A stretch of 64,000 bases of DNA. Origin: Mesorhizobium sp. (GTDB lineage: Bacteria; Pseudomonadota; Alphaproteobacteria; Rhizobiales; Rhizobiaceae). Where the stretch lies: contig SAJS01000026.1 of the NCBI GenBank assembly GCA_004017535.1, positions 1 through 64,000 of the forward strand, written 5' to 3'. How positions within the stretch are numbered: position 1 is the stretch's first letter; each line of letters starts with the position of its first letter. Both the position numbers and the translations under genes were made by a program. Positions 1-64,000 of this stretch are shown here, piece by piece. The notes beneath the pieces were generated by a model that saw only the letters and a program-made list of their open reading frames with translations, had not been told where the DNA came from and ran no database searches.

Positions 1-108
1 GCCTTCCTGGCGCGGCTGGTCGCCGAGCATCGGCTGCGCGAGGAGGAGGCGCATGAGCTGGCGCGCGACCTTGCCTATACGCTTGCTAAGAAGGCGTACC
101 GGCTCTGA
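1..108 (+). CDS. 3' end of an unidentified protein (partial)
   Basis: The first 35 codons are open in frame 1 and end with TGA at 106-108. The peptide is rich in Ala, Arg, Glu and Leu and looks helical, ending in YTLAKKAYRL. The start and most of the gene lie outside the window. The next gene, a cupin, begins 58 bases later on the same strand, so the two could share an operon. The fragment is too short for me to name a family. Confidence 0.55.
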   Translation, partial: AFLARLVAEHRLREEEAHELARDLAYTLAKKAYRL

Positions 109-166
109 GCCGGGCGCCCATGGTTTTGGCAGGAAGGAACGTCATGCTTCGAATGGAAATTGGACG

Positions 167-499
167 ATGACCGATATTTTCTCACACGCAGGCGCAAAAG
201 CCTGGGAACCGACGCCGGACGGCAATCGCCGGCGCGTGCTGGTGCATACGGACGAACTGATGATGGTCGAATTCGCTTTTGAAAAGGGCGGCGTCGGCGT
301 GCTGCATTCGCATCCGCATGTCCAGGCAAGCTATGTCGCCGAGGGCCGCTTCGAGGTCACCATCGACGGCCGATCGGAGATCCTCGAGACCGGAAGCAGC
401 TTCATCGTGCCTTCCAATCTCGTGCATGGCGTCAAGGCGCTGGAGGCCGGGCGCCTGGTCGACAGCTTCGCGCCTTACCGCGCCGATTTCCTCGGCTGA
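167..499 (+). CDS. KdgF-like cupin (uronate/pectin degradation type)
   Basis: A 110-aa single-domain cupin. The start chosen is the ATG opening MTDIFSHAG; upstream codons in the same frame run into the previous gene and read as Arg-rich non-coding sequence. The first cupin motif is seen as VGVLHSHPHVQASYVAEGRFEV, with two His and a Glu that would bind a metal, and the second as IVPSNLVHGVKAL with the third His. Length and motif order match KdgF-type small cupins, which help linearise unsaturated uronates from pectin or alginate. No pectin gene is visible nearby, so the substrate is inferred from the family only. Confidence 0.8.
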   Translation: MTDIFSHAGAKAWEPTPDGNRRRVLVHTDELMMVEFAFEKGGVGVLHSHPHVQASYVAEGRFEVTIDGRSEILETGSSFIVPSNLVHGVKALEAGRLVDSFAPYRADFLG

Positions 500-551
500 G
501 CATCCGCCGCTCAAAGGAAAAGCCCGCGCCGTAAAGCGCGGGCCCAGACTG

Positions 552-965
552 CTAGCGCCAAAGGCAGACCTTGACGTCCTTCCCGATATAGCAAGCGCCT
601 TCGCGACGAAGCTCTCCCCAATCGCCCACCTCGCCGTGCGTCTCGCGAATATCCCTGTTGGCATAGCCTGCCCAAGAATCTCCGTCCTTGTAGACAACCG
701 CCCAGTAATCCTTGGACATCTCGCCAGCCCCGCTATGCGTGTCGGGATAGTCGATACCCGCGAAAACCTGCTTGGGGCCCTGGATGTTGAAATCGCCGCC
801 CTGCTCGATCTGATAGGAGCATTTTCCGGAGATGCGGGTCTCGCCGTGAACGACGAGCAGGCAGCGGCCCCATTTGTAACCGTTCGGCAGACGATGCTGT
901 GCTGCATGCGAAGGCGAGAGGGAAAACGCAATTGCCAGGGCTGCCATGACGGTTCGCGCGGTCAT
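552..965 (-). CDS. Small secreted protein of unknown function
   Basis: A 137-aa protein starting MTARTVMAALAIAFSLSPSHAAQ, a good Sec signal peptide with a cleavage site after SHA. The mature part has four Cys (GRCLLVV, GKCSYQI, GACYIGK, VCLWR), suggesting one or two disulphides in the periplasm. It ends in VKVCLWR. A second ATG four codons upstream (977) is possible; the open frame continues to 1112 but that part looks like intergenic sequence and crosses the regulatory region of the next gene. I do not recognise a family. It is transcribed away from the copper genes that follow. Confidence 0.65.
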   Translation of the reverse strand: MTARTVMAALAIAFSLSPSHAAQHRLPNGYKWGRCLLVVHGETRISGKCSYQIEQGGDFNIQGPKQVFAGIDYPDTHSGAGEMSKDYWAVVYKDGDSWAGYANRDIRETHGEVGDWGELRREGACYIGKDVKVCLWR

Positions 966-1098
966 CCTATCACCCATCGTGAAACAGCCGATTGGATTCG
1001 GCCCAGGGCGTATGTCGAAAATGGTCCTCCGCGGGATGGTTCCACCAGAGATCCTCTTATTTGTCCCGGAATTGTCCCCCAGAGCCGGTTCGATCGGA

Positions 1099-1112
1099 TT
1101 GACGTATGTCAA
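1099..1112 (+). promoter_or_regulatory. FNR/FixK-type box upstream of copper block 1
   Basis: The sequence TTGACGTATGTCAA is a perfect match to the TTGAY-N4-RTCAA palindrome bound by FNR, FnrN and FixK regulators. About 90 bases around it (1091-1180) align with 5710-5800, where a second perfect box sits before the copper ATPase operon. A class II activator centred here would place transcription start near 1147. Microaerobic control is inferred. Confidence 0.7.
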
Positions 1113-1294
1113 AGCGCATTTTGATTGAAGAAGTAATCATTAATGTGAAAAACTTGGAAGCCGCATTGTGCTTGAACGAAGGGCGAATTCCGGCCCACGT
1201 CTGCGGGATAGATTAGTTCCAAGATGGCGTTCGCCGAGGCTCGGAAGGTTTGATTGTGGATCGGAAAGGCATCCGACCAAGGCTTGGCCGTTCA

Positions 1295-1675
1295 ATGAAG
1301 CGCTCGTCAGGATTCGACGGTTCGCGTTGGCTCGCCGTCTGCCTCGCCTTGCTGATGGCGTTCACCACTGTCCTTTCCAGCCATGCCAATTCGGCCGCGG
1401 CTCCGTTTGGCGCCCAGTGGGCCACAGAGCATATTCATGGCTCCGCGGCGATCCGACATGATGGTTCCGCCCCGTGCAAGGATTTCGGCCATGCGCGCCA
1501 TCAAGGCACATGCTGCATCTCGGCTTCCAGCTGCTCATTCTGCGTCCCGGTTGACGTCCATCCCTTCGTCGCGATTTCGGGCACCCATCCCGTCGCGACG
1601 GCGCCGCCTTTCGTATCCTCTCCAAGTGACGTGGCTGTCGGGCTGCGCCCTCCGAACCTCATCGTGACCGCCTGA
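1295..1675 (+). CDS. Small exported Cys-rich protein, first gene of copper block 1
   Basis: A 126-aa protein starting MKRSSGFDGSRWLAVCLALL, with a signal-like hydrophobic stretch at about residues 12-30 ending near SHANSAAA. The mature region carries His residues and a Cys cluster (PCKDFGHARHQGTCCISASSCSFCVPV) and ends in RPPNLIVTA. The protein encoded at 5790-6227 has the same plan: signal, Cys/His cluster and an RPP near the C-terminus. Small proteins of this kind (DUF2946/CopL-like) often lead copper operons, but that family name is a guess. A TTG at 1250 would give a longer form; the ATG at 1295 is preferred because it puts positive residues directly before the hydrophobic core. Confidence 0.55.
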   Translation: MKRSSGFDGSRWLAVCLALLMAFTTVLSSHANSAAAPFGAQWATEHIHGSAAIRHDGSAPCKDFGHARHQGTCCISASSCSFCVPVDVHPFVAISGTHPVATAPPFVSSPSDVAVGLRPPNLIVTA

Positions 1676-1750
1676 GCGCACGAGCCCTGGCGTTCGTGTG
1701 CTTCGCCGCCGGTCAATCCGGCCCTCGAGTCACGAACATGAGAGCTTGCA

Positions 1751-3229
1751 ATGCAATCCATATCCCGTCGCCAGTTCCTGGCATCCACGGTGGCTGCCGG
1801 CGCCGCGGGCGTCGTCCTGCCGCTGATCAATCCCCGCTCTGTACAGGCGGCCTCCCCGAGCGTCATCCGGGCCGATACCCGCGTCATCGAGGTGACCGGC
1901 CGTGCCGCCAAAGTCTTCGGTCTCGTCCAGCCCGACGGCACCCATGGGCTCGTCACCTCGGCCGCCAATGACTTCCAGGTCCGGCTCGAAAATGGGCTGA
2001 ACGCGCCAACCTTGATCCATTGGCACGGCCTGACGCCGCCGTTCGGACAGGACGGCGTGCCCGATCTGCCGCAACCGTTGCTGCAGCCAGGCCAGTCCTA
2101 TGATTACAGCTTCCCCGTCGCGACGCCGGGCACGCATTGGATGCATGCCCACACGCTGCAGGAACAGCAGCTGCTTGCCGCGCCCCTGATCGTCACAGAC
2201 CCTGCGGAGGCAGGCGCGGACGAGCAGCCGCTGGTGGTACTGTTCCACGACTTCAGCTTCAAGGCGCCTGAGGAATTGCTGGCCGGGCTGACCGGATCGG
2301 TGCCTGCATCGGGAACCGGCGGCATGGCCGGACATTCGATGTCGGGCATGTCAGGCATGGACATGCAAGACATGTCAGGCGGGCAAGGCATGTCGGACGG
2401 GCAAGGCATGGCCATGCCGATGGACGTCAACGACATCCAATACGACGCCTATCTGGCCAACGACCGGACGCTGGACGATCCACAGCTGTTCGCTGTCGAA
2501 CGCAACGGCACGGTCCGGCTGCGGCTCATCAACGGCGCCACCGCAACGGCATTCTGGATCGACACCGGGTCAATCGAGGGCGAGGCAATCGCTGTCGACG
2601 GGAATCCCGTCACACCAGTGCGCGGTCGCCGCTTTCCGCTCGCCATGGGCCAGCGCCTCGATATCCGGCTGCGTGTTCCGGACGAGGTGGGAGCCTGGCC
2701 GATCCTGGCGTTGCGGGAGGGCAGTGTCGAGCGCACTGGTTTCGTGCTGGCGACCAGGGGCGGCGCGGTAAAGCGCATCGCGCCGGCTGGCGAGAAAGCG
2801 ACAGCCGCGTTCGACCTCGCATTCGAGTCCAGCCTCGTCGCCGCCAAGCCTCTGGCCCTGGTATCTGCGGACCGGAACCAGTCCGTCGAGATTGGCGGCA
2901 CGATGCAAGGTTACTCCTGGACGCTGAACGGCAGGACGTGGGGCGACCATCAGCCGATCGCCGTGCGGAAGGGGGAGCGCGTCGAACTGACCTTGCGCAA
3001 CGCCAGCATGATGGGCCATCCCATGCACCTGCACGGCCATCATTTCCAGGTGGTTGCCATCGATGGCCGCCGCTTCGCGGGAGCCGCCCGCGACACCGTC
3101 TGGCTGCCGCCGATGCGCGAGGTGACGGTGGCGTTCGACGCCGCGAATCCGGGGACGTGGGCCTTCCACTGCCATCACCTCTATCACATGGCGAGCGGCA
3201 TGATGACCGTCGTCGACTACACCGCGTGA
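1751..3229 (+). CDS. Tat-exported multicopper oxidase (CopA/CumA-like)
   Basis: A 492-aa periplasmic multicopper oxidase. It starts with a twin-arginine signal (SISRRQFLAST, then AAGAAGVVLP). All four copper-ligand blocks are present: IHWHG at residues 89-93, THWMHAH at 128-134, HPMHLHGHHF, and the C-terminal WAFHCHHLYHMASGM with type 1 Cys, His and Met. A Met/His-rich loop (about 195-225, GHSMSGMSGMDMQDMSG) resembles the Met-rich insert of CueO and CopA proteins that binds extra Cu(I). The likely role is oxidation of Cu(I) in the periplasm. It follows a small exported protein and precedes a Met-rich protein, with a copper ATPase 3 kb downstream, so copper tolerance is well supported by context. 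Confidence 0.92.
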   Translation: MQSISRRQFLASTVAAGAAGVVLPLINPRSVQAASPSVIRADTRVIEVTGRAAKVFGLVQPDGTHGLVTSAANDFQVRLENGLNAPTLIHWHGLTPPFGQDGVPDLPQPLLQPGQSYDYSFPVATPGTHWMHAHTLQEQQLLAAPLIVTDPAEAGADEQPLVVLFHDFSFKAPEELLAGLTGSVPASGTGGMAGHSMSGMSGMDMQDMSGGQGMSDGQGMAMPMDVNDIQYDAYLANDRTLDDPQLFAVERNGTVRLRLINGATATAFWIDTGSIEGEAIAVDGNPVTPVRGRRFPLAMGQRLDIRLRVPDEVGAWPILALREGSVERTGFVLATRGGAVKRIAPAGEKATAAFDLAFESSLVAAKPLALVSADRNQSVEIGGTMQGYSWTLNGRTWGDHQPIAVRKGERVELTLRNASMMGHPMHLHGHHFQVVAIDGRRFAGAARDTVWLPPMREVTVAFDAANPGTWAFHCHHLYHMASGMMTVVDYTA

Positions 3230-3249
3230 CCGATTTCGAGGACAAGACC

Positions 3250-3414
3250 ATGAGAAACTATCGCAGCAACAATGCCGTTGCTCTGGCGGCCGAAAACCGC
3301 TCTGGCGTCAGCCGCCGAATGACGCCGCAGCCGGTGCCTGGAGACGCCGGGCGACCGATGCGGACAACCCTGAACCCGAAACCAGGAGAGCCAAGCAATG
3401 AAAACGCTAAGTAA
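3250..3414 (+). CDS. Possible 54-aa protein
   Basis: The frame opens with ATG at 3250 after a plausible ribosome-binding site (TTCGAGGACAAGACC) and ends with TAA at 3412-3414, overlapping the start of the next gene by 17 bases. The peptide (MRNYRSNNAVALAAENRSG...) is polar, has no signal or membrane segment and resembles nothing I know. It may be a real translated leader coupled to the next gene or simply the intergenic leader. Confidence 0.3.
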   Translation: MRNYRSNNAVALAAENRSGVSRRMTPQPVPGDAGRPMRTTLNPKPGEPSNENAK

Positions 3415-4294
3415 GTCCATTCTTGCCGCAGCCATTCTCTTCACATCTGCGGCCTTCGCCGAGGACTCCCATCATCCCGCCGGCACTGCGGAAGCTGCGC
3501 CTGCCGCTTCGCCTGCTCCCGTGTCCGGCGACAGCGCCGGGACGATACCCCAAGGCGGAACAATGCCCCAGGGTGGAATGGTGCCCCAGGGTGGGATGCC
3601 CCAAGGCGGGATGATGCCGCAGGGCGGAATGATGCCTCAGGGTGGAATGATGACCCAGGGGGGGATGATGTGTGGGATGATGCCGCAGGGCGGAATGATG
3701 CCGCAGGGCGGGATGATGCCGCAGGGCGGAATGATGCCGCAGGGCGGAATGATGCCGCAGGGCGGAATGATGCCGCAGGGCGGAATGATGATGCCGCAGG
3801 GCGGAATGATGCCGCAGGGCGGGATGATGCCGCAGGGCGGGATGATGCCGCAGGGCGGAATGATGCCACAGGGCGGAATGATGCCCGGCGAGATGATGCG
3901 GATGATGATGGGCATGATGTCTGCCAGCAACGGACCGGCTGAACTGATGATGTCCCCGAGCCATGTCGAAGGGCGCATCGCGTTCCTGCAGGCTGAGCTC
4001 AAGGTGACCGATGCACAACAGCCGCAATGGAAGGCCGTGGCCGATGCAATGCGTGCTAATGCCAAGCTCGCCGAACAGACGATGGGCGGGATGGGCGGCG
4101 CGATGATGTCCGCTGGGCCTGCCGCCATGACGCCGTCGAAGCGGATCGACCAGGCCGAGCAAATGTTGTCCGGACGTCTCGAAGGACTGCGCCAGTTGAA
4201 AGCGGCGATCGAGCCCTTTTACGCAACGTTGAGCGATGCGCAAAAGGCCGTGGCCGACAAACTGCTCGTGCCGGCGCCGATGGGCATGATGTGA
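3398..4294 (+). CDS. Periplasmic Met-rich MPQGG-repeat protein with LTXXQ/Spy-like C-terminus
   Basis: A 298-aa exported protein. Residues 1-21 are a signal peptide (MKTLSKSILAAAILFTSAAFA). Residues about 48-165 consist of roughly 18 copies of a hexapeptide MMPQGG with variants (VPQGG, TQGG, one CGMMPQGG). The C-terminal 110 residues are helical, with VTDAQQPQWKAVADAMRANA and a later LSDAQKAV, resembling the LTXXQ helices of the Spy/CpxP family. Dense Met pairs in a periplasmic protein next to a multicopper oxidase suggest Cu(I) binding or buffering; this is inference. The gene follows a ribosome-binding site (CAGGAGAGCC). Confidence 0.8.
   Translation: MKTLSKSILAAAILFTSAAFAEDSHHPAGTAEAAPAASPAPVSGDSAGTIPQGGTMPQGGMVPQGGMPQGGMMPQGGMMPQGGMMTQGGMMCGMMPQGGMMPQGGMMPQGGMMPQGGMMPQGGMMPQGGMMMPQGGMMPQGGMMPQGGMMPQGGMMPQGGMMPGEMMRMMMGMMSASNGPAELMMSPSHVEGRIAFLQAELKVTDAQQPQWKAVADAMRANAKLAEQTMGGMGGAMMSAGPAAMTPSKRIDQAEQMLSGRLEGLRQLKAAIEPFYATLSDAQKAVADKLLVPAPMGMM
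3552..3889 (+). repeat. 18-bp coding tandem repeat (MMPQGG units)
   Basis: Tandem units of ATGATGCCGCAGGGCGGA and close variants fill this stretch inside the Met-rich protein gene. Units are nearly identical over 3690-3885, with one ATG-expanded unit at 3786 and one TGTGGG interruption at 3669. Such uniformity predicts copy-number variation by slippage without frame loss, because the unit is a multiple of three. Confidence 0.9.
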
Positions 4295-4360
4295 GGTCGA
4301 AGGGGCCGTCGCGTCACACCGCGACGGCCCCCGATCGACGCGAGATCTCCAGGTGAGACC

Positions 4361-5680
4361 ATGAAGACGAAGCGGAGCGTCCGCACGGAAGAGCTGCTGC
4401 TTTTGCAGCGCGAAACCTTCGCCTACTTCCTGGGCGAGGTGAATGCCGCCAACGGCCTGATCCGCGACAAGACCGCCGCCGATTGGCCGGCGAGCATCGC
4501 CGCGACGGGACTCGCTCTTGCCTGCTACCCCGTCGCTGTCGAGCGCGGGTTCATGGCGCGCCAGGCAGCTGTGGCAAGAACGCTGGCCACGCTGCAATTC
4601 TTCTGGGCTAGCCCCCAAGGACCCGAGCCGGACGCCACAGGACATCGCGGCTTCTATTATCATTTCCTCGATATGGAGACGGGGCGGCGCGCCTGGCAAT
4701 GCGAACTTTCGACGATTGATAGCGCCCTCTTGTTAGCAGGCGCCCTGACGGCGGCCGCCTATTTTGACGCGGCCGCGCCCGACGAGCAGGAAATCCGCAC
4801 GCTTGCTAGCGCGCTATATCGCCGTGCCGACTGGCAATGGGCACAGAACCAGGGCGCAACGCTGACGCATGGCTGGACTCCGGAAAACGGGTTCATCAAA
4901 TACCGGTGGGAGGGCTATGACGAGGCCCTCCTGCTCTACGTTCTGGCGCTCGGCTCACCGACCTTTCCGCTTCCCGAGAGCAGCTACGCCGCATGGACGT
5001 CGACCTACCGCTGGGAAAGCTGCTACGGCTACGAATACCTCTATGCCGGGCCGTTGTTCACGCATCAGCTTTCGCATGTCTGGATCGACTTTCGCGGGAT
5101 CCAGGATGCCTTCATGCGGGAAAAGGGCATCGACTATTTCGAGAACAGCCGCCGGGCGACCTACCTCCAGCAATGCTATGCCATCATGAACCCGCGCAAG
5201 TTCGACGGTTACAGAGAGTGTTGCTGGGGGATCACGGCAAGCGAGGGACCAGGTCCGGCCACTCTCAAACTCAATGGTGTCCAGCGGGAGTTCTACGACT
5301 ATGTCGGCCGCGGCGTTCCCTATGGACCGGATGACGGCACGCTCGCTCCATGGGCGGTCGCCGCTTCATTGCCGTTCGCCCCGGAGATCGTCCTGGAGGC
5401 GCTCGACTTCTGCATCCATCAAGCGAAGCTGAAAGAGTTCAACAGATACGGCTTCAAGGCGGCCTTCAATCCTACGCATCCGGGAGAGCCCGGCAATCCT
5501 TACGGCTTCTGGGTGTCCCCCTGGCACTTTGGCATCAACCAAGGACCCATCGTGCTGATGATCGAAAACCACTTGAGCGACCAGGTTTGGCGCTTGATGC
5601 GTGGTTGCCCCTACATCGTCACCGGATTGCGCCGCGCTGGATTCGAGGGCGGCTGGCTGAACGATGCGGATCCCGGCTGA
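4361..5680 (+). CDS. Glucoamylase-like protein (glycoamylase domain, PF10091 type)
   Basis: A 439-aa protein with no clear signal peptide. Its motifs fit the (alpha/alpha)6-barrel glycoamylase-like family that also forms the C-terminal part of large cyclic-beta-glucan proteins: GFYYHFLD near residue 94, STIDSALLLAG, YDEALLLYVLALGSPT, THQLSHVWIDFRGI, an AWGITASEGP-like CCWGITASEGPGPATL, YGFKAAFNP and WHFGINQGPIVLMIENH. The family is linked to beta-glucan hydrolysis or modification. It sits 66 bases after the Met-rich protein on the same strand, which is odd for a copper block. The substrate and location cannot be told from sequence. Confidence 0.85.
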   Translation: MKTKRSVRTEELLLLQRETFAYFLGEVNAANGLIRDKTAADWPASIAATGLALACYPVAVERGFMARQAAVARTLATLQFFWASPQGPEPDATGHRGFYYHFLDMETGRRAWQCELSTIDSALLLAGALTAAAYFDAAAPDEQEIRTLASALYRRADWQWAQNQGATLTHGWTPENGFIKYRWEGYDEALLLYVLALGSPTFPLPESSYAAWTSTYRWESCYGYEYLYAGPLFTHQLSHVWIDFRGIQDAFMREKGIDYFENSRRATYLQQCYAIMNPRKFDGYRECCWGITASEGPGPATLKLNGVQREFYDYVGRGVPYGPDDGTLAPWAVAASLPFAPEIVLEALDFCIHQAKLKEFNRYGFKAAFNPTHPGEPGNPYGFWVSPWHFGINQGPIVLMIENHLSDQVWRLMRGCPYIVTGLRRAGFEGGWLNDADPG

Positions 5681-5717
5681 ACGGATTGCTCGAGCCCCCA
5701 CGGGCGGACCGATCGAA

Positions 5718-5731
5718 TTGACGCACATCAA
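5718..5731 (+). promoter_or_regulatory. FNR/FixK-type box upstream of the copper ATPase operon
   Basis: TTGACGCACATCAA matches the TTGAY-N4-RTCAA palindrome perfectly. The following AAGCGCATT and a GGAAGCC-N4-GTGCTTG segment further on are shared with the block 1 leader, so box and leader appear duplicated. It lies about 60 bases before the GTG start of the next gene. Confidence 0.72.
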
Positions 5732-5789
5732 AGCGCATTCGAGCCGAAGAGGCGATCATGCACATGGTGAATAGCTCGGAAGCCTTGCT

Positions 5790-6227
5790 GTGCTTGGACA
5801 ATCTTGTCACATCTGGCAGCGACGCCATCAGACTGCAAGCGGCACGCTCGGTGCGATCATGCTTGGGTTCGGGCTTGCTCTTTTCCTGTTGCTGACGCAT
5901 TCGGGCTCGGCGCAAGCGCACGAGTTCGGCGCACCACCAGACTTCTCGTCAGCCAAGGTCGTCCAGTCGGTTGCTGATGGCAAGGCCGATCGGCCGGCCT
6001 CGGCGGCCGTTCTGTCGGCATCAACCCTGGGCGAGTCGGGTTGCCATGACGGCCATTGCGGCTTGTGCATGGGCGGACATTGTTTCGGTTGTTCGGCAGT
6101 TGCTCTGGCAGCCTCCCCTGACATCGCCTCCGCAGCTGAGGCTGGCGCCCCAGCTTTCCCCGATCAATCGGGTTTCGCGCTGACCAGGCCCGACGAAGCC
6201 TTTCGGCCTCCTCGCTCCGTTCTCTGA
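5790..6227 (+). CDS. Small exported Cys/His-rich protein, first gene of copper block 2
   Basis: A 145-aa protein from a GTG start with a GGAAG ribosome-binding site seven bases upstream; an ATG at 5859 would give 122 aa but would remove the Arg-Arg before the hydrophobic core. A signal-like segment ([20 protein letters not shown]) is followed by a cluster of Cys and His ([18 protein letters not shown]) fit for metal binding, and the C-terminus ends in AFRPPRSVL. Same architecture as the protein at 1295-1675. It precedes the copper ATPase by about 100 bases. A DUF2946/CopL-like role is a guess. Confidence 0.6.
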
Positions 6228-6330
6228 CGACCTGCTCGGCGGGCAAATCTCACGCTCGCCGGCCCGGGTCGCTCTCTGTGCTGGGCCAAACGCTGGCTCC
6301 GGTCGAGAACGTGTTTCGAGGAGAAAACCC

Positions 6331-8862
6331 ATGAACGTGCGGACAGAAGCCGCAATCCCTGACCACCCGTCTGGTGGCCTGGCCGAGGCGCGCGAGTCAC
6401 TCAGCCTCCGCATTGGAGGAATGAACTGCGCCCACTGCCCGCCAACGATCGAAAGAGCCATTCGGGCCGTCAAAGGGGTGCAGACCGCCTCGGTCAATCT
6501 CGCCACCCAGACGGCGATGGTCGATTACGATCCCGCCCAAGCGAAGGTCGCCGGAATCCTGCGCGCCATCCGCTCCGTCGGCTACGCCGCCGGTACGGCG
6601 ACGACGCGCATTCCGATCAAGAACATGCATTGCACCTCGTGCGCCACACGTGTCGAGCTGGCGCTGAAGATGACCCCGGGCGTCATCGCCGCCCGCGCCA
6701 GCCTCGCACCCAACGTTGTCGACATAGAGTATCAACCGGAACGGGCCGATTTCCAGGAATTGAGGAGGTCGATTGAATCCTCCGGCTATCGGGTCGCCGA
6801 GCCGAAGGTGAAACCCACGGACGAGACGCTGGACCCGGCGGAGGCGGCCAATGAGCAGGAATACCGCGGCCTGATGCGCAGGTTCTGGCTCGCCGCCGTC
6901 ATCTCCCTCCCGGTGATGGCTCTCAGCTATCCCGATCTCATTCCGGGACTGCGCGAATGGATGCCCATGGGCAGCGGCACGCGCCGAATCGTTTGGGCGC
7001 TGCTTGGCGTGCTGAGCTTGCCCGTCCTGCTGTGGTCGGGATCGCAGTTCTTTGTCGGCATGTGGGACGCGCTGAAGCACCGCGCGGCCAATATGCATAC
7101 GCTGATCTCAATCGGCATCACGGCGGCGTTCCTCTATTCGGTCGTGGCGGTCGCATGGCCCGGGATCTTTCCCGACATGGCGCTGGCCGAAGTCTTCTGG
7201 GACGTCACCGATGTCGTGGTGGCGCTCGTCGTGCTGGGTCTCGCCCTCGAGATCAAGGCCAAAGGCCGAACCTCCCAGGCGATCAAGAAGCTGATCGGGC
7301 TGCAGGCGAAGACGGCAAGAGTCATGCGCGACGGCAAGGAAATCGACCTTCCCGTCGAGGAGGTGCTGGTCAGCGACACGGTGATCGTCCGTCCCGGCGA
7401 AAAGGTCCCGGTCGATGGCAAGGTGAGCGCCGGATCGAGCGCTATCGACGAGTCGATGATCACCGGCGAATCCATGCCGGTCGAAAAGCAGGCCGGCGAC
7501 GAGGTCATCGGCGGCACGCTCAACAAGACAGGCAGCTTCCGCTTCACCGCGACCAAGGTCGGCAAGGATACCGCGCTCGCAAGCATCATCCATATGGTGA
7601 AGGACGCGCAGGGGTCGAAGGCTCCGATCCAGCGCGTGGTGGATACCGTCTCGGGCTACTTCGTGCCCGCGGTCATGATCGTCGCGATCCTGGCCGCAGT
7701 GGCATGGTACGATTTCGGACCTGAGCCGGGGCTGATCTATGCCACGGTCATCCTGGTCACGACGCTGATCATCGCCTGTCCCTGCGCGCTCGGCCTTGCT
7801 ACGCCGACCTCGCTCACGGTCGGCATCGGCAAGGGAGCGGAAAACGGCATCCTGATCCGCTCCGGCGACGCGCTGCAGGCGGCCGAGAAACTCGACGCGA
7901 TCATCCTCGACAAGACGGGCACGATCACCAGGGGCGAGCCGGAGCTGACCGACGTCGTGGTCACGCCGGGGCACGAAGAGAGCGCCGTCCTGCGGCTCAC
8001 CGCATCCCTTGAGCGCGGCTCCGAGCATCCGCTGGCCTCGGCCATCGTGAAGGGCGCCGAGGCATGGCTGATCGAGCTGGTCGATGCTGAAGGTTTCGCG
8101 GCGATCCCGGGCCACGGCGTCAGTGGCCGGATCGACGGCCATGATGTGCTGTTCGGCAACGCCAAGCTCTTGCGCGACCGCGGTGTTCCCGCAGACGCGC
8201 TGCTGCCCCAATGGGAGCGCCTCGCCAACGAAGGTAAAACGCCGATGTATGTCGCGGTCGACGGGCAGGCGGCTGGGCTGATCGCGGTCGCCGATACCGT
8301 GAAGCCGGATTCCGGGGCGGCGATCGAAATCCTGAAAGGGCTCGGCATCGAGGTCGTCATGCTGACCGGCGACAACGAACGCACGGGTCGGGCGATCGCG
8401 CGCGAGGTCGGCATCGATCGCGTGCTGGCGGAAGTCCTGCCAGACGACAAGGCGCACGAGGTGCAGAAACTGCAGCTCGAAGGCAAGTCGGTCGGCATGG
8501 TCGGCGACGGCGTCAACGACGCGCCGGCGCTCGCCCAGGCCGATGTCGGTTTCGCCATCGGCACCGGAACCGACGTCGCCATCGAGGCAAGCGACGTGAC
8601 GCTTATCAAGGGCAGCCTGATGGGCGTGGTCACGGCGATCGAGATCAGCCGGGCGACGATGCGCAACGTCCGGCAGAACCTCGTCGGCGCATTCGGCTAC
8701 AACGCGCTGGGCATCCCGGTCGCGACGGGCGTGCTCTACCCGTTCATCGGGCTTCTGCTTTCTCCCCTCATCGCAGCCGCCGCCATGGCCTTCAGTTCGG
8801 TGACCGTCGTCACCAACGCCAATCGTTTGCGCTTCATTCAGCCGAGGAGGACAGTCTCATGA
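6331..8862 (+). CDS. copA: Cu(I)-translocating P-type ATPase (CopA/ActP)
   Basis: An 843-aa P1B-type ATPase in the inner membrane that exports Cu(I). Two N-terminal metal-binding HMA domains are seen: MNCAHC (Cys33, Cys36) and MHCTSC (Cys101, Cys104). Then come the actuator motif [10 protein letters not shown], the transmembrane metal site CPC (residues 483-485, in [13 protein letters not shown]), the phosphorylation site DKTGT (Asp527), SEHPLASAI of the nucleotide domain, [14 protein letters not shown], and the late-membrane YNALGIP motif. These are the signatures of subgroup 1B-1 (copper). In rhizobia this protein is often called ActP and is linked to acid and copper tolerance. The stop overlaps the next start (ATGA), indicating an operon. 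Confidence 0.95.
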
Positions 8863-9236
8863 CACCCGACCGCTGGATAGTGACCGTCGCCGTGATCGGC
8901 CTGGTCGCCTTCATCATCTGGTTCTTCTGGCTCAAGCGTTCGAAGGGCATCCGCGCCGCGGAAACGAGCGGCGGCTATCAGGAGGCGATGATCCTGGTCA
9001 AGGGCGGCTACACGCCCGACACGATTGTCGTCCGCAGCGGCCGCCCCGTCCGGCTGAATTTCCGCCGTGAGGAAACCGCCTCCTGCTCGGACAAGGTGAT
9101 CTTCCCCGATTTCCAGAGGAGCGCCGATCTGCCTACCGGTGAAACCGTCGCCGTCGAGCTGATGCCCAAGGAACCAGGCGAGTTCGGATTCGCATGCCCC
9201 ATGGGAATGTTCCGCGGCCGCCTGATCGTCGAATAG
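8859..9236 (+). CDS. Membrane-anchored cupredoxin-domain protein
   Basis: A 125-aa protein starting [21 protein letters not shown], a single N-terminal membrane anchor or uncleaved signal. The rest is a compact cupredoxin fold: [20 protein letters not shown], then a Cys ([11 protein letters not shown]), PDF, and the C-terminal [14 protein letters not shown] with the usual Cys-x-Met copper loop. It probably faces the periplasm and may accept or store copper from the ATPase, whose gene it overlaps by four bases. Confidence 0.85.
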
Positions 9237-9245
9237 GAGACCAGC

Positions 9246-9503
9246 ATGTCAGTGCACGACCACTCGGACAACAACCAGCCGCAAGGCTCCTTTCTGACGT
9301 CCCGAGCAGGTCTCGTTCTGCTTGGTTTCCTCGCGATCGGCGGGTTCCTGCTCCTCACTGAGCACCGCGCCCATGTGCTTGGCGCGCTGTTCTATCTGCT
9401 GCCGCTCGGCTGCGTCTTCATGCACTTCTTCATGCATGGAGGACACGCCCATGAAGGACACGACGGCCACCGCAACCAGCCCGACGAAAGGAATCCGTCA
9501 TGA
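9246..9503 (+). CDS. DUF2933 small membrane protein
   Basis: An 85-aa protein with two hydrophobic segments (LVLLGFLAIGGFLLLTEHRAHV and ALFYLLPLGCVFMHFFMHGG) and a His-rich tail (HGGHAHEGHDGHRNQ). The LTEHRAHVLG and LPLGCVFMHFFMHG elements are typical of DUF2933 proteins, which recur beside copper ATPases and methyltransferase-like proteins in proteobacteria. The His-rich tail could bind metal. A ribosome-binding site (TAGGAGACCAGC) precedes the ATG, and the end overlaps the next gene by four bases. Confidence 0.8.
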   Translation: MSVHDHSDNNQPQGSFLTSRAGLVLLGFLAIGGFLLLTEHRAHVLGALFYLLPLGCVFMHFFMHGGHAHEGHDGHRNQPDERNPS

Positions 9504-10180
9504 GCACCGACATGCAGGCCTACGGCCTTTGGAGCCTGGTGATCGTCAACTCCGCCGTCTTCATCCTGTTCGCCTACAGCTTCTTCAAACCGGCGACGAC
9601 CCGTGACTGGCGCTCGTTCGGCGCGTTCAGCGCCTTCCTGGTCGCGCTGTTCGCGGAGATGTATGGCTTTCCGCTCACCATCTACTTGCTGTCCGGCTGG
9701 CTGCAGTCCCGCTATCCAGGGATCGACTGGTTCTCGCATGATGCCGGGCATCTCTTGGAAATGATCTTCGGCTGGCGGGTCAATCCGCATTTCGGCCCCT
9801 TCCATCTGCTGAGCTTCGTCTTCATCGGCGGTGGGTTCTGGCTGATCGCGGCCGCATGGAGCGTTCTCTACGACGCTCAGCTGCGCCGTTCTCTCGCCAC
9901 CAGCGGCCCGTACAGCTGCGTGCGCCACCCGCAATATGTCGGCTTCATCCTGGTGATGCTGGGTTTCCTCGTCCAGTGGCCGACGCTGCTGACGCTGGCG
10001 ATGTTCCCGGTGCTGGTCGTGATGTATGTGAGGCTGGCGCGGGCCGAGGAGCGCGAAGCGGTTGCCGAATTCGGCTATGCGTACCGCACTTACATGAAAA
10101 ACATCCCCGAATTCCTGCCGCGCCTGGATCGCATCCTCGCTCGATCGACCGGCCAATCCGGTGAAGGCAAGCCGTCATGA
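9500..10180 (+). CDS. Isoprenylcysteine/phospholipid methyltransferase-family membrane protein
   Basis: A 226-aa polytopic protein with about five membrane segments. The C-terminal third holds the SAM-binding signature of the ICMT/PEMT family: GPYSCVRHPQYVGFILVMLGF, then ARAEEREAVAEFGYAYRTYM with the Glu-Glu pair. Family members methylate membrane-bound substrates using SAM. The substrate here is unknown; bacterial copies often travel with DUF2933 and heavy-metal ATPase genes, as in this operon. The next gene encodes a SAM synthetase, which would supply its cofactor. Confidence 0.82.
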   Translation: MSTDMQAYGLWSLVIVNSAVFILFAYSFFKPATTRDWRSFGAFSAFLVALFAEMYGFPLTIYLLSGWLQSRYPGIDWFSHDAGHLLEMIFGWRVNPHFGPFHLLSFVFIGGGFWLIAAAWSVLYDAQLRRSLATSGPYSCVRHPQYVGFILVMLGFLVQWPTLLTLAMFPVLVVMYVRLARAEEREAVAEFGYAYRTYMKNIPEFLPRLDRILARSTGQSGEGKPS

Positions 10181-10207
10181 CCAACCGCTCAAATCGGACG
10201 CGCCACA

Positions 10208-11422
10208 ATGTCACCCGCTGAGACCGCTTCGCCACAACGGCTGGTGCTGACTGCGTATGATGTCCCCGATGACCCGGTCGAAGTCGTCGAGCGGAAGGGA
10301 CTGGGGCACCCCGACACGATCTGCGATGCCCTTGCTGAAACATTCTCGCGTAATCTGTCCCTGGAGTATTTCCGGCGCTTTGACAGTGTCCTTCACCATA
10401 ACGTGGACAAGGCGCTTCTGCTGGGCGGCCGATCGGCGCCCACTTTCGGAGGCGGCTCTCTCACCAGTCCGATAGAGATCTATTTGGCGGGTAGGGCCAC
10501 AGGTGAAATGGGCGGGGAGAATATCCCGGTCGAAGAGATAGCGGTCGAGGGGTCCCGGTCTTGGCTGAAATCCAACCTGCACGCGCTCGATGCGGAGCGT
10601 GACGTCCGGTTTCACGTGCTCACCCGACCCGGTTCGCAGGACCTGCTGCAGGTGTTTTCGCGTAGGTCCGAAGTTCCCCTGGCCAATGATACTTCGATTG
10701 GCGTTGGCTATGCGCCGATGAGCGCCCTTGAAACCCTGGTGCTCGACGTAGAACGGCGGATAAACGGCAGAGACCGACTGGGCACTCATCCCGCATGGGG
10801 CGAGGATGTAAAGGTGATGGGTGTTCGACAAGGCAGGTCGGTTCGCCTGACCGTCGCTTGCGCCATGATCGGGCGTTATCTCGCTCACAGCGACGATTAT
10901 CTTGCCGAGAAATCTGAGCTTCGGACATTCGTGACAGGACTTGCCCGACAGCATGGATTCACGGGGTCCGACGTGGACATCAATGCCGCCGATGGAGCGT
11001 CCCCGGGTGCGCTTTATCTCACCGTCACAGGGACATCGGCCGAGGCTGGCGATGACGGCCAGGTAGGCCGCGGCAACAGGGTCAACGGCTTGATCACTCC
11101 CTGTCGGCCAATGAGCCTTGAAGCAGCCGCGGGCAAGAACCCGGTGTCGCATGTCGGGAAAATCTACAATATCGCGGCGCGTGAAATCGCCGAGGCGATC
11201 TGCGCCGCCCTGTCCGACGTCGCGGCTGCGGAGTGCATGCTGGTGAGCCGGATCGGCGATCCGGTAACTCGCCCCGCCCTCGTGCAGCTGAAAGTCGCGA
11301 CACGAGACGGGCTGCCGATCGCAAAGATCAGGCAATCCGTGGAGGCAATCACAGCAGATCGCTTGAGCCGGATTCCGAAGCTCATCGAAGATTTCGTCGC
11401 CGGCAGGACAGCCACGTTTTGA
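10208..11422 (+). CDS. Archaeal-type S-adenosylmethionine synthetase
   Basis: A 404-aa protein of the archaeal-type methionine adenosyltransferase family (PF01941), unlike the usual bacterial MetK. Visible signatures: [17 protein letters not shown] near residue 30, [29 protein letters not shown], a nucleotide-binding region DINAADG, and [20 protein letters not shown] followed by [16 protein letters not shown]. The enzyme makes SAM from ATP and methionine. Placement between a methyltransferase-like gene and an ABC exporter, 27 bases after the former, suggests a dedicated SAM supply within this operon. A housekeeping metK should exist elsewhere. Confidence 0.88.
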
Positions 11423-11450
11423 GGACGCGGCAGAGGCAGGTTGGTATCTC

Positions 11451-12158
11451 ATGACTGAAAAAGTGTTTGCCGCGCATGATCTGACCAAGACCTATGTCTC
11501 GGGCGAGACGCAAGTGCACGCCTTGCGCGGCGTGAACCTGGAGATTTCGGCAGGGGAAGTGGTCGTCCTGCTCGGTCCGTCGGGCAGCGGGAAATCGACA
11601 TTGCTCAACATCATGGGCGGGCTCGATCGCGCGAGCAGCGGCGAGCTGTTCTTCAAGGACCTGCGGCTGACCGGCCTCGATGACCGGGAGCTGACATCCT
11701 ATCGCCGCCGCCACGTCGGTTTCGTGTTCCAGTTCTACAATCTGATCCCCAGCCTGACAGCCTATGAGAACGTCGCGCTGGTCACGGAGATTGCCGACGA
11801 TCCGATGCTCCCCGAGGAAGCTCTCGCCCTCGTTGGGCTGGAGCCGCGCATGCATCATTTCCCGGCGCAGCTGTCCGGCGGCGAGCAGCAGCGCGTCGCC
11901 ATCGCCCGCGCGATCGCGAAGCGTCCGGAGGTGCTGCTGTGCGACGAGCCGACAGGCGCGCTCGACTCCAGAACAGGCGTTCGGGTGATCGATGCGCTGA
12001 TGAAGGTCAATGCCGAGCTCGGGACGACCACCGTCATCATCACCCACAACGCCATCATCCAGGAGGTCGCGCACCGGGTTCTGTTCTTCAGCGACGGGCA
12101 GATATCGAAAGCGGTCACCAACGAGGCGCGGCGCGCTGTCGCCGAGCTGCAGTGGTAA
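11451..12158 (+). CDS. ABC transporter ATP-binding protein (MacB/LolD type)
   Basis: A 235-aa ATPase with Walker [11 protein letters not shown]-loop [18 protein letters not shown], signature [15 protein letters not shown], Walker [13 protein letters not shown] and switch His IITHN. The [10 protein letters not shown] and SLTAYENV elements are typical of the LolD/MacB subfamily, which drives mechanotransmission exporters and not import. It is followed four bases later by its FtsX-type permease. A weak ribosome-binding site (AGGCAGGTTGG) precedes the ATG. Confidence 0.92.
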
Positions 12159-12161
12159 GAC

Positions 12162-14525
12162 ATGCGCGCCCTGGACATAAAGCTGTTTCGCGATCTCGTC
12201 CGCCTTTGGGCGCAGGCATTGGCAATCGCGCTAGTGGTCGGCGGCGGCGTGGCAACGGTTCTGCTGGCCGTCGGCTCCTACCGTTCTCTCGATGAGACGA
12301 GGACGGCCTACTACGAGCGCTACCGCTTCGCCGATGTCTTCGCCACGGTGCGACGGGCGCCGAAAGCTCTCCTCGGCCCGATCGCCGAGATCCCAGGTGT
12401 GGCGACCGTGGATGCACGCATCGCGCAGTTCGCGCTGCTCGAAACACCGGGTCTGACGGCTCCGGCCACCGGCGTGGTCATCTCGCTGCCCGAGGTCGGT
12501 GAGCCGAAGCTCAATCGCCTCCATATGCGTGCGGGCCGCACGCCCGATCCGAGCCGGGACGACGAGGTCGTCGTCAACGAGACCTTCGCCGAAGCGCATC
12601 GGTTCACCCTGGGCTCGAGCTTCGCGGCGACACTCAACGGTCGCAGGCGCGATCTGACGATCGTCGGCATCGCGCTTTCTCCCGAATACATCTATGCCGT
12701 CGGCCCCGGCGACATCATGCCCGATGGCCACCGCTTCGGCGTCATCTGGATGTCCGAAAGGGCTCTGGCCAGTGCCTATGATCTCGAAGACGCTTTTTCG
12801 TCGGTGTCGCTGAAGCTGCTCCCGGGAACGTCGGAGCGCGAGGTGATGATGCGTCTCGACGGCCTGCTCGATCGCTATGGCGGGCACGCTGCCTACGGGC
12901 GCAAGGACCAGACGTCGCATGCCTGGCTCGACCACGAGCTCGACATGCTCAACAACATGGGCCGCACGCTGCCGCCGATCTTCCTGCTGGTTTCGGCGTT
13001 CCTGGTCAACCTTACCCTCAGCCGGCTCGTTTCGCTCGAACGCGAGCAGATCGGACTCCTGAAAGCGCTCGGCTACCGCAATGCCGGCATCGTCCTGCAC
13101 TACCTGAAATTTGTAGGCGTCATCACGGCGGTCGGCATCGTCATCGGCAGCCTGACCGGCACCTGGCTCGGCAGCTATGTGACCGGGGTGTTCGCCGACT
13201 TTTTCCGCTTCCCGTTTCTGCTGTTCACCAAGAGCCCTGATCTCTACGTCGCGGCGGCGGGGCTGAGCGTGTTTGCCGCGGCAATCGGCGCGCTGCGAGG
13301 CTTGCGCGAAGTCGTCGATCTGGCGCCCGCGGTTGCCATGCAGCCGCCGGCTCCGCCGGTTTTCCGCCGAACGTTGCCGTTGAGCCTCAGCGCGGCCGGC
13401 CTTGTCTCGCAGCCGATGAGAATGATGCTGCGCAACATCGCGCATCATCCAGTTCGATCCTTTCTCACCGCATTCGGCATGTCGCTGGCGACGGCGATCC
13501 TGATCGTGTCGCTCTTCACGAAGGGCACGATGGAGCAGCTCGTCGACGTAACCTACTTCCTTGCGGATCGACAGGACGCGACTGTCAGCTTTTTCGACAA
13601 ACGCCCTCGGGAAGTGGCCTTCCAGGTTGCGAGGCTTCCCGGAGTTCTGAATGCGGAACCCTATCGAGAAGTCCAGGTCCGCATCCGGAATGGCCATGTC
13701 GAGCGCCGCGTCATGATCCGCGCCCCGCCGCGCGAGGCGGAGCTCAACCGCATCATCGATGCGGACCTGCGACCGGTGGTCCTGCCGGAATCGGGCCTCG
13801 CGATCTCGGACATGCTGGCCAAGATACTCAAGGTGCGGGTCGGCGACACCGTCGAGGTCGATCTGCTCGACAGCGAGCGCCGGACGGTCTCGCTTCCGGT
13901 GGCGGCGCTGGTCGAGGACTATCTCGGCATGCGCGGGATGATGGATGAGGAAGCGCTCGCCAAGCTGCTGCGTGAATCGCGGATGGCGAACGGGGTGAGC
14001 GTCAGCCTGGACAAGAACAGACAGGACGAGTTCTACGCGGCGGTCAAGGCCATGCCGGTGGCGAGCAGCCTGGCTCTGCAGACGGCGTCCCTGGCCACTT
14101 TCCGCGACGCCGTGGCACTTCTGGTCACTACGATGTCCAGCATCTACACGGGCCTCGCGGCTGTGATCGCGTTCGGCGTGGTTTACAACAACGCGCGTGT
14201 CTCCCTGTCCGAGCGGGCCAGGGAACTGGCAAGCCTGCGGGTGCTTGGCTTCACCCGCGGCGAAGTGCTCGGCATCCTTCTCTTTGAACTCGCGCTGTTG
14301 ACCCTGATCGCGCAGCCGCCGGGCTGGGCCCTCGGCTATGGTCTTGCCTGGATCATGAAGACGAACCTGGCCGGCGAGCTGATGCGGGTACGCCTGGTTG
14401 TCGAGCCTGCCACTTATGTCTTCGCCAGCGCGATCGTCATTACGGCGGCTGTGCTCTCCGCCCTGATCGTCCGCAGGCGAGTTAATCAACTCGACCTCGT
14501 TGCTGTTCTCAAGACGCGGGATTGA
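12162..14525 (+). CDS. FtsX-family ABC permease
   Basis: A 787-aa inner-membrane protein with two FtsX-type halves: a first membrane segment (LWAQALAIALVVGGGVATVLL), a periplasmic domain, three segments around residues 265-385 (FLLVSAFLVNLTLSRLV, ERE-QIGLLKALGYRN), then a second unit with SFLTAFGMSLATAILIVSLF, another periplasmic domain and the C-terminal three-helix set with SERARELASLRVLGFTRGEV. The arrangement resembles DevC/YknZ-like permeases duplicated in one chain. It should work with the ATPase before it and the adaptor after it, overlapping the latter by four bases. Confidence 0.9.
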   Translation: MRALDIKLFRDLVRLWAQALAIALVVGGGVATVLLAVGSYRSLDETRTAYYERYRFADVFATVRRAPKALLGPIAEIPGVATVDARIAQFALLETPGLTAPATGVVISLPEVGEPKLNRLHMRAGRTPDPSRDDEVVVNETFAEAHRFTLGSSFAATLNGRRRDLTIVGIALSPEYIYAVGPGDIMPDGHRFGVIWMSERALASAYDLEDAFSSVSLKLLPGTSEREVMMRLDGLLDRYGGHAAYGRKDQTSHAWLDHELDMLNNMGRTLPPIFLLVSAFLVNLTLSRLVSLEREQIGLLKALGYRNAGIVLHYLKFVGVITAVGIVIGSLTGTWLGSYVTGVFADFFRFPFLLFTKSPDLYVAAAGLSVFAAAIGALRGLREVVDLAPAVAMQPPAPPVFRRTLPLSLSAAGLVSQPMRMMLRNIAHHPVRSFLTAFGMSLATAILIVSLFTKGTMEQLVDVTYFLADRQDATVSFFDKRPREVAFQVARLPGVLNAEPYREVQVRIRNGHVERRVMIRAPPREAELNRIIDADLRPVVLPESGLAISDMLAKILKVRVGDTVEVDLLDSERRTVSLPVAALVEDYLGMRGMMDEEALAKLLRESRMANGVSVSLDKNRQDEFYAAVKAMPVASSLALQTASLATFRDAVALLVTTMSSIYTGLAAVIAFGVVYNNARVSLSERARELASLRVLGFTRGEVLGILLFELALLTLIAQPPGWALGYGLAWIMKTNLAGELMRVRLVVEPATYVFASAIVITAAVLSALIVRRRVNQLDLVAVLKTRD

Positions 14526-15760
14526 AGACCATGCGCACCAGATCGATGACCAACTGGATGAGGAGAATCGGCGGCATCGCGGCCTTCGGCCTGATGACCG
14601 CGACGGCGGTCTGGTTCGCATGGCCGCAGCCGATCCCGGTCGACCTGGCGACGGTAGCCAAGGGTCCGATGGAGGTGACCGTCGATGACGAGGCCACGAC
14701 CGAGGTGCGGCACGTCTACACGGTATCCGCGCCGATCGCCGGCAAGGTGCTCAGAATTTCGCCGCCGCACCATGTCGGAGACGAGGTAGCCAAGGACGAG
14801 ACGGTGGTGGCGGTCATGCAGCCGACCATCCCCGGTCTCCACGATGTTCGCACGCACGAAGAACTGTTGGCGGCGCTTGGCGCTGCAGAAGCGGCCGTGA
14901 CGTTCGCGGAAGCGGAGGTGAAACGTCTCGAGGCGGCGCTTGCATTTTCGCGCACCGAACTCGATCGCGCTGAAAGGCTGGCCAAGTCCGGAGCGATTTC
15001 GCAGAACGCCCTCGACAAGGCGAGGTTCGAAGTCGACACCAACGAGGCAGCCTTGGCGAGCGCGAAGGCGCAGGTCGAAGTCCGGCGCAATGAACAGGCG
15101 ATGATCCGGGCGCGGCTCGGCCAGCCTGTCGGAGATGTCACACAATCGGATCCGGCCTGCTGCGTACAACTTCGTGCGCCGGTGAGCGGCCGCATCCTGA
15201 AGATCGTTCAGGAGAGCGAGGGCATGGTCCAGCCGGGCACACCGCTTGTCGAGATCGGCGACCCGCGCGACCTGCAGGTGGCGGCGGACCTGCTCTCCAC
15301 CGACGCGGTGCAGATCAGGCCCGGTGCCGCCGTTCGCATCGACGGCTGGGGAGGGGCCGCGCTTGAGGGCAAGGTGACACGGATCGACCCGGCCGGGTTT
15401 CTCAAGGTCTCGGCGCTTGGGATCGAGGAGCAGCGTGTCCACACGGAAATCGAAATCCTCGACCCCGCCGAGATGTGGTCGCAGCTTGGGCACGACTATC
15501 GCGTGATCGTGCACGTGACGAGTTGGCGGGACGACAATGTCCTTAGCGTCCCGGTGGCGGCGCTGTTCCGGCAGGGCGATGACTGGGCCGTGTATCTCGC
15601 CGAGGCCGGACGGGCGCGCACGGCCATAATCAAGATCGGCCACCGGGACAGCAGGATGGCCGAGGTCGAGTCCGGCCTGTCGGAAGGCGATCGGGTCGTG
15701 CTGCACCCGAGCGACCGGGTGGCCGACGGCGTGGCCGTGCGCGAGCGGAGCGTCCGATAG
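14522..15760 (+). CDS. Periplasmic adaptor (HlyD/MacA-type membrane fusion protein)
   Basis: A 412-aa membrane fusion protein. It has an N-terminal anchor (GGIAAFGLMTATAVWFAW), a barrel and lipoyl-like first half (HVYTVSAPIAGKVLRISPPHHVGDEV), a coiled-coil hairpin rich in Ala, Glu and Lys (about residues 110-190), the second lipoyl half (LRAPVSGRILKIVQESEGMVQPGTPLVEI) and a beta-barrel part ending in EGDRVVLHPSDRVADGV. It completes an ABC export system with the two preceding genes. The exported compound is unknown; the copper operon context suggests metal or envelope stress. Confidence 0.9.
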   Translation: MKTMRTRSMTNWMRRIGGIAAFGLMTATAVWFAWPQPIPVDLATVAKGPMEVTVDDEATTEVRHVYTVSAPIAGKVLRISPPHHVGDEVAKDETVVAVMQPTIPGLHDVRTHEELLAALGAAEAAVTFAEAEVKRLEAALAFSRTELDRAERLAKSGAISQNALDKARFEVDTNEAALASAKAQVEVRRNEQAMIRARLGQPVGDVTQSDPACCVQLRAPVSGRILKIVQESEGMVQPGTPLVEIGDPRDLQVAADLLSTDAVQIRPGAAVRIDGWGGAALEGKVTRIDPAGFLKVSALGIEEQRVHTEIEILDPAEMWSQLGHDYRVIVHVTSWRDDNVLSVPVAALFRQGDDWAVYLAEAGRARTAIIKIGHRDSRMAEVESGLSEGDRVVLHPSDRVADGVAVRERSVR

Positions 15761-16300
15761 GCTCGGTTGGCCCGTAAGCTGCCCTGGGCTCTCATTCGCC
15801 GAGGCTTCGGAGGGCATCCTGCTTCGCTGGGAAGGTAGACTTTGTCCTGCGAAGCTCGGAGAGCGAAGCAGGATGGCGGAGAGGGAGGGATTCGGTTTCA
15901 CGCCTATCCTGCTGAAAATGCTAATCTTTTCGCGCTTTTTGTTACGCAGTTTGTTACACTGCTACAACTGCGATTTACAATCGCTCTTTTGAGCTCGCCT
16001 GCCCAATCCATCTTATCTGTCGAAACCGACGCAATGGCGCGGCGGTGGATTGGGTCACTCTGTCATAGTATCCGCGCTTCATTAAGTTGACGATGCCGTT
16101 TAGACTCGGAGCTGATCCTTTCCGGTCGATCACCAGGATTTGGCGCGCGACCCGGCACCGGCGGTTCGTCTTTGTACGTTTGTGTCATCCAGGCCGGATC
16201 AACTCGGCCATCAGGCTTCTCACGACTTATGCATGCGTTTCCCACTTTTATTAGCATTCGGTGCGAACCCGCACCCTGCACCAAACCTGCGACGCCTAAG
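15761..16300. other. Intergenic region, no gene seen
   Basis: No convincing coding frame on either strand. GC drops in 15915-15990 (for example CTTTTTGTTACGCAGTTTGTTACACTG), which contains a short direct repeat of GTTACNC. It separates the copper operon from the convergent broken effector-like gene. Confidence 0.5.
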
Positions 16301-16813
16301 CTATCGTCCTCGACTTGAGCGTTCCCTGCTTCTCGTGGAAGACGCTAAATTCGCTCGTGCGTTATTGCCGGCCAGCAAAGGCTGCGGGTCGGCGGTGAGG
16401 GTGTCGAGGAGCGGCGGCCGTTCCCTTTCACTCAATAGTGCCGCCGGCGCCTGGATGGTTTCCACGACGCCGCCCCCGCAATCGTAGCCGTTGTGATGAT
16501 CATCGTGCATGCGCTGAGCTGTTGGGGACATGCTGATGGCGGTGCCGGAAGCACCGGAGACATGTGATATCTCGGCAGCGGGCAGAGCGGCTTCTCTGTC
16601 GCTGCACAGGAAAGCGTAGAGTTCCTTCACGCAAATGCGGGCGTCCTTCTTGTCTTTTTGAAAGGGCGGGACGAGGGGCAACCTGATATCGGCCTTTTGG
16701 TAGAACGGACTGCGCTCTTCGTACAGCTGGTCAACCTTCTGCTCGATGTCGGCGCCTTGCAGCAGCGGCCGGCTGGTGTCCCTCTCGAGGCGCCTGCGGA
16801 GCTCTTTCAGCTC
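16301..16813 (-). pseudogene. C-terminal piece of the broken shikimate-kinase-like gene
   Basis: This frame continues the shikimate-kinase-like domain after a one-base shift at the CCC run (16814-16816). It begins LKELRRRLERDTSRPLLQGAD, containing the RPLL lid motif expected right after the SIWLD strand of the upstream frame, and continues EQKVDQLYEERSPFYQKADI, again typical of shikimate kinase. It then runs on about 100 residues beyond the usual end of the enzyme without a recognisable domain. Removing one C would restore a single frame, so this is not a gene of its own. Confidence 0.75.
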
Positions 16814-17747
16814 GGGTGTCGAGCCAGATCGACCTCGCCTTATTAAGAATCAGGGCTTGATTGGACTCCTTGCCAAAGCAGCCGCCGCCGGTTGCGATGA
16901 CGATGGGGCCTCTCTCCAGCTGCTTGGCGAGCTCTTTGGTCTCCAGGTCCCTGAAGTGCGCCTCGCCACGGCCAGGGTCGGCGAACATCTCCATCAGATT
17001 GCCGTGATCGGCGACGATATGCTTATCGATGTCGACAAACTCCACCCCCAACTCCTTGGCAAGCTGGGCGCCGATGGTCGACTTGCCGCTCGCCGGCATG
17101 CCGACGAGCACGACCGGCCGCGTACCGAGGGCCGCGAGGATCTCGCCGGCTTGCGGCGAGCGAGCGACCGCAATCTGTTGTCTTGCGACGATGGGCGACC
17201 TGGAGGTCCCTGCCGCCCTCGACCTGCTTTCTCCTGACGAGTCCCAGTGTAATATCTCCCAGGCACCACGGGGAATGGGGACTAGCTGTGAGCTCTGCGC
17301 GCGGTGCGCGAGCTCGGCCCGATAACTGGCCGGCGTAGGGAACTCGACCTCGAAGCGATAGTTCTGCGCGGTTCTGAACGCCGTGTGAACGCCGCGTAAC
17401 CGCGGCCTGTCCATCCTGATGACCCAGTTGGTGGTCTCGACCTCGCTGCAGTCCCGCTCCTCGAAGGCCAGTGCCGCCTTCCTGAAGGCGCGCGTAAAAG
17501 CCTCGTCCGGGATCTCGAAGACATGGCGCACGGCATTGGTGACCAGTTGGGCCTCCGGCGCCGTGCTCACGCTCTGGCCGGTCAACTCGTCGGCTATCCA
17601 GACCTGCCCGCCCGACCGTTGGTCAAGATGCGGCACCTTCACCTCGATGCCGTCCTGCCGCAAAAGCTCGGCAACCGCATGCACAATTTTTGGTAATCGC
17701 GCTTTCTTGCGCTTCGGCGGGGGCGGCTTCGAGCCTGGCCCGCTCAA
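16731..17747 (-). pseudogene. Middle piece of the broken gene: shikimate-kinase-like domain
   Basis: The open frame is 338 aa, but its first residues overlap the upstream piece in another frame and its last 25 are out of frame. The real content is about residues 15-315. The C-terminal half has the shikimate kinase signatures: Walker A VGMPASGKSTIG, DIDKHI (acidic shikimate-binding site), GRGEAHFRDLE and VIATGGGCF. The N-terminal half is unassigned (ARLPKIVHAVAELLRQDGIEVKV). Upstream, a single extra A in the A5 run at 17687-17691 separates it from the larger piece; downstream a single extra C at 16814-16816 cuts the lid. Intact enzymes of the aroK type are only about 175 aa, so this domain was part of a larger protein. 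Confidence 0.75.
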
Positions 17748-20094
17748 GGGCCTGTTCGCTGCTCAGCGTTATCGTGCTGGCGCGGTCGTCTTCGGCCGAG
17801 ATTGCTAAGGCGCTGAGCAGAATGCGCTTTTCGACGGCGAGTCTGATCGAGGCCTCCATGACCGATGCCGCCAGCGTGGGGTTGTCCTTCAGATCCGCCA
17901 GGCTGCCATCGACGTCGAACCGGCCCTGGTGGAGCTTTGCCGCCTGCGCCTTGACATATGGCGCCGACTTGAAGCCCGGCCTCTGCTCCAAGAGCCGCTG
18001 CAATTCGGTGGTTTTTTGCATGAACACCCGCGCACCGGTATCGGACTTGTAGGCGTCAGTGCCGACCTTGATGCCGACGCTCAACAGATTGATGGCGCTT
18101 TCATGCAGCTTGACTTCCGACTGCTCATGAGCCGGCTCGCTATTGAGCTGCAGGTTCCAGTCCTGGAGCTCGGCCACTAACAACGCGGCCAGTTCGCAGG
18201 CCACCGGATGCCTGGCGGCCTTGCTGTCTTCCCTCGCCCTGGCGATGAGCTCATGGAGGGCCTGGCCATCCGGCCGATCTTCCTGCAACAGTGCGCGGAT
18301 GTCGGCCTTGAGCTCATTATGAATGCCCTCGTAGGTGCCGAAGATGGCACGCTCGGCAAACCAGCGTTGCGCCTCCAGCGGCTGCGCCAGCACGTTGCGC
18401 TGCAGGCAGCTGTAGGTCTCCAGCACCAGCCCGGTGGCCGACAGGATCTGCTTGGACCGGGTGAACTGGTAGCCGCTTTTCTCAATGGCCGGCGTGTGCG
18501 ACTTCGGCGGCTTCATCGAGGCGATGCCGCGCGCCTGCAGCTGCGCGTCGAACTGGCGCACATGCTCGTAAAGGCGAGGCTGGTCGCCAATGATGACGAC
18601 GGTGTCGCCATCAAAATCGCCGTCGAGCATTTTTTGTTCGACGCTTGGAACCGCAACCAAAGAGCCGGGCGCGAACACCTCCGTCGCCTGCAGGATGCCG
18701 ACGCACTCGAGCGCGGTGTCGGCCTTGACCCGGTCCTTTTCCTCCAGCCAGTACGAATGGCACTTTACGTCCTCGGCAGACATCACGACCCCGCGCTCGG
18801 CGAAGTCCGCCGGCCACATTTCGTCGGGCACAACGATCAAGATGCCTTTGGCAAAGAAGGTCGGATCGTCGGCGGCAAGCCCAGCCCCCGACCTGTGCGC
18901 GAAGTTGAAGCTATATTGGAAGGCCACGCACCGATCCAGGAACGCCGCGGTCCGGTCGCCATCGCGCGCCGACCTGACCCGGTCGGCGGCGAACGGGCGC
19001 AGGTTGGGCTTGTCATAGGGGGAGCGTCCGACAAGCACGCCAGCGTCACGGGTCAAGGTCTTGCTCTTGCCCGTCGGCACATGCAGGCATTCGTCGCTGG
19101 ACGGCACGGCGATAGCGCTCGAACCCTCGATATGCCCGCCCGTGACCGTCCGGAACAGCTCCTCGGCGGTGAGGCTTTGATGGGTTTCGAGCCAAGCCTG
19201 AGCCTTCTCGCGGGTCTCCTGTGCTACCTCGACGCTACGCGGATAATGTTGCAGCGCCGAGGGCGGTACCGCCGATTGCCTTTTATCGGCATAGGCAGGC
19301 ATCCGCTCGGGAGCGTCGTGGCGAGCCCGGGCAATGGACGGCATGCGCTCGGCCAGTGAGGCCCTAATGAAGCCGCAGCCGTCATGCGGCCGCAAGGCGA
19401 TCTCGCCGTCTCGCCCCTCGAACCGGAAGGGATGCACTGCGCCTGCGGGATGGTCGGGCAGAAGGGACAGCTTGAAGCACCCTTCCAGCGCATAATCATG
19501 GGGGCCAATGTCGGGGATGCCCGGCGGCGCGGCAAATCCGCGGCGCTGGGTATAGTAATAGGCTTCCTTGAACGGCGCCCAGGCCCGCGACAGCTGCTCA
19601 AAGGCCGTACCCGGAGCCGTCTCGGCATAGGGGATCGCCAAAAGCTTGCCGCTTGGGGCCTCTGCGGCCGTGAAAGGCAGGTGAGAGGCAAGCTGGTTCA
19701 GGCTCTTTTGCGGCGGCTTCAGTTTGCTGCCGCCGAACAGGTCCATGCGGTAGGGCACGCCCTCCACGGTGAACGTGCGTGTCAGCATGGCTCCAGTCGG
19801 AGTTCCCTTTAGCTGCACCGCCACCACCTTCACCGCGCCCGAGGTCAAGCGGTGGAAAATGGAATAGCGCAACTCGGCTTCGCTGGCCAGCGGCCGGCCT
19901 TGCATGTCGACCACCGGCAGCCGCATCAGTCCGGCATCGCCTTGCGGCGGTCTCGGCTCGTGGTCCATGGCCTGAAGGACCCGATGGACATCGAAGCTGG
20001 AGGCTGCATGCTGGGCCTGGATCATCGATGCGTTCTGCGCCATGAAGGTGTCGAGCGCTTCGAGCGGCTCCTTCGCCTCGATCTCGGCGATCAC
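17623..20094 (-). pseudogene. Large N-terminal piece of the broken gene, with DFDGD acidic motif
   Basis: An 823-aa frame from a GTG start at 20094. It lacks a signal peptide and membrane segments. Residues 491-497 read DGDFDGD, after SLVAVPSVEQKML and before TVVIIGD; this closely resembles the metal-binding DxDGD loop of double-psi-barrel RNA polymerases, but the rest of the chain gives no clear polymerase match. The last 28 residues (after ESAITK) are out of frame; removing one A from the A5 run at 17687-17691 continues directly into IVHAVAELLRQDGIEVK of the next piece. Upstream of 20094 another frame (from 20155, MFISRGRSAAARAEAVRELE) could be the true N-terminus shifted by one base. Large shikimate-kinase-containing proteins are known as candidate type III effectors in Mesorhizobium; kinship is inferred. 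Confidence 0.7.
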
Positions 20095-20516
20095 GCTCGA
20101 GTTCGCGCACCGCCTCGGCGCGCGCCGCGGCGCTCCTTCCTCGGCTGATGAACACTGCCGATCATAGATTCGACTGCCAGCCTCAAAGCCCCATCGTCGT
20201 GCATAATATGGGCTGGCCTCGCTACATTCGAAGGGGATCGAAGGCCGATCCCACGGTGCGGTGAAAGAAGCTGCAAGCGGCTTCCAAGACTAGGTGCGAG
20301 CACCTCGATCTCATTGTAGGCCCGTCATCGGATCATATGGAAATCGGTGAGCTTCATCCGCCGGCCTTTTACAACGTGGTTTGGTCGATCCTCTAGGGGA
20401 TTACGCAGTCTTAAGCCAGCATTAATACCTTAGACGCGACACTAGGAATACTTTTACTATTCGCTAAAGCTCGATGCTATTTGACGAGGACTGGTCTTGC
20501 GTTTGCAGTTTTCTAG
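20095..20516. other. Divergent intergenic region
   Basis: Lies between the minus-strand broken gene and the plus-strand GGDEF-EAL gene, so it should hold both promoters. It includes a possible shifted N-terminal extension of the former (20095-20155) and an AT-rich stretch at 20405-20480. I looked for a type III secretion (tts) box on the minus strand; the best site near 20465-20495 (GTCAAATAGCATCGAGCTTT) is too degenerate to call. Confidence 0.4.
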
Positions 20517-23099
20517 ATGAGAGGGCTAAAGGACATTAGCGTCGGGACCAAGCTCTCGTTGGGCTTTGGGCTGGCGCTGCTGTGCGTCGTGGCCGTGGGA
20601 GTATTTGGGGTCGCGCAACTGCGATCACTCAACAAGGTCACGAGCGAGATCACCAGCGTTTGGTTGCCCCAGGTCCAGATCGTCGGCGAGATGAAGCGCA
20701 ACCTCGCGGAACACCAGCTCTATGCGACGTTGCGCGTGCGCACTGCCGAGGCTGCGCAGATAGCCGGCATTGAGAAGGAGATGGCGAGGGAAAGCGACGA
20801 AATACTGCAAGGTCGGCGCGCCTATCGCCGGAGTGCCGGATCGCTGGCCGAGCAGCAGCTGTTCGACCAGTTCGTCAACCTATGGACGGCCTACGAAGAT
20901 TCCCTGACATCGATTTTCCCGCTCCTCGAAACAGGAGGGCGAACAATGGCTGTCAAGGAGTTCGAGACGGTATCGCTCCCGACCGTTGCCGCCGCCACGC
21001 AGCGATTGGACGACCTGCTGGCCCTCACCAACGAGCGCAGCACGGCCGCGGCGGTGATGGCGGACAGGACCTACACCGTTGCGCAAAGATTGACTTGGCT
21101 GGCAGTTCTTTTTGCCGCCGGGTGTCTTGGTGGGCTTGTCGCCTGGATACGCCACAATGTCAGCAAGCCGATCCTCGCCGTGACCGAGGCGATGCGTTGC
21201 TTGGCGCAGGGCGAGCGCCGTTCGAGTCTCATTGCGCTGAAAAGGGATCGGCAGGACGAGGTTGGAGTGCTGTTCTCGGCCTTTGCCGGCTACCGGGCCA
21301 GCCTGGAGCGCAGCGATGCCTTGGCCCGAGAAGCCGAGCTGGAGCGGCAGCAATTGGCCGCGGCCGCCGCCAATATGCCCGTAGGGCTTTGCATGTTCGA
21401 TGCGGAGAGGCGGCTGGTTCTGTGCAACCAAAGCTACGCCGATCTCTACCATGTGCCGGAGCCCCTGACTCGTCCCGGCACGCCGTGGATCGATTTGATG
21501 CGGTTCCGGATCGCGGCGGGCCTCTATGCCGGCCATGACCCGGAAAAGTATGTGCAGCAGCTGACGGAGACCATCGATCGCGCAGAGCGGACGGTGAGCC
21601 TGGTGGAACTCAGGGACGGACGCACCATCGACCTCATCCATCAGCCACTGCCGGGCGGCGGGTGGCTTGCCACTCACCATGACGTGACCGACTTGCGGCG
21701 GAGCGAAGCCAAGATTTCATACATGGCGCGCCACGACGGACTTACCGAGCTTCCAAATCGCATATTGTTCCGCGAACGCGCCGAGGAGGCTTTGGTCGAG
21801 ATGCGGCGTGATGGTAGCAAGATTGCTTTCCACTGCCTCGATCTCGATCATTTCAAGATGGTCAACGACACGCTGGGGCACCCGGTTGGCGACGCCTTGC
21901 TGAAGGAGGTCGCCGCCAGACTGAAACAGGTGGCCCGTGAAGGCGACACCGTGGCAAGGCTCGGCGGCGATGAGTTCGTGATCATTCAAACCGCGGTTGA
22001 TCAGCCGGTCGAGGCGACAGCTCTTGCCCAACGGGTCATTGATGGGCTGAGCGCACCTTATGTCGTCGATGGCCACGGGGTTATGATCAGCGCCAGCATC
22101 GGCATCTCGATCGCGCCGGACGATGGCATTGACGCCGACCAACTTCTCAAGACCGGCGACATGGCGCTCTACCGGGCGAAGGCGGAAGGCCGCGGAACCT
22201 ACAGGTTCTTCGAACCGGAAATGGATGCGCGCATGCAGGCGCGGCGGTTTCTCGAACTCGACCTGCGCGAAGCGGTGGTGCGGCAGCAGTTCGAAATCTA
22301 CTACCAACCGCTCCTCAATCTCGACCGCGGCGAGGTCAGCTGCTTCGAGGCGCTGCTGCGCTGGCATCACCCGACGCGCGGCATCGTATCCCCGGGAGAA
22401 TTCATCCCGCTGGCCGAGGACATCGGCCTCATCGTCCCGATCGGTGAATGGGTTATCAAGCAAGCCTGTCTCGACGCGGCAAGCTGGCCCGGTAGCATCA
22501 AGGTCGCCGTCAATCTGTGCCCGGCGCAATTTCGCAACGCGCGCTTGCTCTCCACCATCGTCGAGGCATTGGATATCTCGGGACTGCCCCCCAGCCGGCT
22601 TGAGCTTGAGATCACCGAGACAGTGCTGCTGGCCAACAGCCAGGCGACTCTCTCGATGCTGCAACATATCCACATGCTCGGCGTTCATATCGCGATGGAC
22701 GACTTCGGAACCGGATATTCGAGCTTGAGCTATCTGCGCTCGTTCCCATTCGACAAGATCAAGATCGATCAATCCTTCATCACGGACGCCGGAGATATCG
22801 ACAGTTCCGTCGCCATCATTCGAGCGGTCACGAGCCTCGGCAACAGCCTCGGGATGCAGACCACCGCCGAGGGCGTCGAGACCGTGGAGCAGCTGGAACG
22901 GGTCCGAAGAGAAGGCTGCACCGAGGCGCAGGGCTTCCTGCTCAGCCGCCCGCTGCCCGCGCGGGACATCCCCGCGATGCTGGAGCGGACCCGCGCCGTG
23001 GTGGCGGGCGAGATCATTGAGACCGAACCCGAAACGTCAGGCGAGCGAGACACGGACAAGCCGGGCAGGCGTCGCAGTAGGGCGTCTGTCCCCGCCTAA
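20517..23099 (+). CDS. Membrane-bound GGDEF-EAL cyclic-di-GMP protein with PAS domain
   Basis: An 860-aa protein with two membrane segments (about residues 12-35 and 192-212) flanking a four-helix periplasmic sensor, then a HAMP linker, a PAS domain (AAAANMPVGLCMFDAERRLVLCNQSYADLY), a GGDEF domain with an intact active site RLGGDEFVI (483-487) and an EAL domain with EALLRW (611-613), ITETVLL, DDFGTGYSSLSYL and KIKIDQSFI. Both catalytic domains keep their key residues, so it could make and degrade cyclic-di-GMP. The sensor looks like the four-helix bundle of chemotaxis receptors. The gene stands alone; no ligand can be inferred. The C-terminus has a charged tail after residue 825. Confidence 0.93.
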   Translation: MRGLKDISVGTKLSLGFGLALLCVVAVGVFGVAQLRSLNKVTSEITSVWLPQVQIVGEMKRNLAEHQLYATLRVRTAEAAQIAGIEKEMARESDEILQGRRAYRRSAGSLAEQQLFDQFVNLWTAYEDSLTSIFPLLETGGRTMAVKEFETVSLPTVAAATQRLDDLLALTNERSTAAAVMADRTYTVAQRLTWLAVLFAAGCLGGLVAWIRHNVSKPILAVTEAMRCLAQGERRSSLIALKRDRQDEVGVLFSAFAGYRASLERSDALAREAELERQQLAAAAANMPVGLCMFDAERRLVLCNQSYADLYHVPEPLTRPGTPWIDLMRFRIAAGLYAGHDPEKYVQQLTETIDRAERTVSLVELRDGRTIDLIHQPLPGGGWLATHHDVTDLRRSEAKISYMARHDGLTELPNRILFRERAEEALVEMRRDGSKIAFHCLDLDHFKMVNDTLGHPVGDALLKEVAARLKQVAREGDTVARLGGDEFVIIQTAVDQPVEATALAQRVIDGLSAPYVVDGHGVMISASIGISIAPDDGIDADQLLKTGDMALYRAKAEGRGTYRFFEPEMDARMQARRFLELDLREAVVRQQFEIYYQPLLNLDRGEVSCFEALLRWHHPTRGIVSPGEFIPLAEDIGLIVPIGEWVIKQACLDAASWPGSIKVAVNLCPAQFRNARLLSTIVEALDISGLPPSRLELEITETVLLANSQATLSMLQHIHMLGVHIAMDDFGTGYSSLSYLRSFPFDKIKIDQSFITDAGDIDSSVAIIRAVTSLGNSLGMQTTAEGVETVEQLERVRREGCTEAQGFLLSRPLPARDIPAMLERTRAVVAGEIIETEPETSGERDTDKPGRRRSRASVPA

Positions 23100-23359
23100 C
23101 CGGGATGCAAGCGAAAAACAGTGCCAACGAACATGAGTTTGCCGGCCTAGTTCAGGCCGCCACTCGGATCATGTCGATAGCGGGTGTGTAGGTCGGCGCG
23201 GCTCGAAATTAGGTGTGCTGAGCGCCGGTCAAAGTGGGATTAGCTTGTCATATCGATTATGGGATCCAGGTTGAACCCGACTTGCAGGACTCTGCTCGTA
23301 ACCGAGCAGATCAACCTCACATTCGGTCGCTGCTCTTCACGGCTGCACCAACATCCCGC

Positions 23360-23927
23360 CTACGGCCGCTGGGCTCGGGCGACGAGACCATTCTGAGTGA
23401 GCGGCGTTTTATATACCCGTTCGGTCGTCAGTACCTTGCGTTCACGACAGATACGCCGGCGATCCTCCTGCTCCGGTGTTGGCTCTTTGACCATTGCACA
23501 TATGCGCGGTTCGCCTCGCTTGAAGGCAAGGAGAGACGAGCGTTTCACCATCGATCTTATCGGTTTTGGCTCGGCGACTGCGACGAGACACTGCGATAGA
23601 AGCGGGATCAACGACGTAGCTCTCGATCCCCGCCTTGCTCAGAACCCGATGGATCCAGGAGCCATCGAGCCCGGCTTCCTGGATAGCGACGACGGGGAAG
23701 TCTGGCCCCATGCGTGCTCTTGCCTTCTCTCGCACGCTATCGAAGCGACGGAACAAGGCGGATAAATCACCACTGGGGACACTGTGTTTCGACAACTTCT
23801 CGCCGCCACCTGGCGACAACGACGAGATCAGCCAGGTTGAACGGCTGAGCTCCAGCGATACGAAGATTGCGCCCAGACCAGTCCGGATAGCAGTCAGAGT
23901 TTCGGATCGGTCGGCCACTACATGCAT
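23360..23927 (-). pseudogene. IS110-family transposase remnant (frameshifted, truncated)
   Basis: The N-terminal catalytic half of an IS110-type transposase is recognisable from MHVVADRSETL at 23927: GAIFVSLELSRSTWLIS, then VVAIQEAGLDGSWIHRVLSKAG and PASIAVSRRSRRAKTDKIDGETL. The frame then shifts near 23535 and continues as FKRGEPRICAMVKEPTPEQE and DRRRICRERKVLTTER before losing similarity at about 23400. The C-terminal half is missing. The element is dead. Confidence 0.8.
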
Positions 23928-24049
23928 GGTGTTCCTCCGCGGGGTGTTTGTTAGCAGCGTCACTCTGCCAGAGCACGCGCCGCTATCCATCCGTCGCCAT
24001 GGGATCTGGTGATTGTTCATGTCGCCGATTCCCGCGAAGGAACGCCACC

Positions 24050-24444
24050 ATGACCAAGATTGAAAGTAAGACCGCCAGCGCTGCCGTCAAAGACATTCTG
24101 CTTTCAGACCCGGACGGACTTCACGAAATGATCCGTGCGGTGATGCAGGAGGTGCTCGAGGCCGAGATGGACGACGGTGGAGGAGACCATCGAGCGCACG
24201 CTGACCTTCTTTTGCCTGCCGCGCCAGCATCACAAGCATCTCAAGAGCACCAACATGCTTGAACGGCTCAATGAGGAAATCCGCCGGCGCACCTATGTCG
24301 TGCGCATCTTCCCCAACGCCGAAAGCTGCCTGCGCCTCGTCAGGGCGCCGGCTGTCGAAACCAACGAAAACTGGATGGAGGCCCTACATCAACATTGACG
24401 ACCTGCGCGAGCACAAGAAGCTCGCTCTACGCCAAGCCGCATGA
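24050..24444 (+). pseudogene. IS256-family (mutator) transposase remnant
   Basis: Starts MTKIESKTASAAVKDILLSDPDG and reads HEMIRAVMQEVLEAEMDD, the N-terminus of an IS256-type transposase. After about 45 codons an internal deletion and frame change lead to ERTLTFFCLPRQHHKHLKST and NMLERLNEEIRRRTYVVRIFP, the conserved C-terminus, then a second shift to INIDDLREHKKLALRQAA. The catalytic DDE region is gone. It lies just beyond the IS110 remnant on the other strand, so the region is an IS graveyard. Confidence 0.82.
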
Positions 24445-24742
24445 CCAGCATCGTGGCCGCCCCATTTTGCAGAACTTGACGCACACAACCGCCACTTCGA
24501 GTTTACCGACCGCACCGAGTCATCCACGCAAAGACCTGCGCAGCGTCAGCTTCAGAGCTTGGTCCCACCGGCTGAACGCCAAAAAAGCGGATCTTGGCCA
24601 TCGGAAGCGCCCTCAACCGACTGAGAGGTTTCGGCTTATGCGATGCGACTGGCAGTCCTGCGCTCCGGGGACAAGGCCGTGGCGGCAGAAGATCCCCTGG
24701 ACATCAGGCGATGTCCGGAAGGCAGCATCGTAGTAACGGTTT
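24445..24742. other. Intergenic region, no gene seen
   Basis: No recognisable coding content on either strand. It separates the IS256 remnant from the end of the minus-strand histidine kinase. Confidence 0.4.
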
Positions 24743-25510
24743 TTACGCCGCTCGCGGCACGCGCGAGGTGAACGTCGCCCGGGTGACCGACACGCTGGTG
24801 CCGTCAATATCGCTGATAATCTCCACCCTGGCCTCCAGTTGTTTCACCAGTGCTTCGACGATGGCTGTTCCAAGTCCGGTAGCCGGTACGTCGTTGGCGA
24901 TCTTGCCGACGCCATTGTCCGAAACCGTCAGTTTCCAGTCACTGCCCGCGGTCTCGTAGCTCACCTGGATGCGAGCGCCGGTTCTCTTCTTGGGGAAAGC
25001 ATATTTGATGGCGTTGAGCACGAGTTCGGTGACAATTAGTCCCAGACTGACTGCCCTTTGCGAATCTATCCTGCCGCCTTCGGCCATTACGGTGACCGTG
25101 ATCGGCTGGGCTTCGCCGACCATCGACGAGGCGAGGCTGCTGCACAATTTCGGTAGGTAAGAGCCGACATCGATCTCGTCGACGCCGGCGGAGGTGTGGA
25201 GATGGCGTTGCACCTCGGCCACGGACAGAACGCGCTGATGGGCGTCCTTGAGATGCTGGCGCGTCTCTTCCGACGTCACCGAGCGTGCCTTCAGCAACAG
25301 GATCGAGGCAATGATCTGCAGGCTGTTGGCAACCCGATGCTCCATCTCGCGCAGCAGGACGTCTTTCTGCCGAAGCAGGTCTTCGGTGCGACCGAGCAGT
25401 TCTTCCTTCTCCCGCTCGATGATACGACGGGCCGTTATGTCATTGAAGGCGAGAAGGATGGTGATGGCCGAACTATGGTCGTAAAGCACCTTGCGGGCAT
25501 TGAGCAGCAT
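24743..25510 (-). CDS. HWE/HisKA_2-type sensor histidine kinase, 5'-truncated
   Basis: A 255-aa frame. Residues 1-30 (MLLNARKVLYDHSSAITILLAFNDITARR) are the last strands of a PAS domain, whose front is missing. A coiled linker follows, then the phosphoacceptor helix LLREMEHRVANSLQIIASILLL (His58) and the ATPase domain with VTELVLNAIKYAFPKK (N box), VSDNGVGK (G1) and GLGTAIVEALVKQL (G2). This is the HisKA_2/HWE class common in rhizobia. In-frame codons upstream of 25510 (GTRIGRRT) still look like PAS sequence for about eight residues, then end against the hsp20 gene 44 bases away. The kinase part is intact but sensing is lost, so it may not be functional. Confidence 0.75.
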   Translation of the reverse strand: MLLNARKVLYDHSSAITILLAFNDITARRIIEREKEELLGRTEDLLRQKDVLLREMEHRVANSLQIIASILLLKARSVTSEETRQHLKDAHQRVLSVAEVQRHLHTSAGVDEIDVGSYLPKLCSSLASSMVGEAQPITVTVMAEGGRIDSQRAVSLGLIVTELVLNAIKYAFPKKRTGARIQVSYETAGSDWKLTVSDNGVGKIANDVPATGLGTAIVEALVKQLEARVEIISDIDGTSVSVTRATFTSRVPRAA

Positions 25511-25554
25511 GGTGCGACGGCCGATCCGCGTTCCTGAGCCATGCTTGCCTCCCT

Positions 25555-25989
25555 CTATCCCTTGATCTGGATCTTCTTCGGCCGATCCGCCTCCGGCCGG
25601 TGCAACTCGACTTCGAGCAGCCCGTTGGCGAAACGCGCCTCGACCCGTTCCGGGTCGACGCGGAATGGCAATTGCACTGTCCGGGAGAAGGTCCCATAGG
25701 CGCGCTCACGGCGGTGCCAGACGGATTTCTCGTCCTCCGTTCGAGGCTCGCGCGTTCCCTTCAATGTCAGAATGTTCTCGCGCACCGTGAGGCCGATTTC
25801 GTCAGGTGATATCCCCGGCAGTTCCGCGGCCACCGCCACGCTGTCCTCGCCAGTCCAAAGATTGATCGGCGGAAACTCCTGAGCGGCGCTGGCGGTCAGC
25901 CCGGCCAAACGCTGGTTTACTTCCTGTTGCATGCGCCGCATTTCCACAAACGGATCGAACCCGATGCGGCCGAAATCCGACAAAAGCAT
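25555..25989 (-). CDS. Small heat-shock protein Hsp20 (alpha-crystallin type)
   Basis: A 144-aa Hsp20. The start at 25989 (MLLSDFGRIGFDPFVEMRR) is chosen because AGGAGG lies six bases upstream; an ATG two codons earlier touches that ribosome-binding site directly. The alpha-crystallin domain spans about residues 40-135: PPINLWTGEDSVAVAAELPGIS, VRENILTLKG, GTFSRTVQLPFRVDPERVEA and FANGLLEVELHRPE, ending in the short KKIQIKG. It acts as an ATP-independent chaperone holding unfolded proteins. It is followed by the truncated kinase on the same strand. Confidence 0.92.
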   Translation of the reverse strand: MLLSDFGRIGFDPFVEMRRMQQEVNQRLAGLTASAAQEFPPINLWTGEDSVAVAAELPGISPDEIGLTVRENILTLKGTREPRTEDEKSVWHRRERAYGTFSRTVQLPFRVDPERVEARFANGLLEVELHRPEADRPKKIQIKG

Positions 25990-26718
25990 GTACATCCTCC
26001 TATGATTCACGACCTTGCATGATTGCCACGCGCGACACGTGCGTGCGCACCGGAAGCGGAATCGATCGATGGCAACAGGAGGGGCGATCAGCACAGAGAC
26101 CGAGCGGCCCGATCGCGCAACCTCGCAGAATGCGAGAAAGAGGGGTTCGGGCAGACGCCGGAACACATCCTCCTTGCGAAGCGACATGAACCGAACTCGA
26201 TCCACCGTAGGGCCGGACCGTCATTCCCGTGCCAGGACCCGATAGCGGCATCCGGCTTTATCATTAGGTGGCCCCAAATGGCCTTTCACGAGGTGATCTT
26301 TGACATTCCACCAGTCACCTCTTCGGCAACAGCGGGGTCCCTTCGAATCCGTAGCCACGTTGCCTCTAGTCGCTGATTTGGCTTCCCTTTGCGCAACTGT
26401 CGGGATCGACGAAGCGTCCCGAATTGCACCGCGGTTCGATCAACTGATCGCAGGCGACGCGCCGCATCGTCATGGTAGCTGACGAATGAATCGGCATGAC
26501 ACGTCGCAGTGACCGAGACATCAAGCCAGCACCTATGTCGGCTTGCCGCAAGTCAAAAGAATCCAGCCCTGCGTGCCGCGTTCGCTGACCTTCGCCAGTG
26601 ACGCCATTTGCATTTCGGCCGGACAGATGGGCACAGACATGTGCAATTCCCGCATCGCCCATTATTGGAACTCACAAGGCGGCGTTCTTTCCGTCTTGGC
26701 GAGCAGCGGGCCAACGCG
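25990..26718. other. Intergenic region, no gene seen
   Basis: Upstream region of hsp20 on the minus strand (25990-26100 should carry its promoter). The remaining 600 bases have short open frames on both strands with no recognisable protein and no RNA gene. Confidence 0.4.
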
Positions 26719-27047
26719 TTACCGGCGGTGATCTTCCTGCAGCTTTAAATCAGTCGCCACCAACGACGAAATCAGATTTGGCCAGCACGCCGGCAATCCT
26801 GGCAAATCCCACAATGCTTGCCGCGCCTGCTCGGGTGTCATCTGTCCGGCGATCGCTGCGTTGCTGCTTCTCACCGCGCAACTGAATACCGGTCCCCGAC
26901 GCGCTTTTGGCCACTGATTCAGGAATACGAGCGCTTCGCGCACTGTGTTGATGTCGTGACGACGTCGTTGGTCTTAACCTGGACCGGCGATAGGAAAGCC
27001 AGACCGGTTATTCTTACCTCCCTGCGATCGCACGCTGGATCTTTCAT
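26719..27047 (-). pseudogene. DUF982-family pseudogene
   Basis: Two frames together give one short DUF982-type protein. The first, from ATG at 27047 (MKDPACDRREVRITGLAF), reads LSPVQVKTNDVVTTST and stops near 26919. The second continues REALVFLNQWPKARRGPVF and AVRSSNAAIAGQMTPEQARQAL. They join if one CA of the CACA repeat near 26945 is removed. DUF982 proteins are small, of unknown function and very common on rhizobial plasmids and islands. The C-terminus after ARQAL has diverged. Confidence 0.65.
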
Positions 27048-27570
27048 TCGGTGGTTGGTTGCGTGACAGGTTTCGAACGTTAGGTCTTGTTTTCTCTGGA
27101 AGATCGGGCTGTACGACATAATCCAAATGTTGCGACGCAGCGAAGGCTTCTGCTGGTTCCCGAGTTGAAAAAGCCAGTTGCACCTGGATGAGTGTGTCGC
27201 CGCCACCCAATAGCCCATCAGATGTTCAATGGCAGGCGGCGTCCGACGCTCGAACAGCAAGCGCCACGGCCGGCGGGTAGCCGATGCCACAGCTTTGGAG
27301 CTGCCCCGGATACTATTATAAGACCGATTGACGCGGGGCTCGACGCGTTTGCGGCAAATAAGCTCGAGTGTGGACAGAGATGTGACGTTCTATTGAGTCG
27401 CTGACCCAATCGGTAGCGACCTGGTGATCCACGCAACCAATTCCGGTCGTTTCTGTCACTAAGAACTCGATATTCGCTATTTGCACCTCGAAAGTCGCAT
27501 AATTGGCAGTGAGAAACTCAACGCGTTGTGAGGATGGCATAGAGAAGCAGTAGCCCCTTCTCTAGTCTCG
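27048..27570. other. Intergenic region, no gene seen
   Basis: Lower-GC stretch without a recognisable gene on either strand, downstream of thiD. No transcription terminator with a clear T run was found. Confidence 0.4.
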
Positions 27571-28386
27571 CTACGGGAAAAATTCTGGAAAATGGGTCTG
27601 CTTGGCTGGACGCAGAACGCTGTGGTTATTCAGCCGGCATTTCTGAAGCCTCTCCAAGACAAACAGCTTGCCTTCGCGCACGCTGTCTTCGAGCGGCTTC
27701 GGCTTCGCCAGATGCGCCGCAATCGCGCTGGCCAGCATGCAACCTGTCCCGCGCATCGATGTGGCAAGGCGCGGTGCATCGAAGCGGATGGGTTCGTGCC
27801 CGGAGCGTAACAGAATATCGGTCGACCGGGTTCCCGACGCATGCCCACCCTTGATCAGCAGGGCTTGAGGGCCGGCGGCCAGCAGTCTTTTTCCTTGTTG
27901 GAGCGCTCCGTCCTCATCCACTGCCAGTTCGGAGCCACTAAGGAGCGCCAGTTCAGGGAGGTTGGGCGTGACAATGCAGCAAAGCGGCATAAGATCGCGC
28001 TTCATGGCAGCGATAGCGCCTGCTTGCAGAAGTGCGCGGCCTGAGGTGGAGGCCAGCACAGGGTCGAGTACTGCGGGGACATGCGGAAATTTGCGCAGCA
28101 CTGCGGCAACGGCAACAATGATCTTGGCAGTCGCCAGCATGCCGATCTTGATTGTGGCCACGTCGTTGGCCTGCAGCGCGGCGCACATCTGATTGGCCAC
28201 CAGGCTAGGTGGCGAATAATAGATTTCGATCACGGCGTCATGCGTTTGCACCGTTAGCGCTGTGACGGCGAGACAGGTGCGCACGCCAATGGCAGAGATC
28301 GTCTCGATATCGCGTGCAATTCCAGCACCGCCACTGGAGTCCGATCCACCGACGACAAGCACATGTGGTTCTCGCCTCAGCGCCAT
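27571..28386 (-). CDS. thiD: Hydroxymethylpyrimidine (phosphate) kinase ThiD
   Basis: A 271-aa ribokinase-fold enzyme that phosphorylates HMP and HMP-P for thiamine synthesis. Motifs: HVLVVGGSDSSGGAGIARDIET at the N-terminus, VTALTVQTHD, AVLDPVLASTSGRALL, VTPNLPELALLSG, ALLIKGGHASG and the catalytic MRGTGCMLASAIAAHLA (anion hole GTGC). Length fits ThiD. The start at 28386 (MALRREPH) is preferred; an ATG at 28407 would lengthen the overlap with thiE. It is the last gene of the thi operon. Confidence 0.92.
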   Translation of the reverse strand: MALRREPHVLVVGGSDSSGGAGIARDIETISAIGVRTCLAVTALTVQTHDAVIEIYYSPPSLVANQMCAALQANDVATIKIGMLATAKIIVAVAAVLRKFPHVPAVLDPVLASTSGRALLQAGAIAAMKRDLMPLCCIVTPNLPELALLSGSELAVDEDGALQQGKRLLAAGPQALLIKGGHASGTRSTDILLRSGHEPIRFDAPRLATSMRGTGCMLASAIAAHLAKPKPLEDSVREGKLFVLERLQKCRLNNHSVLRPAKQTHFPEFFP

Positions 28387-28982
28387 TGGTCCGTCTTTTC
28401 GATCCATTCTCGCGTGCGCGCCTCGGGGTCGTCGTTGAGCGTGATGTCGGTCACCACCGCCGCGCTGTCCGCGCCAGCCGCAAAGACACCGTCGAGCCGC
28501 TCAGGGTTGAGGCCACCAATGGCGACCAATTGAAACGGCGCGACCTGGCGCTTCCATTCGCTGATCCGTTCGACCCCTTGCGGCGCCCATTTCATCTTCT
28601 TCAGGATGGTCGGATAGATGGGTCCAAGCGCTATGTAGTCAGGCTCGGCGGCCATCGCCGTTTCCAGCTCCTGATGATCATGTGTGCTCAGTCCGAGCCT
28701 TACGCCGGCTGCCCGTATCGCCAAGAGGTCAGCGGTCTGCAAATCCTCCTGGCCGAGATGTATGAAGTCGCAGCCTTCCTCGATTGCCAGGCGCCAGTGG
28801 TCGTTGACGATGAGTTGGCACTGGTATCGAGCACACAAGGCCTTCGCGGTGCGGATCTCCGCGCGCAACCCAGCCTCATCCACGGTCTTGATGCGCAGTT
28901 GCAGAAGCCGGACTCCGAGTGGGACCAGCCGTTCGATCCAGGCAGCGCTGTCGACGATCAGATAAAAGGGATCGAGCTTCAT
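28377..28982 (-). CDS. thiE: Thiamine-phosphate synthase ThiE
   Basis: A 201-aa TIM-barrel enzyme joining the thiazole phosphate and HMP-PP to thiamine phosphate. Seen are [69 protein letters not shown] and [25 protein letters not shown]. The motif NDHW-x-LA and the GPIYPT loop are typical. It overlaps thiG by four bases and thiD by about ten, fitting translational coupling. Confidence 0.93.
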
Positions 28983-29752
28983 GAAAAAACGGCCCTGCCG
29001 ACCATCGGTGTCGATGGCACGGCGACGTCGCGCGGTTCGAGCATTCCCGAACTGAACGCCTCACGACCGGCGTCGACCGCCTTACCGAAAGCACGCGCCA
29101 TGCCGACCGGATATGCCGCCTTGGCGACCGCTGTGTTCAGGAGCACGGCGTCAAAGCCGAGTTCCATGACGGTGGCCGCGTGCGACGGCCGTCCGAGCCC
29201 CGCATCCACAATCAGCGGGACGCCAGGGAAATATCCGCGCATCGAGCGCAGCGCCGTCATGTTGACCGGTCCCAAGGCGGAACCGATCGGTGCGCACCAC
29301 GGCATCAGGACCTTGCAGCCCGTTTCCAGCAGCCGCTCGGCGACAACGAGATCGTCGGTGGTATAGGGGAATACCGCAAAGCCGTCCTCGCACAGGATGC
29401 GGGCGGCTTCAACCAGACCGAACACATCCGGCTGTAGCGTGTCGTGATTGCCGATCACTTCGAGCTTGATCCAGTTGGTGCCGAAGACCTCGCGCGCCAT
29501 TTTCGCGGTGGTGACGGCTTCCTTGACGGAGAGGCAGCCGGCGGTATTGGGCAGGATTCTGGCGCCCAGCGAGCGGATCAACGACCAGAATTGTTCGCCG
29601 GCTCTACCGCCCGCCATCTCACGCCGCAACGAGACGGTCACCACCGACGTGCCCGACGCCTTGACTGCATCGGCAAGGATGGCCGGCGAAGGATATTGAG
29701 CGGTGCCGAGAAGCAGGCGCGACGAAAGCTCGGTTCCATAAAGCTCCAACAT
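28979..29752 (-). CDS. thiG: Thiazole synthase ThiG
   Basis: A 257-aa TIM-barrel enzyme that forms the thiazole ring from ThiS-thiocarboxylate, deoxyxylulose phosphate and dehydroglycine. Motifs: [62 protein letters not shown] (with the Schiff-base Lys), [49 protein letters not shown]. Complete in length. It begins one base after thiS ends. Confidence 0.95.
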
Positions 29753-29919
29753 GCTAGCCGCCCTGCATGGGCGAGAGGATTTCGATCCGGTCGCCGTCGC
29801 TCAACTGGAACTCCGTGCGGTTGGCTTTGTGCACGAGGTCGCCGTTGACGGCGGTGGCGAGCCAATCGCCCTCATAGTCGAGCGCGGCAAGCAACTCGGC
29901 CAGCGTGGTGGCGGCAATC

Positions 29920-32967
<3,048 letters not shown>

Positions 32968-33005
32968 AATGCCTCAAGTTGAATGGGCCGGTGCTGCTTT
33001 GTCAA

Positions 33006-33035
33006 GCGCCTTCGGGCGCCTTCGGGCGCCTTCGG
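33006..33035. repeat. Three tandem 10-mers GCGCCTTCGG
   Basis: Three perfect head-to-tail copies just upstream of the thi riboswitch, in the likely promoter region of the thi operon. Each copy can pair with itself only weakly. Function unknown. Confidence 0.8.
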
Positions 33036-33984
33036 CCGGTGGCGACGTCCGGCGGCCGGCCGAGCGGAGAGCTCGCGCATGCATCGGGGACAAGTCACGC
33101 CCCGTAGACCAGGGCTGGAATGGCCAAAGTCTCATTCGCTTCGTGAAGGATGGAAAAACTGTATCGGCCATGTGCGTCGAGATCGACCGAGTAGCTCAGG
33201 CGGTCACGGATGTGGTTATCCTGGTCGAAGGCGACGATTTGCGGCTTCAGCGAGGTGATTTGCACCACGTCCAGGTAGATGGAGTTGCAGATATGATCTG
33301 GTCGTCGGGCTGGCAGGTGCAAGCGGCCGCTCTATTCAGGATGCGGCATCGGCGGCGTTCCCGATACCAATGATATCTTGCGGGCAACTTATGCAATCAC
33401 CGGCTTCGTAAAACCCGACGGCGGCGGCCGTGTCCTGGCGCTGAGGATGTGCCGCTGTTCCAGCAGAGAAATCGCGTGGGCGCGGAGTTTTCGCTCTGCG
33501 AGGAAGAGTTGACGCAATCGTTTAGCTTGCTTGCAGTTCGTAGAGACCCGCCTTTGAAAGCAACTAAGCTATTGCATTGATATGTTGGTGCGCGATCGAT
33601 CGCTACATAGCCGGCCGCCATTATCCGAGTATTGATCCGCCGGTGTTCGTGTTGCCGTATATGGCAATCCCTGCGAGATCGTCGCGGCCGGATCGGCCGC
33701 ACCCTCTAGTCATAAAAGGGGAAGCGACCGAGAATTCCGCTGCCGAAAACTTCTCTGGCTTGGCTATGCATGCGGTAGATGAGATCGCCGCCTACCGCGA
33801 CCTGGTCGAGGAAGGCATCGACGCCCAGTTCGGACAGCCTGGTTATCGCAATGCGTTAGCGGCTCAGACTTGCGGTCTCGAGAGCGGCCTTTGGGGGTCA
33901 CCTCTTTTTTGTTTCAGAGGTTGGAAGACGGCTGCTCGTTACCCAATAGAAATGGCGACTACGGAACGCGATCGATCGCGGCCA
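33036..33984. other. Intergenic region with no firm gene
   Basis: Open frames exist on both strands but none is recognisable. The best-looking is 33095-33322 on the minus strand (75 aa, with VVQITSLKPQIVAFDQDN and YSFSILHEANETLAIPALV), which has protein-like composition but no clear start or ribosome-binding site. GC falls after 33400. Confidence 0.35.
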
Positions 33985-34248
33985 TCAGGAAACACCTGTC
34001 TTCGGCTCAACCTCGACATGGCGTCCGATCGACCGCAGATATACAGCTATCTCGTCCATGAGATGATCGCGTTCGCCGTAGATCTCAGCAATCCTGCGCA
34101 GCTGTGGCTCGACGGACCTCCGTTGCGCCGGCGTCAAATCAGCATCGCCAAAGACATATCCCAAGTTGCCAATCGCGCAAATGTTGCAGCCGGCCTCCAC
34201 AACTGCTTGCACGAATGCCGGAATGTCTTTTTCTTGCATAGTCTTCAT
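33985..34248 (-). CDS. Conserved-looking hypothetical protein, 87 aa
   Basis: Begins MKTMQEKDIPAFVQAVVEAG with a ribosome-binding site GAGAGG six bases before the ATG. It continues CNICAIGNLGYVFGDADLTPAQRR, then an Arg/Glu-rich helix (PQLRRIAEIYGERDHLMDEIAVYL). There is no signal or membrane segment. Composition, ribosome-binding site and codon use support a real cytosolic protein. I do not recognise the family. Confidence 0.6.
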   Translation of the reverse strand: MKTMQEKDIPAFVQAVVEAGCNICAIGNLGYVFGDADLTPAQRRSVEPQLRRIAEIYGERDHLMDEIAVYLRSIGRHVEVEPKTGVS

Positions 34249-35309
34249 GTCGAACCTCTCGTGAATGGCGTGCTTGCGCGCCCATGCTGCCTTTTCAGCG
34301 TGTCCTCTGGGCGGCGCAAGCCTTGAGCGTAATTGTGCCGGGCAACCTCGACTATCCCGTCTGCCACGCTCTTTAGAGTCGGTGGGGTCTGGTGATTGCA
34401 GGCTGGGCCACTCAAAAGCCTGCAAGAAGAAAGTCATGGCGACCATTGCTCAAGATCGCGAGGGTGCGTGCAAGACCTTCCGTTGGCAGTCATGCACGCT
34501 CACCCAGCAACTGGGTATTGAGCAACTGGGTCTCACGTCGCGGGTCTCGTGTGCTTCACAGCCGAAAATAAGGTACCACCGTGGCTATTCTCAAGTGCAG
34601 GCTACCTCTTCAGGACACGGCGGAGTGCCTTCCGACGCACCCCTGGTGCAACGTGCGACCTAACGAGACACATCTCGTTCGCGTTCCCTCGACCTTTCTT
34701 CGTATTGCTGCTTGCCCTGCGATTTCAGGCCCTCTGCTAGCTTCTCGGCCGCTCTTTGGCCTGCAATGTCACTATTCAAGATCATATCCGACATCCCTGG
34801 ATGGTCATAACCGTAATGCGCATGCAGTTTCCCTCACGAGCAGCGCCTATCCGTCGATTAGTTCGTCTTCCGGAACCCGAAGCCCTTTTTATCCGGCGTA
34901 CCTATCCACCATTCAACCGGTATACCTTTCCCAACTTTGGCGGACCATTTACCTCAGGCATGATCATCTCGCGTGACATTTTTTTTTGGCGCCATCATCG
35001 CACGTGGCATTTTCTAAAAACCAAGACGTGTCAATTTGTAAAATCAAGGATGCGGCCGCGCCCGTTGCGAGGATTTGCAGGTAGCTCTTCAGCCCCAACA
35101 CGATGTGTGAGGCGGCGGTGGAAAAGGCAACCGACGGCGTCGACGCGTCCTTTGATGATCGCAAGCGATATGCTTCGTCGCGAGCCCAGATTGCGGTCTC
35201 GGGCACAAGGCGAGATCACAGTTCTGCGATCTGTGGTAACGCGAGCCCGCAAAGCGCCGCTGCGGCCACCGCTTTTGGAATCTGGACGAGATTCGTCGTC
35301 GTCTGAGAT
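34249..35309. other. Intergenic region, no gene seen
   Basis: About 1 kb of lower-GC sequence with short open frames only. It contains a direct repeat AGCAACTGGGT (34506 and 34521) and a T8 run near 34980. No RNA gene or transposase was recognised. It looks like decayed island DNA. Confidence 0.4.
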
Positions 35310-35867
35310 CAGTTGATCGAGCAGTTCGCGCGCGCGGGACGCGCTTGCGGTGCAGTCTCTCCCGCGAGCTCGCCCGTGACCTTCTCATCGACGACATCCG
35401 AGAGCTGCGCGGACGGCCCTATGACCTCGTCGCTGTCGCCGGCGGCTGGAAGCACCTGACACGGCCGGCCTATGCCGATGCCATCCGCGCCTGCGGAAGC
35501 AGCGGGCGTGCCGTGGACCTGACGTGGTCGGACGTGCTGATGCTGATGTGCATCGGCACTTCCAGCCGATTACCCGCGCCGAATTGTCGTCGGTTTTCGG
35601 GAAGTAATCAGTCGCGACCTGATCGGCCATCTGCGGCACCGGCCTGATCGCGTCGAACCCGCGCAGTCCGACGCCCGGCGCTCCCTACACCTATGTGACG
35701 ACAAAAGCGTCCTGCTCGAGTTCGGCCTCGACACGCTTCGCGATCTCCCGGACTGCGAGGCGCTCGAGGATGCCGGGCTGCTGAGCAGAGATGAGCTGCT
35801 TGCTGGTGAAATTATGCCAGAGTTGGCTAGTGGCCATGAGGATGCGGGTTTGGATACGGAGGAATAG
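35310..35867 (+). pseudogene. scpB: ScpB-like (SMC-associated condensin subunit) pseudogene
   Basis: Successive frames on the plus strand give the conserved pieces of an ScpB protein: DLLIDDIRELRGRPYDLVAVA, then AIRACGSSGRAVDLTWSDVLMLMC, EVISRDLIGHLR, RSPTPGAPYTYVTTK, and after another shift LLEFGLDTLRDLPDCEALED and AGLLSRDELLAGEI, ending DAGLDTEE with TAG at 35865-35867. At least three frame changes and an in-frame stop show it is dead. The N-terminal winged helix is only partly present. Rhizobial plasmids and islands carry extra scpB-like copies, so this is probably not the housekeeping gene. Confidence 0.72.
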
Positions 35868-36400
35868 CTTGGCGCTGCAGACGCTGTGGCCACCGGGCTT
35901 GCGAGTGCTTCCAGCTTTCCATAGCGAATCTAGCGCGCCCAAGGGCGTCCGAAATTTGTAGGCAAATTTCGGACATGGACACGGTCAGCGACGTCAAGCA
36001 GGCAGCGGTATGCGGCCTCTGCACCGCTGTCGCCCAAAAATTCGTGGCCATGGGCAAGCCCCACTTGAGACCCCCAGAGAGAACGCTCGTGAGCGATGGA
36101 AACGGTTTTGGTCCAAAGCTTGATACAGATGGCCTGCAGATGGGTGTAGGGTTTCAAAGCGCTCGAAGACGCGCCTTCGCAGAGTTAAAAGTCCGCGACG
36201 AACTCGTGTGTCGTTTGTCGCCAACTGCAAATTCGATAGTTAGCGCAATTATACTGCGCCGAGTCTGCCATCTCGAGCCCCAAGGGTTTGTGAGGCCTCT
36301 CGGCTCACCACCGCCTTTGCTAACCGCCGTGATTCCAAAGACGCGTGCCTTTACGGAGGGGGTCAAACGGCCTATATTATTCTTTATAAGGAGAAGAATA
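35868..36400. other. Intergenic region upstream of the toxin-antitoxin pair
   Basis: No recognisable gene. 36365-36400 is AT-rich (CCTATATTATTCTTTATAAGGAG) and likely contains the promoter of the antitoxin gene. Confidence 0.4.
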
Positions 36401-37051
36401 ATGGGCACACTTGCTCGCATCTACACCCCCGCAGAGGCAGCCGCCGTCAGCGGGATAGGAATCAAGGCCGTGCACAATGCGATCGACAAACGCATTGTCG
36501 ATACTGTGCCAAGCACTGCTCGGCGCATCGGTGGGGTCGTCCGACGGGCATTGACCGGCGAGGATTTGCTGCGGCTCAAGCTTTGGTATGGCGTGGGTGC
36601 GACATTGCCCGCTGATCGTCGCTACCGCCTGTTCGAGGAAATCAAAGCTGCCCCAAGGGCCAAGACCGTAAGGGCCGACGACCTGCTGATCGTCGACGTC
36701 GCCGAGGCACGTAAACAGCTCAAAGCGCGCATCGTGGATCTTGATGAAGCGGAGGCCGCCATCGGCCGCGTTAAAGGGGTGATGGGCGGAGAGCCTGTCT
36801 TCAAAGGAACCCGCATCCCTGTTCGTATGATCACGACGATGCTAGCGCAGGGCGCAGATGAAGCGGAGGTTCTGGAGGGATATCCGAAGCTAACGCCGCG
36901 CGTGATTGAGCTCGCCAGAATGTGGGTCGCCGCGCACCCGGTTCGTGGGCGGCCTAAGAAGCTGGTCGAGCAGGGCGTGAAAATAAAGTCGTCGAAGCGC
37001 GTGGTTTTGAAGGGCGACCCAGGTCCGTCGGCCAGGTCGAGACGCGTGTGA
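36401..37051 (+). CDS. DUF433-family antitoxin-like protein
   Basis: A 216-aa protein starting MGTLARIYTPAEAAAVSGIG after the ribosome-binding site AAGGAGAAG. The N-terminal third looks like a MerR-type winged helix (PAEAAAVSGIGIKAVHNAIDKR). The C-terminal DUF433 region reads RVKGVMGGEPVFKGTRIPVRMI, then LAQGADEAEVLEGYPKLTPRVIELA. DUF433 proteins pair with DUF5615 PIN-like toxins, exactly as here, five bases ahead of the toxin gene. The tail after residue 185 is basic. Confidence 0.85.
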   Translation: MGTLARIYTPAEAAAVSGIGIKAVHNAIDKRIVDTVPSTARRIGGVVRRALTGEDLLRLKLWYGVGATLPADRRYRLFEEIKAAPRAKTVRADDLLIVDVAEARKQLKARIVDLDEAEAAIGRVKGVMGGEPVFKGTRIPVRMITTMLAQGADEAEVLEGYPKLTPRVIELARMWVAAHPVRGRPKKLVEQGVKIKSSKRVVLKGDPGPSARSRRV

Positions 37052-37055
37052 CCTC

Positions 37056-37433
37056 GTGAGGTTTCTGATCGATGAGTGCCTGCACACGTCTCTGGTTGCG
37101 GTAGCCCAAGAACGCGGACATGAAGCAAACCACGTCAACTGGCTTGGGCTAAGCGGCGAAACCGACTGGGACCTCATGCCGCTCATTATCGATGAGGATT
37201 TCACCTTCGTCACCAACAATGCTAAGGACTTCAGGAAGCTCTATGCCAAAGAACCGGTTCACGCCGGCCTGATTATCGTCGTCCCTCAGGTCGGGCCTGA
37301 AAAACAGAGAGAGCTCTTCGATGCTCTCCTCGAGGATCTTGGCCCAGAGGAATTCCTGATTAATGAAGTTATCGAAATCGAGATCGAAAACGGCATTGCA
37401 ATCGTAACACGATACGATCTGCCGTCGCCCTAG
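37056..37433 (+). CDS. DUF5615 PIN-like toxin
   Basis: A 125-aa protein from a GTG start. It opens with RFLIDECLHTSLV, the first PIN acidic residue pair, and has WDLMPLIIDEDFTFVTNNAKDFRKL with the second conserved Asp set and AGLIIVVPQV. This matches DUF5615 (Mut7-C-like PIN fold) proteins, predicted RNases of VapC type. It forms a toxin-antitoxin operon with the preceding gene. Confidence 0.85.
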   Translation: MRFLIDECLHTSLVAVAQERGHEANHVNWLGLSGETDWDLMPLIIDEDFTFVTNNAKDFRKLYAKEPVHAGLIIVVPQVGPEKQRELFDALLEDLGPEEFLINEVIEIEIENGIAIVTRYDLPSP

Positions 37434-37454
37434 CTGAGGCTGCGCGATCTCCGC

Positions 37455-40088
37455 TTATGACCGACCCGGTTGCCAGTCGCTCATCTGCAAAATGTTACCG
37501 CCGAGTTTTGCAAACGCGCGTTGGCGGCAGGAGAAAACGAGAATCTGCTGATCGTGTGATTGACGATGCAAAGCGTCGAACATGCGCTCGATGCGGTCGT
37601 CATCGGAATAAACCAAAGCGTCATCCAGGATAACCGGTGTGGGTCGGCCGTCGCGGGCAAGCAAACGGGCGAAGGCCAGACGTGTCAGAACCGAAAGCTG
37701 TTCTCGCATGCCGCCACTCAACCTATCGACATCCTCATCCTGACCATTGCGGCGAACGGTCTGTGGCAACAGTGTGTTCTCGTCGAACACTATGGAGATG
37801 TCATCGAATAGCAATCCAAGCAGCGGTCGCAGCTCGGACATGACCGGCTTCAGATAAAGATCGCGTGCCGTCGAGCGCGCAGCGACCAGCGTCGTGCGCA
37901 GCCGGTCGAGGACGGCTTTTTCGAATTCGAAGCGTCTCGCTCGCTCTCCAGCGATTTCCAATTTTTCTGTGGCCTCGCGCAAAGCTTCTTCCACCGCGTC
38001 GTCGGACCGAGTGCGAATATGGCCATTGAGATCGGCCAGGGTTACACGCAACTGACTTGCTTCCTGTGTGGCGGCATCCTGAACCGAACGGGCGCGGCGC
38101 AGAACGGCTTCAGCGCTGGTGAGATCGCGAGCGCCGTCGCGCAGGGGAGCAGCGCGCATTTCGGCCGCTTCGCGCAGCTTTTGTCGTGCGGTGGCCTCGG
38201 TGAGCAGCAAGCGCCCCTTTTCCTCGCGCGCTGCATCGGGTCCCAATATGACCTCGAGGCTGGTCAGTTCCGCCTGGATGGTGACATAAGCCGTCTCCGC
38301 AGCCATGACAGCCTCGTCGGCATGGCTGCGCAAAGGCAAGGCCTCGCGCACGCTGTTGCGTGTTGTCGCCACACGCTGCTCGGCTGCGGCATGATGTTGC
38401 CGGATCTGTTCTGGATCGACTTTGAGTTCGAGGTCCCCGGCCCCGAGGGCACTCAGACGAGCAAGCTCCTCGTGTAATTGCTGTATCCCCTTGGGCGCGA
38501 GATCGGCAAGTCGCTGACGCGCCAAGCCCAGTTCGGTAGCTTTGTCGCGCGCTTCCACTAGGCGCTGGCGTGCCGTCCTGAGGCTATCGACACCGAGGGA
38601 CGCAAGCAGGCTGCGGTGCTTCGCTTCGGCGTCTTCGATGGTCCGGTCGGCCTGCTGCGGCCGATTCGATCGCAGGGTCAAGGCTCCGATGCCGGCAATA
38701 TCCAGGCGTACGGTGCCAGCAAAGCTTTGGTCTTCTGCATGGGGCAAGGGCTTGGCATCGATGGTCACCAAATCGGCGGCGCCGTCCCGGTATTCCATGC
38801 ATAGCGTCGGCAGGGTTGCCAGGTGAGCTGCACGAAGGCTGGCGATCTCGATTTCGAGCGCCTGGAGTTGCTCGACAGCTTGTTCCGGCACCGCCAGCAT
38901 CGCCAGTGCTGCCTCTCCATCTTCGATCTGGGTTCTGGCGACTTCGGCTTGTTTCAACCGGTTGTCCGAGCCGGCCAGTTGTTCGGCAGCGTCACGCGCC
39001 AAAAGAGTCGCATCCAGCCGCGCGAGCAATTCGCGTGCTTCGCGCTCTTCCAGTTCGGCTGCTTGAACTTCGCCCATCGCTTGTTCGTTTTCGGCAATGG
39101 CAGAAGCGCGCCGATCGAGAACCTCACTGCGGCGAAGCTGCGCAATCGTCGACTGCTGGCGCAAATCCGTGGCTCGTTTGAGCGCGGTCCGAAAACTATC
39201 GAGGGCCTGCTGCGCCGCGTCGTGGTGAATTGCGGCAAGGGCAGCTTCCGCCTCGGCGGCTTTCAAGGCTTCGCTGTGCGATTTGGCGGCCTCGACTGCG
39301 GCTTCCGCGGCCGAGATGGCTTCCCGCCGAGTGGCGCCTTCTTCGGGGTTTTCAAGCTCAGACAGACGCGCCAACGCCATGCGCCGCTTGTCGAGCGAAT
39401 CGCGCAGACCGGTGACTTCGGCGCTGAGACGCTGCTCGTCTTTCACCAGCTTGTCACGCTCGTCGAGCGCTGCCGCATAGAGACCGCCGCTCTTGGGACG
39501 CAGCGTTGACGTAACCAGGCTATAGAGTTCTTCTTCACATGCCGCGGCGATTTCGGCCATGCGTCGCCCGCCGGTCAGGGCTTCAACTTCCCCCTGAACC
39601 GAGGACAGTAGGCTTTCGCGCACGCGTTTTTCGCCGTCCTCCTCGCTTTTGCTGCGCCTTTCGATGCCGGTGACCCCTTGGCGAACCCAGAGCAATCCTG
39701 CCGGTCCTGCGCTTCCGCCATGGATTAGTTTGCCGATAAAGGCTTCGGCCTCATCGGCTTGAGCCAACAGTCGCCCGCCGTCGAGGTCAATAACGCTGGC
39801 CAGCCTGCCGCCATAAAACTGCTTGGCAAGTCGATAGCGTCCTTCTGAAGTGGTGATGTCGGCCTCCACCACCGGATTGCCCCCACTGTAAGGCCGCAAC
39901 AGTCGCACGCCTTCGGGTGTGCCCGTGTGAGGCTGGAAAAAGAGTGCGTGCAGCGCTTCGAAGAAGGTTGATTTGCCGAACTCATTGACCGCGCAAAGCA
40001 CGTTGACGCCGTCGCCGATGTTTTCGATGGCGACGCCTTGCCCGGCGAACCGTTTGACGTTGTGGAGCCGAAGGGCCGTAAGTTTCAT
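37455..40088 (-). CDS. SbcC/YhaN-like SMC-type ATPase
   Basis: An 877-aa protein from MKLTALRLHNVKRF at 40088. The N-terminal P-loop is CAVNEFGKSTFFEALHALFF (NEFGKST), of the YhaN/RecF-like kind. A long Ala/Glu/Arg-rich coiled coil fills about residues 180-730, interrupted by a small globular part. The C-terminal half-site has the signature LSGGMREQLSVL and Walker B PVILDDALVYSDDDRIERM, then ILVFSCRQRAF. No zinc hook was noticed. It pairs with the phosphoesterase whose stop it overlaps by four bases, a SbcC-SbcD/Rad50-Mre11-like combination for DNA-end processing. Confidence 0.88.
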   Translation of the reverse strand: MKLTALRLHNVKRFAGQGVAIENIGDGVNVLCAVNEFGKSTFFEALHALFFQPHTGTPEGVRLLRPYSGGNPVVEADITTSEGRYRLAKQFYGGRLASVIDLDGGRLLAQADEAEAFIGKLIHGGSAGPAGLLWVRQGVTGIERRSKSEEDGEKRVRESLLSSVQGEVEALTGGRRMAEIAAACEEELYSLVTSTLRPKSGGLYAAALDERDKLVKDEQRLSAEVTGLRDSLDKRRMALARLSELENPEEGATRREAISAAEAAVEAAKSHSEALKAAEAEAALAAIHHDAAQQALDSFRTALKRATDLRQQSTIAQLRRSEVLDRRASAIAENEQAMGEVQAAELEEREARELLARLDATLLARDAAEQLAGSDNRLKQAEVARTQIEDGEAALAMLAVPEQAVEQLQALEIEIASLRAAHLATLPTLCMEYRDGAADLVTIDAKPLPHAEDQSFAGTVRLDIAGIGALTLRSNRPQQADRTIEDAEAKHRSLLASLGVDSLRTARQRLVEARDKATELGLARQRLADLAPKGIQQLHEELARLSALGAGDLELKVDPEQIRQHHAAAEQRVATTRNSVREALPLRSHADEAVMAAETAYVTIQAELTSLEVILGPDAAREEKGRLLLTEATARQKLREAAEMRAAPLRDGARDLTSAEAVLRRARSVQDAATQEASQLRVTLADLNGHIRTRSDDAVEEALREATEKLEIAGERARRFEFEKAVLDRLRTTLVAARSTARDLYLKPVMSELRPLLGLLFDDISIVFDENTLLPQTVRRNGQDEDVDRLSGGMREQLSVLTRLAFARLLARDGRPTPVILDDALVYSDDDRIERMFDALHRQSHDQQILVFSCRQRAFAKLGGNILQMSDWQPGRS

Positions 40089-41209
40089 GATCCCATCGCC
40101 TCGCAATAGCTGAACAACCGAACCAGTGCTTCTCGCGATATGTCGCGTTCGACAGCCGACCGGGTTTCGTCGCTGCTTTCATCCAACAGTGCCTGCGCTG
40201 CCTCGCGAAGGGCACCAGAGCGGTCGATCCGATCCAAATCGCCACTTTCGCAGTCGGTCGCGAGCCCGTCCCCGTCCAGTTCCAGATAGGCGAAGTCGGG
40301 CGCGGCTACCGCGATCGCCGCTTGAAGGATCGTTCGCCCACTTAACCGCACCCGGCCAGACGCGGCAATTCGCAGCAAAGTCTGACGCCGCAGATGAGCC
40401 GGTGGAAGCAACGCTTCAAATGCCGCGGCGCTGTCGTCGCCAGACAGCAGATGCAGGGGAGCGGTTTTCCAGGAAAAGCTAGCTGTTTCAACGGCCACGA
40501 TCTCGGGCACGGCGCCAGGCCCGGCAATGGAAACGACAAGGGCCTGACCGGGTGTATCATGCTTGAAACGGTCAGGTTCGGGCGCACCGCTATAACGGCT
40601 GCGCTCATTGATGGTGACGGGTCCGTGCCAGTCGCCAAGTGCCAGATAATCGAGGCCGGCCTTAGTCGCGCGATCTGGTGCAATGACATCGGACGCTGCT
40701 GAATCTTCGGAAAAGTTCTGAATAGCGCCATGAGCAAGGCCGAGCCGGATGGCGCCTTGCGGCGTCGCGGCGCTGTTCATCCACTCGGTAAGGTCGCGAC
40801 CGGGTCTGCGGGTGGTGCAAGGTGCAGGCAGCAGCGCCACGTCCGCGCCAATGGTCAGGGTTTCGGGCCGCGTCGCCAGCAGGACATTGTCCGGCACAAC
40901 GCTGTCCGCTGCACTCCACAATTGATCAGCCAACAGGGAATCATGGTTGCCAGGCAGCAATATCCAGCGCAGAGGCGCGCTCTGGCTCATCTCGGCCATG
41001 GCCTGCCGCAACATCGCTGGAGTGGGCGTTTCGGTATCGAACGTATCGCCGGCCAGAAGTATGGTGGATGCACCATGGACGCGTGCCTGCTCTGCCAGCC
41101 GGCTGATCGCGCCATGGCGCGCTTCACGGAGCCGCCCGCGCAGATCCTCTGGCATGTTGCCGAACCGCTTGCCGATATGAAGATCGGAGCTGTGGATGAA
41201 TCGAAACAT
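40085..41209 (-). CDS. SbcD/YhaO-like DNA-processing metallophosphoesterase
   Basis: A 374-aa protein starting MFRFIHSSDLHIGKRFGNMPED at 41209. The five calcineurin-type motifs are SSDLHIG, LLAGDTFD, LLPGNHDS, GLAHGAIQ and LGDWHGP, giving the two-metal Mre11-like nuclease site. The last 150 residues form a capping region. Codons upstream of 41209 belong to antisense sequence of the helicase gene. It lies 13 bases after that helicase gene and overlaps the SbcC-like gene, so all three are one operon. Confidence 0.9.
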   Translation of the reverse strand: MFRFIHSSDLHIGKRFGNMPEDLRGRLREARHGAISRLAEQARVHGASTILLAGDTFDTETPTPAMLRQAMAEMSQSAPLRWILLPGNHDSLLADQLWSAADSVVPDNVLLATRPETLTIGADVALLPAPCTTRRPGRDLTEWMNSAATPQGAIRLGLAHGAIQNFSEDSAASDVIAPDRATKAGLDYLALGDWHGPVTINERSRYSGAPEPDRFKHDTPGQALVVSIAGPGAVPEIVAVETASFSWKTAPLHLLSGDDSAAAFEALLPPAHLRRQTLLRIAASGRVRLSGRTILQAAIAVAAPDFAYLELDGDGLATDCESGDLDRIDRSGALREAAQALLDESSDETRSAVERDISREALVRLFSYCEAMGS

Positions 41210-41222
41210 GGAGTCTCCGAGA

Positions 41223-44200
41223 CTATGTCGATGCCAGGTTGCGCTGGGCGCGATCGATGGCTTCATCCAGCCGGGAGCGTGAAATCGCCGCAAGTCGCTC
41301 GACACCGAGCAGACGTGCAAGGTCGAGAGCGGGGTCGGACTGTTCCAGAATGTCCTCGTTCGCAACGACGACAGCGGCCAGCTCGGCGATTGGAATGTCG
41401 GCAATGGACCGGCGGGCATCGGCATCGAACGGCATGCGATAATCAAGCAGGTCGACCACCGTCCCTCTCTTCCATAGGAAGCTGCCGCTGGATTCTTCAG
41501 TTCTATCGAACTCGCGCAGATGCAGGTCGATCCGCTCCCGAATCTTGTTGCCCGTTCTGAGCCAGCCATGCGCCCGTGCGATGCGCTGCGCAAGGACGTC
41601 ATCTCGCAGAGGTCCTTCCTGCTCGATCACCGCGTCGACCATGGACCGCAGCGTGCCTCGGTAGACGAAGTCATAAAACTGATCCGGGCTGGTGGAAAAT
41701 CCGGTTAGATCAGTCAGGCGATAACGGCCGCCCGTCGGTACGGTATCATGCGTCGAATGCGCGGCCGCAGGCAAAATTCCTGCAGATGCCGATGGGCGCT
41801 CTCCCGTCGCGAGGGGAGCGGCGACAAGTTCTGGCTCTGATTTTATCGACGGATGTTCCGGTTCGCCGGCCGATGCTAGGTCTTCGGCTGGCAATGGGTC
41901 CATGGGGTCGACCTTATGTCCCATGTCCCAATGGATCGCGGCTTCACTTTCCTGTTGTTCAGCCTGTTTGCGACGGCTTTCCTCGAGCAGCGCGGCCAGG
42001 CTGGCATGAAGCCTCTCGGTGCAACCTTCGAGATCAAACCACCAATCGGTTGACCATACCCGGACAATGTTCCACCCGAGGCCGCGCAGGACCTGCTCGC
42101 GGACCTTGTCTCGATCTCGCGCCGTGGCAGAACTGTGATAGGTCGCGCCGTCGCATTCGACCCCAGCCAGATAGGCGCCGGCGAGATCGGGATGCCGGAT
42201 CCCTATATCCACTCGAAAGCCCGAAATGCCGACTTGAGGAACGATGGTCCATCCGCGCTTCTCAAGCTCGGCAGCGACGGCCTCCTCGAAAGGGGATTCC
42301 AGGGCTCCGACCGATCCGCGTTCCTGCGCTGGCAATGCCACAGCGCCGCGTTCGGCAAAATCGAGAAAGGCTTTGAGATGCTGTACGCCGATCGCTTTGG
42401 TTCGGTTGGGGTCGATCTGGTCGGCGGCAAAACCTGAAAATACGATCAGTTCCTGCCGCGCACGCGTCACCGCGACATTCAGCCGGCGTTCGCCGCCGTC
42501 CCGATTCAGCGCGCCGAAATCCATGCTGCGCTTGCCGGCATTATCTTGCGAAAAGGTGATCGAAAACAGGATTATGTCACGCTCGTCCCCTTGGACATTT
42601 TCCAGATTCTTGACGATGGCGGGCTCAATACGCTCGTCGGCAAAGAACCATTCAAGCTCCGGCTCTGTCTGGCGTGCCTTGTCGAAAAGGTCGAGGATGA
42701 GCGACTGCTGTTGCGCGTTGAAAGTGATGACTCCGAGCGTGGGTCGGTCCTTTTCCGGTAGGGCCAGCCAACGCCGCATCCTGCTGACCGCCTCGTCGGT
42801 TACCGCTTGGGCTTCGATTCGATTGGTGCGGCTTTTGCCACGGTCATAGATGCCGGTCGTGATTTTTCGCAGCTGAACTGCCCGATCTTCCACCGTTGGC
42901 GAAGGGAATGTGATGAGCCGGTTCTGATAGTAGTGATGGTTGGAAAAGGCGATCAGCGACTCATTGCGGCTACGATAATGCCAGCGCAGGTCACGTACCG
43001 GGATGCCGGCCGCTTTGGCTTCGTCGAGAATGCTCTCAAGATCCTTTTCGTGTTCGACGACTTCCTCGTCCTCCTCGTTGCGGCCAAAGAAATTGGTGGG
43101 CGGCAACTGCTTGGGATCGCCTACGATTATGGTTTGATGGGCTCGCGCGATGGCACCGACGGCGTCCCAGGTGGTGATCTGCGATGCTTCGTCGAAAATC
43201 ACCACGTCGAACAGGGCTTGGTCGGGCGGTAGATATTGAGCGATTGAAAGAGGGGACATCAGCATGCACGGCGCGAGCTTGGCAAAGCTCGTCGGCATCG
43301 CGCCAATCATCTCGCGGATTGACCGGCTGGGCCGCTGCAATTCCATCTGATGGCGCAACAGGCCCAACTCGGAATTGCGCGGGACGCCTTGCACAGCCGG
43401 CAAACCATGAGCGATGGCACTGATGACGCGAAGGCTTGCTTGAGCGCGGACAAGATCGTCGATTTCCCGGAAATCTTCGATGGCGTGCTCGTGCTGGAAG
43501 CGACGGAAATTCCGCAGCACCGGATCGGCATCCAGCGTGGCCGGCAGCCACCAGCGTACATAGGCCAGGCGGAACGCGGATTGAGCTTCAGCTGGTCGCA
43601 CTAGACCCGCCTCGATATCGTCGACCAACGCTCCCAGATTGTGACTGACAGCCCTGCGACGAATGCCGCACCACGAAGTCCAGTCCCGGAGAAGATGACG
43701 GGCGTCGAGCAAGTCTCCCATCGCAGTCGTCAATTCGGTCAGCGGGTTATCATGTTCTGCCCAAGAAGGCGTCTTTCCAGCAGGGATCGCAAATTGGGTC
43801 TTGGCAGCCTCGAATGCTGCAGAAGCCGCAAGGAAGCGGGCTGCCCCATAGCGCATCGTGCTATCTGCTGCACCGCTTCGCAGGCTCGGGGCGGTTGCTT
43901 GCAGGAGCGCTTTGAAATCCTCCGTGCCGAGGCCGGGCAGGCGTAGCGTCTGTCGAAGCCTTTCGGCCATCGAGAGTATCTGATCGATACGGTGGGTGTC
44001 GGTATCAAGTGCGGCAAATCCGATCGGCTTCCCAGATAGGATGTTGGCTTCGACAGTGGCCCGGCGGTCCTGCATCAGGCGCAACAGCAGCAAGTCGTGC
44101 TGAGGATCGGCTACCCCCTCTGTGACATAGCCTTGAAGCAGCTTCTGGACTTTGCGTTTGCCCAACTGACTGTTTGGCCAGAATGCAGAAGCGGCCTGCT

Positions 44201-47186
44201 GCCATTGCTGCTCTATGTCCTCCACCCGTATGCGCGCAACGGCAGCCTCGTCATAGCGGGCCGACAGGTCCTTGCGAGACTTGCGATAGTCTCCGATTGC
44301 CTCATTGAGAGTGGCGAGGGCTCCCCGCAACTGGGCGAAATCTCGATCAAAGACAATGCTGACGTCATAGCCGGCACTGTCCTGGAGTGCCGCTGCTAGT
44401 TTTCGCAGCGCTTCGAGCTCCGCTTTTGACGCGTCGCCTTTGGCGCGCAGGCCGATGCTCACCAGGAAGGCGTCGAGTGCGGTCGCTAGAACCTCGGACG
44501 CATTCTTGAGGGTCTTTGCCCCTTCGAGCAAATTGTCCTGCCAGCCTGACGTCCACTCGGTGACATCTATAAGACGCAAGACCGACCGCATCTCCACCGA
44601 CTGAAATGCGAGACCTGTTTCGGCGGCAATATGCTCCAGCGCCAGCCGGTTTGCCTCGTCATGGGAATCGCGCGATGGCCAGGACAATCTCGGAGCGTGC
44701 TGCCGCTTGTTCTTGAGAGCGATGCCGAGCGCCAGATAAGGCGTCAGACCATTGACATGGTGCCGATGCAGCGCTTCGACATAGGCATTCAGTTCGTCGC
44801 GACGGACGCGAAGCCGCTCGTTGATCGCAATCCACTCCGCTGCGTCCACGCGCACGCCGCTTTCCCAGCTGATCCTGAGCTGGGTGAGAAAGTTGCGTCG
44901 GTCCGCCTTGCTGGAATGGAGTTCGAGACAATGCGCGCCCAGGCCATGTTCGCGCAGGCGGCGATACACCACATCGAGCGCCGCCGTCTTCTCGGCCACA
45001 AACAGCACGGTTTTGCCAACTGAAAGACAGTTGGCAATCATGTTGGCAATGGTCTGGCTCTTGCCAGTGCCGGGAGGACCGATGATGACAAAATCGCGAC
45101 CCTCAGCGGCGGCAAGACTTGCGGCGGTCTGTGAGGAGTCGGCCGGCAGCAGCAAAACCATGTCGGACGGGGCATAGTGCCGGTCGAGTTCGCGCTCGTC
45201 GCGGAATGATGCGCCATTGCCCTCGAAAGCTATCTCCGGCGTGTCGATCAGATGGCGCACGACACGGTTTTCGCGCAGCGCATCGGTACGCTCGACCAGA
45301 TCCTTCCACATGAGAAACTTGGCGAAGGAAAAGGTCGACAGCGCCGTCTCGTCCACCACCTCCATGCCGGGGACGTCGCGCACTGCCTGGCGCATAAGAC
45401 CGAGCAGCCTCGGCACATCAACGCCGCTTTCGTCCTCGGGCAGCTCACCGGAAAACTGTGGCAGTTTGAGCTCGAAGTCGCGTTCGAGAAACTGCAACAA
45501 GGTTGCGTTGAATCGCGGTTCATCTTCATGGAAGCGCAAGGTAAAATGCGATGTTGCGCTGCGGCGCTCGATTTTGACCGGTACGAGCAGCAATGGCGCG
45601 CGATAGCTGCGCTCGTCCTCGGCCTTCTTCTTCCAGCGCAGGAAGCCGACCGCCAGGAAGAGCGTATTCGCGCCGCCCTCGGCAAAATCGTTGCGCACTT
45701 GCCGGTAAAGATCGATCAGCCGGGATTCCAATTGACGCCCATCGAGCGTCGACGGGAGCTCGTCGCGCAGAAGCGCTTCCGCGGCAAAGCCACGCTGGAG
45801 GTCACGTCCGTGCACCTCGCGATAGAGGACAGCATCCCGCTCGCCCAGTGGATTCTGTTCGGGGAGCGAAATCAGCCGGATCGAAGCGCCTGCCATCAGA
45901 CGGTCCTCGAGGTAGCCGACGTCAGTACAAAGAAACGGAATTGTCTTCTTGGAGTCCGGAAAATTGAGCAGGCGGTTCCGCAGTGTCAAATCGAGGAGCT
46001 TTTTCTGCCAGCGGTCGATCCGTCCGGCCGCTGTCGTCGGCTTTACCTCGACGATCTCGACCGGCAGGGCTACCACGGCCGGTGCGGCTGGCAACGGCAA
46101 CGCGATTTCGGTTGCCGCCTCTGCATCCACGCTGCGGCGCGTCGGTTCGTGCGAAGCAAGCGGTGTGATGCCGCCGCTGCGCGAGCGGCGTATATCGATG
46201 GCTGCGACAAAGGTGGCTACCTGCGTTTCGTCGAGCCGCTGTTCGATTGCGTGTTGGGCAGCCTCCAACGTCATCGCCGGCCGATGCGTCACGCCTGTCG
46301 TCTCAAACACGATGAGTTCGCGCGATGCCAGCGCCTTGCGGACCTCCATGGCATCGGGTTCAATGGCGTTGGCGAGCGTCCTTTGTGTCATCCAGACGCC
46401 GACGGCCGCGTGTCCCTGAAACATCAAAACGACGGGATGCAAGCCCGTCGCCTCCAGGGCGGACGCGAATAACAGACTGGTATCGAGACAGGTTGCCAGC
46501 TTTTCTGCCGTAATAATTGAGGGACGTCGAATTTTTTGGCCGCGGCTTTCGAAGCTCGCAGGTGGCTCTGCATAATGCAGCGATAGGCCAGCAATGGCCG
46601 AATAAATTGCGGCCGCCAGCATGAATGCGCGTTGCGGATTGCCGCTTTGATAGCCATCGAGGCTGGAAGGATGACCATGCGCTGCGAGCAGCTCCGCTGC
46701 GGAACGCAGCAGTCCTGCGATCGCCGGGTCGTTCGGCATGACGAATGCGGCGAGCAATTGCGCCATATCGACGACGCCACCCCATTCGTCGCGGGCAAGC
46801 AGGCGCACCGCAACGCGCTGCTCGGCCAGCACTGCGCCTCCTGAGGTTAGGCGCAACGTTATCTCCCCGCGCTCAGCCTCGTTGAGACCGGCCAGATAGC
46901 CGGCGTCGAGATCGATTTTTCGATCGCTTAAGGGAAGCCGGTCGCCAGCAACGATCCGATCAATTGTCCAGCTTTTGGCGCGCAAAAAAGGGGGGTTCGA
47001 TGTCAGCTCGAGAGTGCATTTTTCGAAACCCTGCTGGGTCGGGTTGTTGAGCGCGATAGACCGGATCACCGGAATAGCATTTTGGAAGGACGCATATGTA
47101 AAGCTGGCGGCGATGTCCGCCACGACTTCTATTACGGGCGCGGCTGATATACCGGCAGCATCGCCAGTCTCCGAACTCGTTTCCAT
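41223..47186 (-). CDS. DUF4011 helicase-nuclease (Hhe-like) with N-terminal transglutaminase-like domain
   Basis: A 1987-aa protein from METSSETGD at 47186 (GGGGATGGGG upstream). Residues 220-270 look like a transglutaminase-type papain fold: TCLDTSLLFASALEATGLHP (Cys233) and FQGHAAVGVWM (His259). DUF4011 follows (RWQKKLLDLTLRNRLLNF). The superfamily 1 helicase has IIGPPGTGKSQTIANMIAN, DVVIFDEASQIT, GDPKQLPPT, LRWHYRSRNESLIAFSN, VITFNAQQQ and RRLNVAVTRARQEL. Then a Vsr/MTES_1575-type PD-(D/E)XK nuclease (VDIGIR, Asp1660; ECDGATYH, Glu1677 and Asp1679) and a C-terminal DUF3320. Apart from the N-terminus this is the architecture called Hhe among defence genes. Anti-phage function is inferred. 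Confidence 0.88.
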   Translation of the reverse strand: METSSETGDAAGISAAPVIEVVADIAASFTYASFQNAIPVIRSIALNNPTQQGFEKCTLELTSNPPFLRAKSWTIDRIVAGDRLPLSDRKIDLDAGYLAGLNEAERGEITLRLTSGGAVLAEQRVAVRLLARDEWGGVVDMAQLLAAFVMPNDPAIAGLLRSAAELLAAHGHPSSLDGYQSGNPQRAFMLAAAIYSAIAGLSLHYAEPPASFESRGQKIRRPSIITAEKLATCLDTSLLFASALEATGLHPVVLMFQGHAAVGVWMTQRTLANAIEPDAMEVRKALASRELIVFETTGVTHRPAMTLEAAQHAIEQRLDETQVATFVAAIDIRRSRSGGITPLASHEPTRRSVDAEAATEIALPLPAAPAVVALPVEIVEVKPTTAAGRIDRWQKKLLDLTLRNRLLNFPDSKKTIPFLCTDVGYLEDRLMAGASIRLISLPEQNPLGERDAVLYREVHGRDLQRGFAAEALLRDELPSTLDGRQLESRLIDLYRQVRNDFAEGGANTLFLAVGFLRWKKKAEDERSYRAPLLLVPVKIERRSATSHFTLRFHEDEPRFNATLLQFLERDFELKLPQFSGELPEDESGVDVPRLLGLMRQAVRDVPGMEVVDETALSTFSFAKFLMWKDLVERTDALRENRVVRHLIDTPEIAFEGNGASFRDERELDRHYAPSDMVLLLPADSSQTAASLAAAEGRDFVIIGPPGTGKSQTIANMIANCLSVGKTVLFVAEKTAALDVVYRRLREHGLGAHCLELHSSKADRRNFLTQLRISWESGVRVDAAEWIAINERLRVRRDELNAYVEALHRHHVNGLTPYLALGIALKNKRQHAPRLSWPSRDSHDEANRLALEHIAAETGLAFQSVEMRSVLRLIDVTEWTSGWQDNLLEGAKTLKNASEVLATALDAFLVSIGLRAKGDASKAELEALRKLAAALQDSAGYDVSIVFDRDFAQLRGALATLNEAIGDYRKSRKDLSARYDEAAVARIRVEDIEQQWQQAASAFWPNSQLGKRKVQKLLQGYVTEGVADPQHDLLLLRLMQDRRATVEANILSGKPIGFAALDTDTHRIDQILSMAERLRQTLRLPGLGTEDFKALLQATAPSLRSGAADSTMRYGAARFLAASAAFEAAKTQFAIPAGKTPSWAEHDNPLTELTTAMGDLLDARHLLRDWTSWCGIRRRAVSHNLGALVDDIEAGLVRPAEAQSAFRLAYVRWWLPATLDADPVLRNFRRFQHEHAIEDFREIDDLVRAQASLRVISAIAHGLPAVQGVPRNSELGLLRHQMELQRPSRSIREMIGAMPTSFAKLAPCMLMSPLSIAQYLPPDQALFDVVIFDEASQITTWDAVGAIARAHQTIIVGDPKQLPPTNFFGRNEEDEEVVEHEKDLESILDEAKAAGIPVRDLRWHYRSRNESLIAFSNHHYYQNRLITFPSPTVEDRAVQLRKITTGIYDRGKSRTNRIEAQAVTDEAVSRMRRWLALPEKDRPTLGVITFNAQQQSLILDLFDKARQTEPELEWFFADERIEPAIVKNLENVQGDERDIILFSITFSQDNAGKRSMDFGALNRDGGERRLNVAVTRARQELIVFSGFAADQIDPNRTKAIGVQHLKAFLDFAERGAVALPAQERGSVGALESPFEEAVAAELEKRGWTIVPQVGISGFRVDIGIRHPDLAGAYLAGVECDGATYHSSATARDRDKVREQVLRGLGWNIVRVWSTDWWFDLEGCTERLHASLAALLEESRRKQAEQQESEAAIHWDMGHKVDPMDPLPAEDLASAGEPEHPSIKSEPELVAAPLATGERPSASAGILPAAAHSTHDTVPTGGRYRLTDLTGFSTSPDQFYDFVYRGTLRSMVDAVIEQEGPLRDDVLAQRIARAHGWLRTGNKIRERIDLHLREFDRTEESSGSFLWKRGTVVDLLDYRMPFDADARRSIADIPIAELAAVVVANEDILEQSDPALDLARLLGVERLAAISRSRLDEAIDRAQRNLAST

Positions 47187-47857
47187 ACCCCATCCCCTAT
47201 TTTCATTTACGATAGAACTTTGCCGCCAGAATTTGAAAGTAAATTCTCGGTATGGTCGCCGCTTATGTCCAGCAGCATAGATTTCTAAAAGTGTTACCGC
47301 CCAGATAACGGTCGAAATGGAGACAGGCGATAATCGGTCGTCACGATTGGAGGGGATCCAAAAGTCGCGGAAATCGGAGCGCCGGCGCACGCTGCTGAAA
47401 CCCAAGACGGGCAGGACGTCATCCGCAAATGTGTGGCGGTCCGGGCGCCATGGACCAAGCGTTGCGCGCCTATCGCGAGCGCTGTCGTGGCGCCTATCGC
47501 GGACTCGGACCCAGCCCGACAGTGACGGCGAACCTCGATCGGCCTATCGGTGAGGCGGTCGAATTCCGCCCATAGACTATCGAAAGGCACGCACTTCCAG
47601 CTCTATCTCCTCGTACGCGTTGCCGGCTACCTAAATTCGTGCGCGCGGTCCAATGCCTTTGATTGCTGATGTCGTTGTGGAGACGTTTGATCGCTGAAGC
47701 ATTTGTTTGCTGACCTAGCGGCGCGGGGGGAGGTCATTTATTGGGTACATCTCCAGCACTCTATGTGCGATCGCGAGGAAAATTTGTCCAGACAAGCGAA
47801 TTCATCGAATCTGGACTAATCAATAAGTATAATGATGGTAAGATTCGGGGGGCAGGA
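47187..47857. other. Divergent promoter region between two defence operons
   Basis: No recognisable gene. It should contain promoters for the minus-strand helicase operon and the plus-strand ATPase. An upstream in-frame start at 47741 for the latter is possible but lacks a ribosome-binding site. Confidence 0.4.
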
Positions 47858-50542
47858 ATGGCCGAGGTTGGACTTTTGGAATGGGCGGATAAGCAGCCCG
47901 ACTGGATTAGGGATGCCTTAAGAAGACACGCCGCGCGGCCGGGCTTCAACCTCGAGCAGGAGGATAAGGCCGGTGTAACAGCTCGGGTCCGCCACGTCGG
48001 TGGATTTACCGCTGATCTGCCCGAATGCTCTCCGCTCTCGGCGGAGCATTTGAGGGCCAACAGTTCGAACGAGCCGCGCGCGGTGCTTTGCTCACTCGGC
48101 CCCGTCAAGCATTTGAACCGCCTCGCCGAAGAGCAGCAACTGCGTTTCGCCACCGATGGCATCACCATTATCTACGGCGACAATGGAAGCGGAAAGAGCG
48201 GCTATTGCCGGATCGCGAAGAAGCTTTGCCGTAGTCTGACGGCGGATGATCTTCTTGGCAACGTGTTCGAGATCGGCACCAAACCGCCAGCCGAAGTGCT
48301 TGTCCGGTTTCTCGAAGAGGGTGCTACGGAACCGACCCCCATAACCTGGAAGGACGGAACGCTGCCCCCCGCGTCAATTGCACGGATCTCCGTTTTCGAC
48401 TCCGCGAACGCTCGCCTCTACGTCGATAAGCAAAACCGTATCGGTTTTCTGCCCGCAGCCATCGCGCTTCTCGAAAGCCATGGACGTCACCGCACCGAGC
48501 TCGAAGCCGACTTCCGGGAAGAAATCAAAGCGATCGAAAAGAACCTAAAGACACCATTGCCGAGTGGGTACACAGCTGCCGGCGCGGTCGTAAAGCTGCT
48601 GGCTCGTCTCGAAATCAAGTCAAAGGACGTGATGCCTTCCGCAGCCGAAATCAAAAACCTCGCTGCCCTCTCAGAGCAGGACATGGCTGATCTCGCTGGC
48701 CTCGAACAGGCTCTGGCAAGCGACCCTTCAACGATGGCGACAAAGCGTCGGCGTGCCAAGGCGGCCTTGGAAAAACTGCTGACTGCATCTGAACAGATCG
48801 ACGCGGCTCTCTCAGCGGCGGCCCTCGAGATTTATCGCAATCTATATGCAACAGCCGATTCTACAGCGCAGGCTGCACAACTTGCCGCCTCAGGAGCGTT
48901 CGCGACTATGCCGTTGAGCGGCGTTGGGCTTTCTCCCTGGCGGTATATGTTCGACCATGCACGAGCCTATTTAGCGAGCGTCACTGGCATCGATCATCAG
49001 CACTTGCCAGATCAGGAAGGCGATCGTTGCATGCTCTGCCAGGAGCCGATGACGGCGGACGCCGCGGGGCGGATCCAATCCTTCAATGACTTCGTAACGG
49101 GCGCCGCAAATAAGGCGGCGCAAGTCGCATCTATTGCCCATGAAGAGGCCCTGCGCCAAATCAAAGGACTCACCATTGCGACCGGGGAGGCGGTTGAGGC
49201 GGCTCTCGGAGAGTTTGGCGATCTGTCCGCCGCACGCAAGGCGATGGTGGCCCTGATCTCGGCATATTATGTCGAGGCAGGTAAAAGGCGTGATGCAATT
49301 GTCGTTGCGGCTGCGCTGTCCGAGTACGCTGCGTTCCCGCAACTTGCGGCGCCAGTTGCATCGAAACTCCGAACGGAGGCGGAGGCGCTAGAGGCCGAAG
49401 CGCTGACGGACGACAAGGCAGCGGCCGACGACGGGAACCGCGCTACCGATCGAGCTCGTCGCGATACACTCAAGGATCGGAAAAAACTGGGCGACGATCT
49501 CACCATCGTTCTCGCGCGCTTGGCGAATCTCGAAGAGCGGCGCAAGCTTCTCTCATGCTGCGATGCTGTCGAAACAGGCTCGGTGTCACGGCAGATGACG
49601 TCGCTTCGACGAAGCCTCGTCATGCAGGATCTCGAAAAGCGCGTCGTCGCCGAGATTGAGACTCTGGCGTTAACGCACATCCCGTTCGCAGTTAATGATC
49701 GTAGTCAAGATGGGCAGAGCTATTTCGAGGTCGGGCTCAACGCGGCAAAAGCGATCTCAAACAGCAAGGTCTTAAGCGAAGGAGAGCAGCGCGCGCTTGC
49801 CCTGGCCTGTTTCTTAGCCGAGGTCGGAGGAGACACATCGCGTCAAGGCATGATCATCGACGACCCCGTGTCATCTCTCGACCATGTTCGGATCAGGCGG
49901 GTCGCGGCAAGGCTCGTAAAAGAAGCGGCCACAGGACGTCAGATTATTATTTTCACCCATAATCTTCTGTTCTTCAACGAGGTGGTTGACGCAGCTGCGC
50001 AGGCCAATCCGCCGATTCCCCTTGTTCGAAACTACATCAACAAGTCCGAATCTGCCGGTTTTGGCTTGATTAGCGAAACTGACGAGCCGTGGATCGCACA
50101 GTCTGTCACGAAGCGCATCGAGACTCTCAAGACGCGCCTGAAGAGCTTCGACGGCGCCACTGATTTCACCACCGATGCTTGGCGAAGGTCAGCGAAGGAT
50201 TTCTACAGCGATCTTCGGGAAACCTGGGAGAGGCTCGTTGAAGAAATCCTGCTCGGTAAAGTCGTCGAGCGATTTAACAGCGATGTCAAGACACAGAGCC
50301 TGAAGGGTGTGGTGGTCGAGGACGAAGACCACAAGCGAATCTATTGGGCCATGAAGCGAGTTTCGGAGCGTTCTGGACATGACATGGCGTCCGCCAAGGC
50401 CATTCCAGTTCCAACACCAAACGATATGAAGAGCGATCTTGATGGAATTGACCAATATCGTATCGACACCACCAAACGAAAAAAGGATGCCGAAAAGCGC
50501 CGGATTGAATTCGAACAGCCTCCCAAGGCGACTGTACTCTAG
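47858..50542 (+). CDS. RloC/PrrC-like AAA ATPase with CxxC hook and anticodon-nuclease-like C-terminus
   Basis: An 894-aa protein starting MAEVGLLEWADKQPDW after GGGGGGCAGGA. Walker A is YGDNGSGKSGYC (residues 107-114). Coiled coil surrounds a CMLC pair (Cys391, Cys394) in GDRCMLCQEPMTADA, resembling the zinc hook of RloC. The ABC-like signature LSEGEQRALALACFLAEV, Walker B GMIIDDPVSSLDHVRIRR and IIIFTHNLLFFNEVV follow. Near the end, LRETWERLVEEIL gives Arg787-x3-Glu791 with His825 or His841 further on, matching the R-x3-E-xn-H catalytic pattern of PrrC/RloC anticodon nucleases. No type I restriction genes lie nearby, unlike PrrC. tRNA cleavage on phage infection is inferred. Confidence 0.8.
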   Translation: MAEVGLLEWADKQPDWIRDALRRHAARPGFNLEQEDKAGVTARVRHVGGFTADLPECSPLSAEHLRANSSNEPRAVLCSLGPVKHLNRLAEEQQLRFATDGITIIYGDNGSGKSGYCRIAKKLCRSLTADDLLGNVFEIGTKPPAEVLVRFLEEGATEPTPITWKDGTLPPASIARISVFDSANARLYVDKQNRIGFLPAAIALLESHGRHRTELEADFREEIKAIEKNLKTPLPSGYTAAGAVVKLLARLEIKSKDVMPSAAEIKNLAALSEQDMADLAGLEQALASDPSTMATKRRRAKAALEKLLTASEQIDAALSAAALEIYRNLYATADSTAQAAQLAASGAFATMPLSGVGLSPWRYMFDHARAYLASVTGIDHQHLPDQEGDRCMLCQEPMTADAAGRIQSFNDFVTGAANKAAQVASIAHEEALRQIKGLTIATGEAVEAALGEFGDLSAARKAMVALISAYYVEAGKRRDAIVVAAALSEYAAFPQLAAPVASKLRTEAEALEAEALTDDKAAADDGNRATDRARRDTLKDRKKLGDDLTIVLARLANLEERRKLLSCCDAVETGSVSRQMTSLRRSLVMQDLEKRVVAEIETLALTHIPFAVNDRSQDGQSYFEVGLNAAKAISNSKVLSEGEQRALALACFLAEVGGDTSRQGMIIDDPVSSLDHVRIRRVAARLVKEAATGRQIIIFTHNLLFFNEVVDAAAQANPPIPLVRNYINKSESAGFGLISETDEPWIAQSVTKRIETLKTRLKSFDGATDFTTDAWRRSAKDFYSDLRETWERLVEEILLGKVVERFNSDVKTQSLKGVVVEDEDHKRIYWAMKRVSERSGHDMASAKAIPVPTPNDMKSDLDGIDQYRIDTTKRKKDAEKRRIEFEQPPKATVL

Positions 50543-50563
50543 CCTAATGACTATTGTCGTGTA

Positions 50564-50893
50564 TTACTGGCCCTCACTGGCTTCATCCTGCTGCGCATGC
50601 CGGTGTCCGCCTGCCGCGGGCGAAGCCGACGTGACGAGGAAGTATCGCGAGGGCGCCAAGCCATCAATGGCTGTGCGCTCGCTCTTCATCTTGGATTTCA
50701 GCGCCGAGAAGCCTGACCGCTGGTAGTGCTTCGCCTGCACAATGTCGCCGCCGGCAAGGGCATGTCGACCATCCATCGCGTCGTCCGGTCCCTCGGGAAA
50801 GGCCTCGAAACGCTTGTCGATCTCGCGACCTACGAGGTCGCGGGCCAAATCCTCAAACTCGTTATGGGACAAACTCGAGAAATCATAAGCCAT
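50564..50893 (-). pseudogene. Mrr-like restriction endonuclease N-terminal fragment
   Basis: A 109-aa frame from MAYDFSSLSHNEFEDLARDL at 50893. It carries a PD-(D/E)XK restriction-type core: FEAFPEGPDDAMDGRHALAG and DIVQAKHYQRSGFSALKSKM, then SRYFLVTSASPAAGG. In intact relatives this domain leads into a large NTPase region; here the frame ends with 12 unrelated residues next to the ATPase gene. It is therefore a leftover of a larger gene, antisense between two plus-strand genes. Confidence 0.65.
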
Positions 50894-51072
50894 GCGCCCA
50901 GATTGAGTGCCCATTTGGTGGGCAGACAAGCAACCGGGGGCACAATTGCGTCGTGCCTCTCCATTACCAACAAAAAGATAAACGCGCTTTCCAGGCGATG
51001 CGGTCGGATGATCGTTTCGCGCTTGGCAAAAGCGAACGGATTAGTCTATGGCTCTCGGCGGGGGGGCGAGTT

Positions 51073-52410
51073 ATGCGACGGGTGCGAATCCTTCAAGTAG
51101 GCGATATTCACTATCCGGATTGGCATCCTTCCTCTAGCAACATCGATGCCAAGGATAGCAAGTTCGCTCCGAAAATAACGCAGAAGCTACGCGCGTCTTC
51201 GCTGCGTGCCGTCTTGACGAAGCTTCGGCGGCTGACGACTTCGAAGCCCTTGGATTCGATCGCCTTCATGGGGGATTTCACGAGCCGTGGCGACAAGACT
51301 TTCATTGCTTCGGCATTCCAGCATTTCACGTTGCTCTGCCGCGCACAGGGGCGCAGTTCAAAGGCGCTTCCGTTGATATTCGTACCGGGAAATCACGATG
51401 TGAACCGTGATGACGCGCGCGAACTTGGACCGACTGAGAAATTCAGCGAAATGGCGAGTTTAGCCGCCCGCTTGGGTTGGCAGACCGTTCCCGTGGACCA
51501 ACCCGTGCACTTCAGACTTCCGACAGGATCCGCAGGCGCAAACTTCATCCTCGTCAACACAGCGATAGGCAGTTGGGAGCTTCAGAACCTTCCCGCGTTC
51601 CTTCGTGATCGTCTCGAGGCACTCGGTCCTTCTACAGAACCTGTAGATCTCGGCTCGCCGGACACCTCGGGACATTCGCCCGCGACACCTCCCAGCGATC
51701 CAGACAAGGAGGCGTCCGACGACGAGTATTACGGTCAGATGGACACGCCATACATCTCGCGTGAGATGCTTGCAGGCCTACAGGAATTGCTCCAGCAGCC
51801 CGACATGCGTTACGGCATCATGATCGGCCATCACAATCTGCTGCCACAAAAGACTCCGCGCATTACGCCATACGCGGAGATGCTCAACAGCGGATTTGTC
51901 AGAACTCAGCTGCTGCAGGGCAACAAGCCTATCGTCTACCTGCATGGACACATACATGCCGATCCGGTCGAGATCGTCAACGATCCAAGGTTTCCGGACG
52001 GCAAATTGATCTGCATCTCAGCACCAGAGATACAGTCAGGTTTCAATGAGCTCGTCTTCTTCACGACCGATCAGGGAGAGCTCGTCGGCATCCGACTTAT
52101 ACCCTACCGCACCAATGTCGCCGACGGGACGGTCATGGAAGGCGAACATTGCTTCATCTCGACTATGTCCAACGGCAAGGCCTTTCTGAACAACGACACG
52201 TTTGACCTGATGCGCCGACTGCGCGACCATGCCACCAGGCGCGGGAATGGGTTACTCTTCTGGGACGAGATCACTGAGATTGCCGCCTCCGCCGAGCTCG
52301 GGCTAGATTTGGAAGACTCTCTTCTGATGCTCCAAGCGGCGCGCTTCGTCGAGATAGACGGCCTCACGAAGGCAAACTCGGCTTGGCGCATTAAGGTAAG
52401 GGACGAATAG
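51073..52410 (+). CDS. Calcineurin-type metallophosphoesterase, gene 1 of a three-gene cassette
   Basis: A 445-aa protein. The start at 51073 (MRRVRILQVGDIHYPDW) follows GGGGGGCGAG; upstream codons in frame belong to the antisense fragment. All metal-binding motifs are present: VGDIHYP, FMGDFTSRGD, VPGNHDVNRDD, IGHHN and LHGHIHADP. An acidic linker (about residues 200-225) separates the halves of the fold and the last 90 residues form a helical domain (NNDTFDLMRRLRDHATRR). Unlike the SbcD-like protein at 40085-41209 it resembles cytosolic phosphodiesterases of the 3',5'-nucleotide type. It ends two bases before the ATPase gene, so they are co-translated. Confidence 0.85.
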   Translation: MRRVRILQVGDIHYPDWHPSSSNIDAKDSKFAPKITQKLRASSLRAVLTKLRRLTTSKPLDSIAFMGDFTSRGDKTFIASAFQHFTLLCRAQGRSSKALPLIFVPGNHDVNRDDARELGPTEKFSEMASLAARLGWQTVPVDQPVHFRLPTGSAGANFILVNTAIGSWELQNLPAFLRDRLEALGPSTEPVDLGSPDTSGHSPATPPSDPDKEASDDEYYGQMDTPYISREMLAGLQELLQQPDMRYGIMIGHHNLLPQKTPRITPYAEMLNSGFVRTQLLQGNKPIVYLHGHIHADPVEIVNDPRFPDGKLICISAPEIQSGFNELVFFTTDQGELVGIRLIPYRTNVADGTVMEGEHCFISTMSNGKAFLNNDTFDLMRRLRDHATRRGNGLLFWDEITEIAASAELGLDLEDSLLMLQAARFVEIDGLTKANSAWRIKVRDE

Positions 52411-52412
52411 AG

Positions 52413-54479
52413 ATGGAGAATCCGTTCGGCCCCAACAGGATCGAGTACGAAAGTCGCCCGATACTGTGGTTCAGTCAGAAGTCGGCCTTGATTTCTGCCG
52501 CCGCCAAGCCGGTCTTCGTCGCAGGGACGAGAGGCAGCGGCAAGACCAGTATTCTTCGCTCGCTTTCCACAGTTCATATCCTCGAAGACAAAAGTCTCGC
52601 GGACCAAGTCGGCAAGCTCGGCTGGTATGGCGTCTTCTTCCAGCTCAATGAGACATTTTCGCCCCTAATCGACAACGCGGTTCTGAACCTCATTCCGGAG
52701 CGGATACGCTTCGACACGGCCGCCGTGATCCCGCGGCAATTCGTAATCTTCTCTCACTATCTGGAGCTGAAGATAGTCGAACGCCTGCTCGAGAGCATCA
52801 GCCAGCTCAGACGCGACAGCCACTTGAAATACCGGGCCTCTGAAGATAGGGACGTCGCCTTGGCACTGCATCGCGAAGTGCTGCACTTCATACCCCAACC
52901 TGCCCGTCTCGACTTCTTCAGCATAGATGAGCTGCGGGGTGGGATAACCCGGTACGTCGACGAATGCTTCAACGCGTTCTTCTTTGCCGCCGATGAGGGA
53001 GCGACCGGCTTCAGAGCGACAGACCCTGGCGCGATCATTAACAAGGTCGCGACCGCGATCACCCCACTTTTAAATGGCCCATCTTTCGCCGGTGACAGGG
53101 CGCCCTTCTTCAAGATCCTGATTGACGACTGTGAGGCACTGACACCGCTCCAACAGCAGTTCCTGAACACCTTGGTGAGGAAGACGCGCGGCAATGTGAA
53201 ATGGGTCCTCGCCTACATCGGCGGCCTTTACGACACGATCCGGACGATCATACCCGGCCAGTCGCTCTCGAATGCTGACCGGGACGTCGAGAATCTTGAT
53301 TCAGTCGATCCGAGGGAGTTCGCCACGCTGTGCGAGAACGTGTCGTCGCTTCGGCTCTACTATGCGCTTCCTGACCATCTGCGGAGTGATCTCAAGCGCA
53401 ACGATGCGCTCAGCGCGTTTTCGCTCAAAAACCGGCTGGGGCGGCTTTCCGTCAATGACATCATCGAGCGGGTTATCATATCGGGTCATTCCGAGGGCAG
53501 AGAAGAGCTTGTGGCACTCGCTGATGCAGCACGTGAATTCCTCTCCGTGAATTTGAGGACGGCGGATCAGCAGCAATTCCTTCTTGATCGAAAAGCGCGC
53601 CCTTATGCCGAAGGGCTGGCGCTCGCGCTCATGAACCCGGAAATCAAGCGCCGGCCCATGAGCAAGGCGGATGCTTCAAATCTGAAGAGGTCGATCGCCC
53701 GGAAACAGGGATGGGCTTTTCTGAAAGCGTGCCAGATGCTGCGTCTGCATGACTACCCGTACGTAGGGCACCAGATCATCACATCATTGAGCGACGTCTG
53801 TATACGCGATTTCCTTGATATAATGGGAGAGATCTTCCGCCGCAGTGTTCCGAGTTCCAGTGATCCACGAAAACTGGTGGAATTCATCAACTCGGATTTA
53901 CAGATTCATCTCGAACAGCAGAGACAGGCTGTGAACGCCGCCTCTCAACGGAAGCTTGATGGACTTCAGGCGCTTTCACATCCGTACGAAGAAGAGAGCG
54001 TGCGCATGGTGCGGGCGTTGGGTTACCTGACCGCTCGCCTCCAGACAGAGTTTGCCGAAGAAAATGCTCTAGGAACGACAGAGAGAGGCATTTTCAGGGT
54101 TGATCTAAAGGAAATGCGCTCGCTGGTGAACCGACTGGAGCAACCCAGCGGAAAACTGGACGAGGTCCTGCGTCGGGCGGAAAGGGATGGGTTTATCCGG
54201 GAGGTCTCCGCCGCCGGCAACTTTGAGGTGGACCGCGCCGACCCCGCATCGAAGGAGATGCTGATCAGATTGCATCGGCGATTTGCACCTTACTTCGGGT
54301 TCTCCTATCGCGGCCCGTACGAAATCAACACAATCCCTGCGGCGCAGATGGTCGACCTGCTTTTTACCAGGCATCGGCTCCCAGAAGACTGGGCCGACTC
54401 GGTGTTTAAGGAGCTCGTCGCGCGGCCCGCACTCAAGACCGAATTCCAGCACTCGCTTTTCGAGAGCGATCTCGAATGA
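52413..54479 (+). CDS. ORC/STAND-like P-loop ATPase, gene 2 of the cassette
   Basis: A 688-aa cytosolic protein. Walker A is VFVAGTRGSGKTSIL (residues 38-45) and Walker B FFKILIDDCEAL (about 233-242), followed by KWVLAYIGG as a possible sensor strand. The middle has conserved-looking helices (GLALALMNPEIKRRPMSKAD). The C-terminal part (about 560-640) looks like a winged helix: MRSLVNRLEQPSGKLDEVLRRAERDGFI. The layout resembles ORC/CDC6-like or STAND NTPases that act as regulated switches. I cannot name a family. It overlaps the third gene by four bases. Confidence 0.78.
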   Translation: MENPFGPNRIEYESRPILWFSQKSALISAAAKPVFVAGTRGSGKTSILRSLSTVHILEDKSLADQVGKLGWYGVFFQLNETFSPLIDNAVLNLIPERIRFDTAAVIPRQFVIFSHYLELKIVERLLESISQLRRDSHLKYRASEDRDVALALHREVLHFIPQPARLDFFSIDELRGGITRYVDECFNAFFFAADEGATGFRATDPGAIINKVATAITPLLNGPSFAGDRAPFFKILIDDCEALTPLQQQFLNTLVRKTRGNVKWVLAYIGGLYDTIRTIIPGQSLSNADRDVENLDSVDPREFATLCENVSSLRLYYALPDHLRSDLKRNDALSAFSLKNRLGRLSVNDIIERVIISGHSEGREELVALADAAREFLSVNLRTADQQQFLLDRKARPYAEGLALALMNPEIKRRPMSKADASNLKRSIARKQGWAFLKACQMLRLHDYPYVGHQIITSLSDVCIRDFLDIMGEIFRRSVPSSSDPRKLVEFINSDLQIHLEQQRQAVNAASQRKLDGLQALSHPYEEESVRMVRALGYLTARLQTEFAEENALGTTERGIFRVDLKEMRSLVNRLEQPSGKLDEVLRRAERDGFIREVSAAGNFEVDRADPASKEMLIRLHRRFAPYFGFSYRGPYEINTIPAAQMVDLLFTRHRLPEDWADSVFKELVARPALKTEFQHSLFESDLE

Positions 54480-55531
54480 CCGCTTCAACTGTCGAGTATC
54501 GAGTCTTCGGCCATCTGGCCGTCACTGAGAAGGCGAGAGATGCAGGTACCTGCGAAACGATGGAGGCAGATATCGCGATCGTCGCGCTTGGATGGGAAAC
54601 GCGTTTCGCCGCGTTCGAAAACCATCTTGACCTGAAGGTCGGCAAAATCGTGGTTCTGGACTTTGCTCTGAAGGAAGCGAACGTCCCAGCCGTCGAAGAA
54701 AACCGGCGAAAGCTCATCGCTATGGGTACCCGATGGGGCGTCGAAGTGACTGCGATCACCCTCGAGCCTTCCATCGAGTATCAGAAGAACATCAATCTCC
54801 TCGATCACCTGCTCACTCAGATGGCCGCTTCATGTGGCTCATACGAAGGAAGCCTGCGGAAGGTTTTCGTCGAGTGCTCGACGATGCCGCGAATCTACAT
54901 CCAATGGCTGATTGCGGTGGCATTCAAGAAAATGTCGATTCAGTCTCTCGAATTCGGGTACGCCGAAGGTATCTACGGGAACGCGATCGGCAAAGAGGAT
55001 TTTTCCAGCGGCTTGGACCGATACGTCACCGTCCCTCATCTTCAAGGCAGCGGAGGAATGGGCGAAGAGAAAGTCCTGCTCGTGGGGATCGGAGGAGATG
55101 CCGACGTATTCTACGGATTGATCGATATCGTCAGTCCGGAACGGATCTCGCTCCTCGTCCCAAGAAGCGAGAAGAATGCGCATATCGATGCTTTGCTCGA
55201 TCAACAGGTGGCCAAGGTACGTGAAACCCACCGGCTCGAAGATGGCGAAGTTCGCGACATCCAGGCTTTCGGGCTGATGGCCCACCTCGATGCTTTCGAG
55301 ACGTATCTCGACGGGTTCGGCTCGCGTGCGGTGGTGAACGTTTTTGTCAGCGGCCCGAAGGTTCAGGCCATCGCTGCTGCCGTGCTCGCCTGCTCCGACA
55401 GCCGCGTCCATCTCAAGGCACGAATTCCCACCTCCTATGCCCATCGTGAAGTCTCAGCGAATGGGCGGTATCATATCTATAGGCTGATTGACCTGACATC
55501 CCCTGCCTGCAGCCTTCCCGGGACGTTCTGA
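54476..55531 (+). CDS. Two-lobed Rossmann-like protein of unknown function, gene 3 of the cassette
   Basis: A 351-aa protein without signal or membrane segments. It has two similar halves: IAIVALGWETRF (residues 33-44), KIVVLDFAL, FVECSTMPRIYIQWL (131-145) and YAEGIYG (162-168) in the first; VLLVGIGGDADVFYGLIDIV (200-219), ERISLLVP and VNVFVSGPKVQAIAAAVLA (287-305) in the second. Alternating beta strands and helices suggest Rossmann-type lobes that could bind a nucleotide or signal. The GWETR and CSTMPR elements recur in unnamed proteins near ATPases, as far as I recall. A sensor or effector role for the ATPase is a guess. Confidence 0.7.
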   Translation: MTASTVEYRVFGHLAVTEKARDAGTCETMEADIAIVALGWETRFAAFENHLDLKVGKIVVLDFALKEANVPAVEENRRKLIAMGTRWGVEVTAITLEPSIEYQKNINLLDHLLTQMAASCGSYEGSLRKVFVECSTMPRIYIQWLIAVAFKKMSIQSLEFGYAEGIYGNAIGKEDFSSGLDRYVTVPHLQGSGGMGEEKVLLVGIGGDADVFYGLIDIVSPERISLLVPRSEKNAHIDALLDQQVAKVRETHRLEDGEVRDIQAFGLMAHLDAFETYLDGFGSRAVVNVFVSGPKVQAIAAAVLACSDSRVHLKARIPTSYAHREVSANGRYHIYRLIDLTSPACSLPGTF

Positions 55532-55799
55532 CACGATCTTGCATTCGAGTAGCATCATGGTCCCAGTAGCCGTTCCGCCAAGCCTTCAGCGCATGTTCGT
55601 GTCGCCCGATCCGGTCGATGGGGGACTAATTCCCACTTAGAAGCTGCTCTACATCAGATCAGGGGAAATGCAGACTGGCAGAATTCCATAATTAGCGACT
55701 CAAAACATATACTCAGGCGAGACTGTTTAGCATAGAAATAGTGAGCGCTCTCCAATATGTTAGGCTCTGTCGCAGTAGCGCAACAAGCTCAGTCTTTGG

Positions 55800-56042
55800 A
55801 TGGGTGGTATGAGGATGAGACGACTGAATGTGTACAGGCTCAGTCATTTTATCGAGGCTCTCGTTTTTGTCGTAAGCGCGTTCGGTGCGACGTGGCTTAC
55901 CAGCTTTGTGAACGCGCCATGGTGGGCATATGTGATTATAGCGGCCATCACTATGGGCATGTTCGTAGCCGTGCGTCGGGTCCTTTCTGAGCCGCAACGT
56001 ATGGGACTCTTGGCACACAACTCGGCAGCGACCTCTGCGTGA
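55800..56042 (+). CDS. Small membrane protein, about 75-80 aa
   Basis: Reads MGGMRMRRLNVYRLSHF, then two hydrophobic stretches (IEALVFVVSAFGATWLTSF and WWAYVIIAAITMGMFVAV) and a polar tail ending HNSAATSA. Met codons at 55809 and 55815 are alternative starts; no strong ribosome-binding site marks one. The two-helix hairpin with a positive N-terminus is convincing for a small inner-membrane protein. Family unknown. Confidence 0.55.
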   Translation: MGGMRMRRLNVYRLSHFIEALVFVVSAFGATWLTSFVNAPWWAYVIIAAITMGMFVAVRRVLSEPQRMGLLAHNSAATSA

Positions 56043-56137
56043 ACCCAGGCGCCTTGAAAATGTCCCCGATGCGTCCGGATTTTTGGCGGTGATCTTCAAT
56101 CAAATGCGATGAGCTGCAATTTCTGGCGACGGCCACG

Positions 56138-57196
56138 CTAAGGGCGGGCCTCCAGCACCATGTTGAACGGTGTCTCCGCGGCGCGACGCAATCGCTTGAA
56201 GCCGCCGCCGGTCACAACCTTGCGCAGCCTCGCCTCACCGGCCTGGGCTCCAAGCGCGAGCCCGACTTCCTGCGACACGGATGCGGGCGTGCACACGAAA
56301 GTGGAAGCGGCATAGTAAACGCGGCCGACGGGATTGAGGTTCGCCGCCAGATGATCATGCGCGAACGGCTCGACGATCATCCACGTGCCGTCCGGCTTGA
56401 GCGATCCGTGGACATGGGTGGCGGCGCCCGTCGGGTCGCCCATGTCGTGAAGGCAATCGAAGAATGTGACGAGGTCATACGTTCCGGGATAGCTCTTGGC
56501 GGCCGCCACGTCGAACCGCGTGTTAACGCCGACGCCGGCTACCTCGGCCGCCTTGCGGGCGCGCTCAATCGAGGGGGCATGATAGTCGAAGCCGACGAAG
56601 CGCGAATTGGGGAAGGCCTGTGCCATGAGCACGGTCGATGCACCATGACCGCATCCAACATCCGCGACGTCCACGCCGCGTTCGAGCTTCTCGACGACGC
56701 CCTCCAAGGCCGGCAGCCAGGAGTCGATCAGATTGGCATTGTAGCCTGGACGGAAGAACCGTTCCGTACCGCGAAACAGACACGCGCTATGATCGTGCCA
56801 CCCGACGCCCTTGCCGGACTGGAATGCCTGCCTCACCTTTTCTTCATCGAGCCACAGCGCGGACAGGAACTCGAATGCGCCTGCCATGAAGGCCGGGCTG
56901 TCTTCATCAGCGAACACCAGCTCTTGCTCGGCGTTGAGATAGAATTTGTCGCTCGCTTCATCGTAGTCGACGTAACCCGCCGCCGCCTGCCCGGAAAGCC
57001 ATTCCCTTACGAGGCGTTCCTGGGTGCCGGTGCGTGTCGAAAGTTCGGCGGCCGTCATCTTGCCGCCTTCGCGCAATGCCTTAAACAGGCCGAGTCTGTC
57101 CCCCAGCAGGACTCCCGCGCCCGTTGCGATCGCACCGAGATCGCCGACCATTTTCCCCAAGAATGCGTCCAACTTTTCCTGATTCGCTTCAGACAT
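56138..57196 (-). CDS. Class I SAM-dependent methyltransferase with N-terminal winged helix
   Basis: A 352-aa protein of the Rv2258c-like type. Residues 1-100 form a winged-helix dimerisation domain (GVLLGDRLGLFKALREGG, TAAELSTRTGTQERLVREWL). The methyltransferase core begins VDVADVGCGHGASTVLMAQAF (motif I) and continues FVGFDYHAPSIERARKAA, TYDLVTFFDCLHDMGDPTGA and PDGTWMIVEPFAHD. The C-terminus GGGFKRLRRAAETPFNMVLEARP is also typical. The substrate is unknown. A ribosome-binding site AAAGGGAGATTC precedes the ATG. The gene stands alone. Confidence 0.9.
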   Translation of the reverse strand: MSEANQEKLDAFLGKMVGDLGAIATGAGVLLGDRLGLFKALREGGKMTAAELSTRTGTQERLVREWLSGQAAAGYVDYDEASDKFYLNAEQELVFADEDSPAFMAGAFEFLSALWLDEEKVRQAFQSGKGVGWHDHSACLFRGTERFFRPGYNANLIDSWLPALEGVVEKLERGVDVADVGCGHGASTVLMAQAFPNSRFVGFDYHAPSIERARKAAEVAGVGVNTRFDVAAAKSYPGTYDLVTFFDCLHDMGDPTGAATHVHGSLKPDGTWMIVEPFAHDHLAANLNPVGRVYYAASTFVCTPASVSQEVGLALGAQAGEARLRKVVTGGGFKRLRRAAETPFNMVLEARP

Positions 57197-57214
57197 CTGA
57201 ATCTCCCTTTGGGT

Positions 57215-57480
57215 TCAATCTCTCCAGGCGACGGAGCCGTGCTCGTCATGAGGCGCCTTGAGCATCAGATGCTCGAAGACATGCAGATATCCCCGGCGGC
57301 TCATCCGCGCTGCCGATCCTGCACCAGACCATATCGGTGACGAGCGGCGCGGTGGTCGGGAATGACAGCCACCTCCATGCCGTTGAAAAGCAGGAAATCC
57401 GTCACTTTGCCCTCGTCGGTAACCGGCGGAGCCGGAGTGGTCGTCACCAGGGCAAGCCCTGTTGCAGCAGGTATCCTTGG
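57215..57480 (-). pseudogene. M16 (pitrilysin-type) zinc peptidase remnant
   Basis: Minus-strand frames give the N-terminus of an M16 peptidase: DEGKVTDFLLFNGMEVAVIPDH, then in the next frame VTDMVWCRIGSADEPPG, then LHVFEHLMLKAPHDEHGS. The zinc motif HxxEH survives as HVFEH, but two frame changes and loss of everything downstream mean the gene is dead. Intact relatives read NGMEVVVIPDHRAPVVTHMV-like sequence at the same place. Confidence 0.65.
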
Positions 57481-58100
57481 GCAGCCTGTCAGAACATCGA
57501 TGACTCCGGTTGTGGTGCCGGGGCGGGCGATCAGGGGCCAAGTGATTGTTCCGCGGCGGCTGTATGTTGTGGTAAGGTGATCATGCGAACTCTTGTTGGT
57601 CGGTCACGTGTTTTGCGGATGACCCGCATGTACTGTGCCAAATGAGAAAACCATTCAAACGCAATCCAGTAGATCTGACTGTATCCGACATTGTCGGAAT
57701 TTGGACATCGCCGAACGCGAAGCGCTCGGGGCTTGTGACGATACTTGAGCGTGCTGCTTCGGAGGAGGGATGCGCCTCGAACCGGCCGCGAGGCCTTTTT
57801 CTGGCAACGGATATTCCGGCCGGGTTAGGCCGCGAGGAAAGCGACGGTGAATAAGAGGTAGAGGACCAACCGTTTTGAGCGGGTAGTTGCCGTGTTGCGC
57901 CCCCAGGCAAAGGCCAGCACCACGGAGCAGTATTTCTGGTGGCGATACTACATCGCCTTTAAGTGCCGGTTACCCGTTTTTACCCAGTTGGCCTGGTGCA
58001 TTCAGAGCGAGGTCGTTGGAAACCGCTTATTGTGGCTATGAGCAAACTCGGGATGGAGGAGTGGACCCAAAAATTGGCAAAATGCCCCAGGGAGGATTAC
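57481..58100. other. Intergenic region, no gene seen
   Basis: Short frames on both strands, none recognisable. A ribosome-binding site GGGAGG at 58090 belongs to the pseudogene that follows. Confidence 0.4.
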
Positions 58101-59101
58101 ATGGGTCGCTCATTCCCCGTACTCGTTACAGGTGCGCGTCGCTACGCAAACAGCTTGCTTTTGACTTGGCGTTTCTTGCCGTTTCGGCATCGCTCACTAA
58201 TTCGGCCGCTGCCGACACCGTGAACTGGCGTCAATTCGAAGGGACCAGCATAACTTGGGCCTACGACATCCACCCCTATGCGGATGCTCTCGCTGCGCAA
58301 CTTTCCGGAGTTCGAGAAGCTGACCCGGCATCAAGGTCACGCCGGAACTCTACCCAGACGATTCTTACTGGAACAAGATGACGATCCAACTGACGACGAA
58401 GTCGCCAGCATGGGATGTGTTCGGCACTGGCATTCAGCCCGCGTAGGACCTCGCTCCGAGTGGCGCCTGCTGGACAAATACCTGAGTGATCCGAAGCTTA
58501 CCGATGCTGGATACGACTACATTCGGACATGATCAAGAAGTGCGCGGCTCCTTCCTTCGCCAATGATAACTGGAACCAGGTCGTGGACGGCATCTCGTCC
58601 GGCCGCACCGCGATGACGATCGACTCAAAAATGTTCGGCTTCTGGAACGATGTTGCGGGGAAGCCGGCATCCGGCAAGATCGCCTTCGCTCCGCCGCTGC
58701 ACGCACCGAGCGCCACGAGCTTGGATTCTGACATCTGGATCTGGGCTCTCGCCATGAACGCGGCTTCCGAAAAGAAGGGCACGGCCTGGCTGTTCATCCC
58801 GTGGGCCACCTCCAAGCAGGTGGCGCTCAAGGGTGCCCTTGCTGGCCAGCTCGTCAATCCGCCGCGCACGTCGACCTGGCAGGACGATACCTAGACTAAG
58901 TACGCTTCGCAGCCCGAGTTCAACAACTTCGTTGACAGCTTCAAAAAGATACAGGATCAAGCCGCGCTGGCTTTCACACCGCGTGTCGGCTTCGGCGAAG
59001 CCATGAACGCATGGGCCGTGGCGATGCAGAAGATGGCAAACGGCGATGACGTCGAGACGACGTTGAGGGCGCTTGCCGAAGAAATCCGCACTGGCCTCTG
59101 A
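58101..59101 (+). pseudogene. Sugar ABC transporter solute-binding protein, pseudogene
   Basis: A family 1 extracellular solute-binding protein broken into several frames. Pieces in order: a signal-peptide region, DTVNWRQFEGTSITWAYDIHPYADAL, the region FEKLT-GIKVTPELYPDDSYWNKMTI, QLTTKSPAWDVFGTGIQP, then LLDKYLSDPKLTDAGYDYI. An internal deletion leads to NDNWNQVVDGISSGRTAM and SDIWIWALAMNAASEKKGTAW, a TAG at about 58892 interrupts, and the frame continues YASQPEFNNFVDSFKK to AEEIRTGL and TGA at 59099-59101. Only about 300 of some 420-440 codons remain. Confidence 0.78.
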
Positions 59102-59108
59102 TCAAAAG

Positions 59109-59140
59109 GAACAGGGCAGTACTATTGCACTGCCCTGTTC
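59109..59140 (+). terminator. Perfect 12-bp stem-loop after the solute-binding pseudogene
   Basis: GAACAGGGCAGT and ACTGCCCTGTTC form a perfect 12-bp stem around an 8-base loop, starting eight bases after the stop codon. There is no T run after it (CCGCC follows), so it is terminator-like or an intercistronic RNA-stabilising hairpin, as is usual between a binding-protein gene and its permeases. Confidence 0.7.
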
Positions 59141-59358
59141 CCGCCAACGGCGGAGATCACGCCGTGTCACCCCAAGCACTTAAACCCAGCGCTGCTTCGC
59201 CCGGCCGCGCCGACGATTTTTCTTGGCCGCCAAGGCGGCAGCCTGCGGCCGGGGCCACAACCGAAACGACCACGGCGATCAGTCCGTAAGCTGCCCGGGG
59301 CAGCGGAAGGGCGGAAAGCGCCTTCAGGTGGCCGCACAAGTAGGGTCTCGAGACGGAC
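59141..59358. other. Short intergenic region
   Basis: No gene seen. The permease genes that should follow a sugar-binding protein are absent; the next gene is gltD, convergent. Confidence 0.4.
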
Positions 59359-60813
59359 TCAGCGCGGCAGCACGCTCGATCCCATCAGCGCCTCATCGAT
59401 GGCGCGCGCCGCCTGGCGGCCCTCGCGGATCGCCCAGACGACCAGCGACTGGCCGCGCCGCACGTCGCCCGCCGCATAGAGCTTTTCGACGCTGGTCCTG
59501 TAGTCCCGGTCATTGGCCTCGACATTCTTCGAGCGGCGGCTGTCAATGGCGATCTTCATCTGGCCGGCCAGTTCCGACACCGGCCCGCGAGCGGCTGGCC
59601 CGGCAAAGCCGATGGCGATGAACGCGAGATCGGCACGAATGACGAATTCGCTGCCGGCGATCGGCTTGCGCTTTTCGTCGACCTCGCAGCATTTGACCCC
59701 GGTCAGCTGGCCGTCTTCGCCGATGAACTCGAGCGTCGCCACCTGAAACTCGCGCTCGGCGCCTTCGGCCTGCGAGGACGAGGTGCGCATCTTGGTCGCC
59801 CAGTAGGGCCAGACCGAAAGCTTGTCTTCCTTTTCCGGCGGCTGCGGACGGATGTCGAGCTGGGTGACGCGGACCGCGCCCTGGCGGAAGGCGGTGCCGA
59901 CGCAGTCGGACGCGGTATCGCCGCCGCCGACGACGACCACATGCTGGCCGCCGGCGAGGATCGGATGCGACGGCCACGCCACCGACTGGATCGGTTCGCC
60001 GCCGACACGCCTGTTCTGCTGCACCAGATAGGGCATCGCGTCATGCACGCCGCCGAGATCGTCGCCGGGAATGCCGGCCGCGCGCGGCGTTTCGGAACCG
60101 CCGCAATAAAGCACCGCGTCATGTTCGGCGAGCAGCTCGGCAACCGGCTTGTCGACGCCGACATTGACGCCGCAATGGAAGGTGACGCCCTCGCCCTGCA
60201 TCTGCTCGATGCGCCGGTCGATATAGTGCTTCTCGATCTTGAAGTCGGGAATGCCGTAACGCATCAGCCCGCCGGGCCGGCTCTCGCGCTCATAGACATG
60301 GACGTCGTGGCCGGCGCGGCCGAGCTGCTGGGCAGCCGACATGCCGGCCGGGCCGGAGCCGATGACGGCGACGCGCTTGCCGGTCTTCTTCTCCGGCGGA
60401 TAGGGCCTGATATGGCCGGTCTCGTAAGCCTTGTCGGCGATCGCCTGCTCGACCGTCTTGATGGCGACGGGAATGTCCTCGAGGTTCAGCGTGCAGGCTT
60501 CCTCGCAAGGTGCGGGGCAGATGCGGCCGGTGAATTCCGGGAAATTGTTGGTCGAATGCAGGTTGCGGATCGCATTGTCCCAGTCGCCATTGTAGACGAG
60601 GTCGTTCCAGTCCGGGATCTGGTTGTGGATGGGACAGCCCGTTGGCCCGTGGCAGAACGGAATGCCGCAATCCATGCAGCGCGCGGCCTGTTTCTCGACC
60701 TCCTTGTCCGACATCGGCAGCGTGAATTCACGGAAATGCCGGATGCGGTCGGAGGCCGGCTGGTACTTGTGCACCTGCCGGTCGATTTCGAGAAAGCCTG
60801 TTACCTTGCCCAT
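59359..60813 (-). CDS. gltD: Glutamate synthase small subunit GltD
   Basis: A 484-aa NADPH-dependent subunit. Start [20 protein letters not shown] at 60813 with CAGGAGCTGG upstream. The N-terminal iron-sulfur domain has [20 protein letters not shown] and [17 protein letters not shown]-binding [17 protein letters not shown] and NADPH-binding [17 protein letters not shown] follow, and the C-terminus [23 protein letters not shown] is characteristic. It normally works with the large subunit GltB to make glutamate from glutamine and 2-oxoglutarate. No gltB lies next to it, which is unusual, so it may be an extra copy or a stand-alone GltD-like oxidoreductase. Confidence 0.94.
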
Positions 60814-61254
60814 AGTCCAGCTCCTGCTGTCCAGATGGCGCGCCTGGCGACGCCCTGCAGCTGGATCAGATGGGGCATCCCGTCCACACATGGGCCGCAC
60901 CAAGTTGCCCAAAATTCGACTATGTACACTTGCCGGGCTCAAAGCTCGTGAGGGGCTCGCCATGCAGCCAGTTCTCGACTCTAATCGAAGGAGCCGGGGA
61001 CTCCATCTGCAATACCACGTTGCGGTCCAAAGCTATTTCCAAAGGTTTCTGCACGAGCTGGTTTCCTCTCAGAGACGGCACACGGGTTCAGGGAGGAGCG
61101 CATCGCTCGTCTTGCCCCATTAAGTGCAGTCACAGTCACTCAGTCTCAAAAGCCATGCCAACGCGCTCAGCGCGCAGTTAGCGCCCATTGCTTCGAAAAA
61201 CCTCGTCAGTGCCCAGATGTTGGTTGTAATGAACCTGACATTTGTCTGACGCTG
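60814..61254. other. Intergenic region upstream of gltD
   Basis: No gene seen; gltB sequence was looked for and is absent. Promoter region for gltD at 60820-60950 presumably. Confidence 0.4.
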
Positions 61255-62347
<1,093 letters not shown>

Positions 62348-63133
62348 CCGTCTGAACAGGGTAAAGATGAAAACTTCGTATCGCCGCGGCCATATCGCGC
62401 TGCTTAACCGCCCCACAAAGCCTTATGATTTCCGAGAAGCAAGGCGAGTTGCGGGCTCGAGGCTTGGCCCGAAATCGAGGTCCTGCAGCGTGGCGCATGG
62501 CTCGAGTCGCTGCTCGTGGCCCCGCTGCAGCGGTACAGGTCCCCCACCGCCCCACCATCTCGCCCGCCCTGCACCTCGGATAGCGATCATTCACCGTTTG
62601 TTCATTATGATAGCGCACGATCATAACTGGACATGCTGGTAGCTCGTACATGCCTGAAGGCCCTGCGCGCCGACCCAGCGCCGGGGCCTTTTTACTTCCG
62701 CAAAATCGATTCCAGCAACGCGGGCACTTCGCAGGATGTCGGAATCCCGCGCTTGCGATGATACGCCGTACAGCGAATTGCGCGAGTCAAACGAATTTGG
62801 GTTTCTCAAATATAGAATCGTCGATACCGATCCTGATGGATCGAGCCTCGACGACGAAGTCAACCATCTTCAAACGGAATTATTCAACATTGCCGAGAGC
62901 TCCCGGTGTGCCGTCGAAGCCGACATTGGGGAGGTCAGCGGTCACCAACGATCATGGTGATCGCCAGCATCTTTCGTATTCACATAACCGTCGGCCTTGT
63001 ACTTTCCCGAGGCCATGACATGAGTGGGTCTTCCAAGCACCGATTTGGCCCGGTAGGATTTGCAGGGGGCGCGGACAAGCGGATGAACAAACGGAATGAT
63101 GCCGGAAAACTGCGCGCGCCTGCTGGGATTTAG
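62348..63133. other. Intergenic region, no firm gene
   Basis: Short frames only. 62736-62960 (plus) reads YSELRESNEFGFLKYRIVDT and looks weakly protein-like but lacks a proper start and ribosome-binding site. Confidence 0.35.
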
Positions 63134-63373
63134 CCGACCGTCGATAGGAACATAGCCCTGGTCGACGGCTTTCTGAAGGGCAAGAGTTTCGCCGACCTGG
63201 CTCAGGAACATGGCTTGTCGACAACGAGGGTGCGCCAAATCATCGAGAAGGCCGATCGGCTCGTGGGCGGCGCATTCAGACCAAGACTGAAACGTCCAAC
63301 GCCTCGCCTCGGTCCGATTTCATGGTCGACTATCCCTATGTGTGCAAATGGCCGAGAAGCACCGGCTGGGTAG
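63134..63373 (+). pseudogene. Helix-turn-helix remnant resembling sigma region 4
   Basis: A frame without start codon reads DGFLKGKSFADLAQEHGLST and TRVRQIIEKADRLV, a helix-turn-helix like sigma-70 region 4, then an Arg/Pro-rich tail and TAG at 63371-63373. A following frame (HAASFFAELERAGSLERLVKAV) may continue it. Probably the remains of a small DNA-binding protein. Confidence 0.4.
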
Positions 63374-63502
63374 CGTCACGCCGCATCATTCTTTGCGGAG
63401 CTGGAGCGCGCGGGATCGCTGGAGCGGCTGGTGAAAGCGGTTGCCGGGGCGCACAACACGTGAGCTGGCGCCTCGTGTGGCAAAAGGAGAGGGCGAGAGC
63501 CC

Positions 63503-63715
63503 ATGGCCTGCAATGAAGCGATCAAGCATTGCGATCGTGGAACCAAGCTAGTCGACCATCCGGACCGCGGCCTTCAATGCCAGCTCGCCTTGGAATCGGC
63601 CTTCCAGGAATTGGCTGAGCGCGCAGCGGAATCCGGCTGGACCGAGGAGATAGCCACGCGCTCCTCGAACTCGCCGGCGCGCGCCTCAGGAGCGACTCCG
63701 CCAATGACAGACTGA
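63503..63715 (+). pseudogene. Small hypothetical protein, frameshifted near its end
   Basis: Starts MACNEAIKHCDRGTKLVDHP with a modest ribosome-binding site (GGCGAGAG). The part LALESAFQELAERAAESGWTEE is helical and resembles small rhizobial proteins with a GW-x-EEE-x-A-x-AL motif. After TEE the natural continuation ALLELAGARLRSDSANDRL lies in another frame, so a frameshift near 63650 is likely. Confidence 0.45.
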
Positions 63716-64000
63716 GAGGACGATTAATCGTGCCAGGGCAACGAGAGAGCGGCAGGTTCAAGAAGCTTCGCCTGAACCGATAGGAACGTCGCTGCGCCAA
63801 TAAAATTGGCGGTGAAGGCTGACCGCGGCCGAGTCGGGCAAGCGAGCGAAGTGCTGAAATAAGGGCGTGAGAATCCAAGACATCGTTTGTAGAGAGCATC
63901 GAGCTTCGCGAGATTGTGGTACAGGATCGACCGCAGGTGTTCTCGCAGCGCTCGCAGAACCCGGGATTCTTCCGCGGCACCCGCCAAGGCGAAGAACGGT
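63716..64000. other. End of window, no firm gene
   Basis: The minus strand has a frame from about 63987 reading RVLRALREHLRSILYHNLAK that could be the start of something continuing beyond the window or a remnant. Nothing recognisable. Confidence 0.3.

Follow-up and report, generated by a model that had tools for sequence, protein, structure and literature searches.

The closest described systems combine an ORC-CDC6-like ATPase (PF24389) and a CARF6 protein with either PRTase-CE (PF24390) or HD-CE (PF24391), in the order effector, ATPase, CARF6. The consecutive Pfam accessions suggest one source, which is probably Nicastro et al. 2023; the abstract of that paper reportedly names Calcineurin-CE, HD-CE and PRTase-CE. 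RADAR (RdrA/RdrB) also couples an AAA+ ATPase to a nucleotide-processing enzyme; we know of no CARF in that system. In CARF_STK_AAA, according to the part of PMC4012209 that concerns it, a CARF domain is joined to an AAA+ domain whose P-loop contains an arginine finger. The CARF-HAD phosphatase Chp of type III-A CRISPR is characterized in the relevant part of PMC12715507 as a fused membrane protein, the CARF domain of which binds cA4, with nucleotide depletion as the result. A metallophosphatase is required for phage defence in DS-8 and DS-9, its partner in DS-8 being a NACHT P-loop ATPase (PMC13092281, in the part on these systems).

The window (a stretch of 64,000 nucleotides from Mesorhizobium sp., contig SAJS01000026.1) codes for a trio in the same order (Table 1). 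The original prediction described three genes on one strand, with a 2-base gap between genes 1 and 2 and a 4-base overlap between genes 2 and 3. The ORF coordinates confirm this layout; the overlap reads ATGA. The frame of gene 1, listed from its ATG, is also open upstream from a GTG at 50953. The trio is not a chance arrangement, because gene 1 has a dN/dS of ~0.07 versus S. meliloti (at a dS of 2.7, itself near saturation) and the order is repeated across genera. For genes 2 and 3, the same comparison gave no usable dS. With a predicted effector, a PF24389 gene and a CARF6 gene adjoining on one strand, the trio fits an exchangeable-effector class. Judging from its sequences, we consider it probable that the trio is an anti-phage or anti-plasmid module, composed of an exchangeable enzyme, an ORC-CDC6-like AAA+ ATPase and a CARF6 protein.

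Table 1. Positions of the three genes, and of the block that holds them in related strains
Feature	Position	Strand	Description	Evidence
Gene 1	51073..52410	+	calcineurin-like metallophosphoesterase, 445 aa, proposed effector	PF00149 1.1e-10, metal motifs, slot exchange
Gene 2	52413..54479	+	ORC-CDC6-like AAA+ ATPase, 688 aa, proposed switch/platform	PF24389, P-loop Arg
Gene 3	54476..55531	+	CARF6-type protein, 351 aa, proposed nucleotide sensor	PADLOC PDLC01919, Foldseek
Block holding the trio in related strains	51005..55745		recurrent left junction at about 51005; right end tentative	

All calcineurin-type metal motifs claimed for gene 1 were located (DIH 11-13, GDFTSRGD 67-74, GNHD 106-109, GHHN 252-255, GHIH 292-295), a set that we take to be the metal-binding motifs of calcineurin-like enzymes. 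The motifs are conserved: in an alignment of 12 homologues, one of them without its N-terminus, each of D11, H13, G67, D68, G106-D109, H253, H254, G292, H293 and H295 is either invariant or shared by 90% or more of the sequences. The best PDB match is LMO2642 (2.9e-7). Weaker ones include Mre11/SbcD and the nuclease MPE (E ~0.01-0.06), and the product of gene 1 could be a nuclease. The NCBIfam model for cyclic-AMP phosphodiesterase gave 23.9 bits, below its cut-off of 225. No model named Calcineurin-CE matched gene 1 in Pfam or NCBIfam.

Gene 2 matches PF24389 with 262.7 bits (cut-off 27; 9.6e-78 over aa 3-636), which backs the ORC-like identity proposed for it, and both predicted nucleotide-binding motifs were located (Walker A GTRGSGKT, aa 38-45; Walker B ILIDDCE, aa 235-241). 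The P-loop arginine is present in all 14 calcineurin-type loci. The predicted C-terminal winged helix is weakly suggested by the succession E-H-H-E-E that a model of low confidence shows at 560-620 (mean pLDDT 57.8, which is poor; 77-82 for the block at 561-590, lower beyond) and by a match to MksE that, at 14 bits, is under the cut-off of 27. The structure models of genes 2 and 3 were each built on 6-7 sequences.

Gene 3 matches PADLOC CARF6 end to end (4.7e-220, residues 4-351), which rules out that it represents an unknown family. It had been described as two alpha/beta lobes with GWETRF and VGIGGDAD; these motifs were found at 39-44 and 203-210, along with VECSTMPR and SGPK, and the model, of middling confidence (pLDDT 64.4), has two lobes. 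This model weakly resembles solved CARF domains. Foldseek matched it to the CARF of T. thermophilus Csm6 (E 3e-3, prob 1.00) and to Cam1 and Csa3 (prob 0.96-0.98), with a TM-score of only ~0.25 over the query; the best E-value was obtained for a KCC-1 domain, and a Rossmann-type rRNA methyltransferase also reached prob 0.96. A sequence-profile search against solved structures returned nothing credible. The CARF signature after strand 4, given as [DN]x[ST]xxx[RK] in the pertinent part of PMC4012209, starts with Asp or Asn, where gene 3 of the window has Glu (VECSTMPR). The strict signature is found in 25 of 35 homologue ORFs when the aligned site is judged by eye (26/35 when the pattern may lie anywhere in residues 81-260). 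We propose that gene 3 codes for a putative sensor of a nucleotide ligand.

The order of the trio is repeated in replicons of rhizobia, Agrobacterium and Bosea and in three viral contigs (loci L083-L085), with identities down to 16-18%. Thirteen of the 14 calcineurin-type loci have all three genes in order, the exception being L069, which lacks gene 3. In L020, counted among the 13, the contig ends within gene 1. Among 11 trios, the pairwise identities of genes 1, 2 and 3 correlate with r = 0.98-0.99, a value reached by none of 5000 permutations; judging by these identities, the three genes diverged together. Of the 34 plasmid records that carry gene 2, 31 match gene 3 by tblastn and two more have a divergent gene 3, which contradicts the possibility, raised with the original prediction, that they never do. 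No gene 3 was found in the single remaining record, a Sphingobium plasmid with a truncated gene 2. Most of these plasmids were typed as conjugative (28/31 with gene 3, 30/34 with gene 2). In 50,697 phage records, no protein match was found for genes 2 and 3 or for the gene 2 of the viral contigs. The pairing of genes 2 and 3 persists in distant loci, with another enzyme in the gene-1 slot: the gene directly upstream of 12 distant PF24389 genes codes for PRTase-CE in seven cases, HD-CE in three and DruA in one (one has no match), and a kinase occupies the slot in L113. As the pair is kept while the enzyme is swapped, this supports the phosphoesterase as effector, the CARF6 protein as sensor and the ATPase as switch.

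For the predicted defence module, the idea that the ATPase regulates the phosphoesterase, with gene 3 as sensor, thus gains from the conserved pair and the swapped enzyme. We infer its working, from the ligand and the formation of a complex to the direction of the signal, the substrate and the outcome, as follows. The ATPase and the CARF6 protein would together recognise a DNA or nucleotide cue linked to infection. The ATPase may be oligomeric and may touch DNA via a putative C-terminal winged helix, and the Rossmann-like lobes of the CARF6 protein would hold a ligand of nucleotide type. An ATP-dependent rearrangement would then release or activate the phosphoesterase, which would hydrolyse phosphoester bonds, either in free (deoxy)nucleotides or in nucleic acid, so that either phage replication or the cell is stopped. 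Because the trio can be placed in a defined class whose enzyme is exchangeable, this logic becomes testable.

The trio was said to lie beside other defence genes, and PADLOC matches confirm defence-like neighbours. In loci L012-L018 of related strains, position 51005 joins 34501 with ~170 bases between, and 34502-51004 is absent. L012 has ~1.5 kb extra after 55745, the contigs of L013-L017 stop soon past that position, and in L018 similarity to the window continues to 59195. Flanking repeats as cassette borders were ruled out, as none of at least 9 bases is shared between 50930-51072 and 55532-55830. Between 47000 and 60000, no known structured RNA reached the Rfam gathering score. Promoter and terminator scans gave chance-level counts.

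The pairing of relatives with genes for ThyX and DNA methyltransferases is unexpected. A DNA methyltransferase gene is nearby in 19 and thyX in nine of 38 related loci; these shares are biased as frequencies, because many loci were found via methyltransferase-linked relatives, and L084 and L085 are near-identical. Left out of the 38 were near-identical Mesorhizobium copies (L001-L019, L029-L031), loci with a short PF24389 match in which no CARF6-like partner was seen (L064, L065, L066), L070 (gene 1 missing and gene 2 lacking its start, beside insertion sequences), duplicates of L084/L085 (L078, L086, L087), short loci superseded by longer ones and other weak PF24389 hits; L113, found later, is outside the count. 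Within the order, thyX was found in only 3 of 199 genomes, and nine of 15 thyX genes on plasmids of the rhizobial order adjoin a pair of the gene 2/gene 3 type (12 of 15 counting three judged by coordinates only). For one further neighbour gene in relatives, the only Pfam families matched are HAD-type hydrolases. Around the window trio (from ~42 kb on), no adjoining methyltransferase, ThyX, PfkB, NADAR or HAD-hydrolase partner was found; this neighbour search may miss partners, as its queries were selected proteins and the flanks differed in length. A link of ThyX to CARF or defence was not found described in the literature searched on those terms (one jumbo-phage survey contains the terms). 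The recurrence of the two partners, ThyX being rare in the order, points to thymidylate, dUTP or DNA methylation as cue or target. It is tempting to speculate, albeit as a long shot, that the ORC-CDC6/CARF6 class polices the state of DNA precursors and DNA methylation. The enzymes would attack deoxynucleotides (perhaps the dTTP/dUTP branch), the methyltransferase would mark self, and ThyX (or a dUTPase) would restore or shield thymidylate, letting the host survive its own weapon; the window trio would be a reduced form that relies on the host for both self-marking and rescue.

Other readings of the trio have to be weighed. We regard it as unlikely that the phosphoesterase is an off-switch that degrades the CARF6-bound signal, akin to a ring nuclease or phosphodiesterase, with the ATPase or the CARF6 protein being toxic or acting on DNA. 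CARF systems often carry signal-degrading enzymes, and the sub-cut-off match of gene 1 to cyclic-AMP phosphodiesterase is in line with such a role. So is the homology of the DS-8 metallophosphatase to human SMPDL3A, a cGAMP cleaver, as stated in the part of PMC13092281 on this enzyme. A shared signal-cleaving job is, however, hard to reconcile with PRTase-CE, HD-CE or a kinase in the same slot. Moreover, a short deletion breaks gene 1 in L004 while genes 2 and 3 are still open, and the loss of a brake should unleash toxicity; in L019, gene 3 is shortened in addition to the same deletion.

Comparably improbable is a restriction-like nuclease, in which the Mre11/SbcD-like gene 1 product would cut DNA or RNA, guided by the ATPase, and operonic or resident methyltransferases would protect host DNA. 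The methyltransferase genes near half of the 38 loci, including the viral-contig trios, and the structural matches of gene 1 favour it. Those matches are weak, however, and 11 of the 14 calcineurin-type loci, including the window, have no nearby methyltransferase match (L020 judged without its upstream side); HD-CE, PRTase-CE and the kinase are, to our knowledge, not nucleases. Less likely still, the trio might be a maintenance or regulatory operon of plasmids and islands. AAA+ winged-helix proteins also serve in replication and partition, and the conjugative plasmids would suit such an operon, but effector exchange, thyX and methyltransferase partners, viral-contig copies and PADLOC-listed neighbours are not a good fit with it. 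The defence module remains the reading that we prefer.

The trio had been considered unmatched to any named system. This holds in so far as the profiles run assign none to the trio as a whole, but CARF6, PF24389, PRTase-CE and HD-CE are all named. CBASS with an operonic cyclase was rejected, and the oligonucleotide cyclase expected in an operon of CBASS or type III CRISPR signalling was not found: no messenger-making cyclase was recognised beside the trio, the trio itself matched no cyclase family among the Pfam and PADLOC profiles, and both SMODS genes of the genome lie on other contigs (C1 and C3) than the window (C18). RADAR resembles the trio in having an AAA+ ATPase and a nucleotide-acting enzyme, and a Foldseek search with the gene 2 model, which is of low confidence, placed RdrA first (E 2e-3, prob 0.82). 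Membership was nevertheless rejected, as gene 2 scores 11.3 bits against an NCBIfam RdrA cut-off of 600; the trio also has no deaminase. DS-8 and DS-9 share a metallophosphatase with the trio, and DS-8 also a P-loop ATPase, but CARF is absent from the main text of PMC13092281, and membership was rejected, as gene 1 stays below the NCBIfam cut-offs for DS-8 (18.1 bits, cut-off 790) and DS-9 (32.4 bits, cut-off 420). Chp likewise combines CARF sensing with a phosphate-removing enzyme, which is of the HAD and not the calcineurin fold, and an AAA+ ATPase is unmentioned in the part of PMC12715507 that describes it. CARF_STK_AAA (PADLOC PDLC01925; kinase-AAA+-CARF) has in common an AAA+ domain with a P-loop arginine and a CARF, but is one fused polypeptide with a kinase, whereas the window has three separate genes with a phosphoesterase; L062 matches both PDLC01925 (E 0) and PF24389. 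The layout of the trio has probably already been predicted in print. By its families, the trio belongs to a known class, differing from the PRTase-CE and HD-CE systems in that a calcineurin-like phosphoesterase is the enzyme instead.

The window corresponds to contig C18 of a 6.86-Mb genome, and among named records Mesorhizobium matches it best. Its trio is encoded by ORFs on one strand, with a 2-base gap between genes 1 and 2 and a 4-base overlap between genes 2 and 3. The original prediction could not match the trio to any named system, but named families cover every part of it (see the table). For gene 3, Pfam gives no match at E values up to 1, and the family comes from PADLOC. The accession for the gene 2 family is consecutive with PF24390 and PF24391, which represent PRTase-CE and HD-CE. 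Nicastro et al. 2023 are said to name PRTase-CE, HD-CE and Calcineurin-CE in their abstract, and the CARF6 names in PADLOC reportedly derive from Makarova et al. 2020. For these reasons, the trio is best placed in a known class that has probably already been predicted. When these four names were searched in the literature, no relevant paper was among the matches listed.

Coordinates of the trio, of further genes in the window island and of two related loci (L101, L107)
Feature	Sequence	Coordinates	Strand	Length (aa)	Family match
Gene 1	Window	51073-52410	+	445	PF00149, 1.1e-10 (Pfam)
Gene 2	Window	52413-54479	+	688	PF24389 'ORC-CDC6-like', 9.6e-78, almost full length (Pfam)
Gene 3	Window	54476-55531	+	351	CARF6, PDLC01919, 4.7e-220, residues 4-351 (PADLOC)
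SbcC/SMC-like ATPase	Window	37455-40106	-
Second calcineurin-like phosphoesterase	Window	40085-41602	-		PF00149, 2.1e-8
DUF4011/DUF3320/MTES_1575 helicase-nuclease	Window	41223-47405	-	2060	PDC-S37 (E 0), Hhe (1.6e-155) (PADLOC)
AAA_13-type ATPase	Window	47741-50542	+	933	Candidate PDC-S06, 7.1e-168 (PADLOC)
ORF, probably a remnant	Window	50564-50929	-	121	Aga_TIR-PNTD, N-terminus only (PDLC02400, 2.6e-41, profile 1-92 of 639)
thyX next to candidate pair PDC-M65A/B	L107, rhizobial plasmid	7001-11360
One run: NACHT gene, dUTP diphosphatase, PRTase-CE, ATPase, CARF6-like, N6 DNA methylase	L101, Moraxella osloensis plasmid	1170-8891

The first slot, occupied by gene 1, is exchangeable. In 12 distant members, the ATPase is preceded by a gene for PRTase-CE (7), HD-CE (3) or DruA (1, probably an unrelated neighbour), or by one with no match (1). 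A CARF6 match follows the ATPase, or ends a fused protein, in all eight loci scanned singly (the window, L057, L058, L059, L060, L062, L063 and L113). In L113, which was located via its thyX gene, the first slot codes for a kinase-like protein (Pkinase, 8.5e-7, slightly below the cut-off). Fused kinase-AAA+-CARF proteins with an arginine finger in the P-loop have been known since 2014 (PMC4012209). Every calcineurin-type locus (14 of 14) has a P-loop arginine; among all ATPase ORFs, some of them fragments, it is present in 23 of 37.

In L012-L018, the trio follows almost directly after the sequence of window position 34501, and 16.5 kb of other defence-like genes are absent. Thus, the trio can occur independently of these genes. 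No flanking repeats were found around it. Damaged copies exist: a short deletion disrupts gene 1 in two Mesorhizobium copies (L004 and L019, the latter also with a shortened gene 3), and in one S. meliloti plasmid, gene 1 and the beginning of gene 2 have been lost next to insertion sequences. Elsewhere in the island, the second phosphoesterase and the adjacent SbcC/SMC-like ATPase are possibly an SbcCD-like pair.

The same three-gene order occurs in replicons of Mesorhizobium (including M. huakuii), Bosea, Ensifer, S. meliloti (pSymA), Rhizobium and Agrobacterium (including A. fabrum), and on three IMG/VR contigs. All three genes are present in 13 of the 14 calcineurin-type loci (gene 1 of L020 is cut by the contig end); only L069 lacks gene 3. 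Among 34 plasmid records with gene 2, tblastn detected gene 3 in 31, a divergent gene 3 adjoins gene 2 in two, and none was found in one (Sphingobium, with a truncated gene 2). Identities of genes 1, 2 and 3 to the window drop in step (r = 0.98-0.99, 11 trios): they range from 0.72/0.78/0.76 for the S. meliloti trio down to 0.17/0.18/0.16 for that of viral contig L084. PF24389 is present above cut-off in 14 of 398 genomes sampled from the phylum and, at E 1e-10, in 13 of 397 from the order and 3 of 385 from the class (overlapping samples, each including the window's genome).

The unexpected observation is the partnership of the wider class with thyX and DNA methyltransferases. We compared 38 neighbourhoods by phmmer with chosen query proteins. 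Calcineurin-type and PRTase-CE enzymes each fill the first slot in 14 of them, and HD-CE does so in six; the other four comprise two kinase-fused ATPases (L062, L081), one unassigned first slot (L090) and one locus cut by the record end (L095). Methyltransferase matches occur in 19 neighbourhoods (calcineurin 3/14, PRTase-CE 9/14, HD-CE 6/6, and L062). They mostly adjoin the locus, the nearest in L059 being about 3.5 kb off. Pfam confirms six query methyltransferases; others are so annotated. The five PRTase-CE loci without a methyltransferase (L060, L061, L063, L082, L091) form a sub-class, in which it is replaced by a protein of 600-odd residues with a HAD-type hydrolase domain (Pfam, one of five) beside a NADAR gene, a gene for a PfkB-type kinase, or the two together. 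Nine loci carry thyX (L067, in two pieces, L068, L079, L092, L093 and L096-L099), and L101 has a dUTP diphosphatase. All seven thyX examined from these loci keep an RHR...S motif, and the thyX of L079 matches PF02511. With the chosen queries, phmmer gave no methyltransferase or thyX match for the window trio or for the eight loci closest to it in kind (L020-L026, truncated L069).

thyX was not found in the window's genome, and among 199 genomes of the order three carry it. In these three, the flank examined (up to about 1.5 kb) has no ATPase or CARF6 match, which counts against a general rule. An A. fabrum thyX query matched 240 plasmid records, which include at least 15 Hyphomicrobiales thyX (15 in the best 60 records). 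Eight of these 15 adjoin the ATPase-CARF6 pair in the 38-neighbourhood comparison; so does that of L113, a locus outside the 38; three more, judged by coordinates only, lie within about 3 kb of a gene 2 match (ATPase side only). Most of these twelve were first found via the ATPase. The thyX of L107 adjoins PDC-M65A/B (PADLOC scan of L107 only), and L108 and L110, likewise on rhizobial plasmids, have a similar two-gene layout; PDC-M65A/B is a candidate for a second defence pair linked to thyX. Among the alphaproteobacterial matches listed, Acidiphilium and Paracoccus thyX have no annotated ATPase-CARF6-type neighbours.

The gene 3 model (mean pLDDT 64.4) weakly resembles solved CARF domains. 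Foldseek matched it to those of Csm6 (probability 1.00, E 3e-3) and of Cam1 and Csa3 (0.96-0.98), with TM-scores of about 0.25 over the query. The top E-value, however, belongs to a KCC-1 domain, and another Rossmann enzyme also reaches 0.96. The PADLOC family name implies three CARF domains, whereas two alpha/beta lobes are visible in the model. The C-terminal GPK motif keeps its lysine in all 22 homologues aligned, and conservation of the GWETR arginine is 90% or more. The CARF signature, given as [DN]x[ST]xxx[RK] in PMC4012209, has a strict match in 25 of the 35 homologue ORFs when judged by eye (26 by pattern); the window protein deviates, having Glu there.

Because of its position and the exchange of the first slot, gene 1 would be the effector. 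The AAA+ protein is the likely switch and the CARF6 protein, originally predicted as sensor or effector, the likely ligand sensor. By analogy, we propose that gene 1 attacks nucleotides, with nucleic-acid cleavage ranked second. This ranking rests on three comparisons. CARF-HAD phosphatases halt phage and deplete the cell's ATP and IMP (PMC12715507). DS-8, which also has a NACHT ATPase, and DS-9 both require their metallophosphatases, and the study that shows this also counts a thymidylate synthase among the defence domains it newly validated (PMC13092281). Nucleotide depletion by phosphoesterases is presented as a theme of immunity in PMC12839542, which refers there to Nicastro 2023.
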